From positions 936,501-1,000,500 of the forward strand of contig PUQB01000015.1 in NCBI GenBank assembly GCA_003024785.1: a DNA stretch of 64,000 nucleotides, given 5' to 3'. This DNA comes from Selaginella tamariscina. Taxonomy: Eukaryota > Streptophyta > Lycopodiopsida > Selaginellales > Selaginellaceae. Below, piece by piece: positions 1 through 64,000 of this stretch; the first letter of the stretch is position 1, and the number at the start of each line of letters is the position of its first letter. Position numbers and translations under genes: made by a program. Below the pieces are notes generated by a model. The model did no database searches. It saw nothing but the letters and a program-made list of their open reading frames with translations, and was not told where the DNA came from.

Positions 1-1610
1 AGTAATGGTCCAGCGACTTTTCAGTGTATGATGGATAAGGTTCTTTATGATATGTTAGAGGTGATTGCCGACTTCATCGATAATGTTTTGATTTATTCGG
101 AAGGAACATGGGAGGAGCATGTTTGTGATGTACATATGGTTTTGGATCAGTTACAGGAAGTTGGTTTAAAGCTAAAGTGGTTTAAGTGTGTGTTTGGATC
201 CAAGGATACATCATTATCTTAATTATTGCATTTCCTGTGAAGGTTTGTAAGTCGATCCTAACAAACTTGTTGTAGTTCTGAAGTTTCCTACGTCAAAGTG
301 TATAAATGATGTGTAACACTTTCTTGGCAAGGTACAATATCTTAGCCATTTTGTAGATCATCTTTTGGATCGTATTGCACCATTGCAAACATTGCTAAAA
401 TAATTAACTTTATCTCTCGTCTAGTTTAAGGGTTGTGAACATGCATTTGTAGATCTTAAAAAGTTGTTGACGACTCCTCCAGTTTTGGCATACCATGATT
501 ACACTCATCTCTTCATCTTACGCGTGGATGCTTCTGACATAGGTCTCAAAACATATTGATGCAAGAGAATATGAGTGTGCCTGGTCAGCGTCATCCCATT
601 ACGTACATCAGTTGTACGTTGTAGCTAGTAAAAGTGAACTACTCCACAATAAAGAAGGAGTGTCTAGCAACGGTTTAGAAAAGCTCTATGCTTACTTGTA
701 TGATTCTCGAACGCTGTTGGAAGGGATCATGGTATAGTCACTTCGTTGTTGAAATGGAAAAACTTGATTGGCCATACTACTCAATGGGCCTTAAAGCTTT
801 AGATTTATGACTTTGAAATTATTCATCGCCCAAGGAGTTCCATGTTTAATGCTTACGCTCTTTCTTGAGCTCCTCTTTCACTTTCTCTTTCTTCTTTTGT
901 TCCTGAGGAGCCAATTGTTTTAACATCAGTGGATTTTTTAAACGAGGATTTAATACCATCAACAGTTATTGTGCTTGACATTTAGTGTCCACAAGGTGCA
1001 AAGTTAGATTTACCTTTTTTGAATGACATTCGTGAAGTTCAAAAGGTTGAGCCATGGATTCAAAAACTTTGTGAAGGTTTTAGAATCCTACATCGCTTGT
1101 TAATGACTTGCCTTTCATGCAATTACATTCGCAATATCGCCTTCAAGATGACCTCCTTTATTTTGTGAGGATTGATTTAAATGATCATTTGCAATTGGTG
1201 GTGCCTTTGGTCTTTGTTCCATACGTCCTCCACATTTACCATGATTCTCATGTTCTTCACATGGGACATCGTCTTGTGATTGAGAAGTTGCACAAATCTT
1301 TTTATTTACCAAAGTTGCAAGGAGATGTGATTTGTTGTGTGTAGTTGTGTGTGGTGTTGAGCTTGCAACACTCCCCTGTATACTTTGAAAAGACATGCAA
1401 TTTCCTATTTATTTGAGTTGGTGGTGTTTGATTTGATGGGACCTTTTTCATGGTCAACTTTTGATAACAAGTATGTGATTATTGCTTCTAACTACATAAC
1501 TCATTGGGTGAAAGTTGGTGCTCTTGCTAGTGTGATTGCTTCTGATGTTGGCCAGCTTCTCTTAATCAGGTAGTATTCCAACAACTCATGGCACCACTAC
1601 GTAAGTAAGT
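1..1610 (+). mobile_element. Ty3/gypsy retrotransposon fossil (family 2), 3' part
   Basis: Remnant of a gypsy-type LTR retrotransposon entering from the left edge. Recognisable parts in order are reverse transcriptase (IADFIDNVLIYSEGTWEEH, about 70-125), an RNase H-like stretch (about 480-850), the integrase zinc-binding region (about 1230-1370) and the integrase core (VFDLMGPF, about 1427). The same family lies inverted at about 20690-25560, where near-identical RT and integrase phrases recur. It is old and heavily broken, with many interruptions. No LTR was located. The right end is approximate. Confidence 0.8.
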
Positions 1611-2638
1611 GTTTCACCTAATTATTGCATCCTGGATCCTTTGTGAGGTGGCAAACATTTGAATTAAAACAGTTAAATAATTTAACATATCTAGGGTTAA
1701 ATTTCAATAATAACAACCTAGAAGGGTAACCTATGTTTGAAGAGGTTCCTTACATTGGTTCTATAGTAAAGGAAAAGGCAATTCATGAGTTGTAAATCTA
1801 TCCTAACAAGTTCTAGCAAGAAGGTCAAGATGGATCCCACATCTTTAGCAAGTGTTGTTAACATTTCCACGATTGACTGCTGCAAAAAGAGGTGTTGTCA
1901 GATGGCGAACCGAAATGAAATTACCTAATGTAGACGTGTCTTTCATATACTCACCCAAAAGCAAAGGCATAAATTTATATATGCTGCACTAACTAGGTGT
2001 ATTGATGAATGGAATGGCCTTGGACACAAGTTATTAATTTACATCCATGGTATTTAATAAGGTGGCCATTTACTTCAAAGTTTGGTACATTATATACGGG
2101 ATCTCGAATATCATGTTATACTGCCAGAGGGATGAGTGGCTAGATGGAGCACATACCTCAATACATGGGAACACTCGCTTGGCGCTCTCACATTATGGCA
2201 GTCATAAAAATACTTAAGACTTTTGTAGAGGCAAATGTAGACTAGATGCCTCGCAAATGCAGACTGAATGCCTCACAATTTTCCTTAACGTTTTACCTTC
2301 AATTTACACTTAATTGGCTTATCAACGCTTCTCGACGGTAAGCTTGATGTTTGACAATATGCTTACTTATGTTGTGTCAAACATCAAGCAATTCATAACA
2401 ATGATTATATATATATTGATTAAAAATATCTTTTAGCTACGGTCACCTTGCGTGCATCACGTATTGTACATTAAGATAACGTGGCATATATTCAAACAGA
2501 CAGACACTGATGAAGACATATAGTACTACTAAGCAGTAATTATTACAACTAATACAAGAGTCTCAAACTTAAACTAAACAGTAAAACATAAGCAAGGGTA
2601 AAGAGAAGAACCAACGGCTGAGATTGTATCTTCAGCTA
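1611..2638. other. Spacer without a recognisable gene
   Basis: AT-rich sequence with no ORF I recognise. The first part may be decayed flank or LTR of the preceding gypsy fossil. The only structure seen is the perfect inverted repeat at 2342-2389. Confidence 0.5.
2342..2389. repeat. Perfect 15-bp inverted repeat (stem-loop)
   Basis: GCTTGATGTTTGACA at 2342-2356 is exactly complementary to TGTCAAACATCAAGC at 2375-2389, with an 18-nt loop. It could be a small hairpin RNA, a remnant of a tiny inverted-repeat element, or chance. No flanking target duplication was seen. Confidence 0.6.
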
Positions 2639-4221
2639 CTAACACCTATCTGCGGTGGATGAGCCTCCTGGTGGGAAGAGCACTAAGAAGAAGAGAAGAA
2701 ACATCCGGAGATGAAAAAGTTAATACATGAGGCTAAAGCGTTGTGGCCAGACTAAATACTATGTAAACATCGTGGAGTTAAAAGTTGTACTCAAAATAAC
2801 CTCCGCGGATAGAGAAAGAGAGAGAGAGAGAGACACACGGAGAGAAGAGGGAGAGGGAGAGGGAGAGAGGGAGAAGGAGAGAGAGACCTGTGCGCCAGTC
2901 AAAGTCGGAGATGGGTGGACCACCGGGGTTGCCCTTGAGGTAGCGCTCCAGCTCCCTTTTGCTCTTAATTTCCTCCCCATTTGGCGCAATAAAAGTTACA
3001 TCGCATCTTAGTGGAGTCCCTCCCTTATAACTGTAAACATAATATAAACAGATTATGTCTGATAACAAGTTTTACTGTATAGATAAGCATTCCAAGTATA
3101 TTTGTATAGATACGTATCTAAATAGCATGTACAGCGTGTGTGTGAGAAGCTAGATCATATACACACATATACATAATATATATGTGTATGTGTACACATA
3201 CATAACAAAATATAAGTTTAATAACTTACTGGTAAAGGGGACCTGCATCGGTTGTTGTATCATAAACATATATATCAGCTCCCATTCTTAGTAAACATTC
3301 ATATAAAAACTTTACCTGACGGATGGAGTTTCTTTGGAAGTCGTTGGAATCTGAACAAAGTTATCCAATTAAATAGTAGAATGTATGTACGCGTGTAAAT
3401 ATGTTAAACAGTATGTGCGCGTGTGTATGTATATATACAATATATAGGAGTTTAATAAGTTACCGTGGACACATCGTGACTAACAGCCTTCTCATCTTTA
3501 GAGTTGTTGCCATCTCTGCAAGTAGATCAACTGTCTGCAAAACCAACAAAGCATTTAATAATGTATGTGTACAGGTGTATATGCTCAAGTGTATAATAAA
3601 CTATGATTCCAATAATTCTGTCTATGAACCGCAAACAAAACGTATTAGTTTTGAATAAAAAACCATTAACAAGCCAAACCTGTCTTAATTTGATGCCTGG
3701 ACTACGAATGGACGCCATAAGTGCTGCTCTTTCAGAGTCTGCATTGTTAAAATTAGACTCAACGTAAAGACTTACATCTACGTGCATAAAACTTGCACAC
3801 ACGGAACCCCCACCAACACACACTTACCAAGTTGAGGTAGTGATGCTTGTGAAGGACCTGAAGACGAGGCTCGCTCATCTTTTGATAACTTAGCTGGTGA
3901 AGAATTGCTTGTATTAAACAGTGGTGAAGAAGATCTGTATCTATCTATCTATCTATCTATATATCTATATATCTATAATATATACATACACACACATGTG
4001 TGTGTGTGGTGTAACAGCATAAGAAGAAACACAACATGAAGAAAAATGTTCTTCACTATCCAAAAGACTGTATAGCACCGTGCACACGCACGCACACACC
4101 CACACGCATACCTGCACGCTGATAACTGGTAGAGTCTCTCCATCTCCTCCAAACAAAGGAGTAAAATCCGACACTTGGGAACGGGAAAACTCTCTCTCTC
4201 TCTCGCTCAAACACACGCACA

Positions 4222-4252
<31 letters not shown>

Positions 4253-4312
4253 CGATTTACCTTCTTCCGAATACCGCATCCTAGAGAGCGGCAAGTCATG
4301 ATGATTAAGCAT
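2639..4312 (-). CDS. MBD (methyl-CpG-binding)-domain protein, multi-exon
   Basis: Host gene built from small exons with intervening simple repeats. The best-supported 3' part reads: about 3752-3680 (DSERAALMASIRSPG), about 3536-3466 (TVDLLAEMATTLKMRR), about 3340-3230 (LLRMGADIYVYDTTTDAG), 3030-2888 (TFIAPNGEEIKSKRELERYL then PPISDFDW) and 2682-2639 (ending GGSSTADRC then stop). From 3230 leftward the splice phases agree (CA|T, then G|TG), and the last acceptor follows a strong pyrimidine tract. The block APNGEE-KSKRELERYL-DFDW matches the core of plant MBD domains, which bind or descend from binders of methylated CpG in nuclear chromatin. Exons upstream of 3752 (about 3833-3940, 4112-4173, 4261-4312) are plausible, but their frames are ambiguous and the start at 4312 is a guess. 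The MBD assignment is from motif memory only. Confidence 0.55.
2809..2886. repeat. GA-rich microsatellite
   Basis: Imperfect (GA)n/(GAGAGG)n tract lying just downstream of the donor site of the MBD exon at 2888-3030, thus inside the last intron of that gene. Confidence 0.85.
3937..3985. repeat. TATC microsatellite
   Basis: (TCTA)n grading into TATATC repeats, within an intron of the minus-strand MBD-like gene. Confidence 0.85.
4185..4252. repeat. Compound CT/CA microsatellite
   Basis: (CT)n followed by (CA)n, in the first putative intron of the MBD-like gene. Long ORFs on both strands here are artefacts of the repeat. Confidence 0.9.
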
Positions 4313-5160
4313 TGATTAGGGTTCTTCGCAAATTTGTTAAAACCTTTAAAAAACAATTTAATAAGTATACATAATTTGAACAAAATAAAATTGAAAGTTT
4401 AAAAGCGGGGCCCAACATCGAGGATAAAACAAAATATTACCAAAAAAGATTGTAATTTAATCAAAATAATAAATTTGGATTATAAAATTTAAAAGAAAAT
4501 TAAAACTAGTGAGATTTGTAATCAAAATAAATAAAATTGAGTTTCGGAGTAGAATGTTCGGTAAAATTCTAGTTTAATTTAACTGTACATAGTGGAAAGA
4601 AGAATATCATGAAGCTGCTTTCACACGATTTCAACGTGTTAAACAGTAAAACCTTAAACCCTAAAAAGTTAAAAGAAATTTATTTTGTTATTCTTCACGG
4701 AAATTGAGCAAGAACCTGCCATGTAACATCCGCTAGTAGCCAAAAACTTATATACGAACACCCTATTCAAACATTGGGATGAATTTTTGTGACACGTGTC
4801 ATTACCCTCCTATGTAGAATACCAGCGACGTGGAAATCAAGTATGGAAGCGCGTTAATATCAGGACTTTGCCAACAATTTAATAACGTTCAGGCTGGTCA
4901 ACGGTCAGGTGAAGAACGATCTAGGTCTTCCTGGAAAGTCATAACATCCACACGAGGCATGCCCACCAGACTGTCAAACGAACCCAAGAGAAGGGAGAGA
5001 GAAAACGATTATAAGAAGAGTTAGTACTTCCCTCGTTTACATTGAGTTACAAGGCTTGTTCAGTTTCAATTTGACATAACAAGGTGATACAAGGATTGTT
5101 CAGTTCCAGTGCGACATAACAGGGATTGCAGTGCGACATAACAGGGGGTGTTGTTTTGGT
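4313..5160. promoter_or_regulatory. Intergenic region between divergent MBD-like and GH3 genes
   Basis: About 0.85 kb of AT-rich DNA separating two divergently transcribed host genes, so it should hold both promoters. A telobox-like AAACCCTAAAA lies near 4655. No unambiguous TATA box was picked out. The GH3-proximal end carries the short tandem repeat listed separately. Confidence 0.5.
5049..5150 (+). repeat. Short tandem repeats just upstream of the GH3 start
   Basis: Two and a half imperfect units of about 38-40 bp, each with a core like TTGTTCAGTTYCA and GACATAACA (first unit about 5049-5088, second about 5089-5126, then a partial copy of GCGACATAACAGGG). They sit within 110 bp of the GH3 start, so in the 5' UTR or proximal promoter. 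Confidence 0.7.
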
Positions 5161-6978
5161 ATGGAAGCCAAGGGGATTCTCGATAGCATTGCATCTGACG
5201 AGGCGGCACTCGAGTTTGTAGAGAGCGTAACAAGAGATGTGTCATCTGTACAGAATGAAGCGCTTAAACGGATACTGCAGGCAAACAGTGGTATAGACTA
5301 CTTCAAAAAGCATGGTATCTATGGTGTACCGTCCAAGGAGGAGTTCAAGACGCTACCGCTCGCGTCGTACTGCGATATAGAGCCATATGTACAGAGAATC
5401 GCCAATGGGGACGAGAGTGGCACCATACTGGGTAATAGGGTGAATGAGATGCTTACCAGGTATTACATTCTTAACCACTGACTTTCTTTCGTTGACTGAC
5501 TGACTGACTAGCTGCCGTTGACTGCAGTTCCGGTACATCCGGTGGGGAACAGAAGCTCTTTCCCAAGCCACAGGGCTACGATGCTGAATTCGTCGTGCTT
5601 AACCGGGTTGCTAGAGCTGCTCTGAACAAGTGAGTTTATTAATGAATATAAGATAATTAATATAAGCTAACTTACTGTTGGTGGCAGACAAGCACCATGC
5701 GCTAGCAAAGGCAAGACCCTGCAATTCATATACGTCAGGAAGCCGGGGATAACGTCCGGCGGAGTCATAACGTGCTCCGGATTGAGCGGGTACTTCACCA
5801 GCCCCGCGTTCCGGAACCGGAAGAGAGATGGATACACCAGTCCAGATGAAGTCATTGTGTGCGTGGATTACCACCAGACAAGTTACTGTCACCTCTTGTG
5901 TGGTCTCGCACAGTCCTGCGAGGTGTCGTCTATCGGGGCGGTCTTCGCCTCCACGTTCGTCCGAGGGATGAAGGAGCTCCGTAAGTACTGGAGGGAGATA
6001 TCGGACGATATAGAGAGGGGCTCAGTGAACACCAACATCGTCTCGGACCTCTCAGTAAAGGATGCAGTGAACAACATACTGAGGCCGAACCCGGAACTGG
6101 CTAACGCCATCCGGCGGCAGTGTTCGAAACAGTCTTGGCGGGGAATCATCCGGCGGTTGTTTCCGAACGTGAGGCTCGCGAATTCTATCGTTACAGGCTC
6201 CATGAAGCAATATGTTCCTATTATCGACTTCTTTACTGACAGCCTGCCGATAGCCTCTTCTCTGTACGCGTCTTCGGAATGCAGCACGCTCGGGGTCAAC
6301 CTCTCACCCATCTGTGACCCCTATAAGGTTCTCTACACTGTCTTCCCTTGCTTCGCTTTCTACGAGTTTCTGGCGCCGGACGGGACGCTGGTGGAGCTGG
6401 CGGACGTGAAGCTCGGACACGAGTACGAGCTGGTGGTGACCACCAAGGGCGGGCTGTACCGGTACTGTGTCGGAGACGTGCTCAGGGTCGTGAGCTTCCA
6501 CAACAGTGCCCCGCAGTTTGCATTCATGAGACGGGCGGGCGTTCTACTGAGCGTGGACACTGACAAGACTGACGAATTCGAGCTTCATACTGCAGTTACG
6601 AATGCAGCATCCCCGCTGCCGAACTTCCGACTGCTGGATTACACCAGCAGGATTGATCTGTCTTCTCAGCCTGGTCACTATGTTGTCTACTGGGAGCTCT
6701 CCACCGCAGACGGGAACCCGGTGGAGCCGGAGTGGATTTGTGCAGAGCCTGAGAACGTACGGTACTGCAGTAACGTATTGGAGCGCTTCCTCTCCACGGT
6801 GTACGGCCGGAACCGGAGGGAAGGCAGCATCGGACCCTTGGAGATCAAGGTAGTAGGGAGTGGGACTTTTGACAGGATAGTTAACCACGTGGCGTTGGGT
6901 CTCGGCGAAAAGGAGGCTCCGGCTCAGGAGGCTTCATATTATTCTAGTATATTCGCGGATATTCTAGGGTTATTCTAG
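5161..6978 (+). CDS. GH3: GH3 acyl acid-amido synthetase, 3' end interrupted by transposon E1
   Basis: GH3 enzymes are cytosolic adenylate-forming ligases that conjugate jasmonate, auxin or related acids to amino acids. Start chosen at MEAKGILDS (5161). Exons 5161-5459, 5528-5629 and 5688 onward join in frame. The first junction creates the ATP-binding motif SSGTSGGEQK. Later family blocks are visible: FIYVRKPG, GAVFASTFVRG, RLFPNVRLANSIVTGSMKQY, SLYASSECSTLGVN, LGHEYELVVTTKGGLYRY, GDVLRVVSFHN, APQFAFMRR, GHYVVYWEL and SIGPLEIKVVGSGTFD. Family homology stops at about 6900. The last residues to 6978 (ending ADILGLF) are read from the left end of E1. The native C-terminus (QYKTPRLV) lies at 15246 onward, so about 40 C-terminal residues are displaced by 8.3 kb. 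The product is likely truncated and probably inactive, unless the element is removed from the transcript. The exact substrate cannot be read from sequence. Confidence 0.93.
6892..6900 (+). repeat. Target-site duplication of E1, left copy
   Basis: GCGTTGGGT here and GCGTTGCGT at 15213-15221 match at 8 of 9 positions. Both copies fill exactly three GH3 codons. With one copy and the element left out, the GH3 frame runs on as HVAL-(G/R)-SVGKGSIGQYKTPR. A 9-bp duplication is typical of Mutator-like elements. Confidence 0.75.
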
Positions 6979-7020
6979 CATATTCTAGCATATTCTCAAG
7001 AATATTCTAGAATATATAAG
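6901..7020 (+). repeat. E1 left terminal inverted repeat
   Basis: Starts CTCGGCGAAAAGG. The segment GGAGGCTCCGG-CTCAGGAGGCTT pairs with the reversed right end (GGAGGCTTGGG, then GCCCAGGAGGCCT). It continues with many TATTCTAG/AATATTC units. E2 begins with the same CGGCGAAA. Confidence 0.7.
6993..7012. promoter_or_regulatory. Heat-shock-element-like GAA/TTC array, E1 left end
   Basis: TTC, then GAATATTCTAGAA: alternating GAA and TTC modules with 2-bp spacing after the first, the arrangement bound by heat-shock factors. It may equally be a transposase binding palindrome. Confidence 0.5.
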
Positions 7021-7032
7021 TTTTTTTAATAT

Positions 7033-7078
7033 GCCGACTGGTTTAATATACGCCGACTGGCTTAATATATGCCACTGG
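7033..7078 (+). promoter_or_regulatory. GCCGACTGG motif cluster inside the E1 left end
   Basis: GCCGACTGG at 7033-7041 and 7052-7060 and GCCACTGG at 7071-7078, with spacing of about 19 bp. The same GCCGACTG word is repeated in the central array (10875-11734) and near the right end (15099-15126), suggesting a protein binding site shared by ends and centre. Confidence 0.6.
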
Positions 7079-7111
7079 CTTAATAAGACATTATCCTAAA
7101 CCCTAAACCAT

Positions 7112-10100
7112 TTATCCTTGTAGCACCGGTGGGTCATGAACTCTGTTGCAATTCACCAGCAAACGGTGGACCTCCATGTCACTGAGCGATCGCCTTTGTA
7201 GAAAATATGTGACTTCCGGGTTCAAGCCAAGCACACGGCTATAGACGAAGTACATGTGTACACATGGGCTCCAACTTTTGCTCTTCTGAAATGTAGAACA
7301 ACTGCATGAAGGATAAGTATTAATAGTCACCTTTGCAGAGTCATTTCCTGCCGACACAACGAAAGCCTCCTTCCGTCCTCTAGCTGTCACTTCAACATTT
7401 CGCACACAACCTAAAAACGTCTTGGCCTTGCGGAAATTCTTCTCTTGTTCCTTAGACATTTTTGTTGGAGTCCGAACCATACGTCCTTCGAAAGGTGGAA
7501 TTGTTGTAGATCCAGCTCCACGTGGTGGCGATGGTGTTTTGTCCTTCTGACCCTCATCTACTCTTCCTGCCATCCCCTGTAAACCTTCCAGAACAAAGCC
7601 TGCATCCTGTAGTTCTCTGACCTCCTCACTTGTCAGCTTCGTTTCCTTGAGCACAGGCCAAACCGTTGGTGGTGTTGGAATACGTGACCGAAGAATTTTG
7701 CCGTTTGGCCGCGTGAAACACCCTGAATCTTTTGGGCAGAACCACATCATCTGTTGTACATACTCCTCATTCCCCAAGGCATCAATGTACATTCGTTTTC
7801 CATAGAATCCTGGTGCTGGCACTCTGCTTGGATAACCGATTGGTTTTCCACACAGAGCAGTTCCTTCCTGATTCATCCCCAAACACTTAACCTTACTGGA
7901 TGCTCCGATTCGTCTGATGGCCCACTCTGTTTGAGCAATCTCTCTCTCCGAAACCTCTTCGAACCTTAACCTCTTTCTCCTGTTGTTTTGGACCACCCGC
8001 TCTGTGTACTCTACATCATGTCTGTGTGAACGTCGAGCATCAGACTGTTCTGTTCCTGTGACTGTTCTCCTAACAGTTTGCACTCGAACGTTAGTGGTAC
8101 ACGTGAACTCCGGGCTGGTCAAGTGTTCCTCGCCTTCCACCAGATTAATAATTGTTGATGGAGATACACTTTTCCCCTCAGAGAGTTTGCGTTGCACTCG
8201 TTTCAACAGAGTTTCCTTCGAAGGCCCTGACCCTGTATACCTCCCTTCTATTGCCGCTTTCACCTTCGCACTCTGCATAACTGCATCGGTGAGGTCTAAC
8301 ATTGTCGCCTCCAGCAGTGGTACTCTTTTGGCCAATCTTGCTCTTCTTGCTCTAGCGTGAATCACTTCAGCATTGTTTGTAGTTGGAACGCTCGCGAGTC
8401 CTTCTTCTGTCATGTCTCCCAGTTCCGCCATGGAGATGTGGTCCTCATGCCTGATCCACCAAGACAGCCATGTCTTCAAAGCTCGAATGTTTGACGCTCG
8501 TCCTTCCCAAAAGACTCGAGAATTGCCAGTTGTTCTTTCTTAGATTGTTCATTCAGTGCTGCAGGCCAGGCACGAGCAAGCTTCATGTGTTCTTCGCGAT
8601 GTTCTTCTGCGATCCATTTCTTTGTCACCTGACGCACGGATTGCATAAAGTGAAACAGACAGCTTCTTTCCCTCCCTTTCATCTTTGCTCCGTTGTTGAA
8701 TACTTGGCGCAAGGCTATCCATATCGCTCCAGCCTCATCCGACATGAAACCAGCAAAGTTGACATTCTCCAAACCCTGCTTCTTACAAACCTCTAGCATT
8801 GTGTTCAAGAACTTCAGCACTGCAACATTATCTTCGCGGCACATATCTGCGTAAGCTATAGTCACCATGGATCTGACACTGCAAGAGAGCGTTAGATAAC
8901 GAAGATTAGAAAGTGTTATGAAGAGTTTTACAACTTACAATGGGTCATAAAGGTGTATTCCAATTGTCGCCCAGTCTGGTATGCGGTGCGTGTGGTCCAG
9001 AACAACCCATTGATCATGAAGGTCTCCTCCACTTTGACACCTTCTGATGTACTCAACTCCTGAACCCGGTCCCTCAACTGTCATTTTGAAGATCAGAGGC
9101 TGCTCCTCAGCACCATGCAGTTCCATCCCTGGAACATGTATGACGTGAATGAAAGGTATTGGCAGCTTTGTCTTCAGCTCCAGAAGACCCTCGTAACCCT
9201 CTCTAAAGTGTGTCTCCTTCTGTCTTGATTGTGTAATCCAGTCCCGAGTCCTAAAGAAAAGGTCACGTCAGTGTGTAGAGATCTAAAAAAAATACCTTCG
9301 ATGGTTTGTTAGAGGTTCAAGTTTTGAGAGTAAACCAGTGTACGAGACTTCTCCTTCTTCCTTGAAAAGTTCTTCAAAGATGAGCTCACGCGCGGCTTGA
9401 AACTCAATCACTCGTTGATTGGTTCGCGGACTGCTCTTTACCACGTTGCTGACACTAGATCTGGCTCGCTGAACGTTTGAAGCTGACACTGAGGGGCTGA
9501 CTGGATGCTGATGAACACCTCTGTGAATGAACAACCTTGTAAAAGAAATGTCGTCTGGCAGAATGTAGTACACATAAGCCGGACAAGTGTGCACCAGCAA
9601 TGGCTCCTCTCCACAATGCTTACATTTTATGCCTATTACTTTGCCTGTCTCAGTTGTCTTTGCCTTCTCCACAGCACCCTTGAAGTGACATTCATTTGCT
9701 TTCTTCTCAAAAGCCAAGTAGGGGCAAGTAGGATTGATGCATTGGAGATGTCCGACACATGAACTTCGACTGACTCGCGCCGGAACATGCCAGTGTGTTG
9801 TGCTCGGGTGTGTCCAATGGTAGCAGCCATCCTTGCGATTCATCCCCGAGTACTTCTCTGTGCTTTCTGTCTTAGGGGGAAGTTCGAAAATGACATTTCC
9901 ATTGTATATCTGCGGTAGTTCAGAGACTCGTTTAACTTCAGACGAACCAATGAGATCCTTCCCTATCCTACATTTGTCTGCTCTTAGAAGACACACCAGC
10001 ATGGATTCCTCACGCTCCTCTGTCCGCAACCTGAACAACGGGCCCTTTGCCGGGCACAATGTGTAAAAGACAAACTGGTTTGATGCATTGCCTTCTGGTA

Positions 10101-10332
10101 ACAACTCCACATCTTCTCCAGAACTCGCAGAAACTGACATCAATTGAACCACATGTATACTGAACCAACAAGGAATGTTGAAAGCAATGTGAAGATCATG
10201 TTCAAACACAAAAGCATTTCCATCTTCATCGACTGGGAAATCTTTGTCAATGCCTTCTAGGTAACTCTGGCCATGACAACGCAAGGAGAAAGCTCGGTGG
10301 TTTAGGAAAGCAAAGCAAAAGATTAAACACAC
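7112..10332 (-). CDS. E1 Mutator-like transposase (zinc cluster, DDE, SWIM)
   Basis: Three exons: about 10332-9296, 9250-8939 and 8878-7112. Junctions are GT..AG and in frame, and E2 has introns at the same places. Exon 1 carries a WRKY-GCM1-like zinc cluster (SSCVGHLQCINPTCP, CKHCGEE, HRGVHQHP), the DNA-binding module of many MULE transposases. Exon 2 holds the first catalytic Asp (VVLDHTHR, about 9000). Exon 3 holds the second (FAGFMSDEAGAIW, about 8740), the C..H pair (SCLFHF, about 8660), the third acid (TTNNAEVIH, about 8370), a Cys-rich patch (KCLG, CGK, WFCPKDSGC; 7890-7730) and a SWIM finger (CSCSTFQ, CVHMYFVY; about 7310-7230). Intact length would be about 1030 residues. One frameshift is evident near 8510-8530, where the E2-like reading (VFWEG, then TWLSWW) moves to another frame, so this copy is probably inactive. 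The initiation codon is uncertain. Confidence 0.85.
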
Positions 10333-10874
10333 TTTCTTACCAAAAAAAAATTACAATCGTTAACAATAAACGTGAATACACGTTTGTATATAATTAATTC
10401 TATGCTGCCCAGTTCACAGTGTTCTTAATGATGTCCTCTCTAGTATCACCGATTTAATTTAATTTCTACCTTTTATGATTTGAAATATCTTCACATTTAC
10501 CAATTATTCACATATTTTAAAATAAACCCTAAATATTAATGTCACATTTATTCCGTAGGGTTCACTGTTTTCATTGCGGCTAGGGTTTTTTGGTAGATAG
10601 GGTTTACTGTTTCCATTGCGGCTAGGGTTCTTTCAATCTCAGATCTGTTTCCACTGCGGTAGATCCAGAGGGTTTCTTTAATCTCAGATCTCAGAGTTAC
10701 GGTTTCCACTGCGGCGCCATCCATTTCGACTCGATTCGTGCAGCGCCCAAGTATAACAATGGAGATTTCTGTGCCGATTTAGATTCTCGGCACCATCCTG
10801 CTCAGCCGGCGGCCACAAGGTATGTGTAATTTCTGTATTTTATGATTTGCTGCTCAAAGTATTTCTTTTTCCAG
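10333..10874 (+). promoter_or_regulatory. E1 central promoter region and first leader exon
   Basis: Divergent promoter region between the two E1 genes. It holds repeated words (TTTCCATTGCGGCTAGGGTT twice around 10570-10630; TCTCAGATCT twice around 10636-10690) and telobox-like AGGGTTT boxes. The first leader exon of the plus-strand gene appears to end at 10819 (CCACAAG|GTATGT), and a 55-nt intron follows to 10874. Confidence 0.55.
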
Positions 10875-11734
10875 AGATATAGGGTCTTCTTATTTGTGCC
10901 GACTGAGAGCAACGGCACCATCCTGGTTCAGTCGGCAAACACAAGGTATCGTCGATTTATTTATTTTTTTCCTTGCGGCTCAAGTATACGTGTCACAATG
11001 TTTTTTTTTCAGAGTTAATGGGTCTTTCCATTTGTGCCGACTGAGAGTGACGGCACCATCCTGGTTCAGTCGGCAAAAACAAGGTATTTTCGATTTGTTT
11101 TTTTTTGCTTTCTGGCTCAAGTATTCGTATCACAAGGTTTTTTTCAGAGTTAATGGGTCTTCCCATTTGTGCCGACTGAGAGTGACGGCACCATCCACGT
11201 TCAGTCAGTCGGCAGCCACAAGGTATGTTCGATATATTTATTTTTTGCTTTCTGGATCATGTATTCGTATCACATTGTTTTTTTTCAGAGTTAATGTGTC
11301 TTCTCATTTGTGCCGACTGAGAGTGACGGCACCATCCTTCTTCAGTCGGCAGCCACAAGGTATTTTGAATTTGTTTATATTTTGCTTGCGGCTCAAGTAT
11401 CCGTATAACAATGTTTTTTTTCAGAGTTATAGTGTCTTCCCATTTGTGCCGACTGAGAGTGACGGCACCATCCTTCTTCAGTCGGCAGCCACAAGGTATT
11501 TTGAATTAGTTTTTTTTTTCTTTGCGTCTCAAGTATTTCTTTTAAAACAGTTAATGGGTCTTCCCATTTGTGCCGTCTGAGAGGGACGGCACCATCCTAT
11601 CTCAGTCGGCACCATTATCTCTTCTGCCGTCTGACAGAGTCGGCACAAACTATCTCAGTCGGCAGGTTTTTTCTTCTACATCTCTCTGCCGACTGAGAGG
11701 GTCGGCAGCATCTAGCTTGAGTCGGCAGCCACAA
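10875..11734 (+). repeat. Tandem array of mini-exon/mini-intron cassettes in the E1 methyltransferase leader
   Basis: Five units of about 135 bp plus a sixth, degenerate one. Each unit begins after (T)nCAG|AG and ends ACAAG|GTAT, so predicted exons are 10875-10945 (71 nt), 11013-11083 (71), 11148-11222 (75), 11289-11359 (71), 11425-11495 (71) and 11551 to about 11734, separated by introns of 55-67 nt. Each exon contains TGCCGACTGAGAG, a conserved GGCACCATCC, and TCAGTCGGCA, so it can fold as a hairpin with GCCGACTGA arms. Four units (from 11013, 11148, 11289, 11551) also contain an 8-codon upstream ORF of the form MGL(P/S)ICAD-stop. A last intron (about 11735-11802) precedes the start codon region. 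Splicing is predicted, not shown. Confidence 0.75.
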
Positions 11735-11810
11735 GGTTAGTCATCTTTGTTTGTTTTTTTATTTTGACTCCTCATCAATTGACTTGTGTGTTTACTTTCC
11801 AGAGTTCAAA

Positions 11811-14800
11811 ATGGTGAGAGCTTCAAAACGTCTACTAGAGACTGCGCCTGATGAAGAGCCACGGGAAGAGAAGAGGATATCGAAGCAGAAGCGAGGCAAG
11901 AGAGGAGAACCATCTAATGTACAAAGGAGGATCCTCCAGTGACTCAGTCTGGAGTAGTAGCAGTTGAGCAAGAACAGCCTCCACCAACAATCACAGATTT
12001 CCCGGAGAGCTCGTCGCAGTTGCCTCCTTCATCCGCTGAGGTTGCAGTCCTGAACGAGCAAGTGCAGATGACAGAGGCAGCTGAAGCTAGCGAGGACGAC
12101 TTGGAGGAGGCAGTCAGCAAAAAGAGAGGCCGCGGGAAAGCTGATTCAAAAGGCAAGAAGGCGAAGAGCGATAAGGAGCCGAAGGAGTTATACAGCATAC
12201 CGGCGAGCCTGCATTTGGAGAGCTCAGCAAACCTGCTCGACAAAATTACTATCAAGGGACTTGGTGATCCTCCTGATGTGCCCATCTGCAGAATACATTC
12301 CAACGAGGTGGTTCGACGAGTGAACCCAGGGGACTTGGACAGGCTGGTGTCATCGTTGAAGAAGGCTGGTTATCTACGCAACACGGCCTTGTTCATTCTG
12401 TCCATCGGAGATCGACTCACTGCTGAGGAGCTATCGGAGCTGTCGAAGGACACGATTCAGTACGAGCAGCACCGGTCTTTCGAGCAAGCTCTTACTCAGC
12501 CGGAGTACAAACAGTGGGCTTCAAGGCTCTCAAACAGGAAGTTTAGCTGCTGGGACGGGAACCATAGGCTACAGGCTTTGCAGAAGCTGTACCGAGAGGA
12601 TGCAGAGGACAACCAGCGATGGGCTATTCGCGTTCGATCGAGTTTCATCTCCACGGAGAACCTCGACATTCTTCAACTGGTTTCGATGTTCCAATCGATT
12701 AACATGTGAGTATTTTCTTTTCTTTTTGTTAAGAGTTTAGACTTACAGTTTCGTTGAACAGATCTTCAGCAACATCTGTGGAAACAACGCTACCACATAT
12801 TCTCCTCGCTGTAAAGGCGGTCTGCACTAGTACAGAAGGAACTCAGAAAATCCTCGAGTCACTCACGGAGGTTGATCGTCTTGAGGTGCGGAAGTGGAAG
12901 GAGAGTTCATCAGGAAAGACGGCTTGGCATCCTCTTCCGAACCTGATCTGCGCAAAGATACTTTTCAAGGTAACCTCCGATTTAATTTATAGGAAAGAAA
13001 TTTTTAACTTGTTCTATGTGCAGAACGAGATCGACGATGATCTCGACAGAGCAGTCACCAGTGCTAAGGGCAATCCACAGGTTGAGGTGAACCTGAAGCA
13101 GCTAGTATACAAGAAGCATGACAAGCGTATGCACAAGTTCCTCTCCATCATAGACCCAGACTTGGGGGAGGAGTGGTTCCAGAAGGTGACAAACATCTCT
13201 CATAAGCAGTGTCGCTGGATGGGCATTGAGAAGCTGTATGCGATGTCAAGGGCGAAGATTCCAAACATGCTGCGACTCCGATACCTCAACAAGCTCACCC
13301 GTCTCGAATCCAAGGCAGAACAACAGACACTTGGGCTACCGGGCATGCAGGACAAAGAGTGGATCAAGTGGTTCACCTTGGACTTATATTGGAAGGCTGT
13401 GCGCGAGGAAGCCATTCAGATCCTTAAGGGGTTGCGAGAGGATGGTGAAGAAGTTGGAACGGATGTCGACTTCATGAGCTGGTTTGACGAGATGAGAATT
13501 CGGAGCAAGTGCCTGGTCTTTCAGCCCTTCCATGACTGCATACGGTTCACTTATTCGATGGAGCCGAATGAGTTTCTGGAGCGTGAGGAATCTGCGCGTC
13601 GGATGATATGGAGGTAAGCTTTCAATCCAGCATTGCTACTGTCTGACTTTGTGTTGCAGGTTCATACTGGCGAAGCAAATGACACCGTCCCATACGATGA
13701 AGCTGTGGACAGATCATACAAGCGAGCCTCACATGTGGTCGAAGAGCAGAGGAGCTCTAACACCGTTCGAACGGGAGCATGTTCCATTCTGGCTCGACTG
13801 TCCGTCGCAACAGCCACCAGCTTGGGAGAGCACACTATTCGACATGCACGCCAATGATCTAGCCAGAAGAAGTAGAGGCTATCAAGAAGAGCAAGATGAA
13901 GAAGACGGTGCGGAAGACAACTACACCTGCAAAGGGATCGGGAGCGGGACCAAGCTCTTCTACAGCACCTCCGCCGCATTCGACTTTACAATCAATGAGG
14001 TACAGCCACTTGTAGCTAGTTTGGACATCAAGGACGACCTGATGACCTTCATCCCGACCCTGGCTGCATCCCGTGGATCCTACGACCTAGCTGTGTGCGA
14101 CATGGAGGAGATGAGCAGGTCTTTCTTCGAGCCAGGTGCTTCCCAGACAGAGGTGTACACCAAGCTCCGAGAACAGGTTGACAGACTACATACGGTTGAG
14201 TCACAAACGTTGTTCCAGGAAGTGGTAGGTGAATACGGCTTCAACCTCATCATCCTCGACTTGCCCAATGAGCTTGTATATGGAGGTGCTAGCATCAACA
14301 AGGACATTGTGCAGCTAGATCCGGTGAAGTTTGAGGAGGCCTTGCAGTTCAGTGGAATGCACTTGGCAGCGAGTGGTTTCATGGTCGTCTTCGCGAGTTC
14401 TCCTTCTGTTTCGGCGGTGATTCAGGCGGCTGCAGTAATCAACTTGGAGGTTGCAGGGACTTACAGCGTCTACCGTGCACGAGGCTGGGGATACCGTGAC
14501 AAAATTAAGGTAAGCTAGCTATTCAAGTTCAAGTTTAACTTGGTCTATGTGGCAGGATAACTTGTTAGTTCTCTTGGTGCTGCAAAGCTCTGAGAAGAAG
14601 TCGAAGAGGCCAAACCCTCTGGCGTTGACGAACACGATCCTCGTCGACACTGCCGACCGTTATCAGGAGGCTTGGTAAGGAAGTGCTTTGCTATGTTTAT
14701 CCTAATGGAAGATTTGCAGGATTATGATTCAACCGAAGAGTGTTCGACTCATGCAGCTTTTGATCGAGCGTCTCAGTAGACCTGGCGACCTAGTCTGGGA

Positions 14801-15017
14801 TATTGGTTCCGGAACCGGGTCATCATTGTTAGCTGCCGTCGAGCTCGGAAGGAATATTATAGGAACCGAGAAGAGTTTCGAACTCTCTAGGTTGGCAACA
14901 AACAAGCTTGCAGAGAACATTAGACCAGAAGAGTTACCTACTCAAACACCTCCACGTCCAAGCGTAACTGGTGGTTCGAGAACTGCAGCTTTACTTAAGA
15001 TGAAGAAGAAACTTTAG
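11811..15017 (+). CDS. E1 ParB-like / beta-class DNA methyltransferase protein
   Basis: Exons: 11803-12705, 12762-12969, 13024-13613, 13660-14509, 14556-14674 and 14720-15017; every later junction keeps frame. Order: basic, acidic, Lys-rich N-terminus (SKKRGRGKADSKGKKAK, likely NLS); ParB/Srx-like domain (about 12270-12690) with PICRIHSNEVV and WDGNHRLQAL; a long region without known motif (12762 to about 14000); then methyltransferase motifs. Motif IV region is IILDLPNELVYGG (about 14250) and motif I is VWDIGSGTGSS (about 14795) followed by LGRNIIGTEKSFELSRLATNKL. DPPY-like before GxGxG is the beta-class order, used for N6-adenine or N4-cytosine methylation. The catalytic DPPY is DLPN here, so activity is doubtful. 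The frame of the first ATG (11811) stops at 11940 and the main frame starts upstream of 11939: either a frameshift, or real initiation at a later ATG (about 12068). Length from there is about 900 residues. Confidence 0.82.
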
Positions 15018-15098
15018 CTAATGTATATTGAGTAATAAATTAAGCTAATATAAAAAAAATTAAAAAGAAATACAACAGTTTTAATAGAATTCTTTTTT

Positions 15099-15126
15099 GC
15101 CGACTGAGGCCAATACTGCCGACCAG
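15099..15126 (+). promoter_or_regulatory. GCCGACTGA motifs inside the E1 right end
   Basis: GCCGACTGA at 15099-15107 and GCCGACCAG at 15118-15126, the same word as in the left end and in the central array. They lie just inside the AATATTC array. Confidence 0.55.
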
Positions 15127-15129
15127 AAA

Positions 15130-15167
15130 GAATATTCCAAAATATTCTAGAATATTCTTGAATATTC
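15130..15167. promoter_or_regulatory. Heat-shock-element-like GAA/TTC array, E1 right end
   Basis: GAATATTC, a short gap, then TTC-TA-GAA-TA-TTC-TT-GAA-TA-TTC: five alternating modules at perfect 2-bp spacing. It sits in the right terminal inverted repeat. Confidence 0.55.
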
Positions 15168-15212
15168 GAGCCCAGGCCTCCTGGGCCCCAAGCCTCCAAA
15201 ATGGCGACACTC
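15130..15212 (-). repeat. E1 right terminal inverted repeat
   Basis: Reversed, it reads GTCGCCATTTTGGAGGCT, then GGGGCCCAGGAGGCCT, then AATATTC units, matching the left end. The precise last base (15212) is inferred from the 9-bp target duplication that follows. Confidence 0.65.
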
Positions 15213-15338
15213 GCGTTGCGTTCAGTGGGCAAAGGGAGTATCGGGCAGTATAAGACACCGAGGTTGGTAACTGATCCTGCCATTTTGAGGATTCTCGAGT
15301 CTAGTGTTGTCATGTCTGTTCGAGTGAAGAGCTCTTAA
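15213..15338 (+). pseudogene. GH3: Displaced 3' end of the GH3 gene
   Basis: Starts with the right copy of the target duplication and reads in GH3 frame: ALRSVGKGSIGQYKTPRLV, then ILRILESSVV, ending KSS and TAA at 15336-15338. QYKTPR is the conserved C-terminal GH3 motif. This is the original end of the gene at 5161-6900, cut off by E1. AATAAA-like sequence near 15375 could be the old poly(A) signal. Confidence 0.9.
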
Positions 15339-18050
15339 TTAGCGATTAGTGATCGTTCTTTTTGTAAATCTTTGTTAATAAAAAGACTATTTTTTTGACG
15401 TATATAATGGAGCATTAGGTCAGTGCGGCATATCGTTACGTAATTGGTGGAAGATGACGTGCGTGCGCGTGTGTGTCCTGGTGAATAGTATATAGTGTAT
15501 GTAAGTTGACCTTCAACTCAACTAAAATGATATCTTTACTTGCAAGTTACGTATATATTAAATGTATTTTTTTATATTGAAAATAAAATCATAAAATCCT
15601 TCACTGAAAATAGAATCCAACCTATCTAATTAGAATATATCTTTAAAAAAATTTGATGGGGACTTTAATATCGTATTAATAAATCTTAAGTTAACCCATT
15701 TTTTATACATGTTTAAACTATATTAATAAAATATCCAATTTTATATACATTACACATGCCTTGGAAAAGTAATGTTAACTAAGACATTATGCCATTAACA
15801 TTGTTCTTTTAGTTTGAAATTAATTACATTTTCTATTAATCTTGTTTAAAATTATTGTTGATATCAATTTAATTATGTTTGCCTTCTCTTAGTTTAAGTC
15901 TCCTTGTTTCACATGGTAATTAATGAAACTATTACGTGTGTCTCCATCAACAAGTTTATTTTAATACTCATCGACATATATAAATATGTAAATTTTTATA
16001 CATATGTAATATAATACATATATACATATCTCTTATAAAACTTATGTTATTTTTAATTTAAATACATGTTAAGTCTGAATGAAATAACATATTATATATA
16101 GAGAGAGAGACATACATACACACACATACATACACACATCTATATGTGTGTGCTATAAACAAGAGACCTCCAAAAACCATACATATTATTCATATTAATG
16201 CCTTGTGTGTGTATATATATAATATCTTACATATAAATGGTTAATATTTTTTATGAATCTTCTGTTTATTTTTATTTTTAAGTCTTAGAACTTCTATTAT
16301 TTCTCCTTACTTTTCATTAATTCTTTTTAAAAAGATTATTATTAAAAAATTCAATTAATTAATCTTGATACACATGTTGTTAATTTTTGCCCAATAGCCA
16401 TACAAGTTTATGTGAGTGCTATATATATTTATAAATCATAAATAATTAACAAGTGAAAAAACAAATCCACAGTACAATAAATAACTTCTTTTAATTTAAT
16501 TAGTTAAGGGAATTAGCAATCCGCTAGTGAGAAGTGAGTCTTAAATATATTTTTATTTATTCTTTTTTTTATATATATATATATATGAAAAACTTAATTT
16601 AACTCAAAATAATGAAATAAATTTTTTTGTGATTTTAAATAATATTCGAACACTCCGTGACCCTTCACTAAATATCTTAGACAATGTTGGTATTGATGGA
16701 GCCCCTCACATACGGAGCATCACGTAAGATGGTCAACTAATTTTAATGTTTTATTGAACATTTATATTATGTAAAACTCATTTAGTTTAACATCAGTTTG
16801 TAACTTAGTTAAGCTCAACGAATTTTGCATTATAGCTAGCATATTTTAATATTTGAATTCTATTTAATATAGGCTTTTATCTCGTCAAAATAAAATTTTC
16901 CGGTTACAAAACATGAAATATTTTGTAAGAATTTGTTTGGGTAATTGATAAGGTATATTGAGGATGGGATAACCTATGGGTAATCTATAAATAAATTAAC
17001 ACCCATATTCAATAATATGAGTAATGGAGTTGAGAAAAATAATACAAGAGAGAAAAATAATTCAAAAAAACCATAGTTAGGAATTAAAATATTCTTATTT
17101 GTTTATTATAGTAATCTCAAACATTAAAACTCACTTGTTTCATGGAGCTTTTACAACTCAGTTAAGCTTAACGATGTGTGATTACGCCTAGAAGCACACG
17201 AAAACTGGTACGTGTGTGTGTGTGTTTCATTCTTTTAATGTGAAATAATTATAACATATACATTTTAGTTATAAATGTGGATTGGACATATGAATAAACA
17301 AAGAAATTATTATTTGATTTAACTAGTATTATTGATTGAATTAGTATTGATAGTGTTTGTTTTCAGATTTAACACTGAGTCAGTTTCATCGTCACGGCCT
17401 GTTGTATCACCAACAATATCATTGTCATCGCCACCATCGTCACTAAACCAGCTTCAATTTCACAACTGCATCCAAGGAAAGAGAAGATCTCTCATAGTAT
17501 AAATTATATAGATTATAAATAATGAAAGAACAAGAAAGTTAATACGTTGATTCAGATTCTGGGATCCATCACAATGCATTTGTCATGAGTCTTTGCCTAA
17601 TCCTCAGAGCTAAGAAACATTGATTATTAAATAAATTATCATGACTTTACACTTGTGTTTATATAATGTACATAATACATAGTCTAAACCTTGGATTCTG
17701 TTATGGCTTGTAAAGTTGTTCCACATAGATAGTCATAACTAAATAAGGAGAAAAAAAAGAAAGAAGAAGAAAGATTTAAGAAAGAAGATGAACTACACAT
17801 GGGTATGAGCCCATTTGTGCATGCTGCATGGACACGTATGTATGTGTGTTTCCTAGCAAAGCCTCTGACACACTAATATAAATACAAGGATGAGGTTTTC
17901 ATCATGAAAGTGCTAAAGTCTGCAACTTAGGACGAACACACTTGATATTAAAGGGGTACTTTGGAAGCAGTGACTTTGTTCGACATAAAAAAGTCTTTCA
18001 TAATTAATTAAAATTAAGTTTTTTTACTTATTGTAATTCAGTTGACAAAG

Positions 18051-18230
18051 AATATTTTACTGTTTCTTCTGTCAAACTCATTTTTTACCTTTTCGGATTT
18101 TTTAACATTTTTCTAGTACAGTGAAAGTGAAGCTTGTGAGAATATTTTACTGTTTCTTCTGTCAAACTCATTTTTTACCTTTTCGGATTTTTTAACATTT
18201 TTCTAGTACAGTGAAAGTGAAGCTTGTGAG
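18051..18230 (+). repeat. Exact 90-bp tandem duplication
   Basis: 18051-18140 and 18141-18230 appear identical base for base (begin AATATTTTACTG, end GCTTGTGAG). Perfect identity in neutral AT-rich DNA points to a recent duplication. Confidence 0.9.
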
Positions 18231-18689
18231 TGAGACTATGAGAATGGCGAACAGTGACATCGATGTGAGGCAATATTATGTATTCAGTATTCAGGAACAA
18301 TGCTTATTACTGCAAACATTATGATCACTATTATAGTCATCATTTTAAGCCTAAACAAATGATTAAATACATCTTGAAAACTCACCCATCCTAAAGCTTT
18401 ACAGGAGTAGCCTAAACAAAACCCGAGGTTGAGACGGTCCACAAGACCATTCAAAAACATAGGCTTTCCTGAACATGCTTGTAATTTCATTTGTAATTTA
18501 ATTATTAGAAATTAATCACTCATGCCAAAATATCTAATTATCCTTTATAAAATATAATAAAGAATCTAATATAGTACATAATATTTATAATAGATTATTT
18601 AATAATATGAAAGCAAATTTGATTTTAGATCACTGTTCCGTCACAAATTTAATTAAAATTGAATTTGCTGTTTGGAAGTGTCTTGGTAA

Positions 18690-18790
18690 GATTGTTCCCT
18701 ACATTCCCTAGTTAGAGATTCCAATAAGCAAGATTCCTATTATCAACTTCTTTAATGACAGTTTAATCTTCAGAATGCACCCTCCATAAC
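18690..18790 (+). pseudogene. Decayed GH3 exon fragment
   Basis: The run from CCCTACATTCCCTAGTTAG through ATTCCTATTATCAACTTCTT to TTCAGAATGCA follows the GH3 segment at about 6165-6290 (SIVTGSMKQY-PIIDFF) and, more closely, the GH3 fragments at 51840-51940 and 61400-61500. Not coding now. Confidence 0.7.
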
Positions 18791-18834
18791 AGCTTCAGGA
18801 AAACTGTAACTATGGAATATACAAGATCATAACA

Positions 18835-19085
18835 CTCACGTGTTTGATGCGGTTAAGCTCAATGAACTCTGGACCGCACATCGTCGGCGTTTCTGCTTGC
18901 CAGAAGCATAAGAACAATAGTCAATAATAGCTTGCTAATCAATACTAGGAATTGAAGTACCCACTCTCATTCCCATGCAATTCTTTCTGCACAGAGATTT
19001 GTATCGCTATAGGAAGTGAATGGTAGCCTTCTTCAGCTCCTCCTTGGCGGTATCCCATGCTGTTCCACCGTTCGACTGCAGTGTC
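18835..19085. repeat. Block duplicated at 61590-61800
   Basis: Shares GTCGGCGTTTCTGC, AGGAATTGAAGTACCCAC, CCCATGCAATTCTTTCTGCA and CTCCTTGGCGGTATCCC with 61590-61800. On the minus strand both copies read DTAKEELKKATI in one frame, so this may be a decayed exon of unknown origin lying next to GH3 debris. Confidence 0.7.
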
Positions 19086-19162
19086 AATTTAATTTGCTCG
19101 CCATATATATGAATCTAAGGTGACCAGCTTTATACATAACAGAATTACACAAGTTTAAAAGA

Positions 19163-19222
19163 AGAAGACATAGCTTCTTCATATTAATCTATTGAAGACA
19201 TAGCTTCTTCGTATTAATCTAT
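19163..19222 (+). repeat. 30-bp tandem duplication
   Basis: Two units beginning GAAGACATAGCTTCTTC and ending TAATCTATT, differing by one base. Confidence 0.8.
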
Positions 19223-20170
19223 TGATTATATGCTTAACATGTTACACTAATCATGCCACATCTAGTATGAACGTCAATTGCGGCTTGCACTGACCGCACA
19301 TACTTATTCAAACGTTTGAATACATTAGGGTACACATACACGTGGTTTGTAAAAATTGTATTTGACGAGAGCACACAAACGTTAGTCAATTTATAACAAT
19401 GTTATTTGAAATTTGCAAAACGTGACAATAAATTATCTTTTAATAGAGGGTTTCTAAGAAATATTAAGTTTCTTTTTATATGTATATGCATATATATTTA
19501 AAACTATATACATGTCAAATCATTTGCCTGGAACAAACGACTTTTTACTATTGTTTTATTAAAATTAAGAACTAACCTTATCATATCGTAATAAATTAAT
19601 GGACTACTTAGCAATCCCATTCAGTTTAATCATTTTCTAATACATTTTAATTGTTAGTGCAAATAGAATTTCATTAAAAAGTTGTTTTAAATTAACTCCG
19701 TTGACTTAAGTGGAATAAATTTCATTAGTAAAAACTTAATTTAATTTAATGATTAATAAGAATCGTGAATTTCAAATTAATTATTAGTAAACTGTTTAAA
19801 TTGAATTTACTACGCAATAACATAGAAATATTTTATTCTGATAAATCTGAATCAGAACCTAATAATAGTGAATTTAATAATTAATAAAAGTGAACTTTTT
19901 ACAACATAAAGTATTTATATATACTGTTATTATAAATATTATTTATAATATTAGTAAATTAGAATCTTTCATTGCTGGGAAGTAGTCTGGTTTCACTAGT
20001 ACATTTTATAATTACAAGTTCCCTTCACTGTACTATAATTTTAGGGTTAGGGTATGTGAAAGCTCTGTGTTACCCCAAACCCTAGTTTATATATGGTCTA
20101 TATTGAAACTAATATGACGGTTATCAAAATCCCACTATGTTAATAATAATATATAGCATTGTAATTGTAC

Positions 20171-20689
20171 ACTTCGACTTCGAGGGACTATCTCCAACAA
20201 AACACATGATTTCCTGCCACGGCACATGTAAGGGAATTGCGGATATTGTTGTATGAATGGCGAATGCTGGGTATTAGGGTTGTGGGAGCGATAAATACAA
20301 AGTCATGCTGCTAGGTGACCTGGCAGAGTTGAAAAAGAAGTGATGTAGCGTTGAATCGCGATTTGCCCCCGAGATAACTGGCCGATTGAATTGGTTCCCC
20401 ACGAGGCACAGTTGGGTAGGACCAGCAAATTCACTTAGATATTCAACCCGCACACACTCCCCGGAACCACCTTCCTGTATGGCCAACCCATCCCAACTCC
20501 AACATTGTCCGATTCTAAATTTGGAGCAATGCGGGGCGCACACTAGGCGCGTTTCTTGTACCTGTTGCATTGCATTACAAGGTCATTCTATTTGCCTAGA
20601 AACAATGGAATGGAATGATTGGGTTGTGGACCTATAGCGGCACAACTTCTTCCTGACCTCGTTGCATAAAATGCATCAAGTATTGCACA
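20171..20689. other. Unassigned stretch, locally GC-richer
   Basis: Contains overlapping ORFs of 83-98 codons on both strands that I do not recognise. It lies at the 3' side of the minus-strand gypsy fossil and could be its decayed LTR or an unrelated insert. A piece ending near 20190 resumes at about 28930, so everything from about 20190 to 28920 looks like inserted material. Confidence 0.4.
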
Positions 20690-23600
20690 TGCATAATCTC
20701 TAGAGGATTAAGTTGAATGTTGTGCAGAACCTTATAAACTTGCAACCTTACATATGGTCCCTTCCCTTCCACTGCACAAGGAGACTCTTGGCTAAACCAT
20801 ATATCATAAGCTTAGGAAAAACGAACCAACACCAACTCATCCATCTTTTACTCTGCAGGTGGACAATGATAAGAGTTGTAGCACCGTTGTTGTCTCACTT
20901 GTATGCGGCCAAATGTTCTGTAAACTCTACTCCAACCAATGGAAGAATGCTCATCAAATACAGATCCCAGAACCTAACATCAACAACTAATGGCAAGCGC
21001 AAAAGTAGACCTAACTTCGTTGGTAACACCAAGTCATGACTATATAAGAGCTTATATACAGAACTTTGTACTCTAGTGACATAAGCATATCAAAGAGATG
21101 GCAGATAACCATTCCAATCCGAATGATAAAAGTTTACCTACTTCATGATCATCCCCTTGAAAGTTTTGACGAGCCATTCCACTAAACTATTTATTTGAGA
21201 TGATAAGTACTTGTGAAAGTATGGTGTATCCCAACTGAGATGCCAACACACAAAATGCCTCAACCATAAACGTACGACCATTATCCGAGAGAATTCGCTC
21301 CAGACAAGAATGCTGGAACATTACCCAATTAAAGAAAAAGTGGTCAATAACAAAAGCAATTGCACTAGCAAGAGCACCAACTTCCACCCAACGAGTTAGG
21401 TAGTCCGAAGCGATAATAACATACTTGTTTTGTGAAAAAGGTCCCATCAAATCAAATGTCACCAACTCAAATGGATTCAAAAATAATGGACTCCAAACGT
21501 CCTTTCAAAGTACAAAGGGAGTATTGCAAGCTTGGCACCACACACAACTACACACACACCGGATCACATATCCTTGAAACTCTGACCAGTAAAAAGATCT
21601 ATGCAACTTTTTAATCACACGACGAAGTCCCATGTGCCTGTCAATAATAGAAGAATCATGGTAAGAATGGAGGAAGTATAGAATGAAGACCAAAGGCACC
21701 ATCAACAAAAAATGATCATTGGATTAGTCCCCACAAAATAAAGAAGGATGTCATGAAGGCGATATTGAGAATGTAAATGCCTAAATAGCAAGTTATCAAC
21801 AAGCAATGCAGGATTCTCAAATCCATCGAGAAGCCTTTGGATCCATGGCTCAACCTTTTGAACTTAACAAACCTCATTTAAAAAAAGTAAATCCAACACT
21901 ACACCTTGTGAATACTAAATGTCAAGCACAACAACTGTTAACAGTGCAGAAAATCTACTAATGTTGGAATAATTGCTCCTTAGGAACGAATGAAGAGAGA
22001 GAAAGTGGAAGATGAGCTCGATAAAGAGCATTAGTATTAGCCATGGAATTCTTTGAGTAATGAACAACCTCAAAGTTGTAAAATCTAAAGCTTTAAGTTC
22101 CATCGAGCAATATGACTAACCAAGTTCTTCTGTTAGAATTTTAATCCAAAGGGTTAACATGTGGTTGCCAAGTGGCCATTTGGTGTCAACACTATGTGTG
22201 AGTAACACTAAATATTTTAGAACAACCTTAAGAGTCTAACTCAAATGCTCAAATAGGCATAAGACTTAGGGTTTTACCATAAGTTCTTTAGAATAACTAT
22301 CCTCTGAACCCTAGAAGATAACTCGAGTAGACTTTAGGATTTTGCCTTAGGTGACCTAAACATGCTCATGCCCTAGTGCTATCTAGACTAATATCACATT
22401 TTCATGTGACATTGTTTCTTAAGATGTGGGCTATCATGCCATAGCCCCTTAGATTCAAGAGTTACATAAGGTGTCACAAACATGACTCTCAAATGCTAAT
22501 TTTAGAACATGGTAAAAAGAACATGTCAACTAAGATCTAAAATATGAATGTGCCTTGCTTAGCTATGAGTGCTACTTTTGGCTTTGACGTGGAGGAGGAG
22601 GTTGGGAGACAAGCCTCAACTTTTGACCCTTGTAACAAAGACTTCCAATGCATGGATTTGCCAATTTAAGGGTAGGGTACCCGAAGGTGAAATGTACCCT
22701 TATTGTTTGAAAGTTAAGGTGGCATAATAAAGAGTTGTGTTTTAATAACACAAGTTAGAGCTTGCACACGTGAAAGAATAACGAGCTCAACTGAACTCTC
22801 ACTACATGTACTACTTAATAAATGTGATAAAGACTCCCCCCTATTTTCCTGTTTTGTAAAGTGGGCTAGCATAGAATCTCATTCCCAATGGGAATATACT
22901 TAGTGAGTTTTAACCATTGACCCCTAAACCCTAACCTATGGGGCGTGGGGTTAGGTCAACCTTAAGGGTTTTCTACTCATATCCGACATGTTGAATTCAC
23001 TAGAACCAATTAGAAACCTAACTGGGACACAAAAAATTAGGGTAAGAATTTTTTAAAAAGTAAGTTCTAGTGTAAATACCTAATGACACCTGACTAAACC
23101 ATCACTAGATATCCAAGTGCACTAAACATGTCTATTTTCTATTACATCTGGAGCTTGTTAGCATAGTTCAGTAAGTAATAACAGTCAATGTTCAAAGTAA
23201 AAAGAAGTTATAGTAAAAACTATGGCATCTTTTGCTTTAACAACAAAGTGACCGCAGCATGATCACTTTTCAATAACGTTTGAGAACCATGCAAAGGCAT
23301 GGAGTTTCTCAATACCCCAAACCATTGCTAAACGCTTCTTCTCTGCCATGGGATACGTTTACTAGGTACACTTATACTCTCCTACATTAACACCCCTCAA
23401 GACCGATGTTAGAAGCATCCACGTGCAAGATGAAGGGATGAGTATAATCAGGGTACGCAAAACTAGAGGAGTCATCAACAGCTCCTTAAGATCTACAAAC
23501 ACCTACTCGCACAAACAAGAGATGACATTGATGACTTCAACGATGCCTACAATAGTGCAGTATGATCTGAAAGATGTTCAACAAAATGACCAATATATTG

Positions 23601-25560
23601 TACCTTGCAAGAAACCATTGCACATTGTTTACACACTTTGGTGTAGGGAACTTTAGAACTATAACAAGTTTGTCAGGATTGACTTACAAACCTTCATAAG
23701 GAATGTGATAGTTAAGATAAGTGGTGTCTTTGATTTCAATACACACTTAGATCGCTTCAACTTTAAACCAACTTCTTGCAGCCGATTCAAAATCTTACAT
23801 ATATCACAAATATGCTCCTCCCACATTTCTTCCAAGTGGATCAAAACATTATCAATAAAGTCGGCAATCACCTTCCAAGTGGATCAAAACATTATCAATA
23901 AAGTCGGCAAGTTGCTGGAGAATTATTCAAATCAAAAGGCATTACCAAGAACTCATACAAACCAAATGGTGTCCGAAAAAACAGTCTTGGGAATGTCCTT
24001 GTCATCCATTGGAACTTGTTCAATATTTAAAAGCAAGATCTAACTTGGTGAACCAACAGCTCTGCCCTAATCGATCTAGAAGATTGTAATATGAGGAAGT
24101 GGGTAAACATCTAGAATAGTCACATCATTTAATGGGCAATAATCAATGCAGAACTGAATGCCCCATCCAACTTTGTTACAAGATGAGGTTTGCATGCCCA
24201 AGGATTTCGAGATTTTTAAATAACACACTTCTCCAACATCTCTTTAACATTTGTCCGTAAGATCTAAAGCTCCTTTGGTAACCAACACCAAACATGTATC
24301 TTGATCAGCCTAGCATCCCCAATTGGAATAGGGTGACATGTTACAATATTGCCCCAAATAACAAGTCAAGTCGAAAAAATCAGCATATTCCTTTTTAATT
24401 GATTAATGACTACATCACGACGATCATCTGAGGGATCTATATAGGGAATGGAAGAGTATGAAGGAAAGATGGCAGGAAGTAAGGGTAAGACAAAAGTGAT
24501 GAAAGCAGAGGTAAAAGTAAATGGACGAAGTGGAATAAAAATAAGAAGAATGTATAAAGATGAGGAAAAGTCAAACAAGGGGAGACTTTTCAAAGTCACA
24601 CTTAGCATAATTACAAGTTAATCAATCCATACCAAGAATAAAGTTAAAAGCTTGACTCAGCACCACATGTAAAGATTGAAAACTCAAATTCATGATCATG
24701 CACACAAATAGCGATGTCAGTTTCATCTTATGAACAAGCATGAGTGTGTTTGTTGCCATAAAGAATGAAGACTGGTTCTACTGCTCGGTACAAATGAAGT
24801 CGGCAATCTTGTAATAGTTGAGAATTAAAAGACAAACTTGAGCTTGTATTAACTAATATTGAAAGGAAAACAAAACATGTCGTGTTATTAAATATTGAGC
24901 TTGAAAAGTAAAGACCGGATGAATGGTGCTGAGTGAACCCCTTGATGTACTCCCGAAAGAAAGACGAAGGGTCACTAACTTACCCTCCTCTACTCATGCG
25001 ATTCATTTGTGAAAAATCCAGTGCATCAGACCTTCCATATGCAGTGCTCTAACTGGACATTGTTGAGCAAGGCCTCCACCTGGAAATGGAGGACGCCAAT
25101 TAGAAAACAAGAGTGCTGATACATGTGTCCAACCTCATCACATGCCCAACAACCTACTACACGTCCATGGCCCCAGCCTTGTCTTGGTACACAGGCAACA
25201 ATAGCATCAACCTCCATTGAAGCAGGACCATCCCCAACATGAAGTGGGATTAGAGCACGAAAGCTGCAAGTGGGAAAGGCAATGTCTCATATTGTTGTGC
25301 CAGCAACAGAGCATCATCAAGAGTCATTGGAGCCAATGCATGCACAAACTCCACAAGGTCTTAACGAAGTGCTGGTCACAACATACCTAACTTGATGTGC
25401 TCAAACATGTTAAGCTCAACACGAAGTAACAAGCTTTGAAAGCGAACACCAAACTGCATCATCAACTTAGATGGCTCCTAACAAATAATGCACTGAAAAG
25501 TATCATCACAGTCGTCAGCATGCTCAAACACGCGTTTGAAGACTACTAAAAGAATACTCC
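20690..25560 (-). mobile_element. Ty3/gypsy retrotransposon fossil (family 2), near full-length body
   Basis: Read on the minus strand, the parts are a gag-like region with a zinc knuckle (CWACDEVGH, about 25140), a protease-like region, reverse transcriptase (IADFIDNVLIHLEEMWEEH, about 23850), RNase H, integrase zinc-binding region (about 21700-21520), integrase core (FELVTFDLMGPF, about 21470) and integrase C-terminal part (about 21000-20720). Same family as the fragment at 1-1610. It is interrupted by a solo LTR at 22131-23224. Old and heavily broken. LTRs of its own were not identified, so both ends are approximate. Confidence 0.78.
22131..23224 (+). mobile_element. Solo LTR (family W) inside the gypsy fossil
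   Basis: Begins TGTTAGAATTTTAATCC and ends AAAAACTATGGCA, matching the well-defined solo LTR at 29394-30923 along its length, though shorter. Flanks TCTTC and TCTTT are a plausible decayed 5-bp target duplication. Confidence 0.75.
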
Positions 25561-26458
25561 AATCTCTGTGTTCAGACCATTATACCACTACAAGACAAGT
25601 AAAAAACTTGCACAAACACCAAACATCATTGTCATAGTGAGAACTCATTTTGCATTTTCCATCAAAATGTAATGTTCATTCTTATGTCTAAATATGCACA
25701 TCTTTTCGAAGTCAAAGACACATATTTTTCACATAAGCCTTTCCTCGTTTGAACACCATTGCCAAAAATGACATTAAATCTTGACCTAAGCTAAAAACAT
25801 AATGGACATTTTCTACTCTCAAATCATGTGTATCCCAATTTCATACACTTTAAAAATTTTCAATAATGTGCAGACTTAGCATATCACATAATCCACTTCA
25901 CAAGACTTAATTTGTAAGCAAGAACAAACTAACCTGCCATGTCTTGTGGAAGTGTTTAATAAACTAACCTAGACCCCCATAATCTAGGCAAATGTAAGGT
26001 AAAGTAACTTGGCATGTGACTTGAAAGTTACCTTCCGAGTGCTACCCTTGACATTAGAGTATAATCCACACCCACTTACCAAGCATGTGTTTTCTAAAGA
26101 ATTATAGATCTGAAGACCAACTCCCTGTGTAGAATTCAGACGTATTAATTGAAAGTGATAAAGTACTTTAAGAATTTAAAACTAACTAAACTCTAAAAGT
26201 ATAGTACACTTAGCTAGGATATTTCGAGCTCTCACATTGTTGGAGGTGAGGGGCACCTCTAATTGACCCTATGAATTGTGTTTTTTTTTGTAAATCTTCT
26301 TTATCTTTTTAGATTTAGTTTTTCTTATTTAGATTTGTTCCATTCTTATAGATTATACTCTTTTATTCATCCATGGCTATGCAATAAGTAAATCTTTTGT
26401 TTATGGAACATCTGCTTATGCAATTACTAGATGCTATGTAGGTGTAGTTGAATAATCA
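25561..26458. other. AT-rich stretch without recognisable gene
   Basis: No domain seen. By position it may include the decayed upstream LTR or leader of the minus-strand gypsy fossil. Poly(T) near 26280 is the only simple feature. Confidence 0.4.
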
Positions 26459-26611
26459 AACTCAATGATGGTAACGTTCACAACCCATGGTGCTACTCCT
26501 CATGCACCTGCAGCAAAACCTCGAGTCCGACCGAATTTCTTCTATTTAAGTCCTGGAGATAATGTGTACCATTGGTTTGATCACTTCATACTGGTCGTCA
26601 CATATCCTTCA
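26459..26611 (+). mobile_element. Gag-like fragment of a plus-strand retrotransposon
   Basis: A short open stretch (PRVRPNFFYLSPGDNVYHW, then FDHF) resembles the start of a gypsy gag. It is cut by the inverted family-W LTR that follows. Too short for firm assignment. Confidence 0.35.
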
Positions 26612-28882
26612 TGGGACTCATAGTTTTTACTATGACTCAACCTTTTACTTTAAAGGTTGACTGTTGTTACCTACTGGATTATGTAATAAGCCCTATGTGT
26701 AAAAATAACAGACCCACTTAGTGCACTTGGGTATTTGATGGTTTGGCCGGGTGTCATTAGGGATTTGCAAAAAACTTTGGGTGAAGGTAACACTTCCATT
26801 TAAAAAATTCTCCCCCAATTTTGACATCCCACTTAGGCTTATTAGTTAATGCAAATGATTTGGCATGTTAAATAGGATTAGGAACACCCCTAGGGTTGAC
26901 CTAATCCACGCCCTAAAATTCCCACCCCCTTGGGTAGGTTTTAGGGTAGGAGTTAGGTTAAACATAAGCTCATCTAATTAATTAAGGGGCTAGAATTTTG
27001 TGCCAGCCCACTTACCATATAGGATAAAAAGGGGGGGGGGGGGGCTTTGTCACATAAATAAGGTAGAGGATGTAGTAGAAGAGTTCTGGGTTATTAACAA
27101 GAACTTATTATTCTTTTATTGGTGCAAGCTCTAACTTGTGTTGTCAAGGACAAACTCTCTGTTATGGCACCTTAATTTTCAGACAATAGGGATATGTCCC
27201 ACCTTCAGGGTAGCCTATCCTTAAGATTGGCGAATTCATGCCTGGAGATCTTCTCGAACTGCACATTTCAAGGGTCAGAGGTTGAGGCTTGTTTCCAGCC
27301 TCGTCCTCCACATCAAGTTAAGAACAACACTCATAGCTAAGTAGGGCACATTCGTGTCATTGTCCAATTGTGGGTGTAGATCTTGGCTGATAGGTTTTCC
27401 TTACTGAGTTCATGAGGGATTGCAGAGGGGTTCTAGAGTTGGCATTGGAGAGCCACATTTGTGGCACCTAGTGCAACTCTTAAATCTAAGGAGCTATGGC
27501 ATGATAACCCACATCTTAAGAAACAGTGTCACATGGAGATGTAACACTAGGTTGGATGACACATGGTACAATGCCTGAGGCATGCCCATTGGGTTGTCTT
27601 ATGGGTTCAATGCCAAGGGGTTGGATACTTTAACAAACATGCATGCTTGTGCTCACATTAGGGTGCTAAGCCTTGGGCATTCGCTCATGGGAGGTTACAT
27701 CTTAACTAAATATGTTATTGGCACACTTGATTAAGGAGGGGATTTTCTCCTTGGGATCCAAGGGTTAAACAACCTAAGCTCATTAGCAAGAGTCCATTCG
27801 TGAGGCACTCGCAAGGTTGTGTACTTAGGGTTATCCAAATTGTTAAACAGGAAAACCAGAAATCCCACCTTTTCCTGTTTAATCGGGTTTCCTTTCTCCT
27901 AACCTTTAAGAGAGGCTACACACTTTCTTTCCTTCAACTCTCCACATTTACATATATTAAAACTCCTTCTCTCAAAGCCACAATGACTGGTCTCCGAAGT
28001 CAAGGGCAAGAACGGTTTTTGGCTATTGGCTTGTTAGATCCATTCATTGAGAGTACACAACATACACACAAGATCTTATAATATGCACCTTTCATTACTA
28101 ACATGAATACAAGAGACAAAGTGTAGAGAATCTCTATCTCCTGCTGGAACTTCAAATGGAGACCCTCTCTCCTGTTAGAACTTCTTGTGGAGACCCCTTC
28201 TCCTTTGCCCTAACTACTCCTTAACTCCCCTTCCTCTTGCCACGTCATCCTTTTCCTTTACGAGATTCCTTTTTTTTTCCTTTTCCTTACTCACCTTTTC
28301 CTCTCGTACTGATTTTCCTCCTTCATAGCCTTTCTTCCTCTTCCTTACACACCTTTTCCTCTCGGTAAGGATTTTCCTCCTTCACAGCCTTTCTTTCCTT
28401 TTCATTACGCACCTTTTCCTCTCGGTAAGGATTTTCCTCTTTCATAGCCTTTCCTTCCAGCTTACTACAGACCTTCCTACCTTTATTCTCTCTACAGTAG
28501 GATGTCCTATGCTCCTAATATTTTACCTTTAACACAAACCAAGCCTTGAGAAGTTTGCTTAGCAAAACACTTCTTGCCTATAGCGCACACTCGTGTCCTC
28601 ACTAAGTACTAGCCCTAAGTCTAGGGTATAACTTGGCCACTCAAACCTTTAGGGGTTAAGTCTACTAGCACATGATCCTAAAGTTTACTCAAGTTATCCT
28701 CTAGGGATTCAGGGATAGTCATTCTAGGAAACTTAGGGTAGGACTTTGAGTCTCTTACCTAATTAGGCATATAAGTCAGACTCTTGGAGTCATCTTGGAA
28801 AACTTAGCATTGCTCACACAGGGTTGACACCATAGGCTAACTTGGTAGCCACATGTTGGCCCTTTGGGTAAAAATTTTGACA
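26612..28882 (-). mobile_element. Solo LTR (family W), inverted, with a nested insertion
   Basis: Reverse complement of the 29394-30923 LTR: it starts with the complement of the CATAGTAAAAACTATG end and finishes CCCTTTGGGTAAAAATTTTGACA. Without the 0.69-kb insert at 27841-28534 its length, about 1.58 kb, agrees with the 1.53-kb reference copy. A poly(G) run sits near 27030, mirrored by poly(C) near 30485 in the other copy. Confidence 0.75.
27841..28534 (+). mobile_element. Nested solo LTR of a different family
   Basis: Starts TGTTAAACAGGAAA and ends ATTTTACCTTTAACA, giving the usual inverted TGTTAA...TTAACA ends. It interrupts the family-W LTR between sequence matching neighbouring positions of the reference copy. 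Flanks CAAAT/CAAAC resemble a 5-bp target duplication. The pyrimidine-rich middle carries imperfect repeats (CCTTTTCCTCTCG several times, 28300-28440). Confidence 0.7.
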
Positions 28883-29099
28883 ATTGGTAACAAAGCCTAT
28901 TCTTTGCCGTTAATAGGACTGCCTATATATACAAGAGCGAGTGGTCCAAATTGAAACAATCCGACGCTATCAAAAATCCTACTATATTAATAATAGTATA
29001 TGGCATTGTAATTGTACACCTAAACCTTATAGGTCAACGCTAAACATTATGATTTAAATTAAAAAATAAATAATGATTATGGGTAATGCAATTGAATCG

Positions 29100-29190
29100 A
29101 TTGGCGGTAAGGTACTCTATGGTCCTAATGTTAAGCATGTATGTTCCTTAGTTACAAGTTCCATGAAGTAGTATGTTCTTAAGAGGTTGA
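29100..29190 (+). pseudogene. Decayed GH3 exon fragment
   Basis: GGCGGTAAGG, then GTTCCTTAGTTACAAGTTCC, then ATGAAGTAGTATGTTC follows the GH3 run around 6150-6225 (RRLFPN-SIVTGSMKQYV). A third GH3-derived scrap outside the intact gene. Confidence 0.6.
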
Positions 29191-29393
29191 AACATACTTA
29201 AATAATAAATTTCAATTAAATTATGTAATAACTTTTATCACACAAAATATATATTGAATTCCAATATATAGATATATTTTCTTTATTCTACTTTATACAT
29301 TTTAATATATATATATACATACATATATATAAAAGTAAAAAACTAGCACATAATGAAATGAAGTTTTTTGCGATTTAAATAATTTGGACACTC

Positions 29394-30923
29394 TGTCAGA
29401 GTTTTAACCCGGAGGGCTAACACATGGCAACACGTGGCCGTCAAGTGGCCTTCCTCGTCAATTCCTTGTGTGAGCAACGCTAAGTCTTCCAGATGACCTA
29501 AGAGTCTGACTCATATGCCTTAGTTAAATAAAAACTTAGAGTAATACCCTAATCCCCCTAGAATGACCATCCCCTGAACCTTAGAGGATATCCCGAGTAG
29601 ATTTTAGGATCCAATCCCAGTAGACCTAGACAAGCTCATGCCCCAACCTCACAAAGGAATGTGTCTTATACAAGCCCGCGTGGTAGAGCTAAGGCATCGT
29701 CACTTACCCCTTGAGGAATCACCCTCATCCGGGAGAACAACCCCTTTAGGGCGACAAGGGGTACCTTGAACCACGATTAACCCCTAAGGGTTTGAGTGGC
29801 CAAGTCATACCCTAGACCTAGGGCTAGTACTTAGTGAGGACATGAGTGTGTGCCGTAGGTGAACACGAATGTTCTGTTAAGCAAACTCCCTAAGGCTAGG
29901 TTTGGATAACCCTAAGTACATGACCTTGAGAGTGTCTCATGATAGGGCTTCTGCTAATGAGCTTAGGTTGTTCAACCCTTAAATCCTAAGGAGAACACCC
30001 CCTAGCCAGGTGTGCCAAAGCACACTTAGTTATGACCTAACCTTCCTTGAGCGAATGCCTAAGGTTTAGCACCCTAGTGCAAACACAAGCATGTATGTTT
30101 ACTAGAGTATCCAAACCCTCAACAACTAGGTAATGTGAACCTGTCAAACAAGATCCCACGCCCACGATTGGACAAGGACTCGAATGTGACTTGCTTGGCC
30201 ATGAGTGCTACACTTAGCTTGACATGAAGGAGGAGGCTGGAGACAAGCCTCAACCTCTGCTTATTGGAATGTGCATTCCGACAAGACCTTCCAGGCATGA
30301 ATCTGCCAACGTTAAGGGTGTGCTACCCCGAAGGTGGGACGTACCCCTATCATTTGGAAGTTAGGGCGGCACAACAGAGGGTTGTGCCTTAATGACACAA
30401 ATTACCGCTTGCATCGGCAGAAGAGCAACGAACTCAGTCATGAACCCAGGAGCTTTCTTACTCATACTTTACCTTATTTATGTCCCCCCCCCCACCCCAC
30501 CCCACCCTCTCTTTTACTGAATGTGTAAGTGGGCTGGCACGAAATTAGCTAGCCCCTTATTAAGTTAATGAGAGAGTGTTTAACTTAGCCTAACTCGCTA
30601 CCCAAGGGGGTGGGGTTTTTAGGGCATCGGTTAGGGCAACCCTAGGGTGTTCTTAACCCTACTAAACACGTTGAACTCATCTACATTAATTAATCAGCCT
30701 AACTTGGATGTCAAACTTGGGGGTGGGCTTCAAAAAGTAAGTTCTAGCTTTACTTAGAGTTTCTTGTAAATACCTAATGATACCCAGCTGGACCATCATT
30801 AAATACCCAAGTGCACTAAGCGAGCATGTTTCCTACTACATTTAGGGTCCATCAACATAGTACAGTAGGTAATAACAGTTAACATCCAAAGTAAAGGGTC
30901 GAGTCATAGTAAAAACTATGACA
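29394..30923 (+). mobile_element. Solo LTR (family W), reference copy
   Basis: 1,530 bp with TGTCAGAG at the left end and CTATGACA at the right, and exact 5-bp target duplications CACTC (29389-29393 and 30924-30928). The flanks join into a block also seen uninterrupted at 16600-16720. No internal coding part of this family was seen anywhere in the window, only LTRs. Confidence 0.88.
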
Positions 30924-31558
30924 CACTCCATGGCATTCTTTCGCTTACATAAATGAAATAATGTTGGTATTGACGGATCTCCTCTTTCTCTCTCTCATCA
31001 CATATTTCCCTTCACATAGATGGTCAACTAGTTTCAATACATTTATATTCATTAAAACTCACATTTTTAATATCACTTTTACAACTTGGTTAAGCTCAAT
31101 GAACTCCTCATTAATGACTCTAATGTTAGTATATTTTAATATTTGGATTCTTTAAGTTTTATCTCATAAAAGATTATTTTATTTCACTAAAAAACATAAA
31201 TTATTCTTTATAATAAATTTTATGGGCAATTAATAAATGTACTTCCTTTCTTTCTTTATACTTTCATTACAACATACCAATAATCAAAAACTAGTGGTAG
31301 AGTTTTTATTTGGTGACATAGCGTCGTCAAGTAAAGATTTTAAAAGGAACTTGATTACCCAACCCACTTTCTATTAGAGCACCTTGGTTAGCAATCCTCA
31401 TGATTTCACTTTTGAAAAAACATATTATTATGGTTCGTACTTAACAAGTGTGACTCAAGTAAATTATGTGTTACTTGATTAAATAATACATGGATTTTTT
31501 CTTACTACTAATCAATCCTTTGCCTTTTGAAATAAATAAAAGGGATAATACTTAGTAG
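30924..31558. other. AT-rich spacer, duplicate of about 16690-16950
   Basis: Shares AATGTTGGTATTGA, AGATGGTCAACTA and GTTAAGCTCAAYGAA with the earlier block. No gene seen. Confidence 0.5.
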
Positions 31559-31811
31559 TGTCAACGTTTTGTCCCAAAGAGTTAACATGTGATAACATGT
31601 GGTTGCTCAGATGCTTAAATATGCATCCCACCCTAAATCCTTTAAAGTGATTGTCCTCATGACCCTAAAGGATAACTTGAGCAAACTTCCATAAGACCTA
31701 ATAAATAGACTCATACCTTATATGTGCTTCAGACATACTTCATGATAGAGCTAAGACATCGTCTTAATACCTTAAAGAATCACCCCCTCACACAAGAGTA
31801 TAACCAATAAC

Positions 31812-32392
31812 TGTCAAGCCACGATCCAGGAACCAGGAAAAGAGCAGGATTCCAAGAACAAGGAGGCTTGACTCAGGAACAGGACAAAGAGCAGGACAGG
31901 AACTAGAAACTCAGGAGCAAGACTGGAACCGGATAGGATCCGGGAGAGACAGGAACAGGATAGGATCCGGGAGCTAGACAGGAAGGCGCATGACAGGATC
32001 CAGGAACAAGACAGGAACAGGATAGGATCCAGAAGCAGAATAGGATCCGAGAGCAAGACAGAGCAGGAGGCAAGGAGCAAGACACGAACAAGATAAGAAC
32101 AAGAATGATCGTAGAATGATTGGTGTTGATAGTAACTGATTGTACAACAATTAGGTCAGAGCTTTTATGCTTACAACTCCAAGCTAATCTAGTCATGAGC
32201 TAAGAATAGTGTCCCTTATCCTCTAGGCATATCCTATAGCATATCCTATAGGAATATCCTACAGGTATATCCTGTAGGAATATCCTGCATGCATATTCTG
32301 TAACCCATATCCTGTATCCGAAATCCTGCATCCTGTATCCTGTATCCGGAATCCTGTATCCTGCATCCTGTATCCTGTATCGGGTTGTGACA
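31812..32392 (-). repeat. Element A LTR (3' LTR by coding direction)
   Basis: 581 bp, TGTCAAGCCACG...GTTGTGACA. Contains a minisatellite of the AGGAACAGGATAGGATCC kind (31840-32070) and a second one of CCTGTATCC/ATATCCT units (32225-32385). Confidence 0.92.
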
Positions 32393-35300
32393 GCACCTCC
32401 TCCCTAAGGACGAGTTCCATGAGTCTTAGGACCTGGTTTAGCAGGATAATGCCGATGGAAGGCAGCAACTTTGGAAGAAGCATGGAGTAAGTTGGATGCA
32501 GGTTCCCAAGTGCAATCGGTAGGCAAATAACCTTTCCAATCCACCAAGTATTGAAGTTGGCAGCGATGAAGACGAGAATCAAGGATGGCTGCAACTTTGT
32601 ACTCATGTTCACCAGCAATGACCACAGGAGGGGGAGGAGAAGAAGCACGACCAGGAAGAGAAGAAGGATGATACGGCTCCAACAAGGAGGTGTGAAACAC
32701 AGGATGAAGTTTCACCGTGGATGGTAACTCGAGTCGGAAAGCTACAGGATTTACCTCCGCCACGATCCTGTAAGGGCCCAATCGTTGAAAATCCAACTTA
32801 GAAGAAGGCCTGTTGGTGCGAATGTGTCGACGAAGAAGCCACACGAGATCGCCAATCTTGTATGCAGGTGCCGGTTGACGGTGAGCATCAGCATGATGCT
32901 TGTATCGTTCTTGTGCCTACTGAAGATGAACCCGGAGATCATCCTGTACCTGACGAAGATGCTGGAGACGATCCTGTACTGCAGGAGCGGAAGAAGGAGA
33001 AGCAGGAGGAGCAAAGTCAAAACGTGGATGGTGGCCTGTAAGAGCAAAGAAAGGTGTCTGACCTGTAAATGCGTGAATGGAGTTGTTGTAGGCAAACTCC
33101 ACCATAGGAAGAAGGTCCAACCAATTATCCTGTTGGTAATTGATGAAGCAGTGACGATATTGCTCCAAGGTCTGAATTGTGCGTTCTGACTGCCCATCAG
33201 TTTGCGGGTGATATCCTGAAGAAAGATCTGCTTTAACCTGTAAACTCCGGAGAAGCTCTCGCCAAAACTTGGACATGAATTGTGGACCTCGATCAGAAAC
33301 AATGCTCTCAGGAAGACCATGGTGTCGGAACACTTCGCGGATCACCAACTCAGCAGTTGTCTGGCCTGTAGCAGTCTTGTTACATGGTAGGAAATGAGCC
33401 TGTTTGGTGAAATGGGTTAACCACAAAGAACTGCAATCAAATCCGCGAGAAGAGGAAGATCTGTGAGGAAATCCATAGAAATGGATCTCCAAGGAGCAGA
33501 AGGAACAGGAAGAGGACGAAGAAGACCAGAGGGTGCATGACGAGGCATCTTCGACCTGTTGCAGGTGTCACAACTCCGTACAAACCTTTCCACAAAACCT
33601 CGCAACCCAGGCCACCAATAGTTGCGAGTCACCAACTCAACTGTCTTGGCCACACCAAAATGTCCTGTAGCCGGGGTATCATGACAATCCTGTACCACAC
33701 GAGTCCTGCAAACACCAACAGGAACGTACAGGAGACCTTCCCGGTATACAGGAGTCCGTCCTGTATGGCAACACGTGTAGTCTGAACGGGAACTGGAGGA
33801 AGAGGAGCTTGCAATGTCAGGACTAATGTGTGAGAACACATTCCTTGCCAAGTCGTCTATAGCCAACTGCGAACGATGTCCTGTAGAAGTGTTGAATCTG
33901 CTGGAGCCTGATGAACCTGTAGTGCCGCAAGCCGGAATCGATCAGGACCCAACAGCACTTGTCTTTGACAGTCATATGCAGGATCGCCTGGGACCGGTGC
34001 AAGGTAAGAGCGCCTAGACAATGCGTCCGCCTTGCCATTCCGAAAACCGGGCCTGTAGACAATGACGAAATCAAAACGTGATAGGAACTCCGCCCACCTA
34101 GCCTGTCGTCGACTGAGAACTCGAGCCGTTTGAAAATACTCCAGGTTCTTGTGATCCGTAAGAACTTGTACAGGATGCAGCACCTTCCAGGAAATGCCGC
34201 CACTCCTCGAACGAATCCACAATGGCCTTGAGTTCCTTGTCATGAATCTCGTAATTGATCTCCGCCGAAAGGAACTTACGAGAGTGAAAAGCTACAGGAT
34301 GAAGCAACTTGTCTTCTCCAACTTGTGATAGGACGGATCCTACTGCAAAATCCGAGGCATCTGCTTCAACGAAGACGAGAAGGATCAGGATGTGCTAAAA
34401 TCGGAGCTGTCGTGAAGGTGTCCTTGAGTGTTGTGAATGCATGTTCCGCCTTGTCGGACCAAGAGAAAACCTCTGTGCGCTTGGTGAGTTCCGTGAGTGG
34501 AAGTACACGCTTGGAGAAGTCCTGTATGAACCGCCTGTAGAAGTTTGCAAAGCCAAGGAAACATTGTACATCTCGTACAGACTTGGGCCTCTCCCACTCC
34601 ACGATGGTCTTCACCTTGTGCATGTCCATGGAAACGCCAGCAGGAGAGACGATGTAGCCCAAGAACTCCACAGAATCCCTATCGAAAAAACACTTCTCCA
34701 ACTTCGCATACAGGCCATGCTGCGAAGCCGCTGTAGAACCAATCGTACATGCTTTCATGTGCCGCCTGGTCCTTGGAGAAAATCAAAATGTCGTCGAGGT
34801 AATCACCACAAACTGGTCCAAGAAGTCACGAAAGATGTCGTTCACCATGTGTTGGAACACTGGGGCATTGGTAAGGCCGAAAGGCATCACCGTGTACTCG
34901 AAGTGTCCATACCTTGTACGAAAGGCAGTCTTCCACTCATCGCCTGGACGAATCCGTACAAGGTTGTAGGCCCCTCGTAAGTCGATCTTCGTGAACACCT
35001 TTGCTCCTCGCAGCCGATCGAGAAGTTCCGGGATCAATGGCAACGGTACCGATTCCGAGTGGTGACTTGATTCAAACCCCTGTAGTCCACAACCAAACGT
35101 AAACTCCATCCTTCTTCTTGACAAAGAAAATAGGCGCTCCTGCAGGGGACTTTGAGTGACGAATGAAGCCATGCCAAGTTGTCCTCGATGTACTGACGAA
35201 GAACCTCCAACTCTGTGGGTGACAGTGCATAAATCGGTCCGAACGGTGGAGTCTTTCCTTCCGCAAGATCAATAGGACAGTCGTAGGACCTGTGAACAGG

Positions 35301-37437
35301 AAGAACTGCAGCCTTGTGCTTGTCAAAAACGTCCTAAAGGAGTGATACTTGGATGGTAGGGAAGAAGAGGAAGGAAAGAAGCAGGAGAAGGAGATTGAAA
35401 AACAGGAGAGTCAGAACAGGAAAGGTAGAAGAGGACGTAGGAGTTACTTGAAAGGCAAAAAGGTGGAAAGGAGCAGGATAGTGGCAAGTTCATGCATGGT
35501 AGTGTAAGAACTCGGAGAGGAGAAGGAGGGAGCTGTGACTGAAAAAGAGGAAGGATCTTGGGGGGTGGAACAGAAACAGAGTAATGAAAAGAGCAGGATT
35601 GGGAGAAACAGATGTGGATGTTGACAAGTGTACAGGATTGGAAGAATCCTGTACAGATCCGTGGATGCACAGAGTGAGGAGAACCTGTGAGTGTGTGACA
35701 AACCAACAAGTGGATCCTGTTGAGGAGGAACCTTCGACACTGATACAGGATTGGAAGAACCCTGTACAGGAATCCGCAAACTTACAGGAGTGGAGAGAAC
35801 CTGCGGATGTGCTGAGGAACTGACATGAGGTGAATCCTGTCGAGGAGAGTCTTCAACACTGGTACAGGAACAGGCACGGTCAATCCTGTAGCTTGTACTG
35901 CCTCAGACACCAAGGATGTATCCTGCACGCAGGAAGGTACAGGATTGATCCTGGCTGCTGGAGAGGAAAACGTGAGCGTCCTAGACCTCCAGTCGATCTG
36001 CGGATTTGCAACAACGAACCATGGCATGCCAAAAATGATGGGAGTCGACCGAGTCTTGATCAAGTTGAAGGAAATCGAACAGTTGAATGCACCATGATGC
36101 AAGAGAGAGGTGTGGTAGCGTGGGTAACTGCGCCAGAAGCAATCAAACGACCATCGGCCACCTCTACAGGAACTGCACGCTTCAACTTCACCACCGGAAT
36201 GCCATGCTGAGCTGCAAAAGTGTCATCCATGAAACATGCATTTGCACCAGTGTCTAACAGGGCAAACTCCTTGAGCTCTCGATTATTGAGGCGAATGTGT
36301 ACAGGAAACTTGAGTGATGGAATGGTATGAGCAGCACCAATGGAGCCTGCACCTACGTCCAACTTCGCGGCTCCTAGACGAAGTGGACATTGAAGTTTTC
36401 CGACTGAACTTCAGCTTCGGCTTCACGCGTCTTGAACTTCTGGCTTTATTAGGACATTCCGCCACCTTGTGTCCTGCTGCACCACAATACAAGCATAGGT
36501 TCTCACCCCGACGACGTTGCTTATCAGCAGTTGAAAGTGGGCCACGCTTGGATTTGTTAACCTCCATAGGAACTGCTCCAGAAGGTGTCGTAGGAACATG
36601 TGCTACGGCTACAGGATTGGTTGGCAGGAACTGCTGACGGAATTTTTCCTGACGGCGCTCGAACAAACGGTTGTCGCAACGAACGCCTGTTGCATGATCT
36701 CCGCTAACGTTTGGCATCCGGTAATAAGGAGAAGGTCCTTCACGTCATCCCTCAGCCCAAAACGGAAGTGTTCGATCAATGCAGTCTCGTCCCATGGAAT
36801 GTTCGTGCACAATTGCTGAAATTCGGATGCATAAACGGAAGCTGGTCTGGATCCTTGTGTGAGCTTCCGTAACTTCGTGCATGCAGAACGGTACTTATCA
36901 GGATCTCCAAAAGGCTTCAAAGGCAGCCACGAAACCTTCAAAGTCTTCCATCAATGGGTCGTCACGCTCCAGCAAGGGAGCAACCCAAGCTCGTGGAGAT
37001 CCACTTAGTAAGGATGCCAAAAGGCCAACCTTTTGTGCATCCGTCGAGTAGCGGCGTGGTTGCATGCGGATCAAGAGCCGGATCTGATTCAGGAAACCTT
37101 GGAAATCGGCACGGTTGCCACTGAACTTCTCTGGCATGCTGATCTTCGGCTCCGGAAAAGTTCGATGAAGAAGGAACCACCGATGCCTGAGAGAGAGCCT
37201 GCGCAGCAGCCTTGGAGGATGCATCAGCAGCTGCATGTGCCGCATGGTGGAGCCTTGCAGATCGGTGACCACTTGGCGCAAAGTGGCCAGCTCATGAAGC
37301 AACATTTGGTGCTCGCGTTGAAAGTGCTCAAAATCAGCCATGATCTATGAAAGAAAGAAAGGAGAAAAACGAAGGAAAAGAATCAAGGAAAAAAAGTAGC
37401 TGGAAACGAAGAGCTATGAAAGCAGTTACTATCAAAC

Positions 37438-38013
37438 TGTCAAGCCACGATCCAGGAACCAGGAAGAGCAGGATTCCAAAAAAGGCTTGACTCAGGAACA
37501 GGACAGAGCAGGACAGGAACTAGGAACTCAGGAGCAAGACGGACGGATAGGATCCGGGAGAGACAGGAACAGGATAGGATCCGGGAGCAAGACAGGAAGC
37601 GCAGGACAGGATCCAGGAACAAGACAGGAACAGGATAGGATCAGAAGCAGAAGGATCCAGAGCAAGACAGAGCAGGAGGCAAGGAGCAAGACAGAACAAG
37701 ACAAGAACAAGAATGATCGTAGAATGACTGGTGTTGATAGTAACTGATTGTACAACAATTAGGTCGGAGCTTTTATGCTCACAACTCCAAGCTAATCTAG
37801 TCATGAGTCTAATCTAGTCATGAGCTAAGAATAGTGTCCCTTATCCTCTAGGCATATCCTGTAGCATATCCTATAGGCATATCCTATAGGAATATCCTAC
37901 AGGTATATCCTGTAGGATATCCTGCAGGCATATCCTGTAACCCGTATCTGTATCCAAATCCTGCATCCTGTATCCTGTATCCGAAATCCTGTATCCTGTA
38001 TCGGTTTATGACA
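37438..38013 (-). repeat. Element A LTR (5' LTR by coding direction)
   Basis: 576 bp, TGTCAAGCCACG...TTTATGACA, near-identical to 31812-32392 apart from small differences in both minisatellites. Confidence 0.92.
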
Positions 38014-38621
38014 ATAACCCGACATACAATTAACCCTTAAGAGTTTATGTGGCCAAACAATGCATTAATTCTAAGGTTAGTACCAAGTGACCACATGAGT
38101 GTATGCTGTCGATGGACATGGTTGCTCCCCTATTAGCCAAAATTTTTAAGACTAAGGTTGGGCAACCATGAGTTTGTATCCATTAAAGGTGATTATGCAT
38201 GTGTGTTTATGAAGACCCTCACTAAAGAGCCTAGGTTGTTTAACTCTTAGACATGCTCAGTACCCAAGTTTGAACACTGTTAGCCATACATGACAATAAA
38301 CCTCCTTTGAACAAATGCTCATTCAATGTCAACACCCTATATGAACAATGTTAAATCTTTTAAGACAACCTCGAGAATTTAACTCAAATGCCCAAATAAA
38401 CATAAGACTTTAGAATAATTATCTCTTGAACTCTAGAGAATAACTCGAGTAAACTTTAGGATCCTATCCCATGAGACTTAGACATGCTCATGCCCTAACC
38501 CAAGACATTAGAGGAGTTCTACAAAAGTTATGAGACCATGGCCTTTAAACCAACTAAAAAAACATGTCTCACACATACCCTCATAACATAGCTAAGACAT
38601 CATCACTTACCTATTGAGGAA

Positions 38622-38767
38622 TCTCGCAACGATGAAGAGCGCAGCGAAATGCGATACATGGTGTGAATTGCAGAATTCCGCGAATCATCGAATACTTAAA
38701 AATTAAAATTAAAATTAATAAAAGAAGTTAAAAAGTAAAAGCATTATATACGTGTATACATATATGT
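38622..38767 (+). rRNA. 5.8S rRNA gene fragment with A-rich tail
   Basis: 38622-38697 matches the central part of plant/green-algal 5.8S rRNA: CTCGCAACGATGAAG, GCAGCGAAATGCGATAC, GGTGTGAATTGCAGAATTCC and CGCGAATCATCGAA. It lacks both ends of the molecule. An A-rich run (repeated AAAATTAAAATT) follows to about 38745, and the host LTR resumes at about 38768. It interrupts family-W copy b at a point where the reference LTR is continuous. This looks like a retroposed rRNA piece or a 5.8S-derived SINE, not a working gene. Confidence 0.8.
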
Positions 38768-38964
38768 ACCCTCATCTAAGAGGACAACCTCTTTAAGGCA
38801 GCAATAGGTACCTTGACCATGACTAACATGTAAGGGTTTGAGTGGCCAAGTCATAATCTAAACCTAAGATTAGTACTTAATGATTACACGAGTGTGCGTC
38901 GTAGGCAAACACGAGCATTCTATTATAAGGCTAGACGTGACCACACAAGTGTCTGAGCTTCTGC

Positions 38965-39645
38965 TGGTTGACAGTGGTTTGACCACCGTCAAATCGCCAA
39001 CCGGCACGAACGAGTGACGGAATGAAGCGTCGAGTAAGGAAGATATCGCAAGTACGAATTGACGATGACAGCTGTCATGTGGCGCTTAACCAGGCGTAGA
39101 TCCGATTGTTCGGATCAGCTACCCAAGGTACTCGGGACAACACGCGTAAGGAAGGCACATAAATGTGACAGGCAAGACTCTATCACATGGCAGCATACCA
39201 GTGAGAGAGTGCCACCTGTACCTAGGGTCTAGCACTAGCCGACCCACTATATAAACAGGAAGGCTGGTAGTGGGTCGGGGTCCTTTGAATCCATGTATCT
39301 TGCTCCACCTTCCCGAGGCAACTTGTGCTCAAACAGGCAATATATATATAAATACATGTTCCTTTTGTTCACCATCTTTCTAGTGATTCTCCTCTCACTC
39401 TGCTCCTAGGCCAACAATGTACTTAGCTACCAAGTGGCAGCATTGCTCTAGGAGAACTCCCCCACCCCTGTACATGGACCCTCGCGACGTCCGGGTAAAG
39501 GCTATTCAACACCTTTCAGTAGTTTCGAGGTAAGGCCGGCTTACTAGTGCGGACCCTTGGGATTGGACGCTATCCAGAGCGTCCTGGAGACCATCGAGGT
39601 TTCATAGCAAGCACCACATCTGGCTTGCGGAGTCCCCGACGACCA
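38965..39645 (+). mobile_element. Solo LTR (third family) with exact TSD
   Basis: 681 bp, begins TGGTTGACAGTGG and ends GACGACCA, flanked by exact TCTGC duplications (38960-38964, 39646-39650). A TATA-like CTATATAAACAGG lies near 39248. It splits the family-W copy b. Confidence 0.85.
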
Positions 39646-40324
39646 TCTGCTAATGAGCTTAAGTTGTTCAACCCTTGGACACCCTGAGGAGAACAACCCC
39701 TAGCCAAGTGTGTTAACTAGCATAAATGGTTACAAAGACCTAACCTTCCTCAAGCAAATGTCCAAGGCTTAGCACCCTAATGTGAACACAAGCACGCTTG
39801 CTTGTTAGAATATCCAACCCCTCGACATTAAACCCTTGACACAACCCCAAAGGGCATGCCTCAAGCCTTATACCATGTGTTGTTTAGCATAGTGTCACAT
39901 ATTCGTATAACATGCTCTCTCACCATAACCTTTCAAACTCAAGAACTACACCTAGTGCCACAAATGTGACTTGCATGTGCCAATTTTAGAATGCCTATGT
40001 GAACCTTCATGAACATGATAATGAGAACCTGTTTAACTTAGTGAAATGTGTACTCTGATAAGACCATTCACTAACGATAAAGGTAGGCTACCCTTAAGGT
40101 GTGACATACCCCTATCGGCTAGAAGTGTGCCTTAATAACATAAGTTGAGCTTATGACTATGGGGAGGAAGTAACCAAACACCTCTTAATTTTTAACATGC
40201 TTTCCCCACACCTATCTTACTTAATATATGACATAGAGACCCTCCTTGTTTTCTTCTTTTGTTAATGGACTAGCATGGAATTATACTTAGTGAGTTTAAA
40301 CTGACAACCCATCAACCCTTAAAC

Positions 40325-43300
40325 TGTCAATCCACAACCCAAGAGCTGGATAAGAATAAGGAGGCTTGACTCAAAAGCAAGGAACAAAATAAGAACAAGG
40401 AACATGACAAGAATAATCGTAAAATAATTGGTGTTGATAGTAATTGATTGTATAATAATTAAGTTAGAGCTTTTATACTCACAACTCTAAGAGCTAATCT
40501 AGGCATAAATTAAAAATGATACTCCAAGAGTTAATCTAGGCATGAGCTAAAAATAATGTCCCTTATTTTGTAGGTATATCGTGTAAATATATCTTGTAGA
40601 TATATCCTGTAGGCATATCATGTATTCTATATCTTGTAGGTCGTATCTTGTAAGCATATCCTGTATTCTATATCGGGTCGTGACATCACCTCCTCCCTAA
40701 GGACGAGTTCCACGAGTCTTAGAACCTGGTTTAGCAGGATAACATTGATGAAAGGCAGCAACCTTGAAAGAAGCATGGAGTAAATTGGACGCAAGTCCTT
40801 ATGTACGATTGGTAAGCAAATAACCTTTCCAACCCACCAAGTATTGAAGTTGGCAGCGATGAAGACAAGAATTAAGGATGGTTGCAACTTCGTACTTAGA
40901 TTCATCGTCAATGACCACATGAAAGGGAGGAGAAAAAGCACAACCAGGAAGAGAAGAAGGATGATACGGTTCCAATAAAGAGGTGTGAAACACAGGATGA
41001 AGTTTCATAGTAGATGGTAATTCTAGTCGAAAAGCTACAGGATTAACCTTAGCATAAGCGTTCAATCGTTGAAAATCCAACTTAGAAGAAGACCTGTTGG
41101 TGCAAATATGTCGACGGAGAAGCCACATGAAATCACCAACCTTATATGCAGGTGTTGGCTAATGATGAGCATTAGCGTGATGTTTGTACGATTCTTGTGC
41201 CTGCTGAAGATGAATTCAGATATCATCTTGTATATAACGAAGATGCTGAAGACGATCTTGTACTGCAGGAGTGGAAGAAGGAGAAGCATAAGGAGCAAAG
41301 TTAAAACGTGGATGATAGCCTGTAAGAGCAAAGAAAGGTGTCTGGCCTGTAAAATGTGTGAATGGAATGTTAAGCAAATTCCACCATAAGAAGAAGGTCC
41401 AATTAGTTGTCCCGCTGGTAAATGTAAAGTAGCAAAGATACTACTGCAAAGTTTGAATATGCATTCTGATTGCCCATTAGTTTGTGAATAATATCTTAAA
41501 GAAAGATCCGCTTTAATTTGTAACTTTGGAGAAGCTCTCGCCAAAATCTGGATATGAATTGTAAGCCTCGATAAGAAACAATGCTCTCATGAAAACCATG
41601 ATGTCGGAACACTTCGTGGATCATCAACTCAGCAGTTGTCTGGCCTGTAGCCGTCTTGTTACAGGGTAGGAAATGAACCTATTTGGTGAAACAGTTAACC
41701 ACCACAAGAACTAAATCAAATCCATGAGAAGAAGGAAGATTTGTGAAGAAATCCATAAAAATGGGAACATGAAGAGGACGAAGAAGACCAAAGGGTGCAT
41801 GACGAGGCATCTTTAACCTATTGCAGGTGTCACAACTTCATATAAACTTTTTCACAAAACCTCGCAACCTAGGCCACCAATAGTTGTAAGTCACCAACTC
41901 AACTGTCTTGGCCACACCAAAATGTCATGTAGTTAGGGTATCATGACAATCTTGTACCACACGAGTCTTATAAACACCAACATGAATATACAGGAGACCT
42001 CTCGGTACAGGAGTCCGTCTTGTATGCGCAAACTTTGCAGTCTGTATGGGAACTGGAGGAATAGGAGCTTGCGATGCCATGACTAATGTGTGAGAACACA
42101 TTCTTCACCAAGCCATCTATAATTAATTAAAATAGATGCCCTATAGAAGTGTTGAATTTACTAGAGCCTAATGAACCTATAATGCCACAAGCCAAAATCG
42201 ATCAGGACTCAACAACACTGCTTTTGACAGTCATATGCAGGATCGCTCAGGGTTGGTGCAAGGTAAGAGCGCCTAGACAATGCATCCACTTTGCCATTCT
42301 GAAAACCAAGCCTGTAAATGATAACAAAATCAAAACCTGATAAGAATTCCACCCACCTAGCCTATTGTAGACTGATACTCAAGTTGTTTGAAAAAACTCC
42401 AGGTTCTTATGATTCGTAAGAACTTGTACAGGATGCAGCACCTTTCAGAATTGTTTTCACTTCTCAAAATCCACAATGCCCTTGAGTTCCTTGTCATGAA
42501 TCTCGTAAGTGATCTCTGCCGAAAGGAATTTACAAGAGTGAAAGGCTACATGATGGAGTAACTTGTCTTCTCCAACTTGTGATAAGATAGAACCTACTGC
42601 AAAATCCGAAGCATCTGCTTCAACAAAGAAGGACAAGAAGGATCAGGATATGTTAAAATCGGAGTTGTCGTGAAGGCGCTGTGAATGCATGTTCCGCCTT
42701 GTCGAACCAAGAGAATTCCTTGTGCACTTGGTGAGTTCGTGAGTGGAAGTACACCCTTGGAGAAGTCCTGTATGAATCGCTTATAGAAATTTACAAAGGC
42801 AAGGAAATATTGTATGTCTCGTACAAACTTAGGCCTCTCCCACTCCAGGACAGTCTTTACTTTGTGCATATCCATTGAGACGCTGATAGGAGAGACGATG
42901 TAGCCCAATAACTCTACAGTATCCATGTCAAAAAAACACTTCTCCAACTTCGCATATAGACCATGCTCGTGAAGTTTCTGTAGAACTAGTCATACATGCT
43001 TGACTTGGTCCTTGAAGAAAATCAAGATGTTATCAAGGTAGATCACCACCAATTAATCCAAGAAGTCACAAAAGATGTCATTCACCATGTGTTGGAACAC
43101 AGCTAGGGCATTTGTAAGTCCGAAAGACATCACCATGTACTCGAAGTGTCCATACCTTATATGAAAGGTAGTCTTCCACTCATTGCATGGACAAATCCGT
43201 ACAAGATTGTAAGCCCCTCGTAAGTCAATCTTTGTAAACACCTTTGCTCCTCGTAGCTGATTGAGAAGTTCCGTGATCAATGGTAACAAGTACTAGTTTC

Positions 43301-46300
43301 GGATGGTGACTTAATTGAAACCTTTATAGTCCACAACCAAACGCAAACTCCATCTTTCTTCTTGACAAAGAAGATAGGTGCTTCTACATGGGACTTTGAG
43401 TGACGAATGAAGCCGGATGCCAAGTTGTCCTCGATGTACTGGCGAAGAACCTCCAATTTCTATAGGTGACAGTGCCATGGGTGCAAGAGAGAAGTGTGGT
43501 AACATGGGTAACTGCAATTAGACAACCATTTGTAACCTCTATAGGAACTGCATGCTTCAACTTTACCTTCGGAATGCCATGCTGAGCTGCAAAAGTGTCA
43601 TCCATGAAGCATGTGTCTAACAGGGCAAACTCTTTGAGCTCTCGATTATTGAGGTGAATGCATACAGGAAACTTGAGTGATAGAGTGGTGTGAGCAGCTT
43701 CAACTTCAACTTCACGCATCTTGAACTTCCTGGCTTTAACAAGACATTCTACCACTTTGTGTCCTGCTTCACCGCAATACAAACATAAGTTCTCACAGTG
43801 ACGACGTTGTTTTTTCAGTAATTGAAAGTGGACCACGTTTATATTTGTCGACCTCCATAAGAACTACTCTAAAAGCTATCGTAGAAACATGTGCTACAGC
43901 TACAAGATTGACTTGCAGGAACTGTTGACGGGATTTTTCCTAACGACACATGAACAAATGGTTGTCGTAGCAAACCACCTGTTGCATGATTTCTACTAAG
44001 GTTTGGGCATTCGGTAACGTAAGGAGAAGGTCCTTCACGTCACCCCTTAACCCAAAACGAAAGTATTTGATTAATGCAGTCTCGTCCCATGGAATGTTCG
44101 TGCAAAGTTGATAAAATTCGAATGCATAGACGAAAACTGGTCAAAATCCTTGTGCGAGCTTCCTTAACTTCATGCATGTGGAACAATATTTATCAGGATT
44201 TCCAAAGCAGGCTTCAAAGGCAGCCATGAATCCTTTAAAGTCTTCCATCAATGGGTCGTCATGCTTTAGCAAAGGGGCAACCCAAGCCAATAGGGATTCA
44301 ACTAGTAAGGATGCCAAAAGGCCAATCTTTTGTGCATCAATCGAGTAGCGGCATGGTTGCATAAGGATTAAAAGCCTGATTTGATTTGGAAATTAATGTG
44401 ATTGCCATTGAACTTCTCTGGCATGCTAATCTTTAGCTCCAAAGAAGAGTTCGATGGAGAGGAAATTACGGATGCTTGAAAGAGAGCTTGCACAACAACC
44501 TTGGAGGATGCATCCATAGCTACATGCGCTGCGTTGGTGGAACCTTGTAGATCTGTGACCACTTGGCACAAGTGGCCAGCTCATGAAGCAACATTTGGTG
44601 CTCGCATCGAAATTGCTCAAAATTTGCCATGATTTGTGAAAGAGAAAAGGAGGAAAACAAGGGAGAAGAACCAAGAAAAAAATAACTAGAAATCAAGGAG
44701 TTATGAAATTAATTATTATTAAATTGTCAATCATGATTCAAGAACAGGATAAGAACAAGGAGGCTTGACTCAAGAGCAAAGCAAGAGTAAGAAACAAGAC
44801 AAAAATAAGGAACATGACAAAAATGATTGTAGAATGACTTATGTTGAAGTAACTAATTGTACAATTAAGTTGGAGCTTTTATGATCACAACTCCAAGAGC
44901 TAATCTAGGCATTGTCAAGCCACGATCCAGGAGCAAGGAAGTGAGCAGGATTCTGAGACAAGGAGGCTTGACTCAGGAGCAGGACAAGGAGTAAGACAGG
45001 AACTTTGAACTCAGGAACAAAACAAGGAGCAGGACAAGGAGCATGATAGGAACCGGAGCAGAATAGGAACCGGAGCAAGATAGGAAACTAGGAACTTAGG
45101 AGTAAGACAAAGAGCAAGATAGGAACTGGAGTAGGATAGCAGAACAAGGAGCAGGATAGGAAATGGAGTAGGATAGCAAGACAAGGAGCTGGATAGGAAT
45201 CGGAGTAGGATAGTAGAACAAGGAGCAGAACAGGAACTGAGAACTCAGGAATCAGGAGTAGGACAGGATTCAAGAGCAAGACAAGAACAGGACAGGATCC
45301 AGAAGCAAGACAGGAACAGGATAAGATCCGGGAGCAAGACAGGAGCAGAACATAATCTAGAACCGAGACAGGAGCAGCACATGATCCAGGAGCAAGACAA
45401 GAGCAGGAGGCAAGAAGCAAAACAAGAACAAGAATAATCGTAGAATGACTGGTGTTGATAGTAACTGATTGTACAATAATTAGGTTGGAGCTTTTATGCT
45501 CACAACTTCAAACTAATCTGGTCATGAGTCTAATCTAGTCATGAGTCTAATCTAGTCATGAGCTAAGAATAGTGACCCTTATCCTCTAGGTATATCCTGT
45601 AGCATATTTTATAGGCATATCCTGTAGGAATATCCTGTAACCCGTATCATGTATCCTGTATCCGGAATTCTGCATCCTATATCGGGTTGTGACAGCACCT
45701 CCTCCCTAAGGACGAGTTCCACGAGTCTTGGGACCTGTTTAGCAAGATAATGCCGATGGAAAGCAGCAATTTTGGAAGAAGCATGGAGTAAGTTGGATGC
45801 AGGTTCCCAAGTGCGATCGGTAGGCAATAAACTTTCCATTCCACCAAGTATTGAAGTTGGCGGCGATGAAGACGAGAATCAAGGATGGCTGCAACTTCGT
45901 ACTCAGGTTCACTAGCAATGACCACATGAGGGGAGGAGAAGAAGCACGACCAGGAAGAGAAGAAGGATGATACGGCTCCAACAAGGAGGTGTGAAACACA
46001 GAATGAAGTTTCACCGTAAAATAACTCGAGTCGAAATCTACAGGATTAACCTCCGCCACAATCTTGTAAGGGCCCAATCGTTGAAAATCCAACTTAGAAG
46101 AAGGCCTGTTGGTGCGAATGTATCGACGAAGAAGCCACACGAGATCACCAATCTTGTATGCAGGTACTAGCTAACGGTGAGCATCAGCATGATGCTTGTA
46201 TCGTTCCTGTGCCTACTAAAGATGAACCTGGAGATCATCCTGTACCTGACGAAGATGCTGGAGACGATCCTGTACTGCAGGAGCGGAAGAAGGAGAAGCA

Positions 46301-49300
46301 AGAGGAGCAAAGTCAAAACGTGGATGGTGACCTATAAGACAAAGAAAGGTGTCTAGCCTGTAGATGCGTGAACGGAGTTGTTGTAGGCAACTCCGCCATT
46401 GGAAGAAGGTCCAACTAGTTGTCCTATTGGTAACTGATGGAGCAACAAAGATACTGTTCCAAGGTCTAAATTGTGCGTTCTAACTGCCCGTCAGTTTGCA
46501 GATGATATCCTGAAGAAAGATCCGCTTTAACCTGTAGACTCCGAAGAAGCTCTCGCCAAACTTGGACATGAATTGTGGACCTCAATCGGAAACAATGCTA
46601 TCAGGAAGACCATGATGTTTGAACACTTCACGGATTACCAACTCAGCAGTTGTCTGACCTATAGATGTCTTGCTGCAGGGTAGGAAATGAGCTTGCTTGG
46701 TGAAACGGTCAACCACCACAAGAACTGCATCAAATCCACGAGAAGGAGGAAGATCTGTGAGGAAATCCATAAAAATGGATCTCCAAGGAGCAGAAGGAAC
46801 AAGAAGAGGACGAAGAAGATCAGAGGATGCATGACGAGGCATCTTCGACCTATTACAGGTGTCACAGCTCTGTACAAACCTTTTCACAAAACCTTGCAAC
46901 CCAGGCCATCAATAGTTGCGAGTCACCAACTCCACTGTCTTGGCCACACCAAAATGTCCTATAGCCGGGGTATCATGGCAATCATGTACCACACGAGTCC
47001 TGAAAATACCAACAAGAACGTACAAGAGACCTTCCCGGTACATGAGTCCATCCTGTATGGCGAACAACTTGTAGTCTGAACGGGAACTAGAGGAAGAGGA
47101 ACTTGCGATGTCAGGATGAATGTGTGAGAACACATTCTTTGCCAAGTCGTACTGCGAACGGATGTCCTATAGAAGTGTTGAATCTGCTGGAGCCTGATGA
47201 ACCTGTAGTGCTGATGAACGGAAAGGAGGTGAATCCTGTCGAGGAGGAACCTTCGACACTGATACAGGATTGGAAGAACCCTGTACAGGAATCTGCGAAT
47301 TTACAGGAATGGAGAAAGCCTGCAGATGTGTTGAGGAACTGACATGAGGTGAATCCTGCCGAGGAGGAGTCTTCAACACTGATACAGGATTGGAAAAACC
47401 CTGTACATGAATCTGCGAACTTACAGGAGTGGAGAAAGCCTGCAGATGTGCTGAGGAACCAATAGGAGGTGGATCCTATTGAGGATGAACCTTCGACACT
47501 GATATAAGATTGGAAGAACCCTGTACAGGAATCCGCAAACTTACAGGAGTGGAGAAAGCCTGTGGATGTGCTGAGGAATTGACATGAGGTGAATCCTGTT
47601 GAGGAGGAGTCTTCAACACTGATACAGGAATAGGCACGGTCAATCCTGTAACTTGTATTGCCTTAGACACTAAGGATGTATCCTGCACGTAGGAAGGTAC
47701 ATGATTGATCCTGGTTGCTGGAGAAGAAAACGTGAGCGTCCTAGACCTCCAGTCGATCTGAGGATTTGCAACCACGAACCATGGCATGCCCAAAATGATG
47801 GGAATCGATTGAGTCTTAATCAAGTTGAAAGAAATCGAACAGTTGAATGCGCCATGACTACAAGAGAGAGGTTTGGTAGCATGGGTAACTGCGCCAGAAG
47901 CAATCAGACGACCATCGGCCACCTCTACAGGAACTGCACGCTTCAACTTCACCATCGGAATGCCATGTTGAGTTGCAAAAGTGTCATTCATGAAGCATGC
48001 ATTTGCACCAGTGTCTAACAGGGCAAACTCCTTGAGCTCTCGATCATTGAGGCGAATGTGTATAGAAAACTTGAGTGATAAAATGATATGAGCAACACCA
48101 ATGGAGCCTGCACCTACGTCCAACTTACGGCTCCTAGACGGAGTGGACATTGAACTTCGGCTTCAACTTCTCACGTCTTGAACTTCCTGGCTTTAGCAGG
48201 ACATTCCGCCACCTTGTGTCCTACTTCACCACAGTACAAGCATAAGTTCTCACTGCGACGGCGTTGCTTTTCCACAATTGAAAGTGGACCACGCTTGGAT
48301 TTCTCAACCTCCATAGGAACTACTCCAGAAGGTGGTGTAGGAACATGTACCACAACTGCAGGATTGGTTTGCAAGAACTACTGATGGGATCTTTCTTGAC
48401 GACGCTCGAACAAACGGTTATCGCAACGAACAGCTTGTTACATGATCTCTGCTAATGTTTGGGCATCCGGTAATGTAGGAGAAGGTCCTTCATGTCATCC
48501 CTCAACCCAAAACGAAAATGTTCGATCAATACAGTCTCGTCCCATGGAATGTTCGTGCAAAGTTGCTGAAATTCGGATGCATAAACAGAAGCTGGTCGGG
48601 ATCCTTGTGTGAGCTTGCGTAACTTCGTGCATGCAGAATGGTACTTATCAGGATCTCCAAAGCAGGCTTCAAAGACAGCCACGAATCCTTCAAAGTCTTC
48701 CATCAAAGGGTCGTCATGCTCCAGCAAAGGGGCAACCCAAGCCCGTGGAGATCCAACTAGTAAGGATGCTAAAAGGCCAACCTTTTGTGCATCAGTTGAG
48801 TAGGGGCGTGGTTGCATGCGGATCAAAAGCCTGATCTGATTCAGGAAACCTTGGAAATCGGCACGATTGCCACCGAACTTCTCTGGCATGCTGATCTTTG
48901 GCTTTGAAGAAGAGTTTGATGGAGAGGAAACCATGGATGCTTGAGAGAGAGCTTGTGCAGCAGCCTTGGAGGATGCATCAGTAGCTGCATGTGCTACGTT
49001 AGTGGAACCTTGCAGATCTGTGACCACTTGGCGCAAAGTGGCCAACTCATGAAGCAACATTTGGTGCTCGCGTTGAAAGTGCTCAAAATTAGCCATGATC
49101 TATGGAAAAAAAAGGAGGAAAATGAAGAAAAAGAATCAAGGAAAAAAAAGTAGCTGAAAAACGGAGAGCTATGAAAGGAGTTACTATTAAACTGTCAAGC
49201 CACGATCCAGGAACAAGGAAGTGAGCAGGATTCCGAGGACAAGGAGGCTTGACTCAGGAGCAGGACAAGGAGTAGGAGAGGAACTTGGAACTTAGGAACA

Positions 49301-50218
49301 GAACAAGGAGCAGGACAAGGAGCATGATAGGAACCAGAGCAGGATAGGAACCGGAGCAAGATAGGAACTAGGAACTCAAGAGTAGGACAAAGAGCAAGAT
49401 AGGAACTGGAGTAGGATAGCAGGACAAGGAGCAGGATAGGAATCAGAGTAGGATAGCAGGACAAGGAGCAGGATAGGAAATGGAGTAGGATAGCAAGACA
49501 AGGAGCTGGATAGGAACTAGAGTAGGATAGTAGAACAGGGAGCAGAACAAGAACTGAGAACTCAGGAATCAGGAGTAGGACAGATTCAGGAGCGAGACAA
49601 GAACAGGACAGGATCCAGGATCAAGACAGGAATAGGATAGGATCTGGGAGCAAGACAGGAGCAAGACAAGATCTAGAATCAAGACAAGAGCAGGACAGGA
49701 TTCAAGAGCAAGATAGGAACAAGACAGGATCCAGGAGCAAGACAAGAGTATGAGACAAGAAGCAAGACAAGAGTATGAGACAAGAAGCAAAACAAGAACA
49801 AGAATGATCATAAAATGATTGGTGTTGATAGTAGCTGATTGTACAACAATTAGGTCGGAGCTTTTATGGTCACAACTCCAAACTAATCTGGTCATGAGTC
49901 TAATCTAGTCATGAGCTAAGAATAATGACCCTTATCCTCTAGGCATATCCTGTAGCATATCCTATAGGCATATCCTGTATCCTGTATCTGGAATCCTGCA
50001 TCATGTATTGAATTGTGACAGGCATAAGCTAAAAATGATACTCCAAGAGCTAATTTAGGCATGAGCTAAAAATAATGTCCCTTATTTTGTAGGTATATCC
50101 TGTAAGCATATTCTATAGGCATATCCTGTAGATATATCTTATAGGCATATCATGTATCATGTATTTTGTATCCTGTATCCTGTAAGTCGTATCCTGTATT
50201 TTGTATCCGGGCATGACA
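40325..50218 (-). mobile_element. Chromodomain-bearing Ty3/gypsy element B, interrupted by element C
   Basis: Same family as A but more diverged. Exact TAAAC duplications flank it (40320-40324, 50219-50223). LTRs: 40325-40685 and 44725-44912 continued at 50026-50218. Parts still seen on the minus strand: gag (about 44600-44140), zinc knuckle (about 43800), protease (about 43660), reverse transcriptase (43290-42590), integrase debris (about 42060-41070) and chromodomain (about 40900-40690). Broken at many points. Element C sits in its right LTR. Confidence 0.85.
44913..50020 (-). mobile_element. Chromodomain-bearing Ty3/gypsy element C, nested in the LTR of B
   Basis: 5.1 kb with exact GGCAT duplications (44908-44912, 50021-50025). 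LTRs: 44913-45694 (782 bp) and 49193-50020 (828 bp), longer than those of A because the AGGAGCAGGAC-type minisatellite is expanded. Visible parts on the minus strand: gag (49096-48170, zinc knuckle CLYCGEVGHKVAEC), protease (about 48070), integrase zinc-binding region and core (about 47145-46580) and chromodomain (about 45850-45700). Broken, probably dependent on relatives. Youngest layer of this stack. Confidence 0.87.
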
Positions 50219-50691
50219 TAAACAAGAACTCAAGGGTTTAGGGTTTAGGTAACCCTAGGAGTATTTCTAGTCATATTTGACATAACAAACTCACCAATTG
50301 GGACATCAAAACAATTCCAAATGGAAGTGCTATCTTCTCTTAGAATTTCTTGCAAATACATAATAACACCTATTAAATATTCAAGTGCATTAAATGAGCA
50401 TGTTTCTTTTATACAAAGGGCTTGTCAACATAGTTTAATATGTAATAATAATCAATATCCAAAGTAAAAAGTAATTATAATAAAACTATGGCTTGTCAGA
50501 ACTACCAACCCCTTGGCATTAAATCTGTGGCACGATCCAAAAGGTTATGTCTTGGGTTTTATATTATGTGACATTCAACCTAGTGTCACATGTACATGTG
50601 ACATCGTTTCTTAAAAGATGCTTTCACTATGACCCTTCACTAGTGCTACAAATGTGACTTGTAAATGCTAACCTTATTTTGAACTCTTAAG

Positions 50692-51597
50692 GAACTTGAC
50701 TAATAAAATTCTTAATTTTTATAAGGATTCAAAATGATCTTTTTAGGAAAAATCTTCCTTAAATATCATCATTTTGCATCCTTGTGAAAATTAAGATTTT
50801 ATTGAATAGAAAATTAATTTAATAATTTATTTTTAGTGTATCATGTATGTGCTTACATATATAAACATTACATTAATTGCACAAACATAATGTATGCTAT
50901 ATAATCCAACATTCAAAATAATAAACAATATTATAATTTTTGATTTATACTTTTTCATTGACCTAAATAGTGAAATTCAATGTCTTAAAATTGTTAATTC
51001 TAAATTTGATAGCCTCAAGTTTAAAAACCACTATATAGTTACTTACTCAATGAGTTTATAACTGCTTGCATTTATTGGTGAAAGGGGAAACAATTGTTGT
51101 GAAGGAAGAATTTTTAGATCTAGTACCACCATCACCTCCTAAGTCAAGAGAAATTTGTAGGAATCTTAATAATAGATAAGAAGATTTGTTTATTACATAA
51201 AGAAAATAAATAATATATATAAGAAAATTTAAATGAAAGTATCAGAAATATGTTTAGACTAGAATACTAAAGAAGTAAAGTAAAAATAACAATTAGAATA
51301 GGAATATGATTGAATTAACAATTGTTAATATATTCATTAATTTAACACTTTCCATAGTTCATATTTATCAATAAAATATTAATAAATTCTTAATAAATAC
51401 TAATAATATTTTAAGAAGATTTCAAGTATATTTGGCAGTTCACATTAACTATTCATATATAAGCAAAAATAAACTAAACTACATATTTCAAGTTTAAACA
51501 ATACTAAATAAATAAATAATAATAAAATGTCAAAATTAATATAAAATCTCAAATTAATGAATAAATTAGGAACTAACTTAAAACTATTATAAATAAG
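50692..51597. other. AT-rich spacer
   Basis: No gene or repeat recognised. A short near-palindromic pair around 50700-50820 (AATAAAATTCTTAATTTT and its reverse) was noted. Confidence 0.5.
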
Positions 51598-52077
51598 GGT
51601 AAGTAACAGTTATAACAAAATTTTGTTAAATTAATAGAAATATTCTATGTTATACCAATGCTCCCTTATATTATATTTAGTTTATACAAATGTGTTTAAA
51701 TAATGTACAGTTAGTACGTGCTCGATTATGCGTGCTGCATGGAGACGTACGCGCGTGTGAATAAGAACGAACGACGAACATACCTGAGACTGAACGGTAA
51801 TTTACTCGAATTCGGTATTGTACGGCGGTTGTTCCCGAGCATGAAGCTCATACATTCCCTAGTTAGAAATTTCACGAAGCAGTATGTTTCCTATTATCAG
51901 CTTCCTTACTGACAGTTTAGTAATCTTTAGAGTGCAGTCAAACCTCTCCCCCATCCGTGTTTTTTATCACTCAGAAAGTCGATAATAGAAACATACTGCT
52001 TCAAGAAACCTGTAACAACAGAAAACCGTCGGCGTTTCTGCCTTTCACCACTGGAAGCGTAAAAACAATAATTACCA
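51598..52077 (+). repeat. 0.48-kb GH3-derived direct repeat, left of E2
   Basis: Starts GGTAAGTAACA and ends ACAATAATTACCA; the copy at 61169-61638 is about 98% identical by eye (one 9-bp indel and a handful of substitutions). It contains a decayed GH3 stretch (VRRLFPSMKLIHSLV, then KQYV). It stops exactly where the E2 terminus CGGCGAAA starts. Confidence 0.9.
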
Positions 52078-52119
52078 CGGCGAAATTCGAGTGCAGGTCA
52101 ACGAGCTTGACCAAGATTT

Positions 52120-52137
52120 GAATATTCTTGAATATTC
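52120..52137. promoter_or_regulatory. Heat-shock-element-like array 1, E2 left end
   Basis: GAATATTCTTGAATATTC: four GAA/TTC modules with perfect 2-bp spacing. Confidence 0.55.
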
Positions 52138-52234
52138 CATTGTTCCGTACGATTTCCGTCTAGATATCCTCGAATATTCTGTACGGAAATTTTTCGTACT
52201 GCCAAGTGTACACACAATTGGACCTTCCAAAATT

Positions 52235-52257
52235 TTCAAGAATATTCTAGAATATTC
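52235..52257. promoter_or_regulatory. Heat-shock-element-like array 2, E2 left end
   Basis: Five perfectly spaced modules: TTC-AA-GAA-TA-TTC-TA-GAA-TA-TTC, immediately before the GTGCGGCGGCCGCA palindrome. Confidence 0.55.
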
Positions 52258-52259
52258 TA

Positions 52260-52273
52260 GTGCGGCGGCCGCA
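52260..52273. promoter_or_regulatory. GTGCGGCGGCCGCA palindrome at the E2 left end
   Basis: Same palindrome as the four copies in the central array (56490-56719). A partial CGCCGCACC lies near the right end (61056-61064), again next to an AATATTC unit. Confidence 0.65.
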
Positions 52274-52430
52274 TACAAAATATGAGTATATTTTTGTTGT
52301 ATTTAAAGAAATATATTAAATTACTTAAAAATATGCTAAGCATAAAATTACCATTAAAATTTATATTGAAAATTATAAGTTTGAAATAACAAATATAAAA
52401 CCGAAGCTGTTTGAAAACAAACCAAACACA

Positions 52431-55400
52431 CTAAATAGATGGTGGAGGATGGAGGTTCCTTGGTAGCATCAATAAAGAACTTAGTTCACGGGGTGCAAGT
52501 GTACGACGTTGCAAATGCTTGACAACTCGAGGATCAGCTCCCAGTACACGCTTGTAAACAAAATACATATGTTTGCAAGGCACCCACTGACGACCATTGC
52601 AGAACTCCGAGCATGAACAAGATGGTGCGCTGCAAATGACAACCCAAGCAGATGTATGGTCGTTGTCACATACTCTGAAGCGAATGCATGTTGGAGGATC
52701 AACCACGTCAACTTCTGCGACATATGCTCCCAACGTCAAACATGCTTCAAAACTTACCTGTTGTTTCTTAGACATCCCTAAAGGTGTTCTTGTTGCACGA
52801 CCACTTGCAGGAACAGGAGGTCCACGAAATTGTGCAGGGGGTGTTGAAAATCCAGTGACTCCAACAGGAACTGAAGGAACATGAGGTGTTGAAAAACCTG
52901 GCACTCCTGCATGAGCTGAAGGAAGCCCAGCTAGCATAAAACCTGATCTTGCCAGATCATTGATCTCCACTGCTATCCCACTTGAACTTTCCAAACCGAG
53001 GTAGAAGCTGGCGGAGAAACAATAGTTGGTCTTGGATGTCTGCTGCAAAGCATGTTTGTTGGACAAAAATACATCATTTGTGAGCGAAAGCATTCTTCAC
53101 CAGTTTCTTTGTCATTGTATCTGATCCTTCCAAAAAAACAAGGAGCAGCCACTCGATTACCACTAGGACTGATCTTTTTGTCACAAGCACTCCACTGACC
53201 TCCTGAAGAGGGAAAGCCTGCCAGACATTTCACAGAACTTCTTTCACCACATCTTCTAATCGCCCATTGTCCAGGTGTAACATCTTGTTCTTCAACCAGA
53301 ACATATTCTTCATGTTCTTCTGCAAGTTGAAAATCCAATCGTCGCTTCCGTCTACACTGTGTTGGAATAACCTGTTCACTATAGAAGATGTCCGGTCGGT
53401 GGATCGTTCAGCCTCTGACCCCATATTTCTTTGCACAGTGCGATGTTCAACATTCGTGGCAGCCACAAAAGCAGTATCCTGCATGCTTGATGGAGCAACA
53501 TCTTCAACTAAGTCGATGATAACCTTTGCTGTAGGTGTTGTTGAGTTAGCATTTGACATTCTTCTCTCGAACCTTGCTGAGAGCTCCTCTGAAGTCGGCC
53601 CGGAACCACTATACCTTCCATCTCTAAAAGCCTTCACAAGAGCACATTGTCGCACTGATTCAGTCAGGTCGTGGATTGTAGCTTGGTACAATGAAATGTA
53701 TTTTGAATCTCTAGCCCTCCTCCATCTTCCGTGAACAGACTCCGACTGGTTTGTCATGGGCACAACCCTTGCAGCATTCTCCGGCATGCTTTCAAGAACA
53801 ACATTTGAAATATGATTCTTCTGTCTTTCCCACCATGAAAACCACGTCTGCATAACTCCAACATCCTTCACATTTTCATTCCAAAAGCGGAAAAGATTAT
53901 TTTCAATTTCTTCACGATCAGTTGTTGATGTGGCTGTTGGCCATGATCTCAAAAGTTGAAGATGTTGTTGTTGATGTTCAAGAGGGACCCACTTCCTTGT
54001 CACACGTTGTATGGCTTGTTCATAGTGAAAGATACAGCTCCGTTCACGTCCAGGAATTTCTTGGCCATTAAAGAACACATTCCTAATTGCTTGCCAGATC
54101 GCTCCTGCTTCATCGGACATAAACCCAGCGAACTGCACATTGTAGATTCCCTTCTCGGAACAGACATCCAACATAGCACGAAAAAACTTCTCCACAGCTC
54201 CAGCCGTTTGTCTCTTCATGTCACCATAAGCAATGGTGGATAATCGGCGCACACTATAAAATAATCAAAGAGTTAAGCAAACAACAAAAAGATAACATCT
54301 TACTTTGGGTCGTAAACATGCAATGCCAGAGTGATCCACTTATCAACAACACGGTGTGTGTGATCAAGTAGAACCCAACTCTTCTGCAAAGGGCCAAGAG
54401 GAGGTTGGCACATCCTTACATAATCGATTCCAGAACCTGGCCCTGAAACCGTCATCTTAAAAACTAATGCCTGGTCGTCTGAACCACGGAAATTCATCCC
54501 AGGATAGTGAATCACGTGGATGAATGGGATAGACAACCTTCGTTTCAGCTCCAATAATCCATCAATATTCTCTGGCATTTCAGCAGCAGTTCTCTTTGCG
54601 GACGCTACCCATTGACGAACTCTGCATCAAAGGTATTATCAAAGAATGCTCAGCACAAAGTAAAACTCTAATTGTACCTTCGATTGTTTGATAATGGTGC
54701 AAATGATCCATGAGCTTATCCCAACTTCCAGGCTCAGAATTATCTAATAGGAAACCAAAGATAGCATCTTTACATGCTGCCATTTCGATGACTCTTGGAC
54801 TAGCTCTGGGAGTTCTTTCTGTTGCATTCTGGACCGCCATATGCATTTCTTCTTTGTTCGATGCAGAAACACCATCACCCACTGGATGTGAATGTTTTCC
54901 CTGGTGGATAAACAATCTAGTCTTGGTTATGTCGTCTGGGAAAACGCAAAACGCCACAGCATGACAAACTTCAAGGCACAATGGATTTTCTTTACAGAAA
55001 AAACATGTCAATCCTTTTGCCAGTTTGTCGATTGAAGGTGGGGAAACAATACATCCTTTCCATTTAGTGCAGTTCGGAAATCCTGCCTTAGAAGCAGGGC
55101 AGTCCGGGTTGATACAGCAAAGGCTCCCAACACATTTGCTCCTGGACACCCTCGCTTGAAAATTCCAGTTGCTGGTCGTTCCTGCTGTCCAGGTATGTCC
55201 ATCCTCTTTCCGATTCATTCCTTTGTATTTGTATTCGGAAGGAGGGAGCTCAAAAATGACATCCCCATCATACGCAATAGGCAATTCATTTGTATGAATG
55301 ATCGTGGAACCCTCGATAAGAATTCTTCCCTTTTTGCAGGTATTAGAAGTGAAAAGGTCTTCAACGTTGAGTATTCAGAGTCAGAAGCAACGACAAGCTT

Positions 55401-55700
55401 AAACAATGGTCCTTCATCCGGTAACAAAACATATCCTGGATTATCCTTCCCTCCAGCATCTTGGTCCTCGTTTTTTCGATCTCTAAAGCAGATTGCCCAT
55501 GAAGAAGTTTAAAAAGACGAACACTTTGCCAATCAAAAATGCCAAAGAACGTTCTTCTGATTAGTAAGAATGATTCCAACACCATCTATCACAGGAACAT
55601 CGTGATCCAAATTGCCGTAAACAATCCTGGCCATTTTGCAAGCAGTTACCACAAACGTGACAGAAAAACAACAGCATTACTTAATCATCTTTTGGTAAAT
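52431..55700 (-). pseudogene. E2 Mutator-like transposase
   Basis: Same three-exon plan as E1: exon 1 to about 54679, exon 2 about 54627-54301, exon 3 about 54256-52431. Visible: zinc cluster (SKCVGSLCCINPDCP, CFFCKEN, HQGKHSHP), first Asp (VLLDHTHR, about 54365), second Asp (FAGFMSDEAGAIW, about 54120), C..H (SCIFHYEQA), third acid (MTNQSESVHG, about 53745), Cys-rich patch (KCLAGFP, YFCPTNMLC) and SWIM finger (SCSCSEFCNG, PCKHMYFVYK, about 52600). The 340-codon central block is open, but the N-terminal part (about 55330-55450) and the C-terminal part (about 53000-53340) change frame, so the copy is probably inactive. Sequence differs greatly from E1 outside the motifs. Confidence 0.8.
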
Positions 55701-56461
55701 ATCGGATATTACCATTTCAAAAATTCACAATCATGACTCAACGTGGGCGAATATTTAATTCAAGGAAACGTATAGATCTTAGATGCTAATATAGTATAGC
55801 ACTTCACGTAGAGATAGAGCAATCTTTATTGTCTTTTAAATAAATGTGTGTCTAATCTACATTCATCTGACATATTTATTTATGACTTGTTTATATTCTG
55901 TTAATTTATTTATTATAATTATATAGTTATTTGATCCAGTATTTTATCTAATGTAGACATTATAAATACATATTTTTACACGAATATTTATTTAATTATA
56001 TAATAATATGTTTTTTTAACATACAAATTTTTACTTAAATATGTGTTTGTATTTGTATCCTTTTATATAGTACGTTATTTATCGCAAGTATTGTATATAC
56101 TGTTGTATGGTTTGATTAAACACAATTTTATAGTTAAGGGTCAAAGGGTTAAGTGTTAGATTTTAGGGTAAAGGTTTAGGGCGCCCATTCTTCTCCATTC
56201 TCCATTGAGAGGGCACTTTTGTTCTTTTTTTTGCGGCGCTCTTGTTCTCCATTTGCGGAAGAGGCTAGTGTGAGCGTCACGGCGACATGGCTACAGGTAA
56301 AATCTTATATATGTGTATAGTAATTTCTGTGCATGTATGTGCAATTCAGTAGGATTTCTCTCTATTCACAAACGCACGCGCGTGCACACACACACACACC
56401 CGACGCATGAGTTATTGCCGATTTTGGCAAACACACTCACACACACACACATTCCTGCCAA

Positions 56462-56755
56462 ATTGGGCAGAAATTTCTGCCGCCTGGATGGTGCGCGGCC
56501 GCACCATCTGGGCGGCAGGATTTTCCTGCCGAATTCGACAGGAAATCCTGCCGTCGGAATGGTGCGGCGGCCGCACCATCTGGACGGCAGGATTTCCTGC
56601 TGAATTGGCAGGAATTCCTGCTGCATGGATGGTGTGGCGGCCGCACCATCTGGACAGCAGGATTTTCCTGCCGAATTGGGCAGGAAATCCTGCCATCGGA
56701 ATGGTGCGGCGGCCGCACCATCCTGGCGGCAGGATTTCCTACCCAATTTGGCGTG
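56462..56755. repeat. E2 central array of nested palindromes
   Basis: Four copies of GGTGCGGCGGCCGCACC or close variants (56490-56505, 56561-56577, 56631-56647, 56703-56719) alternate with a second palindrome of the GGCAGGATTTCCTGCC type. CA/GT runs lie on both sides. The shared block GCACCATCCTGG also occurs in every E1 leader unit. Long ORFs on both strands here are by-products of the symmetry. Confidence 0.8.
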
Positions 56756-56897
56756 TGTGTGTGTGTTTGTTTGTTTGTTTGCACACACACATAAATAACA
56801 TTTTACACATGTACCACATTATGATTATACAACATTAGACTTGTATACATGTGTGTGTATATATAAATCATATATTTAAATACATACTTAAAAAGAC

Positions 56898-56929
<32 letters not shown>

Positions 56930-57265
56930 ATATGTATATATGAATCTAATACTTGTATATATGAGATGATGCTTTTTCGTCTGTATATACATGTGAAGAG
57001 ATATGAATATACCCATATTCTCTCACATAGATACATCACAAAAACAAACAACATTGCACACACACACACACATAAGCAACATTACACACATACACAAGGA
57101 ACATTATATAGTGAGCACACACACAAACAACATTACACATGTATAAATATGTGTGTGTGTGCTTATGTGTCTATATATATTGATAGGTATACATATAACA
57201 GTAAATGTGTGTCCATAAATTAAAACAACTCACACACACACTCTTATCAATTGTTGTAATTGCAA

Positions 57266-60200
57266 ATGAGGCAAAGGCAGAGTAAGAGACTGCGAGATAA
57301 ATACAAGACTTTGACACTTCAGGAACATATCGTCCAAGAAGCCTCTTGCAGATATGGCTCAAAACCTCGTGGCAAGAAAGGAGGCTCAGGTTCAAGCAAC
57401 AATTGCAGCGCGAAGAGAAATGCCGACGAACAATGAACCTGTGATAAGTTCGCAAAGTCATTGATGAACATGCTGTGGTGAGTGAATGGATGCCTAGAAA
57501 TAGGGAGATTGCAGGAAGCTCTGCAGAACACGGTAATGCAGAGGAAGTACCGGACATTGATCTTGGTAGTAAAATGTTCAATAAGAAGAGGAAACTGGAT
57601 GCTCCTGAGGATGTTGCCGAATCATATGCAATTCCGGAGCGGCTGACACTTGAGGCTCCATCCAAGCTTCTTCGGGATCTTGTTATTCGGTATGACACGG
57701 ATATTGACACATCGCTACAAGGACGAGACCACTACGTTCCAGTTGAGCTTGGTGAGCCTCCGCATATCCCGGTTCACAGGTTGCTCCCACACCAACGTTT
57801 GAGGAATGTCACTAAGGACGGCGTGAAAGACCTTGTTGGATGGATTAGAGCTGAAGGATTTTACCAGGAGACGTCAGTGTTCACCTTATCTTTCGGACCA
57901 CAGCTGAGTGCAGACGAACGCCGAAGTTGGAATGAGTCAGAAGCACAGGTCGATAAGAGTTTGAAGCGGATTTGCATAAGCCAGCATTTTTGCGTGGTAT
58001 CGATTTCTGAAAGATGCAAAGTTTCTGGTGTGGGATGGGAATCATCGTCGGGTTGCTTTGAACACTTTGCTTGCTGAAGAGCCAGGTTTGAAATGGACTT
58101 TGCGTGTACGTGCAACACTCATAGCATCCACAGTGCAAGAGGAGAAGAGACTAATCGCTGCTTGCAATCGGTTGAATGAGTAAGTGACTTGTTTGTTTCA
58201 TTATTTAAATACTAAATAAATGTTGTTTTGTTTTGCAGAGCAACTGCTCGTGTGGTTCCTACAACAATCATTCACACCTTGCAGTTCTTACGGAATTGTT
58301 GTGTGAAGTCTGCAGATCTTTCTACCGATCATGTTCTTCGCGGGATGCCGGAGGAAGATAGAAAAGCTGTGGAAGTGTGGAGATCGAACAGAAAAGAAGA
58401 CGTTTGGTACGAGTATCCAAAGACGACATTGGTGAAGATTTTTTGGGAGGTAATCTTTTCTTCTTCTTTTGACTGTTTTTTGATTTTCGGTTTCTTTTGC
58501 AGAATCAACTGAAGCGACAAATCGCTACAAAACTTGCGAACAGAAAACCAAACCAGACAGAATCTCAGATCCTCTCCAGCGTTTACAAGACATTCACAGT
58601 TCGGATGAACAAATTCCTCACCATTGCTGATCCGGCGGTCGGCGAAGATTGGTTCAAGGCGATCACAGATATCACTATCAAACCATCAACGAAGCAAATA
58701 ACTCTGGAGAAGCTTCAAATGCTGCGAAGTCCCAGCTTCCTTCCAACGTCAAGGTTGATATCCTTGGAAGCTTGTGCACATTCAAGAACGTGGCGTTCTT
58801 GAAAGCTGGTGAACATGACGGAGAAAGACAAGAAGGAAGGTGTCACCGGCTGGCCTGACAAGGACTTCATCAAGTTTTTGCACATCTTTACTTACTGGTT
58901 CCAGGTAATTTAATATTTATATTTTTCATTTTTATTCGTTTTATCGTGCCAGGTCGCGGAGGCAGCTAAAGAGCTTTTGGTCGAGCATGTAGAGGAGTTA
59001 TGGCATGGTATACGAAGATGCACAATGAAATTAAGTTGGATATGTACCAGAACATGCTCGAGAACAAGGAGTTCGGTGCGACAATTCCACCTCTCGACTA
59101 TTTGAGCTGGAAAAATCTGCAAAAAGAATGGCATTCAGGCAAGTTTTTTTTTTTGTTTCTTTACAGATTTTTATCTATTTTTACAGGTTTTTAAAATGGA
59201 AAACGATGCACTCCCTGAAGATTTCAAAGAGTGGATGGATGTTACCAAGGATTCTAGCATGTGGAGCCGGTTGTTACGTGATATCAGTGATTACGAAGTG
59301 GAACACTGTCCTTTCTGGCTGGATTTCCTTCCTGGTGACTGTCCCGAATGGGAGATGGCCAGCTATAAGATACACAAGGATGATCGGCGAGAGCTATTAT
59401 GGAAGAACGACAGTGCTGCAAGGAAGCTCCATGTGAAGATGGATATCAGGTATGCTAGATCGGCGAGCAAGGTCAGCAAGGGACAGCTTCTTCTTCCCCA
59501 TCCTTCATCTCGGCTGGATTGGAAGAAGATGATATGTTGAGGATGGTGATGCCTGAGAAGGGAAATGGAAGCTGGGAAATCATTCATGCAGATTCAGAGA
59601 ACCTTGCAGTCCAGTACTTCAAAGCCGGAAGGCCTTTTCCGTCAGGATTGAAGGAGCTTGAGGATTGGATCGTGAGTCACAAGTCAAGTTGGACTATTCA
59701 TGTGTTTGGTGCGAAGCCTCCACCAAAATGCATCCAGGAGCTGTTGATCTCGTTGTCATCGACCCGCCTACCGGATGCGTTGCTGAGGCAGGCGGGATGG
59801 TGGATCAATACACGAAGTTCTCGGATGCTTTGCTGAAGAACTTGGTGAACCTTGCTTTCGGGATATTAGACAGAGCTGGCCATGTGGTAGTGTTTGTGCT
59901 ACCGATGATGTTCAGCTTTGAAGAACACTGCAGAAACTTGCAAGCTAAAGTTTCTGCAGATGAGTTATGTGCACACGACAAGTCATGGGGATACCGTTTC
60001 TCTAGAAAGGTAATTCTTCTTTTTGAGAATGTCATTTTTTAATGTTTTTTTTTCAGGAAAGCATCATTGCCATGTGTATTTTTGGTTCCCCCTACTCTAA
60101 GGTTGCCAAGAACAAGGAGATCTTGGACACTCGCTACACTCTTCTTTTTGATGAGCCAGAAGATTTCCAGCTCCCATGGTATAATGTTGTTTGTTATTTC

Positions 60201-60446
60201 TCATGTTCTAATATTGTAACTTTCAGGATTTCAATTGGCCCGAAATCTCCCAAGTTGTTTGCGATGCTAGTGGAGAAGCTCACAAAGCCTGGTGGAACTG
60301 TCGTGGATCTAACAGTGGGAACCGGTGCTAGTATTCTTGCAGCTTTTCACACAGGGAGACATGGTTATGGAATCGACATCAACAAGGATCTGGTTTTAGC
60401 AGCCAGAGATGTCTTCAGGAAGGTCATTCCAAGTGTTACAAGCTGA
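57266..60446 (+). pseudogene. E2 ParB-like / beta-class DNA methyltransferase protein
   Basis: Same architecture and intron positions as the E1 gene. The first exon (start 57266, SKRLRDKYK, basic) is followed after a change to the -1 frame by the main frame from about 57475. ParB-like part: HIPVHRLLPHQRLRN, then VWDGNHRRVAL (about 58025). Middle region: MNKFLTIADPAVGEDWF matches MHKFLSIIDPDLGEEWF of E1. Methyltransferase: VVIDPPTGCVAEAGG (59755-59790), which retains DPP of the catalytic motif, and VDLTVGTGASILAA (about 60300) as SAM-binding motif I, followed by GRHGYGIDIN. Several frame changes (about 57970-58020, 58740, 58870-59100, 59500-59700) make this copy likely non-functional. Exact exon ends are uncertain. 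Confidence 0.75.
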
Positions 60447-60880
60447 AGGTGGTGGGGATGATCAAGTGTTTCCATGATTACTCCTTTTGATGAGTGGAAG
60501 AGGGCCATGGAAACAGAAGCACAGGATTTGCCTTTGGCTAGCGACAACGATGGAGACCAGGATCCGCCTTCTCGAAACAAAGGATGTTGTTACGGAGAAG
60601 TCCGTGGAGCACAACGACGAGTCATCAGATGAGTCAGCAGAAGAGAGATCATACGAGTCATCAGATGATGAGTGAGATTTGTTTTATCATTTTTTGGTTT
60701 TAAACTTTAATATGTTTTCAGTATTGTTTACCAGACTACGCTAATCAGATGGCAAAGAAAATGGTTGAAGAGTTCGAAGTTTACGACAGACAGATTTTGG
60801 AGAAACGTTCACGACACCGTAACAATGCATTCATTAACGACGAGGCACTGGCTGGTGGAAACGAGTCTTCATGATTGAGT
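60447..60880 (+). other. Acidic C-terminal extension or tail ORFs of E2
   Basis: Open stretches downstream of methyltransferase motif I encode an acidic, Ser-rich run (HNDESSDESAEERSYESSDD, about 60610-60675) and, after a possible intron (GTGAG-like at about 60672, TTTTCAG at 60721), KKMVEEFEVYDRQILEKRSR ending GGNESS and stop near 60874. E1 has no such tail. This could be extra exons of the methyltransferase gene. Confidence 0.4.
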
Positions 60881-61168
60881 TATGTTTTTATTGTAATTTT
60901 TATTTAGTTTGATGCGGTATTTATATAAAAATATAATTATAGTTATAAATATAAATATTAAAAAAATAAAAACATAAATATAAATATATATGTCAGATTA
61001 ACCCCCAAATTTGTGAAACTTTGACACCATTACCGTGCCGCCATGATTGCCCGCCCGCCGCACCAAAATATTCTTTATACGAAAACAATATTCTATACGG
61101 AATGGAATATTCTGATATAATGGAAATCCGTGCGCTCGGCAAACTGCACTCGAGGAAATGTCAAACCC

Positions 61169-61638
61169 GGTAAGTAACAAAATTTTGTTAAATTAATAGA
61201 AATATTCTATGTTATACCAATGCTCCCTTATATTATATTTAGTTTATACAAATGTGTTTAAATAATGTACAGTTAGTACGTGCTCGATTATGCGTGCTGC
61301 ATGGAGACGTACGCGCGTGTGAATAAGAACGAACGACGAACATACCTGAGACTGAACGGTAATTTATTCGAATTCGGTATTGTACGGCGGTTGTTCCCGA
61401 GCATGAAGCTCATACATTCCCTAGTTAGAAATTTCACGAAGCAGTATGTTCCTATTATCAGCTTCCTTACTGACAGTTTAGTAATCTTCAGAGTGCAGTC
61501 AAACCTCTCCCCCATCCGTGTTTTTTATCACTCAGAAAGTCGATAATAGAAACATACTGCTTCAAGAAACTTGTAACAACAGAAAACCGTCGGCGTTTCT
61601 GCCTGTCACCGCTGGAAGCGTAAAAACAATAATTACCA
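61169..61638 (+). repeat. 0.47-kb GH3-derived direct repeat, right of E2
   Basis: Second copy of 51598-52077. Here the sequence continues past ATTACCA into CAGTCAATCTCAGGAATTG, which is the continuous arrangement seen in the related block at 18900, so this side shows the native flank. The GH3 part reads VRRLFPSMKLIHSLV and KQYVPIISFLTDS. Confidence 0.9.
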
Positions 61639-64000
61639 GTCAATCTCAGGAATTGAAGTACCCACACTCATTCCCATGCAATTCTTTCTGCACCGAGCTC
61701 TGCATCACTATAGGAAGTCAATGGTAGCCTTCTTCAATTCCTCCTTGGCGGTATCCCTTGCATACCGCGCGTTTCGAGTGTTCCACAGTTCGGCTGCAGT
61801 ATCCATTCCATTGAATTTGAAATTAAGATATCACTGCTCGCGGATGACCGGATTTATATAACAGAATTTCACGACTTGACTGAGCAAATGAGTTTCTAAG
61901 AAGACCTTCTTCGAATTCGTTCAAACCCAATACCGTATTAAATTATTGATTAAGTCAAATGGATAATTATGAAGTCTTATCGTACATACTCATTCAGCAT
62001 TTGAATACGGTTGTATTTATCCGCGTGGCTTGTAAAATTGAATTCGATGTGAACACACAAACGTTTAGTCAAATGTTCTTTAAAAACGTGGCAGTAAATT
62101 ATCTTTAATACAGTGCATATATCTAAGTGTATAATGGGTGGTCGAGGGTTTAAATTAAATTCATAATATATATGTAAAAATATACACATGTCTATCATAT
62201 GTAATAAATAATCAATCCTTCATCATCATCGTATTGTAATCAGTCATATTTGCCTGGAGCAAACGAAAAAATATACTTTTACTATTGTTTTATTAAATTA
62301 AAAATTAAACCTTATCATGCCCTAATAAATTAACGGACTACTCAGTTTAATCATTTTCCATTACATTTGAACTGTGAGTGCATTTCATTAAAAAAGTTGA
62401 TTTACATTAACTTCATTAACTTAAATGAAATAATTGTATAATTTTTTCATTAAACAATAATTAATCTAATTTAATGATTGATGAGAATCAGCTCTGAATT
62501 TAACTTTAATTATTAAACTATTTAAATTGAAACAACACATAAATAATTTATTATAATAAATCTGAATCACTAACTATAAGTGAACTTTTGACAATATAAG
62601 ATATTTTAATTATATATGTCTACTGTTATTATAAATATCAGTTCTTTCCAAATGTGAATTCTATAATTACAAGTTTCATGAACTTCCTTCGTCACGCTTT
62701 GTAGGTCAACTCACTATATAAATCTATATATTTTCGGGTTAGTATTTATATGATAAAAAAAAAGTAAAAAACAAAAATTAATTTGTATATTTTATATATT
62801 TAAAGATCACATATGTCATTATATAAATTGATATAAAATTTTATGATCTAGACCTTTATGATTTTGTTTAGATTATGGTTTAAATCAATTTATCAATCAC
62901 TACTTTGTCTTATCGTGATTTAGTTATACCCATTAAAGCCATCTGTAACTAAATCGTAACTAAAATTTCTTAGATTTAGTATGGGATTATTAAATATTTA
63001 TTATATAAATTAATATCACAACTATACTAATACACATGTCCATTATTGGTAAGCTTAATTATTTAATAATAATTTATTATTTACTTAATTATTATTCTTA
63101 ACCTAGTGAGTTCCTTTTAATTTTAACAAAGGTAGTTTATCCTCAAACTACCTAGCTTAACTATTTAATCTTTAATATGATAATCTTATTACTCTTAATT
63201 TAATTATTAGTCAATTTACATTAACTTAATTATTATTTTTAACCTAGTAAATTTATTTTTAAGCTGAATTCTTAATCTTATGTTTGGATTTAATTATTTA
63301 ATAAGTTGTTATCTTTAACTAATGAATTTATTATTAAGTTAATCTTAAAATAACCATTACATTGCATTAAATATTAACCAAGTTCAGGATAATGCTTAGA
63401 AGTGGTATCAACAGTTAGGTGGTAAAATATTAATAGTTGGATGACATAAAATATATCGATTATTGAATGGCAAATTTAGGATAATTATAGGCAAGGTGTC
63501 CATGACACATACAAATACACATAATATAGACTTACATTATTGTTATTTTTAACCTAATTATTATCGTTAATGTTATTATTTTATAAATTTAATTTTTAAG
63601 TAAGTCTCAATTTAATTGTTATTGTTAATTTGAGGACCTTTAACTTAATTGACTTTTAAATTAATGAACTTAATGATTTTTAACCTATTTATTATTCTTA
63701 ATTTAGTGAGTTTATTTTTAAATTAAATTCTTAATTCAATTGTTATTTTTAATGTGACTCTTAATTTAATTATAATCCTTAACTTAATAAGTTTATCTTA
63801 ATTTTTTTTCAATTTAATGGTTATTTTAAATTTATAATTTAAGTCAAGATAACATGAAATTTAGGCCATTAATGAGCCAGGTGAGTTTACTATTAGGGAT
63901 GATTAAGATGACGTTGATGGCACTTTGATAACATAGTGTGTATAGTAACATCATACATAGCTGCTTGAATTTGTCTTGATTGTTTGTGAGCATATGGCGT
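61639..64000. other. AT-rich spacer, partly a duplicate of 18.9-20 kb
   Basis: 61639-62700 aligns by eye with 18900-20030 (shared words such as TTGCCTGGARCAAACGA and TTTACTATTGTTTTATTAAA). From 62700 on the DNA is low-complexity, rich in TTAATTTAATTATT words. No gene, LTR or RNA gene was recognised. Confidence 0.55.

Follow-up and report, generated by a model that had tools for sequence, protein, structure and literature searches.

Mobile elements with modifying or anti-silencing genes

Transposons that bear anti-silencing or base-modifying genes are known. In the available part of one account, VANC of the VANDAL Mutator-like elements (MULEs) is an anti-silencing protein with the domains DUF1985 and DUF287, and its target motifs are arrayed in tandem within non-coding parts of the element, in numbers that vary between copies (PMC5735166). 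The element described here, E1, from a 64,000-nucleotide window of Selaginella tamariscina (the whole stretch of DNA analysed), is like it in being a MULE with an extra gene and in the arrayed candidate sites of its non-coding DNA. However, the protein of this second gene, unlike VANC, has ParB/DndB-like and methyltransferase-like domains, and a Pfam search of the second-gene proteins found no DUF1985 or DUF287.

For that pair of domains the comparison is with bacterial and phage fusions of ParB and an adenine methylase where, as far as the available parts of the reports go, a ParB part precedes a permuted N6_N4 methyltransferase, as in the second gene (PMC5512222, PMC12704722). In an alignment with such fusions motifs IV and I are collinear. 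The eight fusions compared (from L029–L033, L035 and L036) are of 392–510 residues, with uninterrupted frames and, in that alignment, a DPPY/SPPY-type motif IV, whereas the second gene has introns, encodes about 1,000 residues with a long middle region and has DLPN or DPPT. Other mobile elements that, like E1, encode an enzyme of DNA-modification type are fungal DNA transposons with TET/JBP (PMC12730594), retrotransposons with DNMT and DIRS elements with a Dam-like methyltransferase (PMC5890265), and a viral Mariner with a methyltransferase (PMC3627910), though on the available parts of those papers each differs in enzyme or element class, and none is a MULE with a ParB-methyltransferase. The bdelloid rotifer N4CMT, again from part of its published account, is a eukaryotic beta-type amino-methyltransferase (PF01555) with five conserved introns, but is unlike the E1 gene in being a chromodomain-bearing host gene outside any transposon, and it is active on expression in E. 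coli (PMC8885841). Among the papers listed by the literature searches, none shows a gene of ParB-methyltransferase type in a Mutator-like element.

Two families of one design

6897..15212 (8,316 bp), unstranded: E1, Mutator-like element, with ends common to other genomic copies
7115..10140, minus strand: E1 transposase gene, exons about 10140–9296, 9250–8939 and 8878–7115
10864..11740, unstranded: E1 central array, flanked by the divergent gene pair, its units of about 138 bp containing GCCGACTG motifs in pairs
11811..15017, plus strand: E1 ParB-methyltransferase-like gene, exons 11811–12705, 12762–12969, 13024–13613, 13660–14509, 14556–14674 and 14720–15017
52074..61168 (about), unstranded: E2, decayed member of the second family, which is built like E1
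52440..55700, minus strand: E2 transposase gene, with frame breaks
57263..60700, plus strand: E2 ParB-methyltransferase-like gene, with frame breaks; motif IV DPPT at 59761–59772, motif I at about 60306–60326

As the preliminary description had it, a transposase and a divergent second gene are found in E1 and E2 alike, the former on the minus and the latter on the plus strand; the motifs that it named are present in the sequence, and it also described intron positions as shared, of which five coincide when E1 is aligned with L047, the intact copy of the E2 family elsewhere in the genome. The E1- and E2-family ParB-methyltransferase-like proteins are 29% identical. In the genome searched (300.7 Mb, 1,391 contigs) the E1 family is young and numerous, with 146 matches to its ParB-like exon listed, the best 84 of them at 99% identity or above; for the E2 family 150 matches are listed, some places being split over two rows.

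Are these elements of Mutator type? That assignment is supported by 9-bp target duplications, by ends that start with GGG and by weak MULE and SWIM profile matches. Among 16 fetched E1-family copies with both ends, scored so that ends could shift by one base, 9 have perfect duplications, 2 have one mismatch, 1 has two and 4 have three to six. The eight readable E2-family copies include 2 exact (L077, L083), 3 near and 2 with none, and in L073 the duplication is exact if a run of G is counted as shared. The terminal inverted repeats are imperfect, with local end-alignment scores of 57 (E1) and 55 (E2) against maxima of 43 and 46, respectively, in 200 letter shuffles. The transposase of L047, a 614-residue open frame, matches PF10551 (MULE) over profile positions 2–96 of 99 with E 0.025 and 15.4 bits, below the cut-off of 27.6; the SWIM match of E1 (E 0.0086) is also below cut-off, and a Pfam search of E1 pieces and E2 pieces gave no MULE match. 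The frame of the E1 transposase is broken at a run of four T (about 8509–8512), which is five T in five fetched copies and four in most others.

5671..6896, plus strand: interrupted exon of the host GH3 gene, its 5′ part (PDB GH3 protein matches, best E 1.8e-67)
6888..6896, unstranded: E1 left flank CGTGGCGTT, imperfect 9-bp target duplication
6959..7060, unstranded: E1 left sub-end, with the palindrome GAATATTC (7000) and two GCCGACTG (7033, 7052)
15099..15167, unstranded: E1 right sub-end, with GCCGACTG (15099) and GAATATTC (15130, 15150, 15160)
15214..15222, unstranded: E1 right flank CGTTGCGTT

E1 interrupts a GH3 gene in its last exon, and without the insert the reading frame of the gene is whole again. 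The element had been given the span 6901..15212, of which the right end is exact and the left is not: the left end as in other copies is GGGTCTCGGCG, which puts the start at 6897. A start at 6901 with the duplication GCGTTGGGT/GCGTTGCGT was dropped, the other copies placing GGGT inside the element. E1's own 9-bp duplication, CGTGGCGTT/CGTTGCGTT, is identical at 8 of 9 positions, and that only with the ends moved by one base.

The second gene and its protein

12170..12705, plus strand: E1 ParB/DndB-like region, with WDGNHR at 12551–12568
14258..14269, plus strand: E1 motif IV equivalent DLPN, aligned with phage motif IV
14799..14819, plus strand: E1 motif I (SAM binding) DIGSGTG (Pfam N6_N4_Mtase and PDB matches)

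At about 1,000 residues, the encoded protein comprises a basic N-terminus, the ParB/DndB-like domain, a middle region for which no profile match was found and a permuted amino-methyltransferase-like domain. The gene has five introns in E1 and six, one with a GC donor, in L047, and is open throughout in L013, L014 and L018 of the E1 family and in L047 of the E2 family. In E1 the frame of the gene is broken by one base near 11915, and the E2 window copy as a whole has several frame breaks; as indels exceed substitutions in young copies, assembly error may be behind part of these breaks.

The C-terminal domain is, by its sequence, permuted (beta-type) amino-methyltransferase-like, with methyl transfer putative and motif IV non-canonical. 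Pfam N6_N4_Mtase is above its curated cut-off in E1 (1.1e-8), E2 (1.2e-7) and L047 (3.3e-8). With phage ParB-methylases, hhalign aligns the stretch that starts at motif IV and ends at motif I in 193 columns (P 1e-7, probability 94%; P 1.5e-7 for the methyltransferase region with intact copies), in support of a domain like the beta-class one of the preliminary description. The order, IV and then the SAM-binding motif I towards the C-terminus, is that of the beta class. The best PDB profile match of the region is the MboIIA adenine methylase (7.9e-6); weaker matches, at the motif-I end, include cap and ribosomal-protein methyltransferases. Neither family has the beta-class catalytic motif [DNS]PP[YFW], the aromatic residue being absent.

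Support for the ParB/DndB-like assignment is weaker than for the methyltransferase domain. With hhalign the comparison to ParB gives P 1.4e-3 for the whole region and 6e-4 without its insert, each reached by none of 200 shuffles, and the C-terminal half alone was reached by 3 of 200. DndB (PF14072) matches at 1e-4 (E2 C-half fragment) and 0.0056 (whole protein), both below cut-off; Pfam gave the region no match in E1 and no PF02195, and in the PDB a sequence search gave only two irrelevant weak matches and a profile search none. What stands of the ParB-like domain claimed earlier is a ParB box and DndB similarity at the expected N-terminal place; as with the MULE match, and in contrast to N6_N4_Mtase, the Pfam scores fall short.

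What might the protein do?

Two related autonomous-type Mutator-like families bear a second gene divergent to the transposase, its protein presumably working for the element. The ParB-like and methyltransferase-like parts may recognise the element's own non-coding DNA, the candidate sites being the element ends and, in E1, also the central array, and by modifying or occupying that DNA the protein could enable escape from host silencing or license the ends for transposition. On the analogy of VANC, we give about an even chance to its being an accessory that acts on the element's own DNA, with methyl transfer as a possible part. The role of methyl transfer is open to doubt because motif IV is non-canonical.

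Could the methyltransferase-like domain be catalytically dead, so that it modifies no base and serves an accessory protein of transposition by binding DNA or SAM? MURB and METTL14, a non-catalytic partner, are models for this, and we regard it as possible, though some way from probable. In the E1 family motif IV can be read in 19 sequences, and 18 of these, namely E1 and 17 fetched copies, have DLPN, L027 with its 90% identical ParB exon among them, while L028 has NLPN; a family with this motif is still young and numerous, with its methyltransferase core constrained. Against it, motif I is retained in both families (GSGTG and VGTGAS), and the DPPT of the E2 family, present at 23 of 27 distinct places with E2 counted (24 of 28 rows, one place occurring twice), preserves D-P-P. 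A motif IV that is conserved yet non-canonical poses a clear biochemical question.

The accessory reading gives the array a part, and is the array perhaps something else? Among 18 scorable fetched copies, 13 have 13 array motifs and the other five 9–16. The E2 window copy has an array; as a conserved trait of the E2 family the array was dropped, and it is not universal, since L047 is without it. GCCGACTG includes what we take to be the core of the plant DRE/CRT site, and so host factors could bind it. It is somewhat unlikely that the array is a stress-responsive host promoter with no relation to the second gene. Favouring a promoter, 16 of the window's 34 RCCGAC cores (presumably AP2/ERF-type sites) are within the E1 array and 9 of its 12 three-unit sites, which we assume to be of heat-shock type, are at the E1 and E2 ends, but GCCGACTG is also present at both E1 ends, close to the 3′ ends of the genes.

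More specific than the accessory reading, and doubtful, is the proposal that the element encodes an enzyme, its active site possibly altered, that writes 6mA or 4mC in a sequence-directed way on the element's ends and array, which would block silencing or license transposition in a self/non-self scheme like that of restriction-modification. In plants 6mA and 4mC are disputed marks, and with two deeply diverged families of many copies it can be tested directly if either is put on the DNA of a plant transposon by the transposon itself.

It is improbable that the gene shares with ParB-methyltransferases no more than a chance likeness or a generic Rossmann fold: the Pfam and PDB results for the ParB region, and the weaker matches of the motif-I end to other methyltransferases, fit it, whereas N6_N4_Mtase exceeds its curated cut-off in two families, the IV-then-I order is aligned over those 193 columns, and the ParB box and DndB match are where they would be expected.

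Origin and retention

The gene had been seen as a prokaryotic one captured by the element, for which no support emerged: in searches of prokaryotic and viral sequences the matches were confined to the SAM-binding end, and the gene has five or six introns. No homologue of the whole protein, the ParB exon or the methyltransferase part was found at E ≤ 0.01 in a 5.8-billion protein set, and no relative turned up when viral contigs and GTDB genomes were scanned with a few peptide patterns each. With the L018 protein, tblastn gave 43 phage and 1,715 plasmid records, of which none covers 80% of the query; in the best 10 of each, solely the motif-I end matches DNA methylases, with 7–12% coverage and a best E of 2e-4. 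A recent bacterial capture is unsupported.

The second gene is under purifying selection. Whole-protein pN/pS against L018 is 0.34 for L027 and 0.32 for L028, as low in none of 500 spectrum-matched simulations each, in keeping with the earlier view that the element has kept the gene. Counting against the accessory reading, the pN/pS of the methyltransferase core is only moderately below neutral (simulations as low, 22/496 and 10/500), and for an E2-family piece 10 of 300 simulations were as low. MULEs often contain pieces of host genes, but that the second gene is passive cargo, a fragment captured by chance as in a Pack-MULE or one of two adjoining unrelated elements, is very improbable, being contradicted by those whole-gene values, by the two genes, orientation and five intron positions common to families so diverged, and by the place of both genes between one pair of ends and within a single target duplication.

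Also against the accessory reading, pN/pS scatters in copies with few changes (L009 0.58, L014 0.58, L017 1.74), and for the ParB part of L026 it is 0.99. L028 has 10 stops where neutral simulation gives about 9.8, and because of this match much of its divergence would be later decay.

Two families with one gene partnership

How old is the association of the transposase gene with the divergent gene beside it? E2 (~52074-61168), a decayed copy of a second family, has the layout of E1 with several frame breaks. In L047, an intact copy of that family, every exon of the second gene is open (1,042 residues), and its transposase gene has a 614-residue open frame, the N-terminal part of the transposase lying in a changed frame. 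Between the families the second proteins share the same residue at 269 of 933 aligned positions, and their genes have five intron positions in common, with a sixth in L047, so that, on sequence comparison, the two-gene partnership is older than the deep split between the families.

The motifs listed in the preliminary description were found in E1. Its second gene is one plus-strand frame of ~950 residues (11918-15017) across five short GT-AG introns, and the minus-strand transposase gene has two. In most other listed E1-family copies the second-gene frame extends upstream to a start ATG equivalent to 11811, with open frames of ~309-331 residues versus 263 in E1; E1 has a one-base break near the start, as do L022 and L023 among the fetched copies. 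A T4 run at 8509-8512 disrupts the transposase frame in E1 and most fetched copies, and five (L009, L019, L024, L027 and L028) have T5 instead. For the broken frame in most young copies a trans-mobilised subfamily, frameshifting and systematic assembly error are options.

In the 300.7-Mb assembly (1,391 contigs), where the window lies at C449:936501-1000500, the ParB-like exon has at least 146 matches among those listed, two rows being pieces of one place, and the first 84 rows are 99-100% identical and without stops. Twenty E1-family copies, selected to cover the identity classes, were fetched, and in 13 the match, whole or in pieces, extends to both ends of the query (1 and 8312); the common ends are GGGTCTCGGCG on the left and CACTC on the right. 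With a one-base end shift permitted, the 9-bp flanks of the 16 copies with both ends are identical in nine (L012, L013, L015, L018, L019, L022, L025, L027, L028), and have one mismatch in L014 and L026, two in L021, three in L009 and six in L010, L020 and L023. E1's own flanks match at 8 of 9 positions, given such a shift. E1 interrupts a GH3 gene in its last exon, and after removal of the insert the alignment of the GH3 C-terminus with GH3 structures crosses the junction (best E 1.8e-67).

An 89-residue piece of E2 gave at least 150 listed genomic matches, some places being in two rows; 47 of the 150 rows share one identical score, no stops and an apparent identity of 73%, which we read as an effect of frame slip in E2 itself. 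From nine further fetched end pairs and that of L047, eight were readable: 9-bp duplications are exact at L077 and L083, and at L073 if a G run is shared, near at L047, L067 and L069, and absent at L079 and L081. The flanks of E2 (51613-52077 and 61175-61638) are a direct duplication of ~465 bp of host DNA (459/465 identical), only a few bases away from the element on either side; it far exceeds a 9-bp target duplication and by eye includes a GH3-like fragment.

Selection on the second gene

Older copies L027 and L028 were compared with L018 as reference, and neutral simulations used the mutation spectrum as observed.

pN/pS by region in L027 and L028, with simulations as low
Whole second gene: 0.34, 0.32; 0/500 each (neutral means 0.66, 0.63)
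ParB part: 0.23, 0.27; 2/500, 7/500
Methyltransferase core: 0.25, 0.34; 22/496, 10/500
Middle region: 0.31, 0.26
N-terminus: 0.76, 0.52
Transposase parts: 0.28-0.59 over both copies

Since stops number 10 in L028 against 9.8 in neutral simulation, and 3 in L027 against 5.5, these copies are a mixture of selected and later neutral change. L024 (pN/pS 0.76, 9 stops), where the element's right part is absent, was excluded from the simulations. Young copies scatter (L017 1.74, L009 and L014 0.58, the ParB part of L026 0.99), their changes being too few for judgement of a single copy. Ten pooled pieces of the E2 family give a weak signal, 0.44 versus 0.60 simulated (10/300 as low), in which changes common to several pieces enter the count more than once.

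Domains and active site

The second gene had been described as a ParB-plus-methyltransferase fusion. Its methyltransferase-like part holds: Pfam N6_N4_Mtase exceeds its curated cut-off at the motif-I part (E1 1.1e-8, E2 1.2e-7, L047 3.3e-8). In the PDB a joint E1 and E2 profile has the MboIIA adenine methylase first (7.9e-6) and CcrM next (6.7e-4), then a putative modification methylase, two unnamed methyltransferases and DpnA, with non-DNA methyltransferases as weaker matches; this type is classed as beta. Against a profile of eight phage ParB-methylases (from L029-L033, L035 and L036) the hhalign alignment begins at motif IV, ends at motif I and is 193 columns long (P 1e-7; 1.5e-7 with intact copies).

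Assignment of the ParB-like region is less certain, judged by its alignments. It has no match to ParBc in Pfam and none in the PDB. DndB (PF14072) is matched by the WDGNHR half of E2 (1e-4) and the whole L047 protein (0.0056), both under the cut-off; PMC10853773 gives DndB as a ParB-superfamily protein. By hhalign the N-terminal ParB box can be aligned with ParB proteins of phages and of the PDB (whole region, P 1.4e-3; without the insert, P 6e-4), each alignment beating all 200 column-shuffled controls (whole region 28.1 versus a shuffle maximum of 26.4); for the C-terminal half alone the score was reached by 3/200 shuffles. The L047 transposase matches Pfam MULE under the cut-off (E 0.025, profile positions 2-96 of 99).

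Is the putative methyltransferase active? Motif IV of amino-methyltransferases follows [DNS]PP[YFW]. The 19 readable E1-family sequences (E1 and 18 fetched, L023 and L024 being unreadable here) have DLPN, save NLPN in L028. DPPT is in 24 of 28 E2-family rows with E2 included; as L040 and L062 are the same place, this makes 23 of 27 distinct places, the remainder being DLPT, DSPT, DLPI and one frame-slipped. Because the aromatic residue is absent from both DLPN and DPPT, methyl transfer is uncertain, and the alternative of a dead enzyme, its methyltransferase-like domain catalytically inactive, stands as a possible though somewhat doubtful reading.

Origin

Capture of the second gene from a prokaryote had been proposed, and its architecture makes a bacterial or phage ParB-methylase a plausible ancestor, but protein searches found no relative, nor did scans of GTDB genomes and viral contigs, each with between two and six short peptide patterns. 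When phage and plasmid records were compared by tblastn, similarity to DNA methylases was confined to their motif-I end among the best matches listed. The sources available to us record TET/JBP, DNMT, Dam-like, SET, Fanzor and VANC genes borne by transposable elements. In the accessible open literature no MULE with a ParB-methyltransferase was found; subscription papers and Repbase reports, outside that scope, may hold an earlier record.

Candidate target sites

According to PMC5735166, the targets of VANC21, its element's own protein, are in arrays of varying copy number. On that model the second protein would use the element's arrays or end motifs as targets. All 16 occurrences of GCCGACTG in the window are within E1: the left end has two and the right end one, and the other 13 make up a central array that separates the divergent genes. 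Such an array is in all 18 fetched copies with both anchors located, the two others, L027 and L028, being unscorable by this method, and like VANC21 target arrays it varies: 13 of the 18 have 13 central motifs, and the remaining five between 9 and 16. The palindrome GAATATTC occurs 10 times in the window, four times near the ends of E1 and six times near those of E2, and L047 carries it at both ends. GTGCGGC-type inverted repeats form a central array in the window's E2 copy but not in L047.

Palindromic GTGCGGCGGCCGCAC / CCTGCCG repeats at 56480-56745 are expanded in the E2 copy and not in L047. E1 array units at 10864-11560 resemble repeated small exons, with recurrent ACAAG/GT donors (8) and CAG/AG acceptors (7). 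At 31930-50000 is an array of large diverged repeats, copies ~4-8 kb apart.

Three-unit heat-shock-type sites (GAAnnTTCnnGAA) are candidates for a heat response or for transposase sites; 9 of the window's 12 are in the ends of E1 (both) and E2 (left), and in L047 there are five, all of them at the left end.

Heat-shock-type sites at element ends
7000-7012, E1
15145-15167, E1
52120-52137, E2
52235-52257, E2
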